Shown: positions 1 through 64,000 of the stretch, piece after piece | How the letters are laid out: each line of letters begins with the position of its first letter | Numbering within the stretch: the stretch's first letter is position 1 | DNA from: Asparagopsis taxiformis | Taxonomy: Eukaryota > Rhodophyta > Florideophyceae > Bonnemaisoniales > Bonnemaisoniaceae | Length of the DNA stretch: 64,000 nucleotides | NCBI GenBank assembly: GCA_030407315.1 | Contig: JALQPE010002845.1 | Coordinates: forward strand, 1-64,000 | Reading direction: 5' to 3' | Translations under genes and position numbers: made by a program | Notes under the pieces: generated by a model | Told to the model about the DNA's origin: nothing | Databases searched by the model: none | Seen by the model: only the letters and a program-made list of their open reading frames with translations

Positions 1-2030
1 AAATTCTGAAGGACTTTACACTAATATCGTGGCAGTCGTGCGATTAACAATGTCATTTTATTGAGTCAGGGCACGAATACCTTCCCTGCCATCCGACAAG
101 TATCCGTGGTGTTCTCGACTGTGGCACCACATACTATGTCTACCCTTTTCTTTTGTACTGCGATGACTTCAATGAGGCCTCTGGTAAGAGTGGTAGTGCT
201 GGAGGATGTTATATGATCCCCATGGGGCTGCCCCTGGACTGTCGCCGGAATAGTTCTGCAGTGCGTATTATCGGTGTCACTGGTCCGGTGTAAGTACAAA
301 CCATATTCTTCGACATATCTCTCGCGACATAATCCGGGATGTACGACTGGTTTCCATGACGTAGATCCAGAGGGTAACGATTGCATCATTTTCCTGGACT
401 TTGTCGGTTTTGTATCAGACTATCCCGATGTTCCCATGTTCTCGATGTCATGGGACACAATGCAGATTGTCCATGCCACTTGTGTTTCTTCGTCAGAGGA
501 GGTAAACACGGGAAACATTCACAGTTCGGGTACGACACCAGTCTTCATTCTAATTCGGATTCTCTATTCCGTACTTCAGAGAGAACTCAGGCAGTTCAGT
601 CATCACAAAGTACGGTGAGCATCATGAAATACCTGGGAATGAGGAAAGTGCAAAGCGCTACTGAAACTCCAATGCTTCTTATAGAGCAACTGCTTGATGA
701 AACTAGGTCTAAAGGCCTCGTTCCATCTGGCACACCCCTTGGTATGGATTCTGTGAGCATCCCTGTTGTTCCCGCTATTATTGATTCATACCGTTCCACA
801 TTTATTGGGATCGACCACCTCCTCCAAGGGCTTGCTAAGGATGCCCTGGACAATGCTTTTTCGTGCCTGCCTAGTGATGGTAGTAGAAGGATGGCAGAAA
901 GTTTTATGGTAGATGCCCTTCACGTCCTAGGTCTCACTAACCAGAAGAGGATATATAACTTCACCTCGGGTGAAACAAATACAATGGGAATCTCGGACAG
1001 ATTTGCTTTACTTCTAGTCGCAGATCACTGTTTTGGGTTGGCTCTGAGCTTCCAGTCCGGGGAGTCTTCAGAAGGCTCTGGAGCAAGGTCTATCCGAGCT
1101 TCCGAGAAGCAAAGAGAACTTTCCCTAGAACTTGTTCGATTGCTATCCTCAATCGCCGCAGCTACTTATTTTCTACCTCGTGTCGATATTGACGGCATAG
1201 AGTCAGTACAGAGCGCGACCGGACTATCGGCAGCTAAGCGTTTTCGAAAACTGCAACAGCTTTCGAAGATTATGCAAAACGTGTAGATGACCTGCTCGTA
1301 ACCGTTCCTCCGAGAAAAAGGAGTACGGTACCATCAAAGAAAAGAAAACTGAAAGGAGACGGCTCTGTGGTAATTGACGCCGACCAAAATGAAGTTGAAC
1401 AGAAGACTACGGGATTCAGGGCAAGGAAGCTTTTGACAATAAGCCAAACTTGCATAGACTCATTGAAGCTTTCGAACACACGGTTCCTCTACTCAAACCA
1501 TGCTCGTCAGGTGGCTGAACTTTCCTTCGAAGCAACCCACCAACAGATGAAAGAGGACTGAACGTTCGGGAGGTGCTGACAGGCAGTTGGATGCAATGAT
1601 GGCTGCACTTGGAAACCACTGGAAGGGAAGGCTCAACCTGGCTCTCAACAATTTTTCAAATGCGCCACCAACTTCTGTTCAGCGAGATATCTCGAAACGA
1701 TTCCTTCTCCGTGTCTTGTTCGGACGCGACCATTGTAAATCGATGGAGGATATCCCAGCAGCAGCACTCTACATGATCTTCGGCAGGACCCACTTCTCGA
1801 ACATCTCAGGAAGTCTTCTCTCCCATGCTTCTCATCTCCTTTTTCATATTACTTTTGGTCTCCTGTGCGTTCCATATCAACCCAGCAGGACTTCACCTGT
1901 GGGCACAATTCAGATACTTTACACATTTCTGGAATACTTTGCAAAGGTGCTCGACTTATTTCTATGCACCCTGCTTGCTCCACACCATTCTCTGGTACAT
2001 CTAGAGAGTTTTCAAGTGTCATGAAATAGC
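1..2030 (+). pseudogene. Decayed copy of the DDE-type transposase seen at 54077-57538
   Basis: A degenerate relative of the 1153-aa protein at 54077-57538, open at the window's left edge. In shifting frames it keeps the landmarks in the same order: a GGCYM-type segment near 205-225, a PGVSTN-like segment near 280-300, a C-x2-C pair near 460-485, VVPAIIDSYRS near 765-795, and an IEAFEHT..LL segment near 1460-1500 matching the VEFCVHTLPA region. The longest continuous frame is 381-1286. Several frameshifts and stops exclude a single product. What is seen is collinear similarity by eye; that it is a dead transposon copy is inference. No element ends are recognised. Confidence 0.7.
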
Positions 2031-3968
2031 TTCCGGGTGTGTTGTACAAGCTTGCTACTCGAATTTGCTAAATTCTAAGATCTACAGAAGACTTCTTCAC
2101 CCTCCTTCTGGGCTGTAGATACTGTCTTCGAACCGGCTTCGGGACAAGAACACGTCCTACCTCATCTCTCTACGAAGGACAGATCTTCCGGCGGAATTAA
2201 TCCTCTGTCTTATGCAATTGTGCATTGTGTTCCAAGAATAACTCCGATAATTCTAGTTTTACTGTGAATAGGGATTCAGGTTCCTGGTTCCTCCCTCTTA
2301 CATCCGGGGTTCGAAAGGTTGGCTTGCTGCACAACTGCACTCCGTCACTTTGCAAAGTGGACAACAGGAGTGGAAGAGGAGGGATAATGCACGGTGGTCC
2401 TTCTTTCACAGAAGGAGGTTCTTTCTCTTTCATTACCAGAGCGGTGGTTATCCGCCAAGGACAGCGTAGAAATCTATGAAATTGTGTATTCGGTTTGGTT
2501 CGTCCTGTCAGAATGCTTTTTCTTGGATTCACTCATTCTGTTCTACAGATACTACTTTTTGTACTTCTCCAGCCGAATATATGACTTTATTCCTTTCCGC
2601 ACTCGTAAACTTGCACCTGTTTGTCGCTAGACTGCTTCGCTAGACTACTTCCCTATCCTTTTCCGACGTATTTATTCCCAAGTCTACCTTCAGCTTCCTT
2701 ATCCATTCGTTGAACTACCGTCAACCTGAACCAGCTGTGCTGCAGTAAAAAGTGATCTACCAAATGCATCTTCCTAGATCACTTCTTACTGCAGTAAAAA
2801 ATGATCTACCAAATGCATCTTCCTAGATCACTTTTTACTGCAGTAACTAGTCATTTTTTCTAATTTTTCATCATTGGCTCCTTAGCCTGCAATACACGTT
2901 TCCGCTCAAAAGCGTGCAGCTATACGCCAGTGTTCTAGTTCATGACGTGTCCATGACGTGTCCATCTCGAGTCCATGCCGTGTCCGTGAATAATCGATGA
3001 TTTGTCTCTGATTTGTCAGTACGAAAAGCGCGCGCTTTCTCACTACGCAAGTGAAATACGCGACCTCTGGGCTCACTCTGCAGCAGTATTTAAGCCTTGC
3101 GTCACGCTAAGCGCTATCGTCATCGCCTGTCGCATGGAGCACACCACCTACGCAGGATGGGGTCGCGGTGTGCAATCGCATCCCTACGGATGTGGTTCCG
3201 CCCCGCGGCCTCATCCTTCGATAAGGTTTTCCTGCTCATTTAGTCTTTTAGCCATTCCTCCCATTCTCTTTTTCTGCGGTTCTTCGTTGTTCTTCTGCTA
3301 ACATACTTTTCTGCCTTTCCTACTTTCTGTTTCGTCTTTCTCCAGGGCTACTGTCATTACTACGTTTTCTCACTTCTAATCGAGCTTTTGGCGTACCGTT
3401 TCCAGCACTAACCACTGTGTCATCCACTTCTTTCCATCTAGTGCCAGCAGAAGTTTCTGGGTTCTCTACAATCCGCGTACTCAAGCTCTGGCTCCACTAT
3501 CAACGGTATGTTCTCTCGCTTCTAACCATGCTTCTAGCGTTGATGAAGTTACATTCCTAGCACTAACCATTGATTCATCTATTCTTTTCCTTCCAGGTGC
3601 CAACAGAAATTTCTGGCTTCCCCTCATCTCTCTTTTCATGCCTATATGTATTTGTAGTACTTTATGTAGAGCTAGTGTTTTGCCGTTTAGTATCTGCCAT
3701 GGTGGCATAGTTCATAGTTCCGTAGTGCAGTGTACAGATGATCTTCATGTCGTTAAACTTTTGGCGTTAGCTGCCCATTTACCTATTCCATATCCACTAC
3801 ACTATATCGTAAATCTTGCGTACCCGCTACTGGCTGCAACCTAGTCTAATCATTTCCCTATGCCGATTTCCATTCTACCTAGATATCGTTTCAGTCAGAC
3901 CTATCCGTCCTGCAGTTTCTCCGCAAAAGTGCGATGTGCCGCCCGTTCTACCTTTCAGTTTCTACCCA
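2031..3968. other. No gene; repeats only
   Basis: No convincing coding frame. It holds the hairpin pair at 2740-2843 (listed separately) and an imperfect direct repeat of about 165-bp spacing. In the latter, segments near 3400-3450 and 3560-3625 share 'CACTAACCA..TTCATC..' and 'GTGCCA(A/G)CAGAA' text. Short runs such as TCATGACGTGTCCATGACG (2940-2960) are local duplications. Confidence 0.5.
2740..2843. repeat. Two adjacent hairpins sharing a CTGCAG joint
   Basis: CTGCAG occurs at 2740-2745, 2789-2794 and 2838-2843. Between each pair lies a stem of the form CAGTAAAAA(G)TGATCT ... AGATCACTT(T/C)TTACTG with the identical 17-nt loop ACCAAATGCATCTTCCT. The two units are therefore tandem, nearly perfect inverted repeats of about 50 bp. 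They lie 0.7 kb downstream of the transposase relic, comparable with the palindrome array downstream of the intact transposase at 58 kb. Confidence 0.85.
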
Positions 3969-4132
3969 GAGCGCCCACCGGTACAACCACTCTACCCAGT
4001 GGACATGGTCCACGCCCACTCGACGGTACAACTACTCTACCCAGTGGACATGGACCACGCCCACCCGACGGTACAACCACTACATCCAGTGGAAGTGAAC
4101 CGTACCCATTACAGTGCTCCACGGTGGAATAA
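3969..4132. repeat. 45-bp tandem repeat, about three copies
   Basis: The word GGTACAACNACT recurs at 3980, 4025 and 4070, giving a 45-bp period. The unit includes TACCCAGTGGACATGG and CCACGCCCA. The period is a multiple of three, so the plus strand reads a 15-residue repeat rich in Thr, Gly and Pro. No flanking gene supports a real protein. Confidence 0.75.
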
Positions 4133-4430
4133 TACCAGTGTCCGTCTGTGTTCTCGGAAATGGACGCGGACGTCCACAACCTCTAGTACACCTAGTATTA
4201 CTAGGCGGACGTCCATGTTCTCCAGTATTTTTGGATGTCCGCCTAGAACCGGACGTCCATGCGGTCTAGTACGTCTAGTATTACTAGGACGACATTCATT
4301 GTTTCTAGTACCACGGATGTCCCCCTCGGGATGGACTTCCGCCATGTCTATGTCAACCTAGGACGGGCGCCGGTTCAGAAATTCAAAAATTTCGACCCCG
4401 GAAATTTCTGCCGCCTTGCTCGACATGGAT
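4133..4430. repeat. Dispersed repeat rich in GGACGTCC and CTAGTATTACTAG motifs
   Basis: Contains GGACGTCC several times and the palindrome-like CTAGTATTACTAGG twice (about 4192 and 4270). The block is related, in inverted orientation, to 15116-15290: GTGTTCTCGGAAATGGACGC at 4146 is nearly the complement of the text at 15267-15290. It is probably one member of a local repeat family. Confidence 0.6.
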
Positions 4431-5606
4431 GTCCGCATCCATCACGGCGACCACTCTATTTTTCCTTGTCGGTCGACTCCAATTTCGTCTTTAATTTTTT
4501 CATCCTCTCGCTCACACCCCCTTCCATTTGGTGCTCACCTCCCCCGTACTGTACCTCAAACACCCCCAATACCACTCTAGAACGCATTTTCAGCTACCTA
4601 TCCCCGCTTCCACGGTGCACACCTCCATTCCATACCTACTTTTCTGCTCTACCGTACAGATTTCTTATAACCAGTCCTCATACTACCTCAGAATAGGGAA
4701 AACATCCCCTATCCCCTCGACCATGCTCTCCCCCATCACCTTTGCAACGTATTGTTCTTCAATACCCTCTCTCCTCTTCCTTCAACCCCTCTCCTTCGCC
4801 CTCTCCACAAACTTCCCCTGTAGCTTACTCTTCGAAAACCTCTCACTCCTCATCCCGTACCCGACCTGCTCCACTCCTCCCTCCCTCACCTGCTACATGC
4901 CCCCACGCCATCCGCATCTTCGATACCGTATACACCACCACCACCACCACCGGCCCACGCTCCCGCTCCGACGCCGTCTCCCCAGAAACCTCCCCGCTCT
5001 GAACCACATATCAACCCCCCACTTCGCACCCATCCTCCCACTCTCGTCCCTCCCCAAATACAATAACCCCCTTCTTCTCCATCACATCCCCACTCACCAA
5101 AGCCAGAACAGACGCCACCCCCTTCCCGCCTCTTTCTCCTCACTTTCCTAAAAAACCCCTCCTCTCGGCGCCTTCAACCGCACCCTCCTACGGTCCCACC
5201 TAAACACCTCCTCCGCCCTCACTACCCCAACACCCCGCAGTGTCTCCCCAATCCCCATCATATGCTCGTCGGCACTCCTCTCCGAATCACAATCCAATCT
5301 AAACCCGCACTCCGTACATTTCCACCTCCCCCTGTACTATTCCAAGATTGCATCCCTCCAGAGAACACATCCTCATACCACAGAAGAATTTTCTTCCTCT
5401 CATACCTCATCCTTAAAACCTCCATCAGCTCCATCTAAATTTCGATGTAAATATTTTCTCCACTATGCAATCTCAAACATGTATGAACGTATGCCTTTCC
5501 GCTTTGTCAACCCTGAATATTGGTACTCATGTATTCATAAAATAGGGCCACCCACATCCCTATCCCGTTCTGCAAGCTTTACAAACCACTAGACGCATAC
5601 TCCAGA
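4431..5606. other. Pyrimidine-rich low-complexity DNA, no gene
   Basis: From about 4500 to 5440 the plus strand is strongly enriched in C and T, with runs such as CCACCACCACCACCACC at 4935. Long open frames here (for example 4528-5151) come from the biased composition and show no domain signal. Confidence 0.6.
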
Positions 5607-7707
5607 ACTATACAACAAACACTACTCGCTATTTCAGACGACGCGGTACACAAATAGCGTAGTCTCAACCTTCCGTGAGGCCTTCTCTGATGCGCACAAG
5701 TGCGAAACACGTCTAGACGTACATCAGAAGTGAGCGCGGGATTTTTCGGCACAGGAGATGCTGGGCCACCAAATTGATTTTTCGGAAATTTTAGAATTTC
5801 TGGGCTGGCCAGCAATGCAATCGAGCTGGACATCCACCGGACGTCCATTTCAGGTTGGTCGTGAGAGAGTGGGGCGGGAACATGATGAAACAAGGACCAA
5901 GACATGTCCCTGACGTGTTGAGCCTGAAATCGACCCTTCGTAAGACGCGATTTGGCTTACAGTTGGTGCTTACAGAAGCCAGTGATGACCCCGGTCGGGG
6001 CGGCAGCCGGTTCCTGGGGCCGTTGTGGCCAAATTAGACACCTTGATTTGAATTGAAATTTGGGCTATTCTCAAAAACATGCACATGTGAACATGTTTTT
6101 GAGATGGGGGTCTGCCGTACGGCACAATCGACCCGCCCAAATCGATGATTTTTCACAATTTTTTTCTGCCCGAAATTTTAGAATTTCTGGGCTGGCCAGC
6201 AGTGCAATCAAGCTGGACATCCACCGGACGTCCATTTCAGGTTGGTCGTGTGCTGCCCACATCCATGCATTGCAGCAACTAAGCAGGCGGGCTCACTACT
6301 CATACAAAGTGCACGTAGCATGGGCAGCATGATGGATGAGCAGTGTTTGTCGTGAGAAAGTGGGGTGGGAGCATGTCGAAACAAGGACCAAAACTTCGCC
6401 CTGGCGTATTGAGCCTGAGCCTGGAATCGATCCTTCGTGAGATGTGGCTTTGCTTACAGTTGGTGCTTACAGAAGCCAGCGATGGCCCCGCTCGGGGCGT
6501 CGGATGGCTTCTTCTGGGGCCGTTGTGGCCAGATTAGACACCTTGATTTGAATTGAAATTTGGGCTATTCTCAAAAACATGCACATGTGAACATGTTTTT
6601 GAGATGGGGGTGTGCCGTACGGCACTTTCGACCTCCCAAATCGATATAATTTTGCAATTTTTTTTCTGACTGAAATTTTAGAATTTCTGGGCTCGCCAGC
6701 AATGCAATTGAGATGGACATTCACCGGACGTCCATTTCAGGTTGGTCGAGTATTGCACATGGATACAGTTTTGCAGCTATTTCTCAGCCCAACATTTTAG
6801 AATTTCAGGGCTGACCAGCAATGTAACCGAGGCGGACTTCCACTGGACGTCCATTTCAAGTTAGGCTAGTGCTGCACATTTGCTCGCATCGCAGCAACTA
6901 AGCAAGTGTTGAGAGCACCGAGATGCCATGCAGACAAGAGGGAATCGGCTGCAAACGGCTTCCCTGGTCGGCAGCTGGATGTCTGGATGTCAATGGCTGC
7001 AAGCATGGAAATCTTGCTACCGCACGGCGCATACACACTGCAGCAGCACATCACTGACGCATGCGAAAGTTGGGTGCTGCAGTGCGTGGTTGTTTGTGTG
7101 TTTGTGTGTGCACGACGAACCTTGTGGTATCCCTAGGCGTGCACTGGTGCAAAACATTTGGACTGCCCCATCGGTCGTACTTTGACGCATTTACATGCAT
7201 CGGAGAACGACCAAGGAGGTAGAGCAGCAATCGCTGTTGGCTGAGCGTCCAAATTGGAGGGCTTGGGACAATGGTTCTATAGCAGTCATTTATAGGACGC
7301 CCACCGTTGATGACTGAGATCCACGGTGGGTTTAGTATTCATGGTGTTGTCCTGCATTGGCGGATGTCGAAGACGAGTACTTCCAGTGAGCGTCCAAGCT
7401 GAACAGCGTGAGTGGGTAAGTGAGCGGGGAGGGGCCGCTCGGGGCGCTTGGTAGCTTCTGGGGCCGTTGTGGCCAAATTAGAATCGATTCTTGATCAAGC
7501 CTATGTCCGGCGGACGTCCTGAATTGCTTTATTTTTTGGGCTATTCTCAAAAACATGCACATGTGAACATGTTTTTGAGATGGGGGTGTGCCGTACGGCA
7601 CTTTCGACCGCCCAAATCGATGTATTTTTGCATTTTTTTTCTGACTGAAATTTTAGAATTTCTGGGCTCGCCAGCAATGCAATTGCGCTGGTCATTCACC
7701 GGACGTC
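5607..7707. repeat. Left arm of giant inverted repeat
   Basis: Reverse-complementary to 10332-12432; paired coordinates sum to 18038-18039 along the arm. The inner 1.9 kb is almost identical, while the outer 0.2 kb (5607-5790) is clearly more diverged. The arm is itself built of sub-repeats. One is TTCTGGGCTGGCCAGCAATG followed by a CCACCGGACGTCC-type block, recurring about five times. Another is CTCAAAAACATGCACATGTG with its complement, followed by GTGCCGTACGGCAC, three times (about 6070, 6570, 7545). Frames inside mirror each other in both arms and show no domain, so no gene is called. Confidence 0.9.
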
Positions 7708-10331
7708 TATATGCGCTCAAGCGATTGCTGTCTGCTTCAAATACCTGAGACATTATTGCCCCACACGACATAAAGTCCCCCAACATGCGACGCCCATCAA
7801 ACATAAACATTTTCATGCTCTTACTACATTCTAGTCGCACACATACATCCATCTTCAAACAAAAAATGTCATTTAAACACCACCAGTCCCGCTTCATCGT
7901 ACGCCAATACCGTCCAGTCGCCCAGCAGACAAGCTAGCCGTGCAGAAAACAAGCACTGCCATCTACGACGGAAACGACTGGATCTCATCATCGCTCTCAG
8001 CATTTCCAACAAGCCCAACATGTTTCCCCTACGTCACCCTGCAAAACGATACCATTGTATACTTCTGCATTCTCCGTCAATTGCATTCATTCAATCTGCG
8101 CAATGAATTCTTCAATCTCGAAGCCGGCCGGGTTTTCTGCCCATCCTGCAATAAGGGCATTGGAGAAAGTTCTCTAACAATGGCCACTAAAGCCTTGATG
8201 CAACTACACGGTGCTGATTGCTTCTATCGCTTCCTCAAATCTGTCGACATTTACAACATACCATCCATCCGAAACATTTCCAAACTAAACTAGACTGTTC
8301 ATTGACAAACTCGTGTGTAGCCCCATTTAGACCACTCACCACTGGTATCTGCTGAGTCACCGCGCACTGCCCTGGTGCTCCCTCCTGAATTCGCTTGGGC
8401 TGTCTCAATACATTCCGTACTATGCCTATGAAGCAGTCCCATTATGGATCAGCGTTCTGCGTGTTCAGCACATCATCCCCACGTTACCAGAGCTGCAATT
8501 TCTCAGCGGTACGGGTATCATCAATCCTTAGCACAGATGTGATACAGCAGCCGATGCAGGTCAATTTCTAGACTCGTAATTTTGCACTCAAGAAGGGAGA
8601 TCGGTATGGAAATTGTCCAGGCATAACAAACCGCCTGTCCTGCTCTCCTGCAGAGCAAGCTCCATCGATCCAGTCGATCAGGAACCTGACGACATGTAGT
8701 CGGCGTTCGTTCCGGACGCGGAAAGGGCAAATTTTTGTGTGGCGTTTGCAGATTCAGTCGCAACGGGAAGCGATGAAACTTTCCGCATGGCGTTTGACTG
8801 CGGTTTATTTGAGACAGACATCGAGCGATCGGTGTTTCTGTCCAGATGAAGCTGGAGATCAATGCCGTATTTGAGCTGATAATTGGAGCAAAGATTTGAA
8901 ACAAATTTTCTGTGCAAATTTACGACGCGACACGGCGGAGGGTGGATAACTCAACGTTAGATGTTATTGGTTGAGCCAACATTACAAGACCGTACCGACG
9001 ACACGCGCAATCATTGATTTTTCGCTCATTGCTTAGGGAGCAAAACTGTCCTATGGTCGTATCAAGTTAGACCAGCACATATTTCCGAAACATCTTGGTG
9101 GAACGAAGTCGGTGCTCACGAAAGCCTGAGAGCTGCCTTGAGTCGAGGATTTTGTACGCCGCCTTATCTGTGGTAGTTTCATACTGCGTTGTTTCACCGT
9201 TGGACCTGTGCCACGCACACTTGGATCTCTCTCCATACGTACGTGTAGATATGATGTGAATTGAGCTACAATAGCATACCAAACTGGAAACCAGTATCTA
9301 CATGCTTTGTGAGAATATAATGCCTCTTCCTCGAGAAAAGGCCTCCTTCGGAATACTAGATTTCATTCAACCATATCCATCCATCTCCCATCGCTTCAGC
9401 ATGAAATCATCACCATTCCATCCATCGCAACGTTCGTCTCTATCGAAACACTACTCTCCACACATCTCCCCGATCTTTCAGTCCGACCGTACCCGGCGGC
9501 GGCCGAGAGAAACGTACTGGCCATTGTTAAAAGTATCTACGACGGCAATGAGCGCATATATTAAATCATTCTCTATGTGAACACAGACCCTGATTGCCTC
9601 TCGTTTGTGGCAGAAATGAAACAAACACAAAGACTGCAACTCGTCCATGCGAAAAGCAAAAGCTACAGATTTTTAGCAAGTATCGATAGCTACAAAGAAC
9701 CACTGCAACGTTTATTCTAGACTTGTATACATTTTCATTAGCACTTACATTACCATACACGAATAGTATTGCATTAAAGATGTTTATGAGAATGACAGGG
9801 GTCAGCGGCCGGGTTCCCTCCAGCTCAGCTTGGCTCAGCTCCGGATGCAGATGTGGTGAAGGGAAGAGAGAAAAGTCAGATATTCTACCATGATCTGATT
9901 TGATTTGCAATCCGAGAACTTCTTGACTCCCAAAAGGTGTAAACAGTATCCCTGCATATTGGCATCGCCCAAAAGAACTGCAGCACTAACTCAATTTTCA
10001 TTGCAGAGATCAGCACAACGTATTCGTCTTGAGTGTCACAAGTTGCAATTAGATGGCGCTGACTCGAAGCTAGGAGAGTTGGTAGTTGTGCCGAGTCGGC
10101 GTCTTCGGTTTGATCGCTCGTGTAAATATCCAAGCAAAATGGCAGGCAAGGAGATACAAAGCCACGCAACAATCAAGCTTACCACATTCCCCAGCCAGAA
10201 TCACCATAGAAATCCTTGCAGTCTGCATCACACAGATCATCTTACGCAGTGCGTGCTGCCCAGGTCGTTATTCGGCCCTATCCAGAAACACTTTCAGGCC
10301 TAGTGCAACCAGTAGATCTGAAATGGAAATG
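7708..10331. other. Unique spacer between giant inverted-repeat arms
   Basis: No recognisable gene. A plus-strand frame at 7940-8293 (117 codons, no ATG start) encodes a segment with FCPSCNKG, a single Cys pair. It is too weak to call as a zinc protein. Minus-strand frames around 8521-8917 have no family signature. Nothing resembling a transposase or repeat-element enzyme was found in the spacer. Confidence 0.5.
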
Positions 10332-12432
10332 GACGTCCGGTGAATGACCAGCGCAATTGCATTGCTGGCGAGCCCAGAAATTCTAAAATTTCAGTCAGAA
10401 AAAAAATGCAAAAATACATCGATTTGGGCGGTCGAAAGTGCCGTACGGCACACCCCCATCTCAAAAACATGTTCACATGTGCATGTTTTTGAGAATAGCC
10501 CAAAAAATAAAGCAATTCAGGACGTCCGCCGGACATAGGCTTGATCAAGAATCGATTCTAATTTGGCCACAACGGCCCCAGAAGCTACCAAGCGCCCCGA
10601 GCGGCCCCTCCCCGCTCACTTACCCACTCACGCTGTTCAGCTTGGACGCTCACTGGAAGTACTCGTCTTCGACATCCGCCAATGCAGGACAACACCATGA
10701 ATACTAAACCCACCGTGGATCTCAGTCATCAACGGTGGGCGTCCTATAAATGACTGCTATAGAACCATTGTCCCAAGCCCTCCAATTTGGACGCTCAGCC
10801 AACAGCGATTGCTGCTCTACCTCCTTGGTCGTTCTCCGATGCATGTAAATGCGTCAAAGTACGACCGATGGGGCAGTCCAAATGTTTTGCACCAGTGCAC
10901 GCCTAGGGATACCACAAGGTTCGTCGTGCACACACAAACACACAAACAACCACGCACTGCAGCACCCAACTTTCGCATGCGTCAGTGATGTGCTGCTGCA
11001 GTGTGTATGCGCCGTGCGGTAGCAAGATTTCCATGCTTGCAGCCATTGACATCCAGACATCCAGCTGCCGACCAGGGAAGCCGTTTGCAGCCGATTCCCT
11101 CTTGTCTGCATGGCATCTCGGTGCTCTCAACACTTGCTTAGTTGCTGCGATGCGAGCAAATGTGCAGCACTAGCCTAACTTGAAATGGACGTCCAGTGGA
11201 AGTCCGCCTCGGTTACATTGCTGGTCAGCCCTGAAATTCTAAAATGTTGGGCTGAGAAATAGCTGCAAAACTGTATCCATGTGCAATACTCGACCAACCT
11301 GAAATGGACGTCCGGTGAATGTCCATCTCAATTGCATTGCTGGCGAGCCCAGAAATTCTAAAATTTCAGTCAGAAAAAAATTGCAAAATTATATCGATTT
11401 GGGAGGTCGAAAGTGCCGTACGGCACACCCCCATCTCAAAAACATGTTCACATGTGCATGTTTTTGAGAATAGCCCAAATTTCAATTCAAATCAAGGTGT
11501 CTAATCTGGCCACAACGGCCCCAGAAGAAGCCATCCGACGCCCCGAGCGGGGCCATCGCTGGCTTCTGTAAGCACCAACTGTAAGCAAAGCCACATCTCA
11601 CGAAGGATCGATTCCAGGCTCAGGCTCAATACGCCAGGGCGAAGTTTTGGTCCTTGTTTCGACATGCTCCCACCCCACTTTCTCACGACAAACACTGCTC
11701 ATCCATCATGCTGCCCATGCTACGTGCACTTTGTATGAGTAGTGAGCCCGCCTGCTTAGTTGCTGCAATGCATGGATGTGGGCAGCACACGACCAACCTG
11801 AAATGGACGTCCGGTGGATGTCCAGCTTGATTGCACTGCTGGCCAGCCCAGAAATTCTAAAATTTCGGGCAGAAAAAAATTGTGAAAAATCATCGATTTG
11901 GGCGGGTCGATTGTGCCGTACGGCAGACCCCCATCTCAAAAACATGTTCACATGTGCATGTTTTTGAGAATAGCCCAAATTTCAATTCAAATCAAGGTGT
12001 CTAATTTGGCCACAACGGCCCCAGGAACCGGCTGCCGCCCCGACCGGGGTCATCACTGGCTTCTGTAAGCACCAACTGTAAGCCAAAATCGCGTCTTACG
12101 AAGGGTCGATTTCAGGCTCAACACGTCAGGGACAGGTCTTGGTCCTTGTTTCATCATGGTCCCGCCCTACTCTCTCACGATCAACCTGAAATGGACGTCC
12201 GGTGGATGTCCAGCTCGATTGCATTGCTGGCCAGCCCAGAAATTCTAAAATTTCCGCAAAACCAATTTGGTGGCTCAGCATCTCCTGTGCAGAAAACTCT
12301 CGCACTCATTTCTGATATACGTTTTGACGTGTTTTTTACTTTTAAGCATCAGGAAAGGCGTTACGGAAAATTGGGACTACGCCACTTGTGAGCCGCGTCG
12401 TCTGAGATAGCGAGTAGAGTTTGTTGTATAGT
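10332..12432. repeat. Right arm of giant inverted repeat
   Basis: Mirror of 5607-7707, with the same sub-repeats in reverse order. Conceptual frames of 89, 85 and 64 residues in this arm are residue-for-residue identical to frames in the left arm. This indicates very recent duplication or ongoing homogenisation of the arms. Near 12290-12432 similarity to the left arm drops, marking the older outer part. Confidence 0.9.
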
Positions 12433-13180
12433 ATTTATATTGTATTCCAAATGTGCGTTCGAGACCTCGTTTGTAATGTTCTCGTGGTTTTGTGGGTATC
12501 AGTTTTGTGCTCACTTCTGGCAGCCCAATGGTGGAATGTGCCTGAGCGATCAATCATCACCGCTAGGTCACACATTTTGCTGGCAACGTGCGCTTGGAAG
12601 GACGAATGACCGCCGTGGGAGATGGATTTTCAATTAATTCATTTGAAATAATAAAATTATATTAACTGCGAACTTCATGGAATAAGTTTGTGCTTTACAG
12701 TGGATATTACAGGGATCATTTAAGGGAAGCAAATGGATTGTGATATATATGATTATACCATTCCGATGTTCTCGATCCGGATCTCATCATTCGGGAGTTC
12801 AGAGACCATGGCTTGGGCCATTATTAATCTCAATACCGGCGATGATATGGAGTATGCACAGCAGGACTTAAGCTGACGTTGAAAGCTGTCCAGTCGACGC
12901 CGCAGGTTAATCTGTGGAGTTCCACTTCTCCGCCGTCACTGGCTGAGGTTCTTTGGTCGTGTTTCCTTTGTTTGGTGTAGAGGATAGAACGACGGTGAGT
13001 ATGCCAGTTTGGAGAGTATGCAGCGAGGGAAGCGTGTGTTTTGAGTCGTACTGTTGTCGTTGATGCGATATTGATTCATTAGACGCTTCGTGAGTCGTGG
13101 TTTGCATGTTGTGAACCATGGGAGGCAGGTAAGTAAGTTAGTCTCGCGGGTGTGCAATAAGGGATGCATGGGTTTTTAGT
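12433..13180. other. No gene recognised
   Basis: AT-richer DNA between the inverted repeat and the tandem array. Short frames at 12421-12637 and on the minus strand near 12907-13169 are unsupported. The last part (about 13000-13180) already shows words of the neighbouring array, such as GAGGGAAGCGTGTGTTTTGAGTC. Confidence 0.4.
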
Positions 13181-14400
13181 CTGACTGTTCTGGTTCATTT
13201 TGATGTTGTATAGGTGGTGCAGGAATAGTGATGAAGTAAGGTAAGTTTCATTGAGCTGAAAGACGGGTTTCGCGATGAAATGGAATGCTGACTACATTTT
13301 TTCGTTGCACGATTTGTGAATTATTGGTTGTATTGTTTGTATGATGCAACGAGATGAAGAGGTTAAGTGCGTCCTGAGGGTATGAAGCGAGGGAAGTGTT
13401 TGTTTTAAATTTGACTGTCGTCTTTTATGCAATATTTATTTATTGGGAGCTTAGTGAGTCATGGTGCATATTTGCTGAAGGGTGGAAGGGAGGTAGGCGA
13501 GCATTTGAGGGGTGCAGTGAGTGGAATGTGGGTTTTGAGTCTGACTGCTGTGGTTGATGTTGATTTTGTGTAGGTGATTCTGGAATGGTGATGACGGAAG
13601 GTAAGTTACATTGAGCGCCTAGTTAAGTTGCGCGAAGATATGGAATGCTGACTACATTTTTTTGTACAATTTTTGACTTATGGTTTCTATTGTGTGCAGG
13701 ATACAACGAGGGTAAGTAAGTTCTGAGGGTATGCAGCGAGGGAAGCATGGGTTTTCAGTCCGACTGTTGTTGTTGATTTCGATTTTTTGTAGGTGATGCA
13801 GGAATGGTGATGACGGAAGGTAAGTTGCATTTAGCGTGCAGTCCGGTGGTGCGAAGATGCGGAATGTTGACTTCATTTGTTGGTTGTGAGATTTTCGACT
13901 TTTGGTCTGTATTGTGTGTAGAATGAAACGAGAGTAAGTGAGTTCTGAGGGTATGCATCGAGAGAAGTGTTTGTTTCGAATCTGACTATTGCAGTTAATG
14001 CGATATTTATTCATTGGAAGCTTATCCAGTCATGGTGCGTATTGTGTCGAGCGAAGGAAAGTGCGGAAGTTTTGAGAGTATGCTGAGAGGGACATGTGGG
14101 TTTTGAGTCCGACTGTTGTTGTTGATTTCGATTTTATGCAGGTGATGCTGGAATGGTGATGACAGAAGGTAAGTTTCATTGAGCGCCAAGACTTGTTTTG
14201 CGAAGATATGGACTGCTGACTTTGATTATTCATTGCAAGGTTTTTGCATCATGGTTTGTATTGTGTGTAGGATGGATGAGAGGTAAGTAAGGGATTTTCT
14301 AAGATATCTGGCGTGGTAAGCGTTGCTTTTGAATCTGACTGTTGGGGTTGATGTTGTGTATGTGATGCAGGAGTGGTGAAGCAGGAACGGCAGGACTCAG
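13181..14400 (+). repeat. Degenerate tandem array with alternating splice-site-bounded 27-nt and 12-nt segments
   Basis: Four 27-nt segments each lie exactly between an AG and GTAAGT on the plus strand: 13214-13240, 13574-13600, 13793-13819 and 14142-14168. Three 12-nt segments are similarly framed: 13700-13711, 13922-13933 and 14271-14282. Upstream of each is a T-rich stretch ending TGTAG, TGCAG or similar. The 27-nt segment reads D-A-G-M-V-M-T-E in one frame in three of the four copies. The sequence shows the repeat and the borders; that they are spliced as microexons is inference. Confidence 0.7.
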
Positions 14401-14719
14401 GGAGAGTGAAGAAGGGATCTAGGAAGATGGGGAATGAAGCTGTGAGGTGTTTCTGGTATGTGTATATTTTCGGGCATACGATAGAAGTAAGAGTGGGTTT
14501 CAAGTCGTGTAAGATTTTGCTGACCATGTTCGTGTTTCATGTCTTGATGATTTAATGGGCTGGGGTGGTGTCGAGGAAAGCGGGGATGGAATTGGGAAGG
14601 AGCAGATTTTTTGTAATCTAGGTCGTGAGGGTTCTTGAAGTATGTGCGGATGGTGGTGCATGGCGTTCGGATGGTAGGGAGAACGCGATAGTGAGGGAGA
14701 TGGGTGATCGACGGTATGC

Positions 14720-14870
14720 TGACAGGTATTTTGTATTCTGGCTGGATACGTATTCCATATTCTAGCTGGATACATATTCCGTATCCTGGCTGGATACGTA
14801 TTTCCTATTCTAACCGGGTATTTATTTCCTATTCTGATCAGATATGTATTTCCTATTCTAGAGAGACTTA
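14720..14870. repeat. Short tandem repeat around GGCTGGATACGTATT
   Basis: About five imperfect units of roughly 30 bp containing (T/C)TGGCTGGATACGTATTCC or its variants (AACCGGGTATTTATTTCC, GATCAGATATGTATTTCC). No gene overlaps. Confidence 0.7.
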
Positions 14871-14984
14871 TTGTATACCAGCAGTTTCGTAAATGAGAGA
14901 ATAAAATACGGTCCGATATGGGCCCTCAATTTACCATCCGCTGTAATTTCTTCCCTCCCGGTTTTTGCTGATATATTGTATACT

Positions 14985-15300
14985 GAATGTCGGGTCCTAG
15001 GATCCCGCCAAACGTACTAGAGAAACTGGATGTCGGGTCCTAGTACTCCGCCGAACGTACTAGAGAAACTGGATGTCGGGTCCTAGTATTCCGCCGAACG
15101 TACTAGAGAAAGTGGATGTCGGGTCCTAGTATTCCGCCGAACGTACTAGAGAAAGTGGACGTCCGCATCCAAAAAATTTTAATTTTTTTTCGGACGCGGA
15201 CGTTCATTTGTTCTAGTAAATCTCGGGGCCGACTAGGACCCGTACTAGAGAGACTGGACGTCCGCGTCCACTTCCGAAAACACAGACGTCACGAGCAGGT
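14985..15300. repeat. 43-bp tandem repeat followed by GGACGTCC block
   Basis: GTCGGGTCCTAG recurs at 14989, 15032, 15075 and 15118, giving an exact 43-bp period. The unit also contains CGCCGAACGTACTAGAGAAA. The array runs into an AT-rich spacer and a GGACGTCCGCGTCCA block at 15256-15270. That block is related in inverted orientation to 4133-4345. Confidence 0.8.
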
Positions 15301-16005
15301 GTTATAATAGAATATATCCGGGCTTTACACAGTACTGTAGTTTGGAAACTAACCGCGCTTTGCCTTGGGCCGTACATGCCCAGTCAATGGTCCCTTTCCA
15401 GATTATCGTTTGACCAGTTCCACAAGTCAGCTTGGTCACGTCCCATGAGCAACAAGTCACCTACTCTGGAATTATTCCAATGATTACAAGAATCATACTT
15501 TGGTCACCGTCCATTCAGCGAGTGCTGCTTACGCCTGGTTTCAGACACCGGACCGTCACGGTGTGTCCATTATAGTTTATAGTTTATTTCTACGAATCTC
15601 TCTGCACCTTCCACCACATATCGCAGTCACGGTGCACCCCATATCTAACTATACCCATATACAGTACTGGTTCCATTCCAACAGTCCGTGCCTGCGTGAC
15701 TTGGCCCGTTCTAGTCAACCCGCCGTCCTGCTCATATATGGACGTGGTTCATTTCCATCCCTACGTGTCCTTCCGTACATGGTTCAGCCATCACCTCACG
15801 GCCACACCATAGTTCTGCTTGGTTCCTGCCTACTGTAAAACAAAATCGCCGTGCTGGTCTCAGCCCATGATTTTTTACATTTTTTTCGATGGGCCTTATC
15901 CAAACGTTGGGGATGGGCGTTCCGCTAAAATATGGTGACTAGTTCTACTGTACGATACGGCATTTTCCATGGAATATTCTCTATTTTTGCTTATCCTGTG
16001 ACCCC
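15301..16005. other. No gene; left flank of the outer retrotransposon
   Basis: No coding frame or repeat of note. Composition changes sharply near 16000-16015 from AT-leaning to very GC/CpG-rich. I take this as the truncation point of the outer LTR element, because no LTR copy matching 39805-40595 is present here. Confidence 0.45.
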
Positions 16006-16474
16006 TTCGTCGAATTATCGTACGCCGCGCTCTCGCGACGCATCGCCCGCCGACCGCTCGCGACGCTTTGCGCATAACGACGACCGAGAACGCGAACGCG
16101 CGGGACCGTACACGGCGCACATACCGCGCGCAACTTACCCACCGCCTATCGTGAGACAGACGGCACCGGCCGACACGTCTCGCACAGCGGCGTTCCGCTG
16201 TCTGATATGCCGGAAGTTTGGACACCCCATGGTAAGCTGCCCGCTGCTCTCATCCGAGCAACAGGCCGCGATTCGCGAGATGCATAGCCACGCGCGTCTA
16301 ACGCCCGAAGAACTGAACTTGCAGCGCAACGTTCAGAAAGTTTCCGCGGACGATGACGCACGCGAGCGCGAAAGCGAACGCACGCGCGAAGACGACGCGC
16401 ACGACGGCGAGCAGCTCACGCCCCATTCGGTTCGCTTCGCAGAAGACCCGGGAAACGCCTACGAGGAGTCGTAG
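16006..16474 (+). CDS. gag: Gag C-terminal fragment with zinc knuckle (outer element)
   Basis: Partial nucleocapsid-type region. A CCHC zinc knuckle (C-x2-C-x4-H-x4-C, CLICRKFGHPMVSC) is encoded at 16199-16240 and would bind the element RNA. The N-terminal capsid part is missing, since the element is truncated near 16006; the open frame runs back to 15932 but enters unrelated AT-rich DNA. The stop TAG at 16472-16474 follows a -1 slippery heptamer at 16450-16456, through which pol is probably made. The exact left boundary is uncertain. Confidence 0.75.
16450..16456 (+). other. Predicted -1 ribosomal frameshift site G GGA AAC (outer element)
   Basis: In the gag frame the codons read CCG GGA AAC, matching the X XXY YYZ rule. 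Slipping back one base joins the pol frame, which is open from 16450. The gag stop lies 15 nt after the heptamer. GGGAAAC is a known functional slippery sequence in other genetic elements. Confidence 0.65.
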
Positions 16475-17775
16475 TGGGTGGGCCGACTCCTCTTCACTCA
16501 ACGGGTTCGCGACGCGCGATGACGCAACCGCCGCGCGAAAGACCGCCTCCGTTACCACCCGAAACAGTGGTCCTGTTTCAGACCCCAACCGCGAACTACA
16601 AACTCGAGGTACGCGTCGGATATAATCTACGTACGGCCACCGCGGTGACCGCTGTGCTTGATACCGGCGTGGGCCCGAGCCTCATTCGCGAGAACGTATT
16701 AGGCGCTGATTGGAAGCGCCTCGCTCCGCCGCCGACGCTGCGCTGCGCGATTATCGACGCGAATGGACGACGCCTCGCGCCGAACGCGTCGCTGCGACTT
16801 AGCGTTCTTCTAGGTGCCCGCGCGCACCTTCAAACTTTCCTGGTGATGCCGCGCTTATCCGTCCCTTGCATTCTGGGAGCAGACTTCATCGACCGCGTGG
16901 TGCGGATGATCTATACTGGGCCGCAGCGCGCGTTGCGAACCCGCTACGGAGACCACGTTCCAATGCTCCCACGAACGCCGACGAAACCGCGCCGCGCACC
17001 GATCCCCAAGACTACCCGACCGACAGAATTCGCACCAATCCGCGTTGCGCGCCGCACGTCAATTCCGCCGCACGCGACGCAAGCTATCGAAGTCACCACG
17101 GGCGCTGACGGACGCTGCATCATGATACCCACGACCGACCTCTATGGGCAGAACTTGTTGCGTCTAGCCAATGGTGAAACGCAGGTTAAAAGGAACGTGC
17201 CCTTCAGCGTGCACGTGCACAACGCCGGCACCCGCCCACAGGTATTGCCCAAAGGCATGAAGCTGGGCGCCGCGGTGCCCAACCCCGTAGGTTGCCTACA
17301 AGTTGCACAAGAGGCACCGACCCCGCAAGACCGACCGCCCGACGATGCGACGCCACGCAACGCGACGAACCCGCCGGACCCGCGCGAAGCCGACGGAATT
17401 GCAAACGCGACGCCGCATTGGGAAGATCTTTTACGCACGACGCTACGCGATGAGCGAGTAGACGACGACCTACACGCGCGAATTATCGAGATGCTGCGAA
17501 AGCACGAGCGAATGTGGAATGGCACGCTCGGAGCCATCCACGCGACAGTACACCGCATCGAACTGGTTCCGGGGGCGACCCCCGTCAACCAACCGCCGTA
17601 CCGCGCCGGACACGCGTCGCGCGAAATTATCCGTACGCAAGTGGATAAGATGCTCCGCGCTGGAGTGATCGAACCTGCTACATCGGAATGGGCGAGCCCG
17701 GTCGTAGTCGTTCCTAAGAAGGACGGGACTTCCCGCTTCTGCATCGACTACCGCCGCTTAAACGCCGCCACCGTC
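16457..17775 (+). pseudogene. pol: Pol, 5' part: protease and start of reverse transcriptase (outer element)
   Basis: Aspartic protease with the active-site triplet in LDTGVGPSLI, followed by the linker typical of Ty3/gypsy Pol and the RT entry motifs (PPYRAGHASRE.., GVIEPATSEWASPVV, VPKKDGTSRFCIDYRRLN). The frame stops being Pol exactly at 17775, where the inner element begins with TG. The pol frame resumes at 32016 in phase: 17775 ends a Val codon and 32016 begins a Lys codon. The gene is disrupted by insertion rather than decayed, since no other stop or frameshift is visible in either half. Confidence 0.9.
17771..17775. repeat. Target site duplication CCGTC, left copy
   Basis: CCGTC precedes the TGTGG end of the left LTR and is repeated at 32011-32015 directly after the ACTACA end of the right LTR. 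A 5-bp duplication is usual for Ty3/gypsy integrases. Confidence 0.95.
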
Positions 17776-18104
17776 TGTGGTCTCCTAGGTAGAAGCGGCG
17801 GCGCGAACGCAGCACCGAAAAGAGATGTGGTAGAGCTTGTAGTGGTAGTTAGATCACTAGAACCTTGAAGGTCACCGGCGCAGAGCCGCCGGAGCTAACG
17901 CTGCCTTCTCGCTCCGCGCCGGTTGTCCACACCTTTATTCAGTAAAATTCCGAAATAGTTCGGCGTCGCGCGAAAAGGCTAAAAGTTTCAAATTATCTCT
18001 AAAAGTCAAATTACAGCAATACTAGAGAGCTTACATGGCCAGCCTGCACTGTAAGGGCGGTACTGGCTTACAGTATTCCCTGTTCTGACGTTCACTATAC
18101 TACA
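17776..18104 (-). repeat. 3' LTR of inner element
   Basis: 329 bp, matching 31682-32010 with a single difference noticed (AGGTAGAAGC here, AGGTAAAAGC there). On the element strand it starts TGTAGTATAG and ends ACCACA. A purine run precedes it on the minus strand (GAGGGGGGCG, 18105-18114), fitting a polypurine tract. Confidence 0.95.
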
Positions 18105-18114
18105 CGCCCCCCTC
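18105..18114 (-). other. Polypurine tract of inner element
   Basis: Minus strand reads GAGGGGGGCG directly before the 3' LTR TGTAG. This is the position and composition expected of the plus-strand DNA primer of LTR elements. Confidence 0.7.
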
Positions 18115-18259
18115 GCTAAGTCCGAGAGACCTCGCGAGCTATATTCCCGAGTCGTGAAGTCTTCCATGCAGGAGCATACTTTGGCAGTTGCTGACACCAA
18201 CCTTCCTGGGGCGGGACATCGCTTTCCTTAGTGTTACCCCGAAACTGCATATGAAACTA

Positions 18260-18520
18260 TCAATAGACGGCTTGTCCGTGGCGTTCGCTTCCCATAAGGC
18301 AGTTATATTTCGCGCCAGGAGAATTATGCTGATACTTATCAGCATCCTTGACCGTCAACAGCCGGCGAGCAATAGCGATAGTTGTTCTGTCCATCCGCGC
18401 TTTATCTAGAGTCTGCTGCACGTTTTCCTCAGGGATTGCGTCAAGCGCAGATGTTACTTCGTCCAGCAGAATTATTCTCGGCGACGGAGGAAGTCGGAAC
18501 CGTCCCGGTTTGAACTTCCA
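18260..18520 (-). pseudogene. ABC transporter nucleotide-binding domain fragment (retroelement cargo)
   Basis: The minus strand encodes a Walker B and D-loop stretch ([13 protein letters not shown]) followed by [18 protein letters not shown], then a shift of text where the H-loop is expected (ARRL instead of AHRL), then [10 protein letters not shown]. This is the distal half of an ABC ATPase domain of the B/C-type exporters. It lacks Walker A, the signature motif and any transmembrane part. It is fused in frame, without a spacer, to an SLC13-like segment encoded just upstream on the minus strand. The missing catalytic histidine and the truncation argue against function. Confidence 0.75.
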
Positions 18521-18870
18521 CTGCAACACCACATAACACATAGACACCATAATACTACACCTTGGCAGAGTAGCAAACAGCCAGTTCATAAAAGGATTCG
18601 GATCCTCATCGGCGAGCAAACTCAGCGCTACTGCAATTTGCGGAGACGAGATGGGGCTTGCGCATCCGCCGATATTACTCCCGATCATGATACCGAGAAA
18701 AATGCATCCCAAAACACTCCTCTCGCTCTCCAAGTTACTCATTGCACTAATGGTTGGCATCATGACGGAGTTGAGCAAAACTGGAGCTGCCACACTGCTA
18801 CCAATCATCGGAAAAGACGCAGAAAGGGAAATCAGGACCAGTACCAACCGATCAGGTCTATGCACTCGTG
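18500..18870 (-). pseudogene. SLC13/PHO91-like anion transporter fragment (retroelement cargo)
   Basis: The minus strand reads [20 protein letters not shown] within a hydrophobic context. This strongly resembles the NIGG..SPISSPQN signature of SLC13 and PHO91-type sodium- or proton-coupled anion (phosphate) transporters, including the helix before it and the WKFKP stretch after it. Only about 110 residues are present, and they continue directly into the ABC ATPase fragment. Whether the two were joined before or during capture cannot be told. Confidence is high for the family, low for any activity. Confidence 0.7.
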
Positions 18871-19092
18871 GCAGAATCCTGCCTTTTTCTCACTGATGGT
18901 GGCCAACGTTGCCCCGTCTGCAGATATCTCAAAGCCAAAACATCATTGAGAAATGATTCAGGCTCTGCAACTCTTGCTACGTAGCCCTCGTGTGTAGGTT
19001 TCGTGTTTCATACAAAAACTTGGCATGGTGCGAGGGCGAATAGTTCAGATTCATCGCGATTCATCCGAAGCGATAATAAACCATACATAGAA
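18871..19092 (-). other. Unassigned cargo between gene fragments
   Basis: Minus-strand frames are short. One (19214-19008) encodes a hydrophobic stretch with no family match I recognise. It may belong to either neighbouring fragment. Confidence 0.35.
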
Positions 19093-20741
19093 TCATGTGT
19101 GAACTTGTGTACCAGTGGAATAGCGACGTTCTCTGAAACAAATGTCGTGTCCCCTACAAAAAATGTCACGAACAGTTTCAGCGTAGCGCAGAAAAGCACC
19201 ACCGGAAGCCTCATTTAGAATTGCGGAATAGCGCAATGTGCTGGCACGATTGAATGAGTCAGAAGATACCCATCCTCTGTTTGCGGGACGCAATGCGCAT
19301 ATTTCTCTGAGGCGTTGCATATCCCATAGCCACACAGTTCCGCCCCACGACCCCGACGCAAGAACGCGCCCATCACCGCGTGATGCAACAGAACGAACCT
19401 TATCGCCGTGTCCGCGCAGAGGCTGTCCGATCGCTGTTAGCGTGCGGGAGTTTTCAGAATGCTCCCATTACCACATTGAACTGTTATCAGCCGACCGATA
19501 CTTGAGCCGACGACAAAAACTTGTTGCGAGTTCAAGATGTGTAAACATGTGAGCCGTTCATCAGCTCTCATATTTTCCAAATGATATGTACAGAATTGTT
19601 AGTAATTTCTCCAAATGATTATAGTTCCTTCCATGTCACGTGAACAGATATCTCCCATGGCTATGTCAAAACTTATGCCTACGATTTGAGATTCATGTCC
19701 GATAAGGATATGTCGAGGCGATCTATCGCGGCAGCTGATGATTTGAAGAGAACCACTTGTTCCTCCGACGACCAATTCGTCCTTTCCAACTGCGACTTCC
19801 ATACAACTGGATTCCTGTTCCACGTGGACCACACGTTTGAGATCACAAATTGCATTTCGAAGTACCCCTGCTGGTGCGCGCACTCAAGGTCTATCGGCGT
19901 ATTTCTCAATGCTCCAGATCATGCGTTTCACAATACTGGATGGTGATCCAAGTGATTTTAAGCGCCCGTACAATTGGTACGAACATTTGCTGCGGTTTTT
20001 CATACAATATGGTATCATACAGAGAACCATTGTTTCGGCAATCACATCAAGCTCTTTCGAGAGTTTTCTTCCGATACGTACATCTTCAAGTTTCTTCGCA
20101 TAGTCGCTCAACAATTTGATGTCTTCAATGACTTTCTGGAAGGCAACTTGTTTTTTTTTGTCCTGGTTCATAACTTGTATCCACCTATAATCAGTCAATA
20201 GACGTAGAGCTTCTAGTCCCTTTTCTGGCGCCCAGTAGATGACGCACAACGTTCTCCATGACGTAGTAATCACTACCTTGCAACATCCACCAATGGTTAC
20301 ATTTTGCGTCCTGCTCATCATATACGGGCAAGTCTACAGATTGAAGATATGCATTGATAAGCTGACGGTGCCAAAAACTGACGTTAGTACTCTCGCCATA
20401 ATATCTGTGAACATCAAATGACCACCAGTTCTCAATGCGCAGAACACCTCGGCTACTACTTGCCGCTTGCAATTGGAGTGGTCATTTGCGTCTTGAGACC
20501 AGATAATATCAGACTTGTTCACCCACTCGTCCGGCAGCCCATCAACCGAGTCGTGTATCACGCGTGCAATATCTCCCATCACGTCGTTGAAATACGCCAC
20601 GCAGTCTGTTCGGTCCAAATAGTCCTGGCACAGCTCCACACCGCGACGGACATCCCTGATATTTGCTGGCCCTGTTAGCAGAAATTCGGCCAGAGTCAGT
20701 TCGCCATTCGAATCGCTTTGATTCATGCATATTTCGCACAC
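19093..20741 (-). pseudogene. WD40-repeat protein fragment, frameshifted (retroelement cargo)
   Basis: Minus-strand frames carry at least two WD40 repeats. One, at about 19440-19310, runs from a GHGDKV..V segment through ASGS..GTVWLWD. Another, at 19780-19620, has IGHESQIVGISFD and ends GTIIIW. Upstream (20741-19884) several frames encode Trp- and Leu-rich text with YWAPEKGLEALRLLTDY. This resembles the linker before the propeller in STAND-type NTPases, but I cannot confirm an NTPase. At least four frame changes are needed to read through. It follows the solenoid ORF directly, so both may come from one host gene. Confidence 0.6.
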
Positions 20742-21802
20742 TGCAATGCAAGTGGTATATTTCTCTCAATTTCTGGTGTTCCGCTCCATATTTCCCTTGC
20801 CGGTTGTACCATGGAAAGACAATGCCAATTCTCCTTGGTGACTTTCTCGCACAAGTCGAGAACACACGGAATGGTTTCTGGTCCCGGAGTATCGATGAGG
20901 AGTATCTTGGCATAAATGGCCAGGACACCTTCATTATTGCTCTTATTGACCAACATCTCACCAAGCTGAATTGCCAGCGGAGGATTCCTAGCAACCTCTG
21001 GAGTGCCACAGGCCAAGTCTTCGGCCAGTGAGCGCACGGTAAAGGCGTCGAGCTCTTCGGGTTGCATATCACATGTCCGCTTACAAAGTTTGATAGCACG
21101 ATTGACATTGTGCAAACTCGGCGTCCCGGATAGCAATGCCCTAGCAAGGGTGCACATTGCGTATAAATTGTTCGGTTTCTCAGCAATACACAACTCACAG
21201 AGATGTATTGCAAGAGATGCGTTACGCGGAATACGCAGTGTACCACTGGCCAGTTTCCTCGCTAGACGCAGGACGTTGTCGCATGGACCAAACTTGATTT
21301 GGGCCTTGCACAACTCGACGGCCTGATTCTTGTCCACCACAGCGGCGTCCTGAGACACAAGGGTCTCTGCTAATGGACGGATTGATTGTCGATCGTTACA
21401 TTTGTCCGCAAGTAGTCCGTACATGCGCACGGCGAGATGCACATTTCGTTTCACAAGGGATGAGTCATTCGCAATCGTATCGGCAAGTTGACGCGCTTGA
21501 CGAACGACGCCGCCATATTGGAGACTGCGCTCGAAAAAGACCATGGCGCGCTGTATGGGATCATCATCCGGCACGGCAGACAGGTACACTTCTGCGAACG
21601 CGATATTTGGAGCTGGGAGGTCTTGTTTGTCGCTGCATAATTTGAGCAGATGCATGCCGGGCTGCACATCTTGTTCCATATCGCATTCGCCGGCAATAAT
21701 ATGTTTTGCAAAATCCAACACGGCATGCGTATGCGCACAGGTTTGAATAAATGTCTCCAAGAGCTGCAGGGCATGTGGCACATCCCTTTGCACGCCCCGC
21801 AA
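20723..21802 (-). CDS. Alpha-solenoid (Sel1/TPR-like) repeat ORF (retroelement cargo)
   Basis: An intact 359-codon frame built of units of about 38 residues that recur as A-x-x-L-x-x-GTP followed by an R-N segment, an A-I-x-L-C-E segment and a short loop. At least five units are recognisable in the C-terminal half. This is the pattern of Sel1/TPR-like helical repeats, which serve as protein-binding scaffolds. The frame opens right at the end of the oxysterol-binding-protein fragment (about 21795) without spacer, so the start is an artefact of the fusion. The downstream frames suggest a longer original protein with WD40 repeats. It is likely a captured fragment, still open but not a complete gene. 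Confidence 0.55.
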   Translation of the reverse strand: MRGVQRDVPHALQLLETFIQTCAHTHAVLDFAKHIIAGECDMEQDVQPGMHLLKLCSDKQDLPAPNIAFAEVYLSAVPDDDPIQRAMVFFERSLQYGGVVRQARQLADTIANDSSLVKRNVHLAVRMYGLLADKCNDRQSIRPLAETLVSQDAAVVDKNQAVELCKAQIKFGPCDNVLRLARKLASGTLRIPRNASLAIHLCELCIAEKPNNLYAMCTLARALLSGTPSLHNVNRAIKLCKRTCDMQPEELDAFTVRSLAEDLACGTPEVARNPPLAIQLGEMLVNKSNNEGVLAIYAKILLIDTPGPETIPCVLDLCEKVTKENWHCLSMVQPAREIWSGTPEIERNIPLALQCAKYA

Positions 21803-23860
21803 CTGGATCTAATTCCTTCTTGAACCATACTAGTTCCCATTTTTCCCCCGCCTCATCCAAGACTCGACGGCATTCTCGCTGGCCTTCTTCCAACGCAACT
21901 TTGTATTTCGTTGCAAGTTCATACTGTCCATTCTCAAGTGCCCGTTGATCAGGTCGTAATCGACTATCCGTTGGTGCAACCACGTCACGCTCCTCATCCT
22001 TAGCAGGGCTATTGAGCGAGATTTCCCACTTGGTCAAGTTGTGCGATTGAGATGCACTTTGGTACGGCCGTTTCTCCACCGCCCAGATAAGTTTTCGCTT
22101 TCCCTTCCCAACGTCTTCGTACAATGCTGTAGTCCAGTTGCCGCTCATTTTGATTTTCAGCTTTCCACTCGCGTCGAATACCTGGCCTTTAACACCAGCG
22201 AATGATTTGGAATCGCTGAGCCATCCCGTTTTGACAAAGCTCACAACGCATCGTCCGCCATTGGTCCTGTTCACAATTTCCATTTCACCATAGTTATCCA
22301 ACTACATGTGACCGACCACAATGTTGTGGACGCAGGATGTGACCTGCTCAAAAGCGTAATGATCACCGTACTTTGGAATCTCGGTGTGATGTAATCCGCA
22401 TGGGAATACCTCGAGGCTCTTTTCCCAAAACTTGTTCTTCACCTCCGCTGAATTGTAATACTTCCACGAGGCGCCAGAAACTTCTGAATAGCATGCTGAA
22501 AATGGCGCATGATGCGAAACCTGCTCTGCAATAAATCGTAGTCTGTTTCCTTTCTCAGACATAACGAGGGGTGCTGTCTCGCCCAGCAATGGATTGAAAG
22601 GTTTTCCTAATCGTCCCAGCGTCGAACTATAATGCGAGGCGATCATCGCTGCAACGTACATGAGCCTTCTTTTTGGATCCTCCTTGGCCGCAGCTTGGTA
22701 CAAAAATTCGGAATACTCAATATCCTCTACTATCCGCTGCAGGAACGAAATCCGTTCGTTTCGAGATATTGGCATGCTGATTTTCGATATATCCTTGCCG
22801 ATGGAATCTTTGAGAAAGCCAAACACATTGGTTTTTTTCCTTGCCTTCCTGCAGTGGTGGAAGGGTAGTTCGGATGGCGGAATAGCCGCGCCATAAACGC
22901 ACGTTACTGACGCGTCAAACTGTTTCGAAATCAGTGGTGTCCATGACAGGCAAGCCGTTAATTTCATTGAGGTCCCGCACGTTAATTTCAGTAGCGGAAC
23001 GGCGGCTGGTTGCACGCGACAATGCGTCCAAAAATAAAGTATCATCATCATCTTCATCGTCGTCTTGAGGATGATCGCCCCTTTGCAACTTCTGTAATTG
23101 ATTAGTTGTCATCATCGATATTGTTATCGGTAAACACTTCAGCAAGGGTCGTAACGAACGTGTGTTCCGTTGTTGGCCAACAATTGTCCATCGACAACCC
23201 ATTTCGATCAACAATGGGATAACACGCGTCTCAATTCAGCAATAATGGCGTTACGACTTGCCTGCGCCTCCTTGAGGCCATCGCCCTCTAAGACGGACTC
23301 CTCACTGTCATAACTTTTGTCGGTGGTTGATGAACTAACTTTCTCAGCCAGCGATGGCTGCACATCAGGGTGGGGTGCATGCTTGGCGTGTAGGACTACC
23401 TTTTGTATGAGCACTTTGAAATATAGATTGGAAGATTTCAACACATCTACCCATTCATCACGCTGTTGCTGGGTATGCGCTCTAATGTGATAAACTTCAT
23501 TGCCGACGTCGATAGCAAATCTAGTATCATCGGAATCGTCCGGACAGATGACAGCAAATAGCAAATTAATAGTGCCGCGCACATCGCTTTCCTTCTCGTC
23601 CTTGCTAGCGGCCCTGCGCAAGCGATGGATACGTTTCTTTTTCTTCTTACGCTCGGCGCGGTCATCGTCAATCGAAGCATCGGGATGGCCCTCGGGAAGA
23701 GTACTATATAAGAGAAGGCCGTTTTCCAAGGTGAATTTGCAGTACTTCCACCGCTTAAGCACATTGGTATATTTGTGCAACACGGCGGATTTGGAGGGCG
23801 CAACACCCACGGTATCGACAAGGGCGCGCAGTTGAGTCTTGGGAAGCGAGAGGGTGACAT
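21795..23860 (-). pseudogene. Oxysterol-binding protein-related protein (ORP), captured and interrupted
   Basis: Nearly full-length on the minus strand and without visible introns. A PH domain (23860 to about 23400, starting LHKYTNVLKRWKYCKFTLENG) and an acidic linker come first. The ORD sterol/phospholipid-transfer domain follows, with the hallmark segments KPFNPLLGET (about 22600), EQVSHHAPFSA (about 22510) and the C-terminal PTDSRLRPDQRALE (about 21955) and WFKKE. ORPs move lipids at membrane contact sites. An in-frame TAG near 22300 replaces the Trp expected in the VHNIIVG-x-x-W-x-DNYG region, and frames change around 22920 and 23210. A processed (cDNA-like) origin fits but is inference. 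Confidence 0.85.
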
Positions 23861-24379
23861 GATCTCATTGCTGGGAGGGCGGCGACGATGGACGACTTTC
23901 CTGGGTCGCTGCATGGCAATACGAAGAGGTTTCGGACACGGACACAAAGTATGGCGCATTGTAGACGGGTCCAATCCGACGAATGATGTTGAACTAGCTT
24001 CCGCGTCCCGCAAAAAAACTGCAGTTATGAGTTGTCAGCTCGACAACGTCCAGAATTTCGCTGCGTGAGCGCACAGATAAGTGTGCAGCTTTTGCCGATC
24101 GACCTGTTTCAACAGACGTCGCGTAGATACTGTTCATGCGGAAGTTGGAACCATTTTTGAGAACGGCTACCAGTTGCATGTGATACACGCTGTGCATTGG
24201 CGGGATATATCAAATCAGGACATCGACTGGGAAAATTGTCGAGATGCAAATGACGGTAAAATGGATTAAGAACGATAAAGGCGCTGTTTCGTCACGCGGC
24301 ATCCACAGCGTCGCACTCGCTGGCGGTAACTGTGGTACGCGGCAAGCAATGTGCGACGTTGATGTCACACGGGCACATC
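23861..24379. other. Unassigned cargo between ORP and NDUFAF7 fragments
   Basis: No family recognised. Short frames on both strands (23994-24197 minus, 24081-24269 plus) lack motifs. The left part could be the degraded N-terminus of the ORP gene. Confidence 0.35.
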
Positions 24380-24383
24380 ATCA

Positions 24384-24788
24384 GCGGATGCAGCGGCGCT
24401 GGATACGTCGCTTGTGAAGCGCATCCGTTTCAACGGGCCGATGACGGTAGCATCGTATATGCGCGAGTGTCTAACACATCCACAGCACGGCTACTGCACG
24501 ACACGACCGACGATCTTCGGGGCATTCGGGGACTTTATAACAGCACCACCAATCTCGCCTGTATTCGGAGAACTGATCGGGGTATGGATCGCACACCAAG
24601 TGCGGCAACAAGACGCGTGACCGTTCCGTCTCGCAGAGCTGGGACCTGGCGACGGGTGATTAATGTCCGACGTTGTTCACACGTTAGCGTGTCTCTCCGC
24701 ACGACCGGTCGGCATCTCGTTATCCGAAGTGAGCGCGTCGTTGCGTGAACCACAAGCGCAAGTGCTTGAGGTTCACGACCTGTCAATG
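24384..24788 (+). pseudogene. NDUFAF7/MidA-like methyltransferase fragment, opposite strand to the element
   Basis: Read in one plus-strand frame with two in-frame TGA codons (24618-24620 and about 24654). It shows GPMTVASYMRECLTHP, then HGYCTT, GDFITAP and FGELIGVW, then LAELGPGDG and a S-L-S-E-V-S segment. These match the N-terminal SAM-binding part of the mitochondrial complex I assembly methyltransferase NDUFAF7 (MidA, DUF185), including the ELGPG glycine loop. It ends at the pol stop region and covers only about a third of the usual protein. Being on the opposite strand to the other cargo and to gag-pol, it could not have been captured as one collinear transcript with them. Confidence 0.8.
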
Positions 24789-24794
24789 AAGTAG

Positions 24795-27700
24795 CTAGTT
24801 GTTGGCGCGCACCGGGACTGATATTTCATAGCGGATATGCTCAGGGAGTGCCTGAACGACGTTTTTTGGAATCGGCTTCTTCCGCTTGCGAAAAAAACGC
24901 TGAATATAATTGAAGGGAATATGTTCTGGAGGTTCCCAGGTGTCGTCTTTTGCGCCATATCCTTCCCATCTCACGCGGAACTCGTTTCTGGCAGCGTGAT
25001 ATTGCACTAAGTGGCGTATAACGTATTCCTGCCCATCATACTCTCTCGTTTCACCCTGACTTTCGCTGGCCGCGCCAGTTTCTCGCGGTTCCGGGGATGG
25101 AACCTGACCTTGTGTAGACGCCTCTGCTTGTCCGGGTACCTGCGATGGTACCTGTACATTCCCTTGTGGTCGGTTCGCGCGAGGGGCTACGACAACACGA
25201 TCCAGTGACACTGTATCTTCAAGACCTTCGTCTGTTAGGATAATGGCAGTGTGTGAACCCCTTTTCAAGACCTTGAAAGGTCCAGTTACCAAACTACTTA
25301 GTTTGTGTTTAACACCATCCACTGCCGCCTCTCGTCGCAAATAAACGAAATCTCCCCTTTTTATGCCATCCTTGAGTGGCCGAGTTCGCCGGTCAAAATC
25401 AGCCTTGTACCGTCTCTGCGCAATTTGTAGTTTTCTGCCTGCCGTGGCGATAAGTTTCCGGAGCCGGGCTTGGAAACGATTGCGGTACTGCATTTCGCTT
25501 TGGCTATCTTCGGTTGACTCTGTATTTTCAAGGGATAAGTGGACGGGAGGTCGAGATAATACCAAATCAAATGGAGCCATTCCTGTCACTCGATGGACTT
25601 GGCAATTATAGCCGTATGTAATAGCGTCCGTAAATTGATCCCAGTCCTTTGCATCCTCCGAAATATATCGCCGAAGGGCTGCCAAAATAGTTCGATTGAA
25701 TCTTTCGGCCTGTCCATTTGTTTGTGGGTGATATGCCGATGTGTACAGATTGCGGACACCAAGGATATTACATATTGTGGAAAAGTATTTCGATGTAAAT
25801 TGGCCACCGTTGTCGGATAGTAGGTAGACGGGGGGACCGTACACAAACACCCAGTTTCTGCGGAAAGCAGAGGCTACGCTGAATGATGTAACTGTTTTGA
25901 GCGGTACAGTCTTGGTTAGTTTCGAAAAGCGGTCAGTGATGACCAATAAGTATTTGTTGCCTGCCGGGGTTGGTCTAAGAGGCCCCAAAATATCAATAGC
26001 GACAAATTCGAGAGGGGCGGCTGCAGGAAAAAGCTTAAGGAAGGATGCGTGCTTGCGGAGGTTAATGCGCTCTTTGGCACATTCAGGACATCCTCTTACT
26101 GTGGCATGCACGTCCATTGCCATCGATGGCCAATAATATTGCCGGCGTAAGGTCGAAAACATGCGAGTTCCACCTGGGTGTCCACTCATGCGGGGGAAGT
26201 GAGCTAAAAACAAAACACGGGATCTTAAATCTTCAGGTACCACGATCTGTTCGGACTTGTCAACTGGTGACGTACGTACAAGTAGTCCACGTTTGTCTAG
26301 CTTGAAGGGACAGGTAACCCCTTTGTCTATAAGAGCCATTTTTTCACGGCAATACTTGTCAGAGTGTTGAGCATCCACGAAAGTGGTGATCGAAATTGGG
26401 GTTACTTCCGGTGATTCCACCGTAAGGATATGTTCCACAACCAATTCATCCAGTAAATCCAATTCAATTCCATCCCAAGTATCATCAGCATCTATGGCGG
26501 GAATAGTCAGGGAATTTTGGGTTTTTGTGGTCGCTATCGAGTCGTCAGTGATAATGAAGCATGGTATCTCCATATCGACTTTAGGGCTCGATTCACCGTA
26601 AGTAGGCAAGCGACTTATGCAGTCGGCGATGGTATTAGATGCTCCTTTGCGGTATTGCACAGTAAAGTCGAATTCGAGCAATCTCAGTCGCCAACGTGCC
26701 AAACGCCCACTTGCGTCCGACAAGTTCATCATCCACTTGAGAGCCTGATGGTCGGTGAACACCTCGAAGTGCATTCCCTGTAGGTACGGGCGTAGCATAT
26801 GAACTGCCCAAACCACAGCAAGACATTCTTTCTCGCCCACAGAGTAGTTTTTCTCAGCTGGCGTCAACGATCGGCTCCAAAAGCCGATGGGATAGCGCTT
26901 ACCATCGTCCGGGTGAGTCTTCAACAAGCAGCACCCGATTTGGTATTCACAGGCGTCTGTGTCGACAGAGAAGGGGAGATCGGCTCGAGGGAGACGGAGG
27001 ATGGGAGGGGAGATAAGAGCGGCTTTGAGTTTAGAGAATGCTTCCCTCTGCTCGCTTGTGAATGGATTCAATTTCGGGCCGATGCCCTGGCGTACTAGTG
27101 CGAACAGAGGTGCTGCAACGCGAGCAAAGTTCGGTACAAATCGGCGATAGACATTGCATAGTCCAAGAAACGATCGCAGATGCGTCTGCGTGGCCGGCTC
27201 TTGGAACCCAGAGATTGCGTCTGTGTTCTTGGTAGCCACTTCTAGGAGGCCGGGGCGGATGACATGGCCTAAATAGTCTACACTTTCCCTGAAGAAGTTG
27301 CATTTGCGTAACTTCAACGACAGACCAGCCCCGCGCAATACGCTCAAGACCTCGTCGACATGTCGAATGTGGTCTTCGGTCGATTTAGAGAATATGATTA
27401 TGTCGTCTAGATAGACTAGACAGGTTCTCCAGCGGTAGCCCGCCAATAAAATGTCAATTGTCCGCTGAAAAGTTGCTGGTGCATTGCATAACCCAAACGG
27501 CATGCGACAGAATCGATATGTTCCGCAGTGGCAAGTAAAGGTTGTCTTGTCACGATCCTCCTCGGCAACGCGGAGCTGCCAATAACCCGCGTTGCAGTCC
27601 AGAGTGGTAAACCAGCGTGCATCGCCAAGCGAGTCTAAACACTCGTCCATTCGCGGCAATGGGTAAGTGTCTTTGACTGTAATATTGTTCAATTTCCTGT

Positions 27701-29165
27701 AATCCACGCAAAAACGAAGCGATCCGTCCTGTTTCGGCACCAGAACCACTGGCGACGCCCATTCTGCAGCAGCGGGTTCGATCACCCCACTTGCCAACAT
27801 GTCGTCCACTTGCTTCCGTTCCGCCTCTCTTGCCCTTGGGCCAGCTCTGTACGGCTGACAAAACACTGGTTTTGCTCCCTCCTTGAGTTGTATTCGATGC
27901 TCACTGACGCTAATCTCACCTAGCTGACCCTGCCACATAGTCGCATATTTCGCTAGCATTACCCGCACTTTCGATTGTGATTCGCTTGGTAAATGATCCA
28001 GATCGACGTCTTCTACTGTGGCGGCCTCTTCGCATTTCCCCGAAGGATCCTCCGTTAGCGGGGTTTCCGTAGAACCGCTGGCTGTCGCCATCTCATGCCT
28101 CAAAACAGCGCTAGCCTCCTTGTCTGCTTCAGTGCAGACAGCCCTACCTTGCAGTTTCTCGGCAGAAGGGCAGGACTCCCGCTCGTTCCCACTGGTCTCG
28201 GGCTTCTCCGTGTAGTTCATTCGCGGTTCGTTCGCACCATCAGACGGCAACAGTGCATTAGTACCCAAATTAATCGCGCAAATTTTTTCTGGTGCTGGGA
28301 TAGCTGTGCCGATGACTTGCCCTTTCGATAATCTCTGCGGCACATTTGAGAAGTTTGCGACACGGACGACGCGAGCTACGTGCTTCTGCAAATCGATAAC
28401 TCCATTACTCAGTGAGACTTGTCGCTCTGTATATAATTTTGGACTGGTTTCCATAAAATGAAGCCCTGTAACATCGGTTTGGACCAAGACGTTAGTCTCT
28501 GTGTGGCCGGGGAGCGTGATAGTTGCGGCCACACGTATCCTCCCATCCTGTATCTTTTTCACAAGCATTCTTGGCTGCTGTGGGCTTCTTTTCTTCTTCG
28601 GTACACGGGCTGGCCGTCGTGCGATCGGTGCAACGTTACCGTTCGCTAGCACCACGCGCTGGTGCTGAGGTTGTATTGCGTCGACATGTTCGTCAATATA
28701 TGTTGCGCCGAGGATGACATCGGCGCCCAGTTTGTTGACGACAACAAACGGTTGTCGTACGGTGTATTGCTCGATAGACACCATCAAATATATTATCCCC
28801 TGGGTATCGAGGCGATGGTTAGACGCGCTTGCAAGGGAGACAATTCGTTGCGATTTGCTAATTTTCGTCTTAGCTTCAATTGGCAGCAAATCCGCGCGTA
28901 TCAAGTTTGGACCTGCACCAGTATCAAAAACTGTCAACCTCTCGGTTTGCGTTTTTGCGGATAGTCCGATTTTTGCGCAAACTTTGTAGTTCCAGGCGGA
29001 CAAATAGCACACGTTACTCTCATTGTAGTTTTCCAGTGATAAATCGGGAGGAAGGCCGTATGGCAATTCCGCCTTTACTGGAAATCCGCGCTTCTCGGGA
29101 TGCGAGGGCGTTGTAGGGGATAGGAGAGGTAATGTGTTATCTATGCCCGCCGCTAGACGTTTTTT
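24795..29165 (-). CDS. pol: Pol polyprotein (inner element): protease, RT, RNase H, integrase, chromodomain
   Basis: An intact minus-strand frame. Motifs in order are: protease FDTGAGPNLI; RT with FCVDYRKLN, TTLDCNAGYWQ and YLDDIIIFS (YLDD at 27402-27413); RNase H with DTDA, EKECLAVVWA and TDHQALKW; integrase HHCC zinc finger (H..SGHPGG..C-x2-C) and the D, D, E residues in FVAIDILGPL, LLSDNGGQF and YHPQTNGQAERFNR; and a C-terminal chromodomain (FRVRWEGYGAKDDTWEP). This order is that of chromoviruses, whose chromodomain directs integration to chromatin. No ATG lies near its start. The frame is open up to the -1 slippery site at the gag end, so expression as Gag-Pol is likely. Confidence 0.95.
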   Translation of the reverse strand, partial: KKRLAAGIDNTLPLLSPTTPSHPEKRGFPVKAELPYGLPPDLSLENYNESNVCYLSAWNYKVCAKIGLSAKTQTERLTVFDTGAGPNLIRADLLPIEAKTKISKSQRIVSLASASNHRLDTQGIIYLMVSIEQYTVRQPFVVVNKLGADVILGATYIDEHVDAIQPQHQRVVLANGNVAPIARRPARVPKKKRSPQQPRMLVKKIQDGRIRVAATITLPGHTETNVLVQTDVTGLHFMETSPKLYTERQVSLSNGVIDLQKHVARVVRVANFSNVPQRLSKGQVIGTAIPAPEKICAINLGTNALLPSDGANEPRMNYTEKPETSGNERESCPSAEKLQGRAVCTEADKEASAVLRHEMATASGSTETPLTEDPSGKCEEAATVEDVDLDHLPSESQSKVRVMLAKYATMWQGQLGEISVSEHRIQLKEGAKPVFCQPYRAGPRAREAERKQVDDMLASGVIEPAAAEWASPVVLVPKQDGSLRFCVDYRKLNNITVKDTYPLPRMDECLDSLGDARWFTTLDCNAGYWQLRVAEEDRDKTTFTCHCGTYRFCRMPFGLCNAPATFQRTIDILLAGYRWRTCLVYLDDIIIFSKSTEDHIRHVDEVLSVLRGAGLSLKLRKCNFFRESVDYLGHVIRPGLLEVATKNTDAISGFQEPATQTHLRSFLGLCNVYRRFVPNFARVAAPLFALVRQGIGPKLNPFTSEQREAFSKLKAALISPPILRLPRADLPFSVDTDACEYQIGCCLLKTHPDDGKRYPIGFWSRSLTPAEKNYSVGEKECLAVVWAVHMLRPYLQGMHFEVFTDHQALKWMMNLSDASGRLARWRLRLLEFDFTVQYRKGASNTIADCISRLPTYGESSPKVDMEIPCFIITDDSIATTKTQNSLTIPAIDADDTWDGIELDLLDELVVEHILTVESPEVTPISITTFVDAQHSDKYCREKMALIDKGVTCPFKLDKRGLLVRTSPVDKSEQIVVPEDLRSRVLFLAHFPRMSGHPGGTRMFSTLRRQYYWPSMAMDVHATVRGCPECAKERINLRKHASFLKLFPAAAPLEFVAIDILGPLRPTPAGNKYLLVITDRFSKLTKTVPLKTVTSFSVASAFRRNWVFVYGPPVYLLSDNGGQFTSKYFSTICNILGVRNLYTSAYHPQTNGQAERFNRTILAALRRYISEDAKDWDQFTDAITYGYNCQVHRVTGMAPFDLVLSRPPVHLSLENTESTEDSQSEMQYRNRFQARLRKLIATAGRKLQIAQRRYKADFDRRTRPLKDGIKRGDFVYLRREAAVDGVKHKLSSLVTGPFKVLKRGSHTAIILTDEGLEDTVSLDRVVVAPRANRPQGNVQVPSQVPGQAEASTQGQVPSPEPRETGAASESQGETREYDGQEYVIRHLVQYHAARNEFRVRWEGYGAKDDTWEPPEHIPFNYIQRFFRKRKKPIPKNVVQALPEHIRYEISVPVRANN

Positions 29166-31573
29166 GACTTGTCGGGAATGTTGGGCGGACGTTCTTCTTT
29201 GGTCATAGCGGCTGAGGATGACACAGGGCGGCGGAAACGACGGTTACGCGTGTTCTTGAAATTTTCCCGTTGTGATTTTGCCGGGATTTCAGGAGTTGCA
29301 AATGGCGGTGTTCGGCCAACCTTGAATAGCCACTGCTTCTGCGACGGCGAGAGAGAGTTGTAATTTGCCATTTGTAGCGTGACAAGCCTTGAATCCGGCA
29401 ATGGATTAGAAATTAATGGACAGTTTGGCCTCCTATGACCGACAGCGAAACAGTCAAAACATATATCGGTCGGTCGGTTTTCATCGGGAGGTATCTGTGT
29501 GCCTCTTCCCGGTAGTTGGGAGTGGTTTGGCTGAGTGGAGCGTGTAGCTCCATCGGTGGGGCTTTTTCGCACGTTATGATTGGCAAGGTGCCAAGGGAGG
29601 CGCGCCGGGGGAAAGCGGCTGGAGTTGTCTGATTCAATGGCTAGCGACTCAGAAGCCGTCTGTTGCAGCACCGCTTCGTAATCTGTGTCATACGAGATGG
29701 ATTCGCCGTTAGATGGCGGCTCTGACGTTGGATGAGTGGCGAAGACGGCGTCAGCCGTCATCTCTTGACGCCTCGCTGCCCTCGATCTCTGGTTTGCGCT
29801 AGTATCAGCTTTTGGGGTCACAAACATGGCTCTATGATGTCGGTCATTTGGTGCTCGCTTCTGGGTTTGTACTGAAATCAGTGCGCGGTTGGAATCGCCA
29901 ATAGCTTGCGCCCGCTCCACACACTCCATAAATGTCATTTTCATGTCTGATCCCCTTTTTGCTTGTAGGAGTGGCCTAATATCGCCTCGTACACCTCTAA
30001 TAAACCTTGTAATGAGCTGTTGCTCAGAAAAAACGTTGCCACACACTCGTGCTCTGCGGCGTAAACGAGTGCCATATGCCATCTCGTCCTCGTTAGCTTG
30101 CTGTCGGGTGGAATCGAGGTCGGCCACCGCCTTGTCAATGTATGTATCTTTGGCGTACGTGCGTAGAAGGTGTTGCACTGCCTGCGAATATAAGTGGAAT
30201 CCACCGAGCTGTTCCGCACCCAGATCAAAGTGCGCTAGATAGTTATCCCTCGCGTCTCCGTCGAGAAAGGACGGAAGAAGCAACATTGCTGCTCCCTCGC
30301 TGATGTCATTCTCATCGCACTGGCGTTTGAATATGGTCAGAAATTCTAATATTCCAATTGGGCTACTGCCGTCAAACTTGCGTTCACCGACGGAGTGTGC
30401 TAGTAATCTGCGATAAGCGCCAATATTGGCGGTAACAACACGGTCGACTCTAGAATCGACGTTTCGAAGTCGATATCGCCTGTAAGATATCACCTTGTTG
30501 AACTGGGCGTCTGATGAGCACAGTTCCGTTAACCCGCGTTCGTGTGGTCCCTTCCAGGCGTGGCCGCGGCGATTGTGCGACGGGTCAATCTCACAGTCGG
30601 TGCAATAACATTCTGGTGAAATTTTTCTCCCTATAGCCTTGTGTGCACGGTGGCGAGGGTGACTATTTGATAGTCTGTAACGCATAGTTTGCCGTTCGCT
30701 GTCGCCCTCTGAACTACACGAATCCGCTGTAGGTGCAATAAACGGTTCAGGAGAGTTTTTTCGAGGACTTTTCGTAGTTACCCTCAAATTGTTAGCAATG
30801 CCATCCACTCTCTGTTTAAGCTCGTTCATCTCTGCCTGCCTGCCCTCTAGTGAGGATATTTTCTTCTGCACCAAGTGCATTTCGTGACCCAACACGGTCA
30901 CGTCATCAGAGATGCCGTTGACGCGTTCGACAGTGGGTATTTTGCCCATATACCTTTCCATTACACTGTTTACCTCAATCTTGACCTGGGCTGATAAGCA
31001 ATCTTGCACATGTTGCAGTTTTTCTGAAACGACATTCGCGACCGCCAGATGTACATTTTTTTCCAACTTGTTGATTTTTTCCATTATCGTACCGATTCCC
31101 TCCGGGTTGATTGCCTTTGTTTCTGGTACTGGAGGTGCGGGTAATGTTGGTGGTGATCGTGGTCGGCGGAGGTCAGAGAGGGAAGGTAGTTCTGCTTCCT
31201 GTGTCGCGCTATCAGCGACAGCTGTCACTGGCACGGCATTATCGTTCCCGGGCGTTTTCAGACGCTCTGGGTTGTCCCAAAGAGGTCTCGAAAGTGTCCT
31301 TGAAATCCCCGTGGGGTGCTGTCCGCTGTTAGAGGTGGGCTGCGGCAGAATGGCATTGAACTCGGCATGGCCAACCACTTCTGAGAAGGTTGGCTTGATA
31401 GGTCTATTCGAGTCCGTATGGGACAGCCTGTTAGAGTTTGTACCTCTCGAGGAGCGTGGAGTAGCTCCAGGGCTATTTTTTTCGCGGTGGAGGCGCCGCA
31501 AAACTTGCGTGCGTGTTTCGCGCATCGAGCCGAAGCTCGACGGTGCTGTAGTTGGCCGACGTGGCGAATCCAT
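29153..31573 (-). CDS. gag: Gag protein (inner element)
   Basis: 806 residues from the ATG at 31573, 109 nt inside the 5' LTR edge; the frame is open further upstream but without need. Ser/Pro/Arg-rich N-terminus, a helical region with a Leu heptad-like stretch, a capsid-like core (FL..FK..C.., then GARD..L, then RRQANEDEMAYGTRLRRRAR), and a CCHC zinc knuckle near the C-terminus (CFDCFAVGHRRPNC). It forms the particle and packages RNA. The frame ends in TCA AAA AAC GTC TAG, which contains the slippery heptamer for Pol. Confidence 0.9.
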   Translation of the reverse strand: MDSPRRPTTAPSSFGSMRETRTQVLRRLHREKNSPGATPRSSRGTNSNRLSHTDSNRPIKPTFSEVVGHAEFNAILPQPTSNSGQHPTGISRTLSRPLWDNPERLKTPGNDNAVPVTAVADSATQEAELPSLSDLRRPRSPPTLPAPPVPETKAINPEGIGTIMEKINKLEKNVHLAVANVVSEKLQHVQDCLSAQVKIEVNSVMERYMGKIPTVERVNGISDDVTVLGHEMHLVQKKISSLEGRQAEMNELKQRVDGIANNLRVTTKSPRKNSPEPFIAPTADSCSSEGDSERQTMRYRLSNSHPRHRAHKAIGRKISPECYCTDCEIDPSHNRRGHAWKGPHERGLTELCSSDAQFNKVISYRRYRLRNVDSRVDRVVTANIGAYRRLLAHSVGERKFDGSSPIGILEFLTIFKRQCDENDISEGAAMLLLPSFLDGDARDNYLAHFDLGAEQLGGFHLYSQAVQHLLRTYAKDTYIDKAVADLDSTRQQANEDEMAYGTRLRRRARVCGNVFSEQQLITRFIRGVRGDIRPLLQAKRGSDMKMTFMECVERAQAIGDSNRALISVQTQKRAPNDRHHRAMFVTPKADTSANQRSRAARRQEMTADAVFATHPTSEPPSNGESISYDTDYEAVLQQTASESLAIESDNSSRFPPARLPWHLANHNVRKSPTDGATRSTQPNHSQLPGRGTQIPPDENRPTDICFDCFAVGHRRPNCPLISNPLPDSRLVTLQMANYNSLSPSQKQWLFKVGRTPPFATPEIPAKSQRENFKNTRNRRFRRPVSSSAAMTKEERPPNIPDKSKNV
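29159..29165 (-). other. Predicted -1 ribosomal frameshift site A AAA AAC (inner element)
   Basis: In the gag frame the codons are TCA AAA AAC, and the next-but-one codon is the gag stop. A -1 slip enters the pol frame, which has no stop between here and the protease. A_AAA_AAC is among the most efficient known eukaryotic slippery heptamers. GC-rich text follows (GCGGCGGGC..GCCC), possibly a stem, not proven. Confidence 0.75.
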
Positions 31574-31681
31574 CGCACGATTCGACTGAACAGCCAGTCG
31601 ATTGGCGTAGTAACCTCCTGTAGTAACAAAAATGAGATAAAAACTAGCGTTAGATTCAAGTGTTCTAGGTCGAGAGACCAA

Positions 31682-32010
31682 TGTGGTCTCCTAGGTAAAA
31701 GCGGCGGCGCGAACGCAGCACCGAAAAGAGATGTGGTAGAGCTTGTAGTGGTAGTTAGATCACTAGAACCTTGAAGGTCACCGGCGCAGAGCCGCCGGAG
31801 CTAACGCTGCCTTCTCGCTCCGCGCCGGTTGTCCACACCTTTATTCAGTAAAATTCCGAAATAGTTCGGCGTCGCGCGAAAAGGCTAAAAGTTTCAAATT
31901 ATCTCTAAAAGTCAAATTACAGCAATACTAGAGAGCTTACATGGCCAGCCTGCACTGTAAGGGCGGTACTGGCTTACAGTATTCCCTGTTCTGACGTTCA
32001 CTATACTACA
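31682..32010 (-). repeat. 5' LTR of inner element
   Basis: 329 bp, starting TGTAGTATAG and ending ACCACA on the minus strand. The next bases inward read TTGGTCTCTCGACC. TGG at this position is usual for a primer-binding site, but I could not assign a tRNA. Confidence 0.95.
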
Positions 32011-32015
32011 CCGTC
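32011..32015. repeat. Target site duplication CCGTC, right copy
   Basis: Second copy of the 5-bp target duplication. Removing 17776-32015 restores an uninterrupted outer pol frame. Confidence 0.95.
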
Positions 32016-34982
32016 AAGGACGCGTATCCGATTCCGCGCATGGACGATTGCGTCGATTCGCTTGGTAACGCGACGGTTTTCACTACGCTGGACTGCAACT
32101 CGGGATACTGGCAGATCCCAGTAGCGCACGCCGACCGCGACAAGACTACGTTTACGTCGCATGTTGGTACGTATCGCTTCCGCCGTATGCCCTTCGGACT
32201 ATCGAACGCGCCCGCGACGTTTCAGCGCGCGCTCGATATCCTGCTCGCGAACGTGAAATGGCAGCACTGCCTTGTCTACCTGGATGACGTAATTATCTTC
32301 TCCGCCGACGTAAACGCGCACGTGGATCACGTCGACGAGATACTGGGAATCCTCGGACGCGCTGGTGTTTCGCTTAAATTCGCGAAGACTGAGTTCTTCA
32401 AGCGAACGGTGGACTATTTGGGACATACTATTTCGCCGGGGAAGCTATCCGTACCGACGACGAAATGCGACGCGCTGCGCGATGCGACGTATCCGACGAC
32501 GAAAACGCAGCTGCGCAGCTTTCTGGGAACTTGCAACGTATACCGCCGATTCGTCGAAAAATTCGCGTTCGTCGCGGCGCCGCTTACGCAGTTTCTAAAG
32601 AAGGACCAAGGAGACAGCTTACCCGCGCCGACGCCGGAGCAAACACGCGCGTTCGAATCACTGCGACGAGCGATGCTATCTCCACCTATTCTTCGCCTAC
32701 CGCGCGAGGGACACCCATACGTGCTCGATACCGACGCGTCACAGGGACAAATCGGATGCGCGTTACTACAGATAGACGCCGACGGAGACACATTGCATCC
32801 AGTCGGATACTGGTCGCGCACGCTTAACGACGCGGAGCGAAATTATTCGACGACGGAACGCGAATGCCTCGCGGTGGTATGGGCAGTGCTACTACTACGC
32901 GCGTACCTAGACGGACGGAAGTTCACCGTTCGCACGGAACACAATTCGCTGCGCTGGATTCTAAACATGACCTCTGCGGAAGGACGACTCGCGCGCTGGC
33001 GATTGCGACTCGCCGAGTTCGAGTTCGAGTTCGACGTCGAATATAAAAAGGGTAAACGCCATGTTATCGCCGACGCGCTCTCGCGAATGGCCACGCGAAG
33101 CGGCGACGAGACGGAAATACCGGACGAGATACCCTGCTTCGACGCCGCGAACATCGTTGAACCGCACGCAGACGCTTATGCGCGAACCAATACCGCGCTA
33201 CTATGCGACTACGCAGAATACTACCCGAGTTTGGACTGCCTACTGGCAACTCGGTCGTGCATCGAACCGCCCGTGTCCACTGACGAGTGGATACGCGAGC
33301 AAGCGACGGACGAATTCTGTCAAAACGCGAAGCGCGATGTCGAAACCGCGCCGCAGTCGCGCTTTCACCTGTCCCTCGATGGGATACTTATGAGGACCGC
33401 GCCGCTCGACGACGCCACGCAGATAGTCGTGCCCGAAGCGATTAAGGGGCGCATTCTGCGAGCTAACCATTACGCGATAACCGCAGGACATCCGGGCGCG
33501 CGACGCATGTATGACGCAATCCGACACGCGTACTACTGGCCGATGATGAGCGTGGACGTCTACACCACCGTGAGACAGTGCGACGCGTGCGCACGTAACC
33601 GCGTTACGCAATATCGCCACACGAACGCCTTGAAGCTATTCCCCGCGACGCGCCCGCTCGAAGACGTCGCTATCGATATCCTTGGGCCGCTACCCGAGAC
33701 TCCGCGCCAACGCCGCTTCGTACTTGTAATCGCAGACCGCTATAGCAAACTCTGCCGACTCATCGCGCTCGGACGCGTATCCGCGCTCGCCGTTGCGAAG
33801 GCATTTTGCCGAGATTGGGTGTTCGTCTATGGACCGCCGCGCACGCTACTTTCGGACAATGGGCCACAATTCCGCTCGAAGCTGTTTCAGGAGACTTGTG
33901 CGCTGATGGGTACGCGAAACATATTCACAACGACGTACCATCCGCAATCGAACGGACAAGTCGAGCGCATGAACCGCACCATCGTCGCGACGCTGCGCCA
34001 TTATGTAGATGAAGAGCGCAGAGATTGGGACGAGCATTTAGACGCGCTAGCGTACGCTTACAACCGCGCGATACACCGCTCGACGAATACGTCGCCGTTC
34101 GAACTTACGCTCACACGCTACCCCGTATCGCTGGGAACGGAACAAGTGGACACGATTCGCAGCACGCCGTTTCTCCGCATGGAATTTCTAGCGCGATTAT
34201 CGGACGCCTACGCGCGCGCAGCAAACGCGCTGAAGAAGGCGCAAGCGCGGTATAAACGGGATTTCGACCGCGGCGTACGCGCAGTGAACAAGGAGATCAA
34301 GGTGGGTGACCAAGTCTACTTGGATACCCGCGCGGGAGCGACGACTCAAGCGCAGCGAAGTGAAGGAGCGCGTGCGTCGAAATTGGACTACCCCGTCTCC
34401 GGCCCTTTCCCTTTAATAGGCTGTCGCGGCCATACTTACGAAATCGTAGTAGATGGCGTGCCCGAGCTCGTTAGTTCCGACCGCATCCGTGTCGCACCGC
34501 GTATTGCGACGCCCGCGCCTTCCCCGCTAGACGACGAGGAAGATGTTACCGCAACGGAAGCCGCTAACGATGCTACGCAACGCAGCGAACGCGACCTCGA
34601 AGCTTCGCGCAAAGTTAACCCAGAGTTTGGGTACGGAACGCGCGAATTTATGATTGACAAACTCATGGCCGAAGGCATTGACGATGCTGGGGAAGCCGTT
34701 TTCCGAGTGCGCTGGAAAGGATATTCGCCGCGCGATGATACCTGGGAACCCGTGGGCTCACTACCCGCACCTATTGTCGCACGTTTTCGCAAGGACCTCA
34801 AGCGAACTGCTTCGAGCGACACCGAGCCCGACCGCGCTACGTCACGCGACCGCCGGGGACCCCCGCCGAAGAAACGCACGCCGGAAGCGACAAGCGTCAC
34901 CAAACCGCGCCGGACGCCACCCAGTCACTCCAGTTCGCGGTTAGCGGACAAGAGGACGCGCCATCGCCCGCCACGCAACTAA
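32016..34982 (+). pseudogene. pol: Pol, 3' part: RT core, RNase H, integrase, chromodomain (outer element)
   Basis: Continues the frame broken at 17775. It encodes RT (MPFGLSNAPATFQRA, YLDDVIIFS), RNase H (DTDASQGQIG, ERECLAVVWAV), integrase (H..TAGHPGA..C-x2-C; VAIDILGPL; LLSDNGPQF; YHPQSNGQVERMNR) and a chromodomain (FRVRWKGYSPRDDTWEP), then a basic Ser/Arg-rich tail. With the 5' part the Pol frame totals about 1430 residues, close to the inner element's Pol. It is clearly a different family member: GC-rich, with frequent amino-acid differences. Only the nested insertion visibly inactivates it. Confidence 0.95.
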
Positions 34983-36799
34983 CGGGCAGAACCGCCGAGC
35001 CAAGAGCGGCACACGAACCAAGGAGGACGCCTGCAGATCTCATGGAGAAAACGGGCCAGGACCATGAGGCTCGCTCTAGCGCGTATGCGAAAAAGCGCGC
35101 CGGCATATCATCCTTGCCGTCTATTTCGTGTGCCCGCAGCGCCCAGCATTCTCGAATCGGTTCAGTCGATAACGTGACACCGCACAAAAACGTCAGCCGC
35201 GACGTCAGACGAAGTTTCACCGCGCCCTGCGCAATCGACGTTCTACCGCTGAATGACTTGGAACGGTCGCCGCACGCAATGGAGCGACGCCGCTCGCGAG
35301 CCGCTTACGCACCCGTCCGACAGGCCGCACATGATTCGTCGCTTGCGCGCCGCGTTACTACTCGCGTCAGCCATCCGCACGGAGGCAATCCACACTGGGC
35401 TAGACTAACTGGGAGTTGAACGCTTGCGCGAGCCTACAAACGAACGTTTTGTACTGCTGGTGCTAACACGCGTCGCGCAGAACGCCGTCGATGCGTGGGA
35501 ATCGAACCCACTCGCTTACGCCCTAGACGCCGCCCGCTGACCACCTGTGCGAGGTTCGGGAACCGCTGCGCAAGTCGCGCCAAGACTGCCAGGAGACACC
35601 ACGTATCACTCCTCGCCCGCGCTTCAACTACTCTTCGTTCGCCCTGCAGCTACTCGTCGCCCACGCGATGCAACCTTCAATAACCGCCTACCGCCACGCA
35701 GAGGTCGCGCCATGTCACGTACTGAGAGTCTCGCTCACGTATGTCGGCGCACAACCTGGAAAATGCGTGCAAGCCCGGCACCGACTAACTCCCTGACTGA
35801 CTCTAGGAGATGTGCGATGCGCTGGAACCAGCGATGGGTTTCGCGCGAAAATAGGGGAGCGGCTCCGAAATTGGGTGCGCAGTCTGGCCCGGCGGAATAG
35901 CAATCTGACCGTCCCGCAAAAATTGTCCCACGAGAAAATTGTTGGCGAAGGGACACCTGGATTGCCCCGCCGCCACACTGACCCCCACGCCGTGACAAGC
36001 CGTCCCTCGCTGCCGTCATTTGATTGGACGACAACACGCGCAGACTCCAGCGAGCATCTCGAACTCGGTGGAAAGACGCAGTCATCTGGACGTACGCCGG
36101 TCTCCACCGAGAATATAGTGGCATTCACGCGCGCATCTCCCCCTCAGCGAAAGCGCGGAGAATGAGGCCTAGTCTACAAAAAGAAAGAGGCGACCCACAC
36201 GGGAGCCCGCGAATAAGGCCCCTTCGCCCCGCTCTAGCCATGGAACAGCGGATGCGATAGTGAGACACGAACGTAGGTAGCAAGCGAGGCGACGCGAAGG
36301 CGAAAAACCAAGGCGCGTAGCAACGAACCGAAGACGCGACCGCGAGCGAACGCGTGATGGAATTAACCCGCGGCGGCGAGAACCACGCGCGACGAACCGA
36401 CGAAGCGAACGCATTACGACGATCGCGCTCCGGCGTACCGGCCGCCCCAACTCACCCCGTTAACCCCCCTCTCAAGCCCCACAACACACGCAAACCAACG
36501 CATGCTGGAAACAACGGCACGTGTTGATGGCCGACTTCGTCCGGTTGTCCCCCGAACGGCGACGTGGACAACGGGCACATACGGCTTTGAGCCACGACAC
36601 GCGCGTCCTTGCTGAAGGCACACCGACGCTTGCGTGCCTCATGATCTGGCACGCCGCGTACCGGCCGGCCCCCAGCGTCACACTACCGCGCGTGTACCAA
36701 GTGGAGGAACCAAGAGGCGGGAAGGGCGACACGTAGATACCAACAAGACGAGTTTATTGCAAGGAGAATGTAATGAGTGCTAACTGAACGGAGCAAGAA
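34983..36799. other. GC-rich untranslated part of outer element
   Basis: No supported gene. Open frames here follow the CpG-rich composition. A 17-nt imperfect palindrome with a tRNA T-arm look (35495-35511) is noted but rejected as a tRNA gene. Confidence 0.5.
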
Positions 36800-39622
36800 T
36801 CAGGACGGAGGTGCGCGCGTGTCATCGTCTCGACGCGTGTGACGGCTTGACGAACTACCCGCCGTATTGCGCGAACGAGCGCGGCTCGAAGCCGTATCTG
36901 CCTGGTGACCGCGTCGCCGCTCGGGATTCAGCACCCGAACGACGCGCCCATCATGTACGCCAATCCGAAGGGGAGGAATACTAGTGCGACCCGTCGAAGC
37001 CGCGGCCGCGCGCGAACGCGTCATGGGCCGTGCACCGCCGCGTCCTGAGCCAACGCTCCCCGCAACGCCACGTACCGCCTCTGCGCGCAACTCGCTCACG
37101 GACTGCGTTTCGCCAGCTGACTCTTTCTCGCCCACGGACCCAGTCGGGGACCGCTGCAGGAAGCCAACGATATCGTTCAACGCCGAACCCAACCGGTGCG
37201 CGCGTTCGATAGTGTCTTGAACCTTGAGCACGGTATCCCTTTCTCGCGCGCGATATTCGTCGCGCACCGCAGCGATACGAGCTGACGACCGCCCCCTTTC
37301 TGCTTCCAAATTGGCCTCGGCTTCGACGAGCACACTCTGCGCCGTCTGCTGAGCAGTCACCGCAGCGTCACAGCGAGTTCGAAGATTCGCTAGCGCCGCC
37401 CGATCACCCTCAGCCTCCTTCCTGTACGCCGCTGCACGACCTTGCAACTTCCCGATGTCTTCGTGCATACGCTCAATACGCGCAGCGTCTTCGTCGACCT
37501 TGCGTTTTAGCGCGGCTTCGCGCTCCTCCGATTCCGCCAACGTCTTCCGAGTCTCGCGCAGGACCGACACGGCTTCGTCACGTGCCTCAGACGCATCATC
37601 GCGCGCCTTGATAGCCTCGTCGAGCGCTCTGGTGGCCGCGCTAAGTCGCCCCAAAGCCTCGTCGCGAGCTTGCGCGACCGATGTCACGCGCGACAACGCT
37701 TCATCTCGACCCTGCTTGGCCGAAGAAAGTTGAGTTTGTAGCCCGTCTTCCGCCGACGAACCAGCGACCGCACCAGCGTCGTCACCAGCCACCACCGTGG
37801 GCGCTTCTGCACTCTCGCCAACAACCGCCGGACCCGATGCTGCACCGCTAGCCGTCGCCGCACTTGCACCCGCTTCGCCAGGCATGTTGGCGGCGCCTTG
37901 GTCTTGAGTGGCTTTCTTCAGTTCTTGTAACTCGTTGTACACCTTTACGTACTCCGCACGCAACGCCGCGTCTAACTGCGCAACGTCGATAGGAGCCCGT
38001 AGTGCTTCGGAGAACAACGAGTAGCGCCCATCGCGGAATCGCCGGCGCTCAACGGCCAACAACGCGGCCATCACAAGGTACTGCGCATATTCCCGCGAGT
38101 TCGTTGCGCGCATCACATGCAACTCGTTAGAAGACAACGCCGACAAGACAGCATCCACGGTAACAACGTCGCCCGCTTCTAGATGCGCAAACGCGCTACG
38201 TGAAGGGTTGCGCGGCGACTTCAATAGCAAGTGAGGGATCTCTGTATGCCTGTGAACTCCGAGCGCGCCATGCGCCCAATCCACGACGCCGCGTTCCGCG
38301 CTCCACGGTAGCCACTGGCCACCTTCATTGAAGTCCACGCCGGGAGCCACGTCGAAGACAGGCGTCTCGTCCCATGGACACGCGCGATGCTCCGACAAGA
38401 GACTTTCTAAGTGCGCGACTGAATAGGTGCCGCCACGAACGACCGCCGCAGCGCCGACGCTATCGATACCGGCGATGAGCCGGTCGCTCAAGCGAACGAA
38501 ACGACGCTCGACGAACGCGACATGAAGCCAGGCGCAGGCCACCATCACGACCCATTCGCTAAGCGCCACGGCCCAGAAGTAGGAACGCGTCTCGACCGGA
38601 ACATCAAGACCAAGAAGGACAGATGGTGCATAATGGAAGACGCACGGCAGGGGAACGGATAGCGATTCGGGAGCGTCAGGCCAGTCGCGCGGGTCGTAGC
38701 GCGGGAAGAAGGAACTCACGCGATCTTCTGGGAACTCTCGAAATTCGACGTCGCGATGCGTAACGAAGTAACAGGTCGTGCGACGCAAGCGCAATTCACG
38801 ACGCGCCTCGGAGCGCATCCCCGCGTCGAAAAACCAAGGCTCACTAACTTCTCCCTCCCGTTCAACATCATTCCAGGGGACGCCGCCGTCCAACAAGAAA
38901 CCGGCGCTAGGCGCCGCCGCCCAGGGGTCAAGATGCGCGAACTCGTCGCGGCGCATTGTGCGAAGACGCGCCAAGTGCCGCACCAACCGCTCATCCGCCG
39001 CGTCCTCCAGGAAGTAAGTGTCGCAAGGAAGGTTCGAAGGTACAGCCAAGTCGCACCACGCCGCCTCGCGTCGCGCATCCCATACGGCTTGCGCGTTCTT
39101 GTGGCCAGGTAGTACCGCATAGCGGTTGACATCGGCGATACGCGTCCATAGGAAACGCCGAGGAAAATATTGGACGCGACTCAATTCGGACCAAGTTGGC
39201 ATCGCGCGCGGCAGGAACCGGAACGCAGAAGGGTCGTCGTAACGCGCACGCGGAGCGGCGACGGGGACGCGCTGCGCAGCCGAAGGGAGCGACACGGAAG
39301 AAGGGGCAGGTACGGAACGAAGAGGCACGCTAACGTTGGCACGACTCCCAGCCGCGGGTGTAGCGGTTACATCCACTGTCGCAACAACACCCGATGACGC
39401 ACCGACATTATCCGCGTTATGTGCACTTGACGACGCGGCAACTGGCGCGCTGGCCGACGAAGCTTGGGCCATTGACAGATAAAATGGGCTCTCAGGGCTC
39501 ATAGGAGATGGCGAAGCGGGACGCGGAGTCGCCGATGGCGAACGTATCGGCGCCGCAGCTTCTTCACCAGAAGGAACGCTGGCGCGCAGCCAGCTGGGGA
39601 GAGTATCACCGTCCTGCGCCAT
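36800..39622 (-). CDS. 940-residue antisense ORF with long coiled coil, inside outer retroelement
   Basis: Intact, starting at ATG 39622 (MAQDGDTL). The N-terminus is Ala/Ser/Pro-rich. A folded-looking central part follows (about residues 120-560; e.g. PRRFLWTRIADVNRY, FFPRYDPRDWPDAPESL, VFHYAPSVLLGLD). Then come a Gly/Ala/Thr-rich hinge and a long heptad-rich coiled coil (about 620-830) with repeated A-R-D-E-A-L units, and a basic Ser/Arg tail. It shares the outer element's CpG-rich codon use and lies wholly between pol and the 3' LTR on the opposite strand. I do not recognise the family. Some plant Ty3/gypsy elements carry antisense ORFs in this position; whether this one is related is unknown. 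It begins 183 nt from the LTR, so the LTR could drive it. Confidence 0.7.
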   Translation of the reverse strand: MAQDGDTLPSWLRASVPSGEEAAAPIRSPSATPRPASPSPMSPESPFYLSMAQASSASAPVAASSSAHNADNVGASSGVVATVDVTATPAAGSRANVSVPLRSVPAPSSVSLPSAAQRVPVAAPRARYDDPSAFRFLPRAMPTWSELSRVQYFPRRFLWTRIADVNRYAVLPGHKNAQAVWDARREAAWCDLAVPSNLPCDTYFLEDAADERLVRHLARLRTMRRDEFAHLDPWAAAPSAGFLLDGGVPWNDVEREGEVSEPWFFDAGMRSEARRELRLRRTTCYFVTHRDVEFREFPEDRVSSFFPRYDPRDWPDAPESLSVPLPCVFHYAPSVLLGLDVPVETRSYFWAVALSEWVVMVACAWLHVAFVERRFVRLSDRLIAGIDSVGAAAVVRGGTYSVAHLESLLSEHRACPWDETPVFDVAPGVDFNEGGQWLPWSAERGVVDWAHGALGVHRHTEIPHLLLKSPRNPSRSAFAHLEAGDVVTVDAVLSALSSNELHVMRATNSREYAQYLVMAALLAVERRRFRDGRYSLFSEALRAPIDVAQLDAALRAEYVKVYNELQELKKATQDQGAANMPGEAGASAATASGAASGPAVVGESAEAPTVVAGDDAGAVAGSSAEDGLQTQLSSAKQGRDEALSRVTSVAQARDEALGRLSAATRALDEAIKARDDASEARDEAVSVLRETRKTLAESEEREAALKRKVDEDAARIERMHEDIGKLQGRAAAYRKEAEGDRAALANLRTRCDAAVTAQQTAQSVLVEAEANLEAERGRSSARIAAVRDEYRARERDTVLKVQDTIERAHRLGSALNDIVGFLQRSPTGSVGEKESAGETQSVSELRAEAVRGVAGSVGSGRGGARPMTRSRAAAASTGRTSIPPLRIGVHDGRVVRVLNPERRRGHQADTASSRARSRNTAGSSSSRHTRRDDDTRAPPS

Positions 39623-39793
39623 GGCGAAAGCGACCGCGTGCGACGACGAGCGAAACAACGAATGCGAGTGACCGAGGAGAGAAGGAGGATAGAAAGAGAG
39701 AGAGAGGATCGACAGGAGAAGAGTGGACAGAGAGAAGGAAAAGGCAAAGGATACGCAGGAAGAGATGACGCGCGGGGACGCGCTGTGATTTTA

Positions 39794-39804
39794 GTCGGGG
39801 GGAG
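39794..39804 (+). other. Polypurine tract of outer element
   Basis: GTCGGGGGGAG immediately precedes the TGTGGTG start of the 3' LTR. Confidence 0.6.
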
Positions 39805-40595
39805 TGTGGTGCAATTTATGCCGCTAACGCGAACGCGGGTTGAAGCGATATCGACGAGTTGAGTCCGCGTGCATCCGCGCTGAGTTAGTTAGTAAGCGAG
39901 CGTACGCGTGGCGGATCGATTACGTGTCACGGTGCACCTGCGCGAACGCGTGCGATTGCGAACCCGGCGCCACGTGTAGCGATTTCGACGAATTCCCCTT
40001 TTATTTCCCTTTTTGGGTTTTTTATGACGAAAGTCTTTTTCCCAAATATTTCCCTTTTTCGCGTGCGAGCGAGCGGCCGCCGGCCGGCCACGCAAGGACA
40101 GCCTGTCATGAGTAGTTAGCTACTAATGGTCGTTCAGCTTTGCACCTTACCAATAAACAGCCAGCATCTTCGCAGCTACGAGTTAAGCGTTTAGCGAATC
40201 GCGAGGACCGATTGCGTTGAAACGTTGCGTGCGGGTTGCTCACGATCGCCGACGTTCGCGTGCGCGCTGCGCATAAACCGATCGTCGAACCGCGTCGCAC
40301 CGCGATAGCGCGCGTTGCGTCGCACGCCACTAGGCCAGGGATTTACGACCCCTGTGTGGATCGCGTTGTGCTCGAGTTTACTCGGTGATCTCCCCCTGAG
40401 ATCACGGTTTGCGCCGGCCCGCGAATCCCGTGTTGCGATCGTTCCCTACGCGTTCCGCCGTTGTACCACCCGTTCGCCAGCGCGACCGAGCGACGCGCGA
40501 ACGCAAGTTCAACCAGCGCGTTACGGTTCACCTCGCCCTGACACGGCTGCAATTCTAGAACTCCCTTAGCGATCGCCACCCCGGCTGGTCCTACA
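39805..40595 (+). repeat. 3' LTR of outer element
   Basis: 791 bp beginning TGTGGTGC and ending CCTACA (TG..CA), with an AATAAA signal at about 40151. The left border is set by the polypurine tract. The right border is set independently: the ParB-like reading frame of the next gene resumes at 40597 and aligns with the intact paralog from its first codon. The presumed target duplication is CTCTC (40596-40600), but the 5' partner is missing from the window. Confidence 0.75.
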
Positions 40596-43290
40596 CTCTC
40601 GTCATATTAGGGAAGGGAGAGTGCTTGAGCTGAAGGAGAAGTTCTTTAGGGAAGGATTCACCTCCTCAATCTCCCGAATCCTTGCCTGCAAAATGCCCGT
40701 TCCTAGTGAAGGCAGCACAACCCCCACCCTTCAAACCTTTTACATCGATGGTGGCCATCGCGTTGCGGCTCTCCAGAAGTGCATTCGTGAAGACCCGGAA
40801 GGGCAACATCCGTATGCTGCTTCATTCAGGAACATCGATGTGGCTTTGATCAGGCGCCCAGGGACAGAAGAAGTTTCCGATGAGTACTTCACACCTTTTG
40901 AAGTACTCGGGCTGTCCATTCAAGCAAACACACTCACACATGATGTTGCCCTTGTTTCTTTGGCAGACCGAGTGTGTTCTGTGGTCCAACTGCTCACGAC
41001 CAAGGACATGCTGGGTGAACCGAATCGGAAGTGCATTCAGGTCATCATGGACAGCCAGTTGTCGATATCGAAACTGGGCTACCAAGCCATCAACAAGCAC
41101 GTGACTGCTGCGAAAGGCTTCCGGACTGTGAACAACAAAGCGCTTGAGTTCTGGAGTTCCGTACCGAGCATGTTCACCAAGGACATTCTCGCTGCGGAAC
41201 AGGAAAGGGCCGTTAAAGAAGGCCGTGACATCAACGACGATGTCTTCAAGCAGTCCGTAGACATGTATGGCTGCAACATGGATCTCGTTTTCATGGCAGA
41301 CTTCCGTCGCGGCTCGGAGTATCAGCAAAGGTTCATCTTGCTCATAACAGCTCTCTGGACACGCATGCGAGACCTGCGTCAGTTGAGTAGGACGACAAGA
41401 GGATTTGGTAATCCTTTCGTTCGTGTTTTGATTGAAGTGTTCAAGATGTCCGAGCCGGTTGCTGCTCACAAAATGATGGAGCCTCCGCTCGAACATTTCT
41501 ATTCTGAGCTCAAGAACACTGGGTCAGGAAAGGAGACTGTCATTGCGAACAGTATCGCTGAGACCCTCCTGCACTTCAATACCGACGAAAACAGCGGTAC
41601 AAAGCATGCTCTCGTCTCCGACGAAATGTATGAGCAACTTCGCTTTTCCACGGGCGTTGTGGACATGGAAGAAGACCAAAGGGTCATTGTTCATAATGAA
41701 CAGCCATCTGAAGATGCGCCGAAGCCATCTACGCCCCAATCAGATGAGCCTTCTACCCCTTCTACCCGTTCTGGTCCTACTCCTCCTGCCCCTTCTACCC
41801 CTCCTGCTCCTCGTGCTCATTCTACCCCTTCTACTCCTTCTACTCCTTCTACCCTTCTACCCCTTCTACTCCTGCTCCTACTACCCTCCTGCTCCTGCCG
41901 CTTCCGTTCCCGCCCCTTCCACCCCTCCTGCTACCCCTCCTGCTCCTGCCGCTTCCGTTCCCGCCTCTTCCACCCCTCCTGCTACCCCTCCTGCTCCTGC
42001 CACTTCCGTTCCTGCAGTTGAGCAGGCTCAAGGAACCCCTGATGCCACTGTGGCAGGTTCTGAGAAGCAATTCGGATCTGTTCTCCTCCGTCTCCCTCTC
42101 AATGCACCACCGCTTGCGGTGAATGAGCCAGTCGAGACACTTCGCAGGTCAAAACGGCAGAGAACGGAGAGTCTACGGGTTGGCGGCGACAGTCAGGCAG
42201 AGTGGGAGGTAGAAGAAGAGTCCGAAGAGCCCCTTCCGAAGCGCAGAAGACTCGAAGTGAAACTTTCAACGGAAGAGATTCCATTGTTCAGCGATGAGCA
42301 AGAAAATCCCCTCCCCGACAGGGTAGTCGATGAACGGATTATGGATATTCTCCCGAACACCATACCGTCAGACTCTAGGGTCAAGTACTATATCGACAGC
42401 AAGCTGTACGAAACAATCCGACAGGAGATTTTGAGTGCAGCTGCTGCCGATATGAACTGTATAGCGTGCAGTGGTCCAGCTTGCTGTGCAGAGAAGTTCT
42501 TTGCAACAGCTAGGTCAACTCTCAATCTCTTGGGTGCCCATGTACTCAGTGGTATCTTCCGTTCTTCGACTGTGGGCAACGCAGCACATGAACTGTTCAC
42601 GTTCTACGCCCAGAAGTTCAAACCTGTTCATTCTTCTGCTGAAGACAGTTCCAATGATCCCTGGCATCAGATTCGAAACAAGGGTGAGGTAACAGCAGAG
42701 CAACAGGCCTCTCGTTTGGGAAGGTTCTCTATCTCAAGGAAGAAGATTTGCGACGATCTCGAGCAGATGGATGAACATCAATTCAAGAACAAGATGATTC
42801 TCGAGGTCGGCAAAGCAATCTGTGCCGAGCTAATGTACTTGGGCCTAGGAATCCATGAGCCTGTGGCCTTTCTAAAACCGGTTTACGTCTTTTGCTGACC
42901 TCTGATGGTGCTCCAGATCAAGACTTGCACACAGACCTACCGGTGGTCATCAATGATTCCGATTTCCCACCTGGAAGATCGTACTTTCTGATGGCAAGCG
43001 CGGCTGATGGGTTCTGGCTTCGTGGAGCGTATTTCAGCCACGTCTGTTTGACGCGTGCAGACGCTGAGAAGTACAAGACGCCTGTTATGGACATCTACGT
43101 GCCACCGTATTCTCTCTTCATCGGTCGTGGTGACTTCTACCATGGAGGCAAAGGATTCAGTAGTTCAGCGGAAAATCGCCTAACGTATGGTCTTCCGGTT
43201 CGTTCTCATCTCTACCTTTTAAGTGACGAAGAAGAATTGGCGGATGCTATCGAAACAGTCAACTACTGGGATGCACCTAGTGCGCGATAA
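40596..43290 (+). pseudogene. ParB-like / 2OG-Fe(II) oxygenase fusion, paralog 1, 5' end cut off by LTR insertion
   Basis: The frame starts abruptly after the LTR. Its first residues SRHIREGRVLEL align with SRLVRPGRVNEL of paralog 2 (59200-62326), so the N-terminus was lost to the retroelement. Domains in order: a ParB/Srx-type domain with the signature DGGHRVAAL (near 40747), a conserved helical region (to about 41600), and a Pro/Ser/Thr-rich linker of near-tandem units (41740-42030). The C-terminal domain has HTD (42928-42936) and a distal His in GDFYHGGKGF (43141), followed by R..Y..P.R, the HxD...H...R layout of 2-oxoglutarate/Fe(II) dioxygenases. The frame slips once inside the Pro-rich repeats (near 41860) and once near 42870. 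The product would be a DNA-binding or CTP-binding ParB-like module tethered to an oxygenase; the substrate is unknown. Confidence 0.75.
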
Positions 43291-43622
43291 TCTGCAAGAA
43301 TACTGCTTTGCCTCTCCCTCTACAGGCAGCATCTGCCAATCCTAAGCTAGCTTCGGTAGTATACTTCCTTTACCACAACTAAATCTATCCTATTCATGAC
43401 TTTGAAAATATTAGCACGGTCAGTCTACTGCACTATTAGATTTCCTCTACCTCTCACCCCGCATAGCTTCTACACCCTACATCGTACAGACTGATCTCTT
43501 TTCCTTTCCTACATGCATGGCACAGTTTTGCAAGACTGCCACAATTCCACATCACTCGAGTAACCAAGGTCTTGAATTGTTCTTCTTAGTATACTAACTA
43601 TAGTTGAGATGCAAACCTGGCA

Positions 43623-43716
43623 GCCAATGGAATTGCTGCACCTGGGCTTTGCCATGCCAAAATAATACCGGGTATTATTTTGGCATGGCAAAGCCCAGGT
43701 GCAGCAATCCATTGGC
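43623..43716. repeat. 94-bp near-perfect palindrome
   Basis: Starts GCCAATGGA and ends with its complement. The arms meet at the centre AATAATACCGGGTATTATT, with one inserted base in the left arm. It looks like a minute inverted-repeat element. The 10-bp stretch immediately around the centre is shared with 49770-49790 and 49860-49880. Confidence 0.9.
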
Positions 43717-43735
43717 TACCGCTGCGTTCATGACA

Positions 43736-43831
43736 GCCAATGGCAGAGCTGCACTTGGGCTGGCCACACCCAAAATAATACAGGGTATTATTTTGGCATG
43801 GCAAAGCCCAGGTGCAGCACTATCATTGGGC
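43736..43831. repeat. Diverged second copy of the palindrome
   Basis: Same family as 43623-43716, but the left arm differs at several positions (GCACTTGGGCTGGCCACACC) while the right arm is nearly identical to that of the first copy. The arms therefore evolve unequally. Confidence 0.85.
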
Positions 43832-43978
43832 GTGGGCTGATTGGCACCGCTCAGCAAATGAAAGTCTGTTAATATCGCTCAGGTAGATTGTAGTACTACA
43901 ACGTTGTACGAGTTCAGATGCAAGACTTTTTATTGCTGATGGTACTCTTGATATCTGTAATTGGACGCCTAAACTGTC

Positions 43979-46900
43979 CTACTTCTCTGCAGTCCAGTAG
44001 CGCGATCCATAGTCAACGAATATCTCTTCCCCAGCTCGAACATCTACTATAACCTGCGCTAGGATGAGATCAGGTTTTGCTACTGCATACTTGAAGTCGA
44101 AAGTAGGATTGACGTCTTTGTGAACTCGGAACTCTGCATTTTTTCTGCGTTGCACATTTGCAACTCTCTCCATTCCGTCAATGGTCCTACTGTCGTTGAG
44201 GTAGCTGCAGACATTGTATTCCGCTGGTACAAGATATATCTTGTCGACCGGTGCTTCTTCTCCGATGACACTGGTATCCATCTCCATGTTGAAGTTTTGG
44301 AATCTTTCACCAGTACAACCGAACCCGTCCGGTCCGTACAAGCGACTGCGTTGCGGTTCATTCTCCCCAATCTTCCCGTATAAAATTGTCCCATTATACC
44401 ATCCAACAACAGAGCCCCTCTCTAAATCTTCTGCGGCAAAAACCCCCAATCCTCCCTCTCGAACTGTCGATGCAGCAACAATAACGTTGTGAAAGGAGGC
44501 ATCTACTGCAACCATCATCTCAGGGTCAACGGAGAAAACCTTGCCTAAATCTTCTACGCCCCATTCATTCATTGGGACTTCGGCAAGTCTTCGGAGCATG
44601 CTTTGATCCCGCGCAACAGAGGAGACAAATCGCAACATATGCAGTGGTAGTGAAGATACCGACGGGAATCCATCAGGCGCATCACTTCTATGTCGAAGTC
44701 TTTCACTTCCTACATTGCTCCTTATCGAGTAATTCCATTCTTTGTTAGCGAGAATACTCGATATGTCATTTTTGGTTGCCTCCCCAAAAACTCCATCTCG
44801 ACCTTGCCTAACAAAGCAATCCAGCAACAACGGCTGAGCTGATCCATGGCATGTGGCGTCTTTTTCACATCCAATAAACTTGCGATACAGACCATCTCTC
44901 ATTGTCATGCAAGCTATTGCAGTAGAATACGTTCCGGAGAATAGATCTACCACAATGTCTCCTGGCTTTGAAAACCTTGAAATAAGCTCTCGAAGTATGG
45001 ACAGAGGCTTCTGCTCCGCACGTAGCCTTTTGTCTTCGAAGTTCAATGACTCACCAGGTCCGAGCTTTGGGCAGTTGTCGATTGCGTTCACGTACCCTGG
45101 ATGTCGTGAAAGGTCACGGTTATGCAAAGAATAATCAACCATTTCAAACGCGGCAGCTCCCATCCCACGTTTGAAACTGTGCACAACAAACTCGTGAATG
45201 TTGTGTAATGAACACGATTTGTTCATTGGGTTTTGGATGAATACGTAGGGACGACGGCTTAGAATGAGAGGAACATCGTCTGTACGCATGGATTGTTCCC
45301 CGCTTTCTGCATTTTGAAGAGCTTCTCCCCACCCAACCAACTGTTTGATACTGGAAAATATCAGGGCATGTCCTCCAGGGCGCAGCATTCGAGAAATGTC
45401 CTTTCCAGTACGAAACATTTTTGCGCTATTGATGTCATCATACTCTGAATTGGTCTTGCCTTTCTCCCTCCGCGTGTTGAAGGGTGGATCGGTGAGCACA
45501 AGTTGTGCTTGTCCATCAATAGTATTCCTGAAAGCATGCCAATGGAATCAGTGTTAACCTGGTGCACTAACCTCGAGGCTGTACAGTTGTAAGCTACGCA
45601 AAATCTCTTCATGACCTTTTTCAATTGCACAATATGATCCGGTACCCCCTCTTCCTCACTCACTGCCTCCGCTGACGGTGTATCCTCCGCAACATCTTGC
45701 ATAACCGTGTCCATTGCGGACGAAGCCCTCCCATCCATGCTGGATGTATACTGGGATCCAGAGTCATTGGTAGGTTTCCTTCCACCTGTACCTAAACGGC
45801 GAGTGCTGTGCTGCATTGATTCATTCGACTCAAGACGATCTCTTTCTCGAGAAAGAGATCTGGATGCTGCGTTGCGCTGTTCAGTCTCGTAAAGAATTTT
45901 CAAGTCGCAGACATCAACTGGCTTCACACGCATTTCACGGTTCCAGTTCTTCCATACCTTGAGTCTTTCGTGACCATCCAATGCGATGGATTGTTCTATT
46001 CTTGCTTCGATGAAGGCGTTCAATCCGAACCGGTCAGGCTGATGGAAAAATTTAGTGCGCAGCCCTTCCATCTGGTTCGTACTTGATCCGAATACACCAA
46101 TGCCTATCATACAGTCATACACAGACACTAGTACGGCTTCTGTCAAAGACCTCAACCTTGCATCAACAGAGATATCCAAAGTGCCTGGATAACCTGCATT
46201 CTCGCGGAGTTTCACTACCGGGGACGGAAGCAGAAGATCTGAGTAGTGGTCAGGATGTGCCCACCCGTCAGTACGATTAGCAAGACAGATGAATTGGAAT
46301 TTCTCAGAGTCGAAAACCATGTATGGGCGACACATCATGTAGGCGCTTTCGAAGCCCAGAATCATCGCTGTTGTATCCCAGGCAGACATGACCCTTTCCA
46401 AAACGACACCCACAGACTCTCCGTTTGCTCTTGTGCGCTGGAAAGGGGCGAATGTAGAAGTCTCTGTATCCCTCCCAGTTCTACGACGCTTCCTACCCCG
46501 GCGAATGGGTGCATTTCTGCGTCTAGTGAGGGCAATGTGCACAAATGAAATCATAAACATCAGCCTTACAAATACTTTATCTTCTTCTGTTAATGTTCTA
46601 CCCTGTGCACTTCTTCCAGAACGGAAATACTCACAGGTGAGGACTTCGCGACACAATGGAGAAGCAATTTCACCACTTGTAGACATCCCAAACAGCTGCT
46701 CGCCGACTGATGCTCTTTTCTCGAGAGATGTGGGAAACTCCTTCATCGCAAAATTGTTCTGAACTTCCACCGGCCTTCCCCATACAATACAGAACAACTG
46801 CCACAGACAGCGAACCATTTTGGGATTGGGTTCTTCTATGCGACTGTAGGGGCGAAGCACACGAAGAATTGACAAGCAACTCTCGTACTGTGGCTGCCTC

Positions 46901-47478
46901 AGCACAGTTTCTGCCAAATCTTCGCGCTGAGATCCCACGGCGAGCCATCGCCTAATGGATGGCATATTCACGTCGCGAATTGTAACCATGCTTGAGCTTC
47001 CTTGTTTTTCACCTGCGTTTCGCTCCCAGTACCCATCTCTAAGATCCAAAGTAAGATTCAGGTACTCAATGGAAGTCATCCTCTTCTGCCTGGATGCCAT
47101 ATCGTTCGCGTTTGATGCTTTCACAAGGAAAGCAGCACTTGTAATCGAAGATATGTCGACTTCTTCTTCAATCATAGGAACAGTGAAATCACGCGGAAGC
47201 TCACCGTTCTCTATGAGCTTGATTACAGCTTTCGAACGATGCGCACCATCCAGCACCTCTACCTCACCGGCAATGATCCGACCGGTAATTGGGTTGTTGT
47301 CATTGTAGCCGTAAACCTGAATGCTCTCGGCAATAACATCGACGTGCCTGTAGTCGATTTCTCGAATCTCGACATATCTTTTGATCTTGAATGGGTCGAT
47401 GTGCAATAGCCCATTGCGCCGCTCACCATGAAGGGGACGCCGAGAGGTGCTCGCTGGATTTCTCTTCTCAGAGGCCAT
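43979..47478 (-). CDS. ParB-like / DNA amino-methyltransferase / SET-domain fusion (one 44-nt intron)
   Basis: The minus-strand exons 47478-45573 and 45528-43979 join in frame to about 1151 residues from ATG 47478. ParB/Srx-type domain at about residues 25-110, with LDGAHRSKAV near 76-85. A long helical middle follows, then a Ser/Glu-rich linker. The beta-class DNA N6-adenine/N4-cytosine methyltransferase has motif IV DPPF at 649-652 and, after it, motif X/I KPLSILREL..GDIVVDLFSGT near 815-835 (order IV before I, as in the beta class). A C-terminal SET domain spans about 980-1148: GGLGVFAAEDLERGSVV, then VCSYLNDS, NAEF and GEEIFVDYGSRYW. ParB-methyltransferase pairs are known in phages and bacterial mobile elements; adding a SET protein-lysine methyltransferase and an intron points to a eukaryotic gene. 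The NHSC-type SET motif is altered (LNDS). Target base and histone are unknown. Confidence 0.85.
45529..45572 (-). other. 44-nt spliceosomal intron (predicted)
   Basis: On the minus strand GTTAGT at the 5' border and TTTCAG at the 3' border, with ACTGAT/TTAAC as branch-point candidates. Length 44 is not a multiple of three. Removing it joins the ParB frame to the methyltransferase frame, giving ..QLVLTDPPF. Unspliced, each frame would end early. Confidence 0.85.
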
Positions 47479-48208
47479 CGAGAAATAGATTCTTCACCTC
47501 AATCAGTCACCAGCAGAAAACAATCTTCTCTCCTACCTGTCGTTAAAAACCTTCGGCAACAATTTGATAAACCTTAAATGCACAGTTAAAGAGTTAACCT
47601 GAATATTTTCAGGTATACTTTGGCTAGGTAGGGTACGTAATGAGGAATAATTAGGTTCTTCGGCGGCCTTTCAATACAATTATTTCGCCAACGGACATTT
47701 CCATTTTTGTTTTGAATTTGAAGTCCCCTCGAGAGATTGAGTTTGAAATCTGCCATCGGAGATTTCAAAACCAATCTCTTGAGAGGACTTCATGTTCTGT
47801 TCGAACTTGTAGACTCGTTCTTACAACCAGTATATAAATATACACATTGATTTCACTGCATCATTCTCGATCCCTGCGTCTCTTTATACATACACGTCTA
47901 GGTTCCGTTATATTGCCACAGCGAAAAATACACCCAATCTACTGGTAATGGCTTCGAGCAGCTCGGAATAAGATCTTTATTATATGGTGATGAATGTTCA
48001 AGAGAGATGATCATCACGATGTTGGTCTCCCATGTCGCTTGGGACAGGTGTTAGTAATTTATAACCGTTACGAGTTATGCAAGTATAAAAATAGTAACCT
48101 ACCAATTTTCTCTCTATCATTCCACACGGATACAAGCTGTACAGTTTCGTCATCTTTCCTGTTTCCTCAGTCGATACCTCTTCCATTCTTTTCCTGGGAA
48201 TACCCATT
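47479..48208. promoter_or_regulatory. Bidirectional intergenic region between divergent genes
   Basis: 730 bp between the start of the ParB-methyltransferase-SET gene (minus) and the Tudor-like gene (plus), so it should hold both promoters. It contains TATATAAATATA at about 47832 and an imperfect hairpin with 20-bp arms at 47720-47791 (GAAGTCCCCTCGAGAGATTG against its complement). No gene is seen. Confidence 0.45.
47720..47791. repeat. Imperfect inverted repeat in divergent promoter region
   Basis: Left arm 47720-47739 and right arm 47772-47791 are complementary with two mismatches. An inner arm pair GAAATCT..AGATTTC extends the hairpin. Confidence 0.7.
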
Positions 48209-49505
48209 ATGCAAGACCCAACAGACTTTGTCTCCGAAGGATCAGTCATTGAAGTAGAATGGAGTTTACAAACGAGAGGAAGGAAACAGAAAAAGGTTTG
48301 GTGGGGCGCCAAAGTTTTGAGTACTGCCAAGCCGGACGCGTCCGGAGAACATCGTTTGACTGGAAACTTGTTTGTTACGCTGCAATATCAATCTGAACAC
48401 GGTTTCGACCAGTCAGTCTCTACAGCAAAATTATTCAAGAACAATTCGCTGCTGGACATTGACTCTGGAAACATGCTACGTTGGAGGTTTGGAGAGCAAC
48501 TAGCACTAGAGCAGACGATCTCGTCTGCGGGTGAAGACAGTTTCCATAAAAAAGACTGCAAACAAAACTTGTTGAGTCGATCCAAGTCCGAGCCGCGCTT
48601 AGTTTGCGATGAGAGTCCTCCTGGTCCTAACATCAATGAGGACATATCCAAGCTGTTTCAAAAGGTATCCTACCTCGAAAGGCAGATTCTCAACTGTCGC
48701 GGTTCATCAAGCGCTACTGGACCCATCTTCGGAAACATTGTGTGCGACTACCTGTTCCAGAGAGTTGGCTTAAAACTGGACAAACCCCTGTCCTCCAAAA
48801 TCACGAAGTCTGAAACAGGCCGGGAAGTGAGCTCCTTGGTGCAAGACTATGTGACGGCAAGAGCAGATTGCTCGCTTGAACAGTTTTTACAACTTTCCAG
48901 GCTATGCGAAAAGAAGAACAACCCAAACACAATTTTCCTGCCGAGCGTCGAGGCGGTTCGAATTTCAACTGGGAGAGATAAAGAGCTATCGATCCACTTT
49001 GGAACATACTATGACCTCTGCAATACTTTAGCTCCTTCCATGTCTACATGCACGAACTCACTATCCTCAAGTGGAAGAAAACACGACACGATTCTGGGTC
49101 TTCTGTCATTAGAGTTTTGGGAACTCTAGCAGACAGTGCTTCAGAAGATTTTATTCCATCTACAAAGGCTGTTCTTGTTGGTTCCTCTTTATACAGGAGA
49201 TCTGAAAACATGAGTAGTACTGTCGTTCTTACTCGAGAATCTGATGAATACGACTATGTCAATTGCAGCTATTCGTATCCTTTGGAAGCTCGCTTCCTCT
49301 CAAGTCGAGAAAATGCAGGAGAACTTTGAGCTGCCGGACAGCAAAAATTTCAATTGGCCAACTCGTTCTCACTGACCTGGAAACCTGTTCAAGGCCTCGT
49401 CCATATGGAACTTTCGAGCGCGTTCTCAAGAATGTTGTGTTGGGAACTGCATACTTGAACCTCCCAGCATGCATTTCAGTGGACACACCATCTGCAGCGA
49501 GCTAG
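48209..49505 (+). CDS. Hypothetical protein with possible Tudor/Agenet-like N-terminus, frame broken at the 3' side
   Basis: The main frame is 48209-49129 (306 residues, ATG start). The first 80 residues read IEVEWSL..VWWGAKVL..GNLFVTLQYQSEHGF. This pattern (acidic-hydrophobic strand, W-W-x-A-K-V, then a strand with Y and an HGF turn) resembles Tudor-like or PWWP-type chromatin readers, but I cannot assign a family firmly. The rest is helical with a coiled-coil-like stretch (KLFQKVSYLERQILN). After about 49030 the likely coding sense moves to the frame 49048-49329 and perhaps on to 49505, so an intron or frameshift is missing from my model. Divergent from the ParB-methyltransferase-SET gene, so perhaps co-regulated with it. 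Confidence 0.5.
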
Positions 49506-50199
49506 ACACAATTGGACATGACGTTATCGTTGGACAGAATAGTTCCCCTGTCGATGCACCTCATCCTACCGTACACGATGTCGCCTCCGAGTAAAACGTT
49601 TTCTATCTTTTCTAGATGGGTCTACAAGACTGTTCAGATTTAGTCAACCTCGATTAAGTCGATGGTATCCATCGATACATGCTCCGTATCTTTCTGGCCT
49701 GTTCCTTCGTCCAGGGACTGTCTGCATTCTGTAACAATGATTGCCCTCCACTTGGCAAAATATCCCTGAAAATAATACCGGGTATTATTCTTAGGTTTCG
49801 TCCAGGGATCGCCTGTAGTCGGTACGAATGATTGCCCTCCACTTGGCAAAATATTCCTCAAAATAATACCCGGTATTATTTTCCGCACTACTCTGCCAGG
49901 TGGAGCTACGGCATTGGATGGGACTGCACAGGCCCCGAAGCTACTAGAGGCGTGCTCAATGACAGGGTAAAACTCTTAACCGTAGTAGACATGACGCTTT
50001 CTAGTCGCAGAGTGAGCTGAAAAATAAGAACGATAGCTATTGTTTCCAGTACACCATGTAGTACGTAGCATGCTGCGGTGCACCTTTTCCACGCACACCT
50101 AGACAGTTTCACATCTAAAGGTTTTTATTTCTCTTAAGTCTCTCGTACGTAGTCGGTTCCCTTCAAAGGCTATGAAACTTTACTTCTACGCTTCCATTA
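49506..50199. repeat. Intergenic region with duplicated segment carrying the AATAATACC.GGTATTATT core
   Basis: Segments at 49736-49789 and 49826-49880 are direct repeats (AATGATTGCCCTCCACTTGG ... AAAATAATACC(C/G)GGTATTATT). The palindromic core equals the centre of the palindromes at 43.6-43.8 kb. No gene is seen otherwise. Confidence 0.7.
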
Positions 50200-51690
50200 T
50201 CAATCTTCCTCATCAAGGAAAACTTCAACGTAGCTTTCACTCCCATCTTCTTCATTTCCATGTCCGCTATCCTCCTCAAACGCGGTACTACGCTGTTCCA
50301 AGTGTTGTTCATCGAATTTTTCGTTAGTAATTGTCAGTACATCTTCGCAGAGATGCCTCTTACAGATTCGGTCACTCGGCAACATCGCCTTTCCTAATTG
50401 TTTGAGCTCGTCTTGTACACTTTCTTCGAAGGTCTGACCTGATTGTACCTTGAAAATTCCTAGAATCCCGGAAGCGATTGCATAGACAAATCTGAGTGAA
50501 TTGCAGGAACGTCGCAGGAAACCATTCTACTCGTGCATTGAAGGAAAGCAATTGCAGTGTTCAGGGCTACCTCCAGGATATTGATTCTCCTTCGAATCAT
50601 CCTTTTGGCCACACATCCCGATATCTCGACTTCGTACTGAATGATGACAACCATCTCTTTCCGCTCAGCGATGAATTGTATCAAGATCTCGGAATTCTTG
50701 TCATCCACAACTTTCCGTTCCTCAGGCCTTAGATTTCCGTTGGTCACACGGGTATCGGGGATAACATCCATATCTCGAATGAGATCGTGAGTTGGAAACT
50801 CGAAAGTGATAGAGGCGTCCGTTTCCACAGACTAGAGCGAACCCCAGTTCGACAAGGAATCGATGGCGCACCTGCTCTCTAGACTTGTTCAGGAAACCGA
50901 GCACCTTTGTCAGCACAACTTTCGTAACAGCCAAAGATATTTCACGCTTGCTCAACTGTCCACCATTTCCATCTGTTTTCCTCTGCTTCCTAGCCCTCCG
51001 TCAATGCTTCCTGCAGGCTGGTTTCGGCCATCGCCAGTGGCACCATAAACAAACTCTTCGATTATTTTGTCCGGAATGTACTTGTTCTCCTCCAGACGTT
51101 GAACGCATTCGAATCGCGTCCAGAGCTCGAGCTTCCACTGTACGCCTGTACCCGACTTTTCCTTCTGAATGTTCCGCAGGAGAGACATCACCACTTGGAA
51201 TCGAAGCTCGATGTTTTCTTCCCGGTGTTGGATGGAACACATCCCTCTTGTCATTGCTCTGCTTCGCAAACATCATTGCAGAGAGCAACCTGCAACCACG
51301 GAGGTCGTAGATTCCTTGGTTGGTGTAAATTGTCGCCCAGCATCCACTGTCACCAGCAAAGGTACAACTTCGTCCAAATCTGCACACAGAAAATTGTAGA
51401 AAACGATAGTTCTGCTGACTGCGAGATGCGCAAACGGTCCCTGTCCTTGTCAGTCATCCCTTTCTTCGAATTTGCCCTGCTCTGCTGTAATAACAATCAA
51501 AGATGTCTTTCATACCCTTAATTCCGTTCGATAACTCGACGCGACTCATCGCTTTTCGATTTGCTGGCGTTTGGGGACGTTCGTCATCGTCGATTTCATC
51601 CATCCTCTCCCCAATACGACGAACTTCCCAGTCACTTGTCCTGAATCCCTCTCGATATTCCCTGCTAGCAGTCATTTGGATTTTCCTCAC
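50200..51690 (-). pseudogene. Unrecognised minus-strand gene, frames alternating
   Basis: Minus-strand frames follow one another in two alternating phases: 51690-51454, 51387 to about 51240, 51269-50952, 50955-50722, 50828-50460 and 50385-50200. Several encode plausible protein, e.g. VQWKLELWTRFECVQRLEEN, LSKREISLAVTKVVLTKVLG and an acidic C-terminus ending VEVFLDEED. I do not recognise the family. At least four frame changes are needed. Either there are short introns I could not define (the confirmed local intron is only 44 nt) or the gene is decayed. Confidence 0.4.
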
Positions 51691-51973
51691 GACGCTGAGA
51701 TTCCTCTTCCGTCAAACTTGCGCCTCTCGGTTCCAATCGCCAAGTTCACTCCAGACGATTTTCCTGCAACGAGAATGCTAGCAATATTAAAATAATGCCA
51801 ACTACTCTACTCATATCCTCGTAAAACACCGATTTTCTCCTACCTTTTTTGTAACGGTCATTTCATGTACCTGCATCCTCTAGCACTTCTCACTACTAGT
51901 AACTTCAGAATAGTTTCCTCTCTTCTCTAACTTGAACTCACATGGCGACACATGTTTACAACCCTAAAATCCT

Positions 51974-52292
51974 GGACACACTACGGTTTGTGAAAGGGGG
52001 CCTCAGACAGTATAGCGAGACGTGTTTGCACTGTCTGCAGACAGTACGGAACCTGTCTGCAGACAGTAAAAACCTGTCTCCAGTACTGTCTGAGGCAGTG
52101 AATGGAGACAGTAAAAATTAATGATTTATTCAATGTTGGATAGCAGTTAATTTACTGCCCTGGGCAGCACTGGAGACAGTATTTTGTGCTGGCCCTGGCA
52201 CATGGCCGGATAGTGAATTACCTGCCTGGGCAGCACCTGGAACACACGTGCTGCCCTGGGCAGCACCTGGAGACAGTAAAAGTAGTGTCCTG
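51974..52292. repeat. Cluster of short palindromes, possible miniature element
   Basis: CTGTCTGCAGACAG (twice) and GCTGCCCTGGGCAGC-type palindromes recur, interspersed with GGAGACAGTA. The ends are weakly alike in inverted orientation (GGACACACTAC at the left, AGTAGTGTCC at the right), as in a miniature inverted-repeat element. The ends are not certain. Confidence 0.5.
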
Positions 52293-52978
52293 ATATAGTA
52301 AAATTCGGTGTCTGGGAGTGGTGGATGAGATGGAGCGTCACGCTGTCGTGGGCATCTTTCTGGGGTAGAGGAAGGCAGTTCTAGCGCTATGAGGATGGGG
52401 CATGGACGGTATTCATATGGGAATGGACAGAATAGTACGGCTAGGAATTTTTATTTCGTAGTGACTATGAGCTAGCGAGAGGTATACGCGGTAGGATAGG
52501 TAGCAATCTAAGAGGGTGCGATATGGGAAGCTTCACTCTGGATTTGTTTATTTGCGCAGGCTACATTGAGAATAAACAATCCCTATGTTAAAAATGCTAC
52601 TACAACTAACACTATTCCGACGAGTAAAACTAAAACTACTAGAAAAGTCTAGAAATCTATCAACTGATTGAGCTGCATGAATAAGCTAGGAAATGAAGAG
52701 AAGAAGAAAAAATGATGTAGAGAAAGGAAACAAGTTAGTGACGTTGAATTGGAGAGGGAAATTGATGGTGATTAGGAGACTAACGTACCTTAACAAATAC
52801 CATTGCATCCCAAATTGAGATATGTACTCACAGGCAGAAAAGAAATTAGTGGAGAAGTGGTAAGAGAGAAAGATAAATGAAAGTAGAAGTGGAACACTCA
52901 CCGACTGGAAACCTGAGAAAGAGAAAACGAATAGAAAACTGGGTTAGTGGCGTGAGTTGTGGAAACGTACCATCATGG

Positions 52979-53119
52979 TTCATATCCGTCGGAGACAAAG
53001 CAACAACTTTGGCCTTGGAAGCCGTATTGATGATCTAAAACTTACGCTTTGGAAGCAGTTTAGATGATCTATACGGCTTCCACGGCCAGGGTTGTTGCTT
53101 TGTTTCCGACGGATATGAA
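52979..53119. repeat. 141-bp inverted-repeat element
   Basis: The left end TTCATATCCGTCGG and following 15 bp pair with the right end, with one mismatch over 29 bp. Further inward GGAAGCCGTAT and ATACGGCTTCC also pair, as do GATGATCTA and TAGATGATC-type text. Confidence 0.85.
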
Positions 53120-54076
53120 GATGGAAACAGGGATCTCCAGAATCTGTTGTTTAAGTAGCACTCTGCGGGCGGAAATGACGTGTAGGAGAACAATAGAGGG
53201 ATGAATTTGAAACGGAGCGGTGCGATGGGAGGCCCAGAAAAACGATACCTAGGGTGCGAATTACGCTTTGAAGCACATGACCTGGCAGAACAGGCGCAAA
53301 ATTATTGTATCTTCTACCGCCTTCTCTAGTCTATAATGACGTCATCACTACAGAAATATAGGAAAAACACTAGCATATGGGGCCTACTGGAAAGGGGGGC
53401 GAGGAGTAGGAAAAATGGCGCACTTTCCTGGACGAGGAGTCCGCGCTTCCAGTGATGATTTGGACGGTATATATCGATGACGTCATTGCATGCTCTGAGC
53501 ACACTTGGCAGGCAGTCAAAGCGGGCCACGTGGATGTGGGCGGCTAGGAAACAGCAGTGTGGGAGAAATTTTATAATTTTCATGTTGCAAGCGAGCAGTG
53601 AATCTGCATTGCAATATATAAATTTATGCTAATTTAAGATATCACACCGAGTACGATTCAACGAGAGATTGTGCTTTCAACTTGTAAATAGGGCCGAAAA
53701 TGGTAGAGTATACGAGTAGGAAGTACGTGTATGAGAAAATCAGATTCAGTATTAGTGCCTAGAGCATCACTGCGAAATAAACGGCCGTTTTCCGGAAATG
53801 GATACATCTTGGCTGGGTTTGTGGTTAGGGGATGCGATACAAGATAGCAAAACGATGTTGAGTCCGGATGAAATAGCAATCAATGTGCATAAAGCAATGA
53901 GCATAGGGCAAAGCATTGTGGTGAACCAGTTCATTGGATCGAATGAAAGCCTGGAAAGGTTTCGTAACGGTTAAAAGTAGTAGTACTGTATTGAGATAGT
54001 AGTCATGTCATAGAAGTTTAGAGTTGTATTCTATGCAACAAAACTGAGCGAAGAAGAAAAGAACAAAAACATCAAG

Positions 54077-57000
54077 ATGGCTCCGAGACGGACTCCTATT
54101 CGAAAGAAAACCACAAGTCGTAGGACAAAGGCGAGATTCGATTCACTCAATGTGGCCAGTCCCAGTAAACAGCTTCCTGGGAAACTGCAGGGAGAAATCC
54201 GCAGCAGTGATGCAGCCTGCATGAACAAAGAAATCCCGAGAGGTAATGAGCTACGACGTGAGTGTACCACAGATGACCTATTGGAGTCCCCAATCCCTAT
54301 GGGTGACACAATAGAAGGTTGTATTGATGTGTACAGCAACAACGATGAAGCTGGAAGTGACATCTACGTAGCATCGAGCACGCTAATGGAATCGGAAGAA
54401 GCAACCGGACGAGGTTCTGATTCCATTTCAACTGGAGGCCCGATAGACCGAAATGCTGGGGATGAAGCATGTGGTGATTTCAAGGCATTACTACAATGGC
54501 CTGCGATGTATGGGGCTCTTCAGCTGAGTGGAACTCAAAGAATGACAAGAGCCCACTATGAAGGTACCCTGTTCGGAATGAATTTCCGCAGAGATCCAAG
54601 TGAGCACGTCCCGTCGGACTCTGTGATGCGACAGAAGATACTACCATTCTTGAGGAAACACTGCTATGCAAAGAGCTGTGACATCGAGTTTCCGATAGAC
54701 CTTCGAAAGAGCGGAGCAAGAGCTGCACAGCATCGAGGTGCAGTAGGAACCCGTGGAACAACAGATGACAGAGACAATTGTGGAGGAATGGCGAAAGTTC
54801 GTATTGTACTCCCAAGCACATGGGCTCTGAAAGATGTCCAGACTCGACCAATCTTTAAAGCATTCCGCAGTGATGCGAACAATCGAAGCTCGGAAGGAGA
54901 AAAATCAACCGCAGAGTGCAGCATTGAAGATTCGTTCATTGCAAAGTGCAGGAGGGGTGTTTTGAGCGACCCATTCGTTCGCACAGCAGTTGTTCCCATT
55001 GACAGCGATGGGAAAAAGGGTTTGAAGCACATTTATGTACCTGATGGAACAGCAATTCGAATCCGATGTCATCCAGGAGCTCGTCAGGTTGCCGTCATCG
55101 AAAGAGCAAAAGGGTTCAGGAAGAATGACAGAGATGGTGGGAAACCGAAGAGGAGAAGAGTGGCGGTTACGTCGTTGTGGGAACTTCATGCTAGGACCAT
55201 AGTTACCTATGAGGCTCGACACGACGGTGAGCATGATGTGCATGTCGAAAAATATCTGCAGCCGCGAATGTCACATCTATTGGAATGGGAGAGGCAGCAT
55301 GCTCTGCGAGCGATATCGCAATGTGTAATCGGAGCAGGAGCCAAGGGAAAAGGAACACGAGCTGGGGACGTGATAACCGTTCTATTACCAATTGGAATGG
55401 AAGAGGGTGATATTGTTCCACACGTCGTATTGGTGAACAGGTATTTGAAAGAGCAGGTCGGAGAAGCATCCACCATGTTACTTTGCTTTTCACCGGGCGC
55501 GAGCTTTGCTGAAGCCAGAAACCCGCCCGATAGACTAGGAAGCCCCAACTATGAAGAAATTCGTGTTTCAGGGGTGTTCTCGGATGGTTTCGGAGACCAC
55601 AGGTCGCAATGGCACCCAGCGTCTCCGCGAGAAGATGCACCATGTTGGGGAAAGCTGGAGGATGGTCGAAACTACTTTGTTTACCGATTTCTCCTTTACA
55701 CGGATGACTTTGAACCATTCACAAGCAGGAAGGGAAGTTTTGGTGGATGCTATATGTTACCTCTCAATCTACCGCCTCGGAAAAGGGGAAGCTACCAAGC
55801 GGTTCGAGTGATTGGTTTGCCACCTCCGGGAGTGTCCACAAATTGTGTATTGCGATATATCGTTCAAGATATAGTGCGAGGAAGCACAGAGGGTTTCCCA
55901 ACGAAAAATGCAGAGGGAGAAGATGTTGTGGTATTTCTAGACCCAGTGGGGAGCATTGGAGACTATCCTGCAGTTTCACATACCCTGGATGTTCTTGGAC
56001 ACACATCAAACTCTCCGTGCCACATCTGCAGTTTCCGCAAATATGACCTGAGCAGTACTGGTGGCACGAAGAATGCATACACTTCGGTAGTGAACGGGCA
56101 AACATCGACGCATGCCAGGAGCAAGTATCGGAATGCATCGACACGTAAGGATGCCACAGAAACCCAGCTTCGCACTCTCGGACTGGCTGCAGAAGAAGGG
56201 GAAGATTTACCATTTCATGTCCTGAGCACTTCCTTGGAAGCAGTGCAGGAAGAAGTACCGAAGACGGAAAACGGAGTTTCAGTTGTCCCAGCAATTTTTG
56301 ACCCGTACCGTTCCGCAGTGATAGCACCTGACCATCTATTGTCTGGACTGGCACAAGATGTACTGAACGCTTGTATTTCAGCTGCCAGCCCACGAATTCG
56401 AGAGGTAGCTGAATTGCAAATTCTGGGCGCTCTGAAGAAGTTCAGGATGGGAAGGCAGAACCGTTTATTTGGAACCAACAATCTGCTTTCCATGAACATG
56501 AGTGACATATTCAGTGTGCTGCTGATAGCACCTATGGCATTCGAAAACGCAGCTCGAATGATGGATGGGAAAGGGGAAGGTCATCGTGAAAAATTTGATG
56601 GGGCCGTCAAACTAGTAGTGATGTTTCAGAAGCTGGTTTCGTGTATTAGTTTCATGCCCGTATGGTGGAAAGACGGTCCCCATGAAGTAGAGACGGCTGA
56701 CGGAGAAGGTGGCAGGAATGAATACATTCTGGGAAGAACTGTAGACTACGTGGAGACGTTGAATGAGTATTGTCGGAAAGTGAAGGGAGCAGGAGCACAT
56801 TTGGACAAGCCTAATGTTCATCGTCTTGTCGAGTTTTGTGTTCATACGCTTCCTGCCTACGGCTCTGTGAAGCACGTGCAGGAGCTTATATTCGAACGGA
56901 TGCATCAGCCGCTGAAGAAAGGTGTGAGAATGTCCAATCACCAAAGCGAACAGCTTTCAGCGCTGGAATTAGTTCTTGCGGATGACTGGCAGACGAGAGT

Positions 57001-57538
57001 GGCCATTGTTTTGCGCGAAATCGGCATGGAGCCACAACATTGGTCCTCGTCCGAATGCTCTCAAATGGTCAACGTTCTTTCACAGGAGCTAGGGAGAGAA
57101 ATAGATGTGGAAGACGAGGTAGTGAAAAACTGCTTCCAGGAACCGGTTCTCCAGCTTCTCTCCCAGCGTCGAGGAAAGATATTGTCGGCGGATGGTGAAA
57201 TTGTGACGTGGAGAGGGCATGGAGGTATATCTATTGACGAGGTCAAGGAGTACATGAATGGAAAATGTGATATGGCAGAGGGTGCTGTAGGTGTTTTCAA
57301 ACGGTTCTTTACCGAAAGGTACGGAAGCGGAACAAGCGGGTGTGGAAAGTATGCCGAATGGGTGAGAAGAGTTTCTAGAAGCACTACGACAGAGTGGGGA
57401 AGGAAAACAGTGCAGAGGTCTGGCTCTCTAGAATCAGGAGCTATCATCCATGCTGTTTGCCCTGAACAGATGAATGTGAGGATGGTGCAACTTCACAAGC
57501 GATTCTGTACCCGGCGTCTCGTCTCACATCAGAGATAA
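54077..57538 (+). CDS. DDE-type transposase-like protein, probably CMC (CACTA/Plavaka-like)
   Basis: 1153 residues uninterrupted from ATG 54077. The N-terminus is basic (nuclear-localisation type). In the middle, LLYTDDFEPFTSRKGSFGGCYM leads to LPPRK..AVRVIGLPPPGV, and then to VVFLDPVGSIGDYPA followed by PCHIC (C-x2-C). The succession of an acidic D-containing strand, a turn with P-V/Y-M and L-N/L-P-P, R-x5-A and G-x-P, then D-Y-P, L-G and C-x2-C resembles Plavaka and Transposase_21 proteins of the CACTA superfamily. I infer the catalytic Asp residues lie in these two blocks. A second decayed copy lies at 1-2030. No terminal inverted repeats or CACTA ends are seen. It lies beside the palindrome arrays and the ParB-oxygenase gene, and may mobilise that neighbourhood. 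Confidence 0.6.
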   Translation: MAPRRTPIRKKTTSRRTKARFDSLNVASPSKQLPGKLQGEIRSSDAACMNKEIPRGNELRRECTTDDLLESPIPMGDTIEGCIDVYSNNDEAGSDIYVASSTLMESEEATGRGSDSISTGGPIDRNAGDEACGDFKALLQWPAMYGALQLSGTQRMTRAHYEGTLFGMNFRRDPSEHVPSDSVMRQKILPFLRKHCYAKSCDIEFPIDLRKSGARAAQHRGAVGTRGTTDDRDNCGGMAKVRIVLPSTWALKDVQTRPIFKAFRSDANNRSSEGEKSTAECSIEDSFIAKCRRGVLSDPFVRTAVVPIDSDGKKGLKHIYVPDGTAIRIRCHPGARQVAVIERAKGFRKNDRDGGKPKRRRVAVTSLWELHARTIVTYEARHDGEHDVHVEKYLQPRMSHLLEWERQHALRAISQCVIGAGAKGKGTRAGDVITVLLPIGMEEGDIVPHVVLVNRYLKEQVGEASTMLLCFSPGASFAEARNPPDRLGSPNYEEIRVSGVFSDGFGDHRSQWHPASPREDAPCWGKLEDGRNYFVYRFLLYTDDFEPFTSRKGSFGGCYMLPLNLPPRKRGSYQAVRVIGLPPPGVSTNCVLRYIVQDIVRGSTEGFPTKNAEGEDVVVFLDPVGSIGDYPAVSHTLDVLGHTSNSPCHICSFRKYDLSSTGGTKNAYTSVVNGQTSTHARSKYRNASTRKDATETQLRTLGLAAEEGEDLPFHVLSTSLEAVQEEVPKTENGVSVVPAIFDPYRSAVIAPDHLLSGLAQDVLNACISAASPRIREVAELQILGALKKFRMGRQNRLFGTNNLLSMNMSDIFSVLLIAPMAFENAARMMDGKGEGHREKFDGAVKLVVMFQKLVSCISFMPVWWKDGPHEVETADGEGGRNEYILGRTVDYVETLNEYCRKVKGAGAHLDKPNVHRLVEFCVHTLPAYGSVKHVQELIFERMHQPLKKGVRMSNHQSEQLSALELVLADDWQTRVAIVLREIGMEPQHWSSSECSQMVNVLSQELGREIDVEDEVVKNCFQEPVLQLLSQRRGKILSADGEIVTWRGHGGISIDEVKEYMNGKCDMAEGAVGVFKRFFTERYGSGTSGCGKYAEWVRRVSRSTTTEWGRKTVQRSGSLESGAIIHAVCPEQMNVRMVQLHKRFCTRRLVSHQR

Positions 57539-57879
57539 TGCGGGGAAGAATTAATTATGAACCGCGGTTTTTTATTGTTCTAGCGTTCTTTATCCTGAGG
57601 AACGAGAGTGCGAGAGATGAGCAAGGTACAGCTTATGGAGTTTGCCTGGGTTTGCAAAAAACTGATGAAGGAGTGTTCAAGGTCGAAGAGAGGCGACGAA
57701 CAGTAATTGTGGAGATGAGTGAGGGAGTCACTGAGGTGTTTGGTATGCACTATTGCAATGGGAGTGTATGCGAATATGATGAGAACATGAGGGAGGTAAG
57801 GCACGGACCCGGACTGCTGGAGGGTGGAGAGATATATGCACTATGTAGGCGAGACGGATTTCCACCGAGGGCTGCATGA
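57538..57879 (+). CDS. Small ORF overlapping the transposase stop
   Basis: 113 residues. Its ATG overlaps the TAA of the transposase by one base, in another frame. Coding-like text (e.g. RRTVIVEMSEGVTEVFGMHY, PGLLEGGEIYALCRR) follows a hydrophobic start. The frame is also open upstream of the ATG, so it may be the true C-terminus of the transposase after an indel or a short intron rather than a separate gene. No family recognised. Confidence 0.4.
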   Translation: MRGRINYEPRFFIVLAFFILRNESARDEQGTAYGVCLGLQKTDEGVFKVEERRRTVIVEMSEGVTEVFGMHYCNGSVCEYDENMREVRHGPGLLEGGEIYALCRRDGFPPRAA

Positions 57880-59199
57880 TTTTTAGGGAAGAATAAAATG
57901 AATAACCAGATGCATCACATATGAATTGTACACTCTAGGGCGTGGTGGATTGGTGCAAAGTAGTGGGGAGAGGATCTGAGAGGATGGAGGGAGGTATGCT
58001 TACAGCAAAGTCATCGTTACGATGACTTTGCTGTAAGAAAACGTTTCCATTACAGTGGCCAAGAATTTTTACCGGGTAAAAAAATCGTGGCAGCTGTAAT
58101 GATTTGCTTTCTTACAGCAAAGTCATCGTAACGATGACTTTGCTGTAAGGAACCGTTTCCTTGCAGTGGCCGAAGAATTTTTTACCGGGTAAAAAATCAG
58201 CAAGAAATTTTACCGGGTAAAAAATTGTGGCCGCTGTAATGATTTGCTGTAAGAAAAACGTTTCATTACAGCGGCCACAATTTTTTACCCGGTAAAGAAA
58301 TCATGGCTGCTGTAATGTTTTCTTTTCTTACAGCAAAGTCATCGTAACGATGACTTTGCTGTAAGAAAACGTTTCATTACAGCAAATTCATCGATAGTTA
58401 AGGTTAAGTAACCAACTTTAGGATGTCCAGAGGACCTGCTCGTTGTAAGGAAAGGAATATTGATCAACTGACGAAGAGGAAGCATTTTGAATCGACTAGG
58501 GTAGGAACGCAATGAGATTTGGTATGCAAGAAAACTGAATCGCAGTAGTGAATAGGTAGTTGAAATGAATTCATATTGATGTTCTTTGGTGTATTGTCCA
58601 TTGGAGCACATTGAAAACCATTTATATGATCACCGTTTAAATAGTCTATGAATCCTTTGCAGCCGAGTACGCCAATAGGAAGAAATTCAAGCAGTGGCCT
58701 GCACGGGAACCGTTTATTTGTGAGTAGCAAAAGTTAGTGTAGAAATGAATTTTTCAGACTTGTAGGAGAGGTGGATCGTAGTAAATGTATAAAACTCACG
58801 TAGAATCGATTGATAGGAATCAATGGTACGGAAGAAGAAGCGAGGTGGAGAGTGTGGATGAAATAGGTTGTTGGAATATGAATGATAATTGACGTGGTGA
58901 GGTAAACGGGTTCGATTGCATTATATGCGCTAGAGGTACATACTATTAGGTGTAGATTGATGGAAAGGGCTAAACGCTTTGTGGAGGTATCAGGATCAGG
59001 TAGAGTCAGAGGTGCTGAGCGGGTGCAGCGTAAGGTTCATCAGGACTGAAGGTAGGTAGGAATGTCTTGTCCGGACAGTATATGAGAGGAAGCTGAGAGA
59101 CGGGAAGCGCACTCGGAGGTACCACAATTGTGGATTTCATCGTCTACACAACATTTGAACAGAGAACCGATTGAACGAACTGAGATTGCAGGGATTACA
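57880..59199. other. Intergenic region with palindrome array, no gene
   Basis: The first part (57999-58390) is the palindrome array listed separately. From 58400 to 59199 I see no gene. The last 100 bases form the 5' leader of the ParB-oxygenase paralog 2. Confidence 0.5.
57999..58365. repeat. Array of 39-bp palindromes and TTTTACCGGGTAAAA palindromes (array 1)
   Basis: Three copies of a perfect 39-bp palindrome with half-site CTTACAGCAAAGTCATCGT at 57999-58037, 58111-58149 and 58327-58365. Between them, TTTTACC(C/G)GGTAAAA palindromes alternate with CATTACAGNGGCC text in both orientations. The central base of the 39-mer is T in the first copy and A in the others. Confidence 0.95.
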
Positions 59200-62100
59200 A
59201 TGGGAGACAATAGTATCATGAATACTACAGCGGAGAAGAGCAATTCTCCTTCTGCTGAAGAGAAAAGCATCACTATTGCTCAGTACAGCTCTTCTAAAGT
59301 GCAAGTTGATCCTCGCAAAGTGAAATTTCCGACAGTGACCTCCCGTTTGGTGCGACCGGGTCGTGTAAACGAACTGGCCAGCATTTTCATGGATAGAGGT
59401 TTCTCTACCACTGGAACTATGATTACAGTCTGCAAAATGGAAGATAACGAAGGAGACGAGTTTTACTGCATCGATGGCTCTCATCGCATAGCTGCTCTGC
59501 AACTATGCCTGGAGAAGTACTCAGGAAAGAACAGGGATTCCTTGGAATTGGTTTGGGTACAACAGTTGATTGCGCCGAACGGGCGTCTAATTTTCGATGC
59601 GCTGGAGGTTCTGAAACTGTCTCTCGAAGCCAATATACAAACTCACGATGTCGCTTCTGTGAGCATTGCCGACAATGTCTGTGCGGTCATAGAGTTTCTC
59701 AGGTTTTCCAACCAGATGGATCTTCCTGTTGTCCGGCTTATTCCTATTCTGAAAGAAGTGAGCTATATTCTGCCGTCCGACAGGAACCGTTCGGAGAACT
59801 CGTATAGGCAGTACATCAACATTGCGAAGGGGTTCAATCGCACAGACAGCGTTGCTTTCGTGTACTGGAGCTCTATCCCTAGCGTTTACAATGCTTTGGA
59901 TAGGAACAGAGAAATCGAGGATGCAAGAACCGAGGGAAGAGATCCGGACTTTTCTCGAATTGACTCTGCCGATATGTACGGGTGCGTGCTCGATCTTGTC
60001 AATAACGCAATATTCCGCAATGGCACGGACGGACGCGGGACGCGCGATAAGGAGTGGTTCCAGTGGTTGTGCTCGAGATGACAGCGTCGTGGACAAGGAT
60101 GAGGAGGAAGAGAGGACTTGTCAGAAATATCGGAAGCGGAAGTCCGTTCACGATGCGCACTTGGCTACTGGCTCTGTTGGCCATCTATGATATGGCAGAG
60201 GTCGTCCGCAAGTGGTTGAACTTGAACTCTGCAACGATGGAGGAATTCGTGCGAACGGATTTGGCAGCAGAAAACGCGAAGGAGGTCGGGGATAATGATC
60301 ATCGCATTGGAGAGCGCATTGTATTCGTCCTTGTCGACTTTCATGACGACGTGGTAGACAGTAGCAGTCTGAGAACCAAGAACGGGATGTTTACAAACAG
60401 TTTTTACGACAAACTGGAATATGCTACCGGGACAAAGGCAATGCAGGAGACGAAAGCGGAGGAGGAGAGGGAACGGAATCGCATGACCCCCGGAGAAATA
60501 GAAAAAGCACTTGTTGATGGCGCCAAAGCAGAAGACGAAGAAGCACCTACTGCCGCAGAACAGGGAAATAATTCTACAGAGAAGGAAACTGTGGAAACTT
60601 CTGGTCCTGTTCAAGCAGAAGAAGGAGTATCTGCCGAAGCCCAAGTAGAGCAGGAAGTTTCTGCTGTTGTGGAGGAAGAACAGGAAATTACTCCAAATGT
60701 GGTGGCTGAAGAAGTGATTCCTGCTGTCGCGACGAAAGCAATAGAAGAGGCACCTCTGAGCACCCCGAAAGAAGCAGAAGACCGTCCTGCCGCAGCAAAA
60801 GAGGGAGGACAGGAACGTCCTGCCACGCGTCTTGCAGCAGCTGAGAAGAGGGAAGCAGAACGTCTTGCTGTTCTCCAAAAAGAACAGGAACGTCTTTCAG
60901 CTTCAAGGGCAGAGCGGGAAAGTCGTGCCAGGGATAATTCGCCGGGAAGGATTGTCAGAGAAGATCTTCCTCAGGGAAGGAAACAAAGCGGCGATACGCA
61001 AAGTCTGGATATCAACTTGGACAATAGTGGTCGCATGGACATAGACACGCCTGGACAACAAGCTGGAGATGCGCAGAACCGCTCTGTGATATTGAAACTT
61101 CGAATCAGGACACCAGAAACTTACAGCACTAGCCCGGCCGAAGTGGACAAGGAGAATTCGGGAAGAAGCAGGAGTTCTGGTGGAAGCGGCGATGAAAACG
61201 AGTCCAGGTTGGATAAGAAGCGAAGAAGGGAAGATACTAGCGCGAAGTTTTCTGAGCCCAATACGCCGGATGACAACATTGAGATTGGGCCTCCCCGGGA
61301 AAAGAAGAGTAGAGTCAATGCAAGAAACGAACGACTGGAGAAGAAGCACCACTCTTCACTGACGAGCAAGAAAACTCCCTTCCAGACCGCACATTCGCAG
61401 AGGACATACCTGAGAAGCTGCCTTTATGCGTTCCTTCCAACTCGAGAATGAAGTATTATATCACAGAAGAAGACATTGATACAATCCGGACGGAGATAAT
61501 GGAAGCAGCTGCAGGCTACTCTACTTTGGTATGTCCCCTCGGTTCTTGTGAAAGCCAACAATACTTCAGCTACCAGAGAAGAATGATCGACGAGCTTGGT
61601 TACGTGGTGTTGCAAGACATTTTCTCTTCTACTACAGTGGGAGCAGCTACGCACGAGTTATTCACACAGATGGCCAGCACATTCCAAGGTACTACAAGTG
61701 GCTCAAGTGCAAGTCAGAAGAACCCGTGGAAACCACTTCGACCGAAAGACAGCACTGGTGTATTCAAGACGGACCGGAAAAGCATCTGCGATGACCTTGA
61801 GCAAGAAAGCGCGCGGCAGTACAGGAACAAGCTGATTCTGGAGCTAGGTAAGGCGATTTGTGCGGAGAACCTGAAGCTCGGGTTTGGAAGAGAAGAAGCG
61901 GTGGTCTTTCCAGAAACGGGTCTTCGTCTGATTTTGACCGCAGAAGGTAGTCAGGAGCAACTTATGCATACCGATGTTCCCGTCCGTGAGGGAACTGGAA
62001 CTGGTCCTCTCAACTCGCCATCATATTTCATGATGGCTGCTGGTGCGGATGGGTTCATCATTCGTATCGCCAAGTTCAGCCATGTGTGCCTAAGTCATCC

Positions 62101-62326
62101 AGCGAAAGACAAGTACCGCGTGCCAGTGACGAACGTGCGCATCCCACCGTATTCCCTGCTTGTATGCCGAACGGACGTGTATCACGGAGGAATGGGATTC
62201 GCGGAGGGTCGTTCTTCGGTGAGGTACCAGCATCCTATCCGGTCCCATCTATCACTGCGAACTTCCAGGGAGAAGTTGCTACAGCCTCCCTTCAATGTCA
62301 ACTACTGGGAGCGTTTAGATATCTGA
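59200..62326 (+). pseudogene. ParB-like / 2OG-Fe(II) oxygenase fusion, paralog 2, with two apparent frameshifts
   Basis: Starts at ATG 59200 (MGDNSIMN). Domains: ParB/Srx-like with IDGSHRIAAL (about 59465-59495) and the conserved helical region ALEVLKLSLEANIQTHDVASVS (59597-59660); an Ala/Glu/Gln-rich linker (60450-61010) in place of the Pro-rich linker of paralog 1; a basic stretch; and a C-terminal oxygenase domain with HTD (61967-61975), the distal His in VYHGGMGF (62183-62185) and R..YQHPIRSHL. The reading frame shifts by one near 60055 and again near 61340, judged by alignment with paralog 1, where the same stretches are open in one frame. Real decay, assembly indels or unrecognised introns could explain this. 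It ends NVNYWERLDI, like paralog 1 (NYWDAPSAR). Confidence 0.75.
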
Positions 62327-63349
62327 TGAAATTAGTTCTTAATAGCATTCTATGGCAGGCATCAAGGCCGCCTTCAAGTAAACGATGAAAGTTAGGCTAG
62401 TACATGACGTTTGCGTATGTAGACGGGTCGGAGATATACAATACTCAATTTAATATGAGAAGGGGAGGAAACTATGGTGGGCACTACTAGAATAGAACAA
62501 GGTAATATCGCAGTCGTCTTTGGTTACAACATTGAGGTGAGGAAGGCTTACAGATGATGCAGTTTCGCTGGGGTGCTGACAGCAAAGTCATCGTTACGAT
62601 GACTTTGCTGTAAGAAATCAAATCATTACAGCGGCCACAATTTTTACCGGGTAAAAATTCTTGCTGATTTTTTTACCCGGTAAAATTTTCTCACCACTGT
62701 AATCAAACCTTTCCTTACAGCAAAGTCATCGTAACGATGACTTTGCTGTAAGCATCCCGGGTAAACGGCTTCGGCTGTAAGCGGTTGGGAGTTTCGTCCG
62801 TCTCCCACCCTGGGAAGGGTGAGAAGGGAAGTGTGGAGCCGGGAACATCGTACAACGATGGTTTGGACGACTGTTGACGGCTCTGGGGAGCACTCTGCGT
62901 CGTGCAAGCCTGGTTTGCGCTGGCTGCACTACCTGGTATTGAACGGTTCTGTGCGCAAAGTTTACTCATGAAGGAGGTAGGGTGTTGTGTACCACACCAA
63001 CCATAGTTACTAACATTTGCAGTGTACTCTAGTGATGTAATTATTATTCTAGTTTCTAACTATACAATGATATTAAGTAAGTCAGATGTGCACAGAGCAT
63101 GGTCTAAGCCTAGCACGGTAGAGAAAGATGGAAGAAAGATTGAAGGGTAGGCATGCAGAGTATGAAGGCAGCAGTATGTGTAGACTATGGCAGTGGTAAG
63201 AAAATATTTCATGCACCAAAGGTGGGCAGAGTGACATTAGAGAGGTGGTGTGTAGGGGGAAGGTAGGTGGAGATGATGAAGGAGGACAACAGAAACGAGA
63301 GCGAGGGTTGAGACCAACGGCTTACAGATGGAGCAGTTTACCAGGGATG
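62327..63349. other. Intergenic, palindrome array 2, no gene
   Basis: Two copies of the 39-bp palindrome (62577-62614 with a damaged left end, 62714-62752) surround TTTTACC.GGTAAAA sites. The remaining 600 bp to 63349 show no gene or repeat that I recognise. Confidence 0.6.
62577..62752. repeat. Palindrome array 2
   Basis: Same two palindrome families as array 1: 39-mers at 62577-62614 and 62714-62752, with ACCGGGTAAA sites between them. Confidence 0.9.
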
Positions 63350-63616
63350 CTTACAGCAAAGTCATCGTTACGATGACTTTGCTGTAAGGAAAGGTTTCAT
63401 TACAGTGGCCATGATTTCTTTACCCGGTAAAAAAATTCCTGGCCGCTGTAATGAAAACGTTTTCTTACAGCAAAGTCATCGTAACGATGACTTTGCTGTC
63501 AGGAAACAAAACATTACAGTGGCCATGATTTCTTTACCCGGTAAAAAAAATTCCTGGCCTCTGTAATGAAACGTTTCCTTACAGCAAAGTCATCGTAACG
63601 ATGGCTTTGCTGTAAG
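63350..63616. repeat. Palindrome array 3
   Basis: 39-mers at 63350-63388, 63464-63502 (one substitution, ..CTGTCAG) and 63578-63616 (one substitution, ATGGCTTTG). The centre-to-centre spacing is a regular 114 bp, with TTTACCCGGTAAAAA and GGCC-flanked CATTACAG text between. Confidence 0.95.
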
Positions 63617-63847
63617 GATCCTTGGTAAACTGCCTGAGCTGTAATTGTCGTACAACGAAAAGTGATGTGGAAGGTTCGGATTGGTCAACCGCTGAATATC
63701 ATTACCAGGGTGTATACTAATAGGAATATGTCAGATCTCTAAGTTTCGCCTATCTTACTCAGCTTACGCAGCAAAACAGCTTGTCGTTCAGATCTTCTTC
63801 TCTCTTTCTCAATCTTTCACTCTTCGTTTGTCAATCACTCCAAAGCA

Positions 63848-64000
63848 ATGGCTCAACAATCCCCCAACGCTTTCGACCGCCAGGTGCGCTCTGCCAGCCG
63901 CCGTGACAACGATTCTCCCACTCCTTCTCCCTCTCCTTCTCCTTCTCTGGCCCCCCCTGTCCCCATGGACGTTTGCGAAGCTGCTGCAGCGCTGACCCAG
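63848..64000 (+). CDS. N-terminus of an unrecognised gene, cut by the window end
   Basis: ATG at 63848 opens a frame of 51 codons running off the window: MAQQSPNAFDRQ, a basic stretch, a Ser/Pro repeat, then MDVCEAAAALTQ. Pro codons are mostly CCC/CCT, and the 5' leader is pyrimidine-rich (TTCTTCTCTCTTTCTC), as before many expressed genes. No family can be assigned from this length. Confidence 0.4.
   Translation, partial: MAQQSPNAFDRQVRSASRRDNDSPTPSPSPSPSLAPPVPMDVCEAAAALTQ

Follow-up and report, generated by a model that had tools for sequence, protein, structure and literature searches.

The ParB-like/DNA methyltransferase/SET gene investigated here is, judged by its sequence and surroundings, part of a giant EnSpm/CACTA-like transposon of the red alga Asparagopsis taxiformis. 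We base this membership on a terminus distance that is fixed in most pairs, linkage to a transposase-like gene on the opposite strand, the presence of at least 84 copies, and domains that are kept in relatives. Our main reading, to which we assign a probability of roughly 55%, is that the gene encodes an accessory protein of this element made to mark the transposon itself, whereby the self-marking part is what we infer. Its likeliest role would be self-marking of the transposon's DNA and chromatin, so that one protein may mark both.

The window, i.e., the whole analyzed stretch of 64,000 nucleotides, contains two minus-strand ORFs in different frames, one running from 47478 and the second ending at 43979, both lying where the earlier note had described them (Table 1). 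This note had proposed a three-part fusion of ParB, methyltransferase, and SET domains. The two enzyme parts are borne out by Pfam in the downstream half, with the N6_N4_Mtase family (PF01555) reaching 55 bits (cut-off 26.7) and a C-terminal SET domain (PF00856) 25.9 bits (cut-off 22.4), the gap between them being 399 nt. NCBIfam returned sub-cut-off matches only, mostly adenine-specific methyltransferases. The first half contains a DGAHR motif. The remaining profile named in the note, Pfam ParB_N (PF02195), matched none of four N-termini at a limit of E 10, with HMMER filters dropping most matches above ~0.1. In a scan of four proteins, PHROG 1033 (“ParB-like partition protein”) matched residues 38-131 of the homologue P0003 (E 6.2e-5) as well as P0004 (E 0.003); P0005 and P0008 gave no match to it in the same scan, P0008 being without that region. 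A PDB profile search with the ParB-like part returned nothing useful, and the profile match of this region to phage ParB-methyltransferases was poor (probability 0.7%). Since PHROG 1033 matched two of the four proteins and Pfam ParB_N none, the ParB part of the proposed fusion is retained as a ParB-like region with moderate support.

Table 1. Features of the window (positions in nucleotides; strand given as +, -, or. for none).
Feature	Position	Strand	Basis or remark
ParB-like / DNA methyltransferase / SET gene	43979..47478	-	ORFs, Pfam, copy comparison; frame-broken in window copy
ParB-like region with DGAHR motif	47086..47367 (approximate)	-	transferred from P0003 residues 38-131
N6_N4 amino-methyltransferase domain, beta-class motif order	44852..45505	-	PF01555 E 1.4e-14
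SET domain, ND.R in place of usual NHS	44006..44452	-	PF00856 E 1.4e-5
Supposed 44-nt intron, in fact coding in intact copies and relatives	45528..45571	-	copies, relatives, tblastn
114-bp palindromic tandem repeat, about two units, core TAATACC(C/G)GGTATTA	43621..43829	.	8.8 units in L024
Companion gene, ParB-like GGHRVAAL and C-terminal HxD...H	40596..43290	+	frame-broken in window
Companion gene, unknown family	48090..49585 (approximate)	+	broken in window
Remnant of companion 509-aa open frame next to left end	50200..51710 (approximate)	-	
Subterminal GGCAGT/ACTGCC-type repeats towards left end of the element	52001..52500	.	
Transposase-like gene of second, adjacent element family	54014..57538	+	
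ParB-like + HxD...H gene of second element, overlapping frames	59086..62326	+	

In the earlier note, the two ORFs had been joined to a single eukaryotic gene with two exons, spliced over 44 nt at 45529-45572, which is one base off the GT..AG stretch actually present. Removal of this stretch does rejoin both frames in the window copy. The same stretch is, however, open in other copies and protein in relatives. A total of 58 of the 84 scored same-genome copies have a 1174-aa open frame straight through it, and translation of 20 fetched copies without splicing yielded 1169 aa for 16 of them and 1166 aa for L017, with three copies broken elsewhere. L017 is a near-twin of the window copy, differing by 17 mismatches over 9.9 kb. 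The corresponding interval is one residue shorter in P0004 and also protein in the other four relatives, and tblastn of P0003 against the window gave two adjacent blocks in different frames. Based on the intact copies and relatives coding through the stretch and on the differing frames of the tblastn blocks, the window copy has a frame break, possibly resulting from decay or from an assembly error. Comparison with L017 revealed 14 one-base gaps, 11 of which are bases missing in the window; nine of the 14 lie in homopolymers. The two-exon model was consequently rejected and, in view of no fewer than 84 copies of the gene, has next to no probability. A host single-copy gene was equally rejected by copy number and the fixed terminus distance.

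The copies were identified by searching the window's own 141-Mb assembly with the downstream half of the gene, scoring 84 out of 3,415 first-look candidates, a number to be read as a lower bound. They are almost unchanged and dispersed over many contigs. The open frame differs from 1174 aa in 26 of the 84, some being still whole (e.g., 1171 aa in the twin L017). Aligned to the 9.9-kb copy L022, each of the other 19 fetched copies matches 7.7 to 9.9 kb of it at ≥90% identity, and the repeat unit is therefore longer than 9.9 kb. Coverage was lowest for L023, where the sequence is filled up with a long array of repeats, and for L019, whose first 1.1 kb is missing. Two copies fetched with more flank have >17 kb in common. 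The gene does not stand alone; it is found with several others in a giant transposon that is itself repeated, and the mobile element that the earlier note had only suspected is evident from terminus, linkage, and copy number.

The gene order of the element is apparent from contig C1754. On the left, the terminus CACTACCGAGTTTGAGGTTA (CACTAC...) lies inside the transposase gene of another element and is followed by GGCAGT/ACTGCC subterminal repeats, a 509-aa open frame, a 499-aa one on the opposite strand, and the ParB-like/methyltransferase/SET gene. Beyond this gene, a palindromic 114-bp tandem array precedes two opposite-strand open frames (1019 and 1184 aa) with another array between them, each of their products combining a ParB-like G-G-H-R motif with a C-terminal H-x-D...H. 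The order ends with a 104-bp array, a transposase-like gene of 1233 aa, and subterminal repeats again, amounting to ~24-25 kb from the left end to the right-hand subterminal repeats. C1754 contains 18 occurrences of the palindromic core TAATACC(C/G)GGTATTA, at three intergenic places beyond gene 3' ends; in its exact form the core is absent from the 104-bp array adjoining the transposase gene. The companion gene at 40596 of the window, where similarity to other copies stops, is one 1019-aa open frame in C1754, and the companion of unknown family is one 499-aa open frame in C1754, C107, L017, and L022. IMG/VR contained nothing similar to the companion proteins, and a PDB profile search with the companion C-terminal domain gave nothing useful.

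A 20-mer from the left end has 56 matches with up to two mismatches in the assembly (28 per strand), the reversed control having none, which shows a 5'-CAC terminus to be common to the copies. Terminus and gene share a contig in 32 pairs; in 25 of these, the CACTAC... terminus is found on the same strand ~6.9 kb (6890-6920 bp) upstream of the second half of the gene, while seven do not fit. A further 25 of the 56 terminus matches are on contigs without a scored gene copy. The search for the transposase-like gene scored 38 places out of 2,105 candidates, all in full-length open frames. Gene and transposase-like gene form 19 pairs on 17 contigs, 16 of which lie on opposite strands at 10.5-15.8 kb, the remaining ones being one opposite-strand pair at 28.6 kb and two same-strand pairs at >30 kb. 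In another source, P0005 (gene family) and P0012 (transposase family) were each found on a single contig of 17,553 bp and, given this identical length, are probably encoded on the same contig. When 12 proteins of the transposase-like type were aligned, a D, a second D, and an E were invariant and C(2)C was retained in most, with no clear H(3-4)H; one transposase-like protein tested against Pfam had no match. The insertion is visible from one side only, the right end being beyond the fetched stretch, and an exact search for the right-junction pattern gave zero hits, with neither an inverted right terminus nor a 3-bp target duplication found.

Six related proteins were retrieved, of which P0003 is a near-identical intact relative and P0004-P0008 are independent. 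With only 2-8 residues separating it from 16 equal-length copies of the window's genome, P0003 was dropped as an independent relative; it was also the sole return of a second protein search with query A1. Architecture and key residues are kept in the five independent relatives at 26-44% identity. PF01555 is over its cut-off in all five (6/6 homologues including P0003) and SET in four (5/6 homologues), with P0007 just below (20.6 bits, E 6e-4). An alignable ParB-like N-terminal region is found in P0004-P0006; P0007 and P0008 begin further downstream and do not contain it. The motifs pointed out in the earlier note, DPPF and DLFSGT in beta-class order and GEEIFVDYG, are all present and conserved in the relatives: motif IV (DPPF/Y) precedes D-x-F-x-G-T, the SAM-binding motif I, in 6/6 homologues, and all six have the SET catalytic tyrosine in E-E-x-x-x-D-Y-G. 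Motif I usually takes the textbook form F-x-G-x-G and the corresponding SET motif the form NHS. All six homologues instead read F-x-G-T-Y/F, without the complete F-x-G-x-G, and ND.R in place of NHS. As a consequence of these departures, both the methyltransferase and the SET activity are putative; the departure in motif I lowers the claim of activity and leaves PF01555 membership unaffected.

Extension of the analysis to the rest of the genome revealed further families. A 24-mer from the transposase gene of the element adjacent in the window has 438 matches with up to two mismatches, and its first 100 places were compared with 150 scored PF01555 places, 26 contigs being common to both. Among the matches listed, 18 of 33 pairs (17 contigs) share the same relative arrangement at 11.6-14.3 kb and 15 do not fit, three control arrangements at this distance giving zero. 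A third family has its PF01555 and SET matches 401-402 bp apart on one strand in at least eight of 30 pairs on 24 common contigs. For PF01555, 150 out of 2,605 candidates were scored, at least 101 of them in open frames ≥900 aa. As none of the 84 places of the window family is among these 150, at least 234 methyltransferase loci are implied for the genome. The SET search scored 150 out of 1,661 candidates, the window family again being absent; among the matches listed, ten at 50-101 bits, which we take for ordinary host genes, are separated by a gap from 140 at 33-36 bits. For the published A. taxiformis L6 assembly, a DNA transposon content of 33.48% is given (PMC12115072).

These data bear on the question whether the gene is passive or dying cargo, captured long ago and encoding proteins that today are without activity or of no relevance to the transposon. 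Within 17 intact copies, four synonymous and 15 nonsynonymous variant codons were counted (ratio 1.09). This variation looks near-neutral, as expected after a recent burst, and neither proves nor excludes function. Together with the atypical catalytic motifs and the 26 copies of deviating frame length, it would suit passive cargo. Against it stand the 58 fully open copies, the architecture and key residues maintained across the five divergent relatives, and the similar gene arrangement in the second element family (18 of 33 pairs among the matches listed, controls 0), so that we consider passive cargo unlikely. Self-marking, for its part, is opposed by the atypical catalytic motifs, the failure of Pfam ParB_N, the poor profile match to phage ParB-methyltransferases, the near-neutral copy variation, the seven of 32 terminus pairs that do not fit, the 25 of 56 terminus matches on contigs lacking a scored gene copy, and the one-sided view of the insertion.

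The combination of ParB with an N6_N4 methyltransferase is a pairing of phages and bacteria, exemplified by locus L007 with both domains over the Pfam cut-off, and could suggest viral or bacterial DNA in the assembly. Scans of IMG/VR, phages, and prokaryote genomes, of limited sensitivity and with ORFs examined at three of the 12 loci found (L001, L007, and L008), gave either no match or none beyond query residue 907, i.e., before SET. A viral or phage origin of the whole protein was rejected, as these scans reach the methyltransferase part at most. Moreover, the copies are scattered across many contigs of an assembly with phycobilisome genes (13/13 candidates over the cut-off, 11 of them on contig C469), which indicate a red or at least a phycobilisome-bearing alga, and the window itself carries chromodomain gypsy elements and an oxysterol-binding protein gene, making foreign DNA extremely improbable.

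If the protein serves self-marking, its ParB-like part and/or the target-recognition region of the methyltransferase would bind the element's own DNA, with the palindromic arrays beside the element's genes as candidate binding site. The methyltransferase would methylate amino groups of adenine or cytosine at the bound element DNA, and the SET domain a nearby chromatin protein. Silencing of the element by such marks seems less likely to us than the reverse, namely that they maintain its readability or protect it from being silenced by the host, this direction being a guess. Dam methylation times or licenses the transposition of Tn10/IS10, and in a similar manner methylation might time or license transposition of the element itself, the SET domain targeting either the transposase or chromatin at the ends. 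Such control is consistent with the linkage of the gene to a transposase-like gene and a terminus and with the densely packed palindromic repeats in the subterminal regions, both close to the left end and next to the transposase. It would, however, leave the SET domain in need of a further explanation, and we rate it as rather improbable. A bolder and, in our estimate, doubtful extension of self-marking is a complete epigenetic kit, in which a ParB-type protein would find parS-like palindromic arrays and set a histone mark together with a DNA mark of bacterial type in a single act, balanced by the companion ParB-like HxD...H proteins as possible dioxygenase erasers; each family would own a private writer and private sites, with hundreds per genome.

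ParB-methyltransferase proteins in giant transposons of algae were reported in 2025 (PMC12477816). According to the description therein, the 21.5-kb Ectocarpus transposon Sola1-1_Ec32 encodes a protein of ~1100 aa with ParB-like and N4C/N6A DNA methyltransferase parts, the element is likewise a giant DNA transposon with this gene on the opposite strand to the transposase, and its authors also propose self-modification. All features of that definition were found in the Asparagopsis gene, i.e., ParB-like and methyltransferase parts, location in a giant DNA transposon, and opposite orientation to the transposase. The likeness is one of description. The Ectocarpus element belongs to Sola-1 and is not EnSpm-like, its host is a brown alga, and no SET domain is named in that description (PMC12477816). 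Giant EnSpm/CACTA elements of red algae are on record for Chondrus, with 16-20 kb and 4-5 ORFs (cited in PMC6431247), and from a paper on Bostrychia (cited in PMC12477816). As far as these citations go, they share the red algal host, the CACTA-type terminus, and many ORFs with the present element; the Chondrus elements are smaller than the ~24-25 kb determined here from the left end to the right subterminal repeats.

Partial counterparts of the fusion itself are known as well. The bdelloid rotifer enzyme N4CMT, which deposits 4mC at transposons that are active and at some tandem repeats, also joins a bacterial-type PF01555 methyltransferase to a eukaryotic chromatin domain; this domain is a chromodomain, i.e., a reader, rather than the writer SET or ParB, and the rotifer gene is not described there as transposon-borne (PMC8885841). 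The phage and bacterial fusions at L001 and L007 combine an N-terminal ParB with a C-terminal methyltransferase in one protein, the ParB of L001 being just below the cut-off, and differ by weak profile similarity in the ParB part and by a size of ~440 aa, leaving no room for the middle region and SET. SET histone methyltransferases as transposon cargo are mentioned for HarbingerS and oomycete MuDR elements (cited in PMC12730594); these belong to other superfamilies, and the mention is of SET only, with neither a DNA methyltransferase nor a ParB fusion. Fungal transposons carry TET/JBP dioxygenases, interpreted in the same source as anti-silencing (PMC12730594). In the alga Nannochloropsis, EnSpm-type transposons are enriched in 6mA, a mark associated there with active transcription, which may, according to the authors, also inhibit genes carrying transposons (PMC10943562). 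Together with N4CMT and the fungal dioxygenases, we count this as a precedent in favor of self-marking. While ParB-methyltransferases in algal transposons are known, the open-licence literature searched contained no report of the SET fusion, of companion “ParB-like + HxD...H” proteins, or of such a copy number.

For genome annotation, these findings advise caution, as a methyltransferase gene annotated in a red alga may belong to a transposon. If the protein is active, a single polypeptide could mark both DNA and chromatin at one site, and a red alga would harbor such a writer on a selfish element present in very many copies. The element would then offer a natural test of whether transposons protect themselves by epigenetic marks and of the way in which DNA methylation of the bacterial type gains entry to the chromatin of eukaryotes.

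The companion proteins encoded alongside the ParB-like/methyltransferase/SET gene, both in the giant EnSpm/CACTA-like transposon and in the adjacent second element family, share a ParB-like G-[GS]-H-R motif, found in the two proteins of the window as well as in those of loci L041 and L038. Their central part is conserved, and the C-terminal region carries H-x-D...H and R-S-H, both invariant. Judged by motif only, they are putative 2OG-Fe(II) dioxygenases; searches of Pfam and PDB returned no match for them. Profile comparison of the companion proteins with the N-terminus of the methyltransferase proteins gave an E-value of 3e-4 at a probability of 39.5%.

Features of the window and of related loci in the same assembly
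Feature	Location	Remarks
Sel1-repeat ORF	window 20726-21808	weak match, below cut-off
Oxysterol-binding protein fragment	window 22305-23108	E 3.7e-59
Two Ty3/gypsy-type retroelements	window 24795-31681; 32040-34979	each with C-terminal chromodomain
Companion protein genes	window 40596-43290; window 59086-62326; L041:101-3157; L038:2926-6477	ParB-like G-[GS]-H-R motif
Tandem palindromic arrays	window 43621-43829; contig C1754 (L024, L038)	common core TAATACC(C/G)GGTATTA
Transposase-like gene, second family	window 54014-57538	

A 24-mer from the second transposase-like family matched 438 times across the assembly. Among the matches listed, 18 of 33 same-contig pairs placed it 11.6-14.3 kb from a gene with the PF01555 (N6_N4 DNA methyltransferase) domain in one arrangement. 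The palindromic arrays are sited past the 3' ends of several transposon genes, their repeat number differing from one transposon copy to another.

Similarity of the window to other transposon copies ends at position 40596, adjoined by a GC-rich stretch. The oxysterol-binding protein fragment and the Sel1-repeat ORF are probably host genes.

On other contigs, paired copies were observed in opposed orientations, namely of the ParB-like/methyltransferase/SET gene on C464 (13635 -, 29666 +) and of the EnSpm/CACTA-like element's transposase-like gene on C1778 (105634 -, 126051 +). Contig C469 carries two phycobilisome matches of identical score, at 33273 and 210443; either the contig may be a circular plastid one whose ends overlap, or the match may be truly duplicated.

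For the contig hosting the Asparagopsis bromoform (mbb) cluster, the Figure 4C legend of PMC12115072 names “site-specific” and “adenine-specific” DNA methyltransferase genes; these may belong to such giant transposons.
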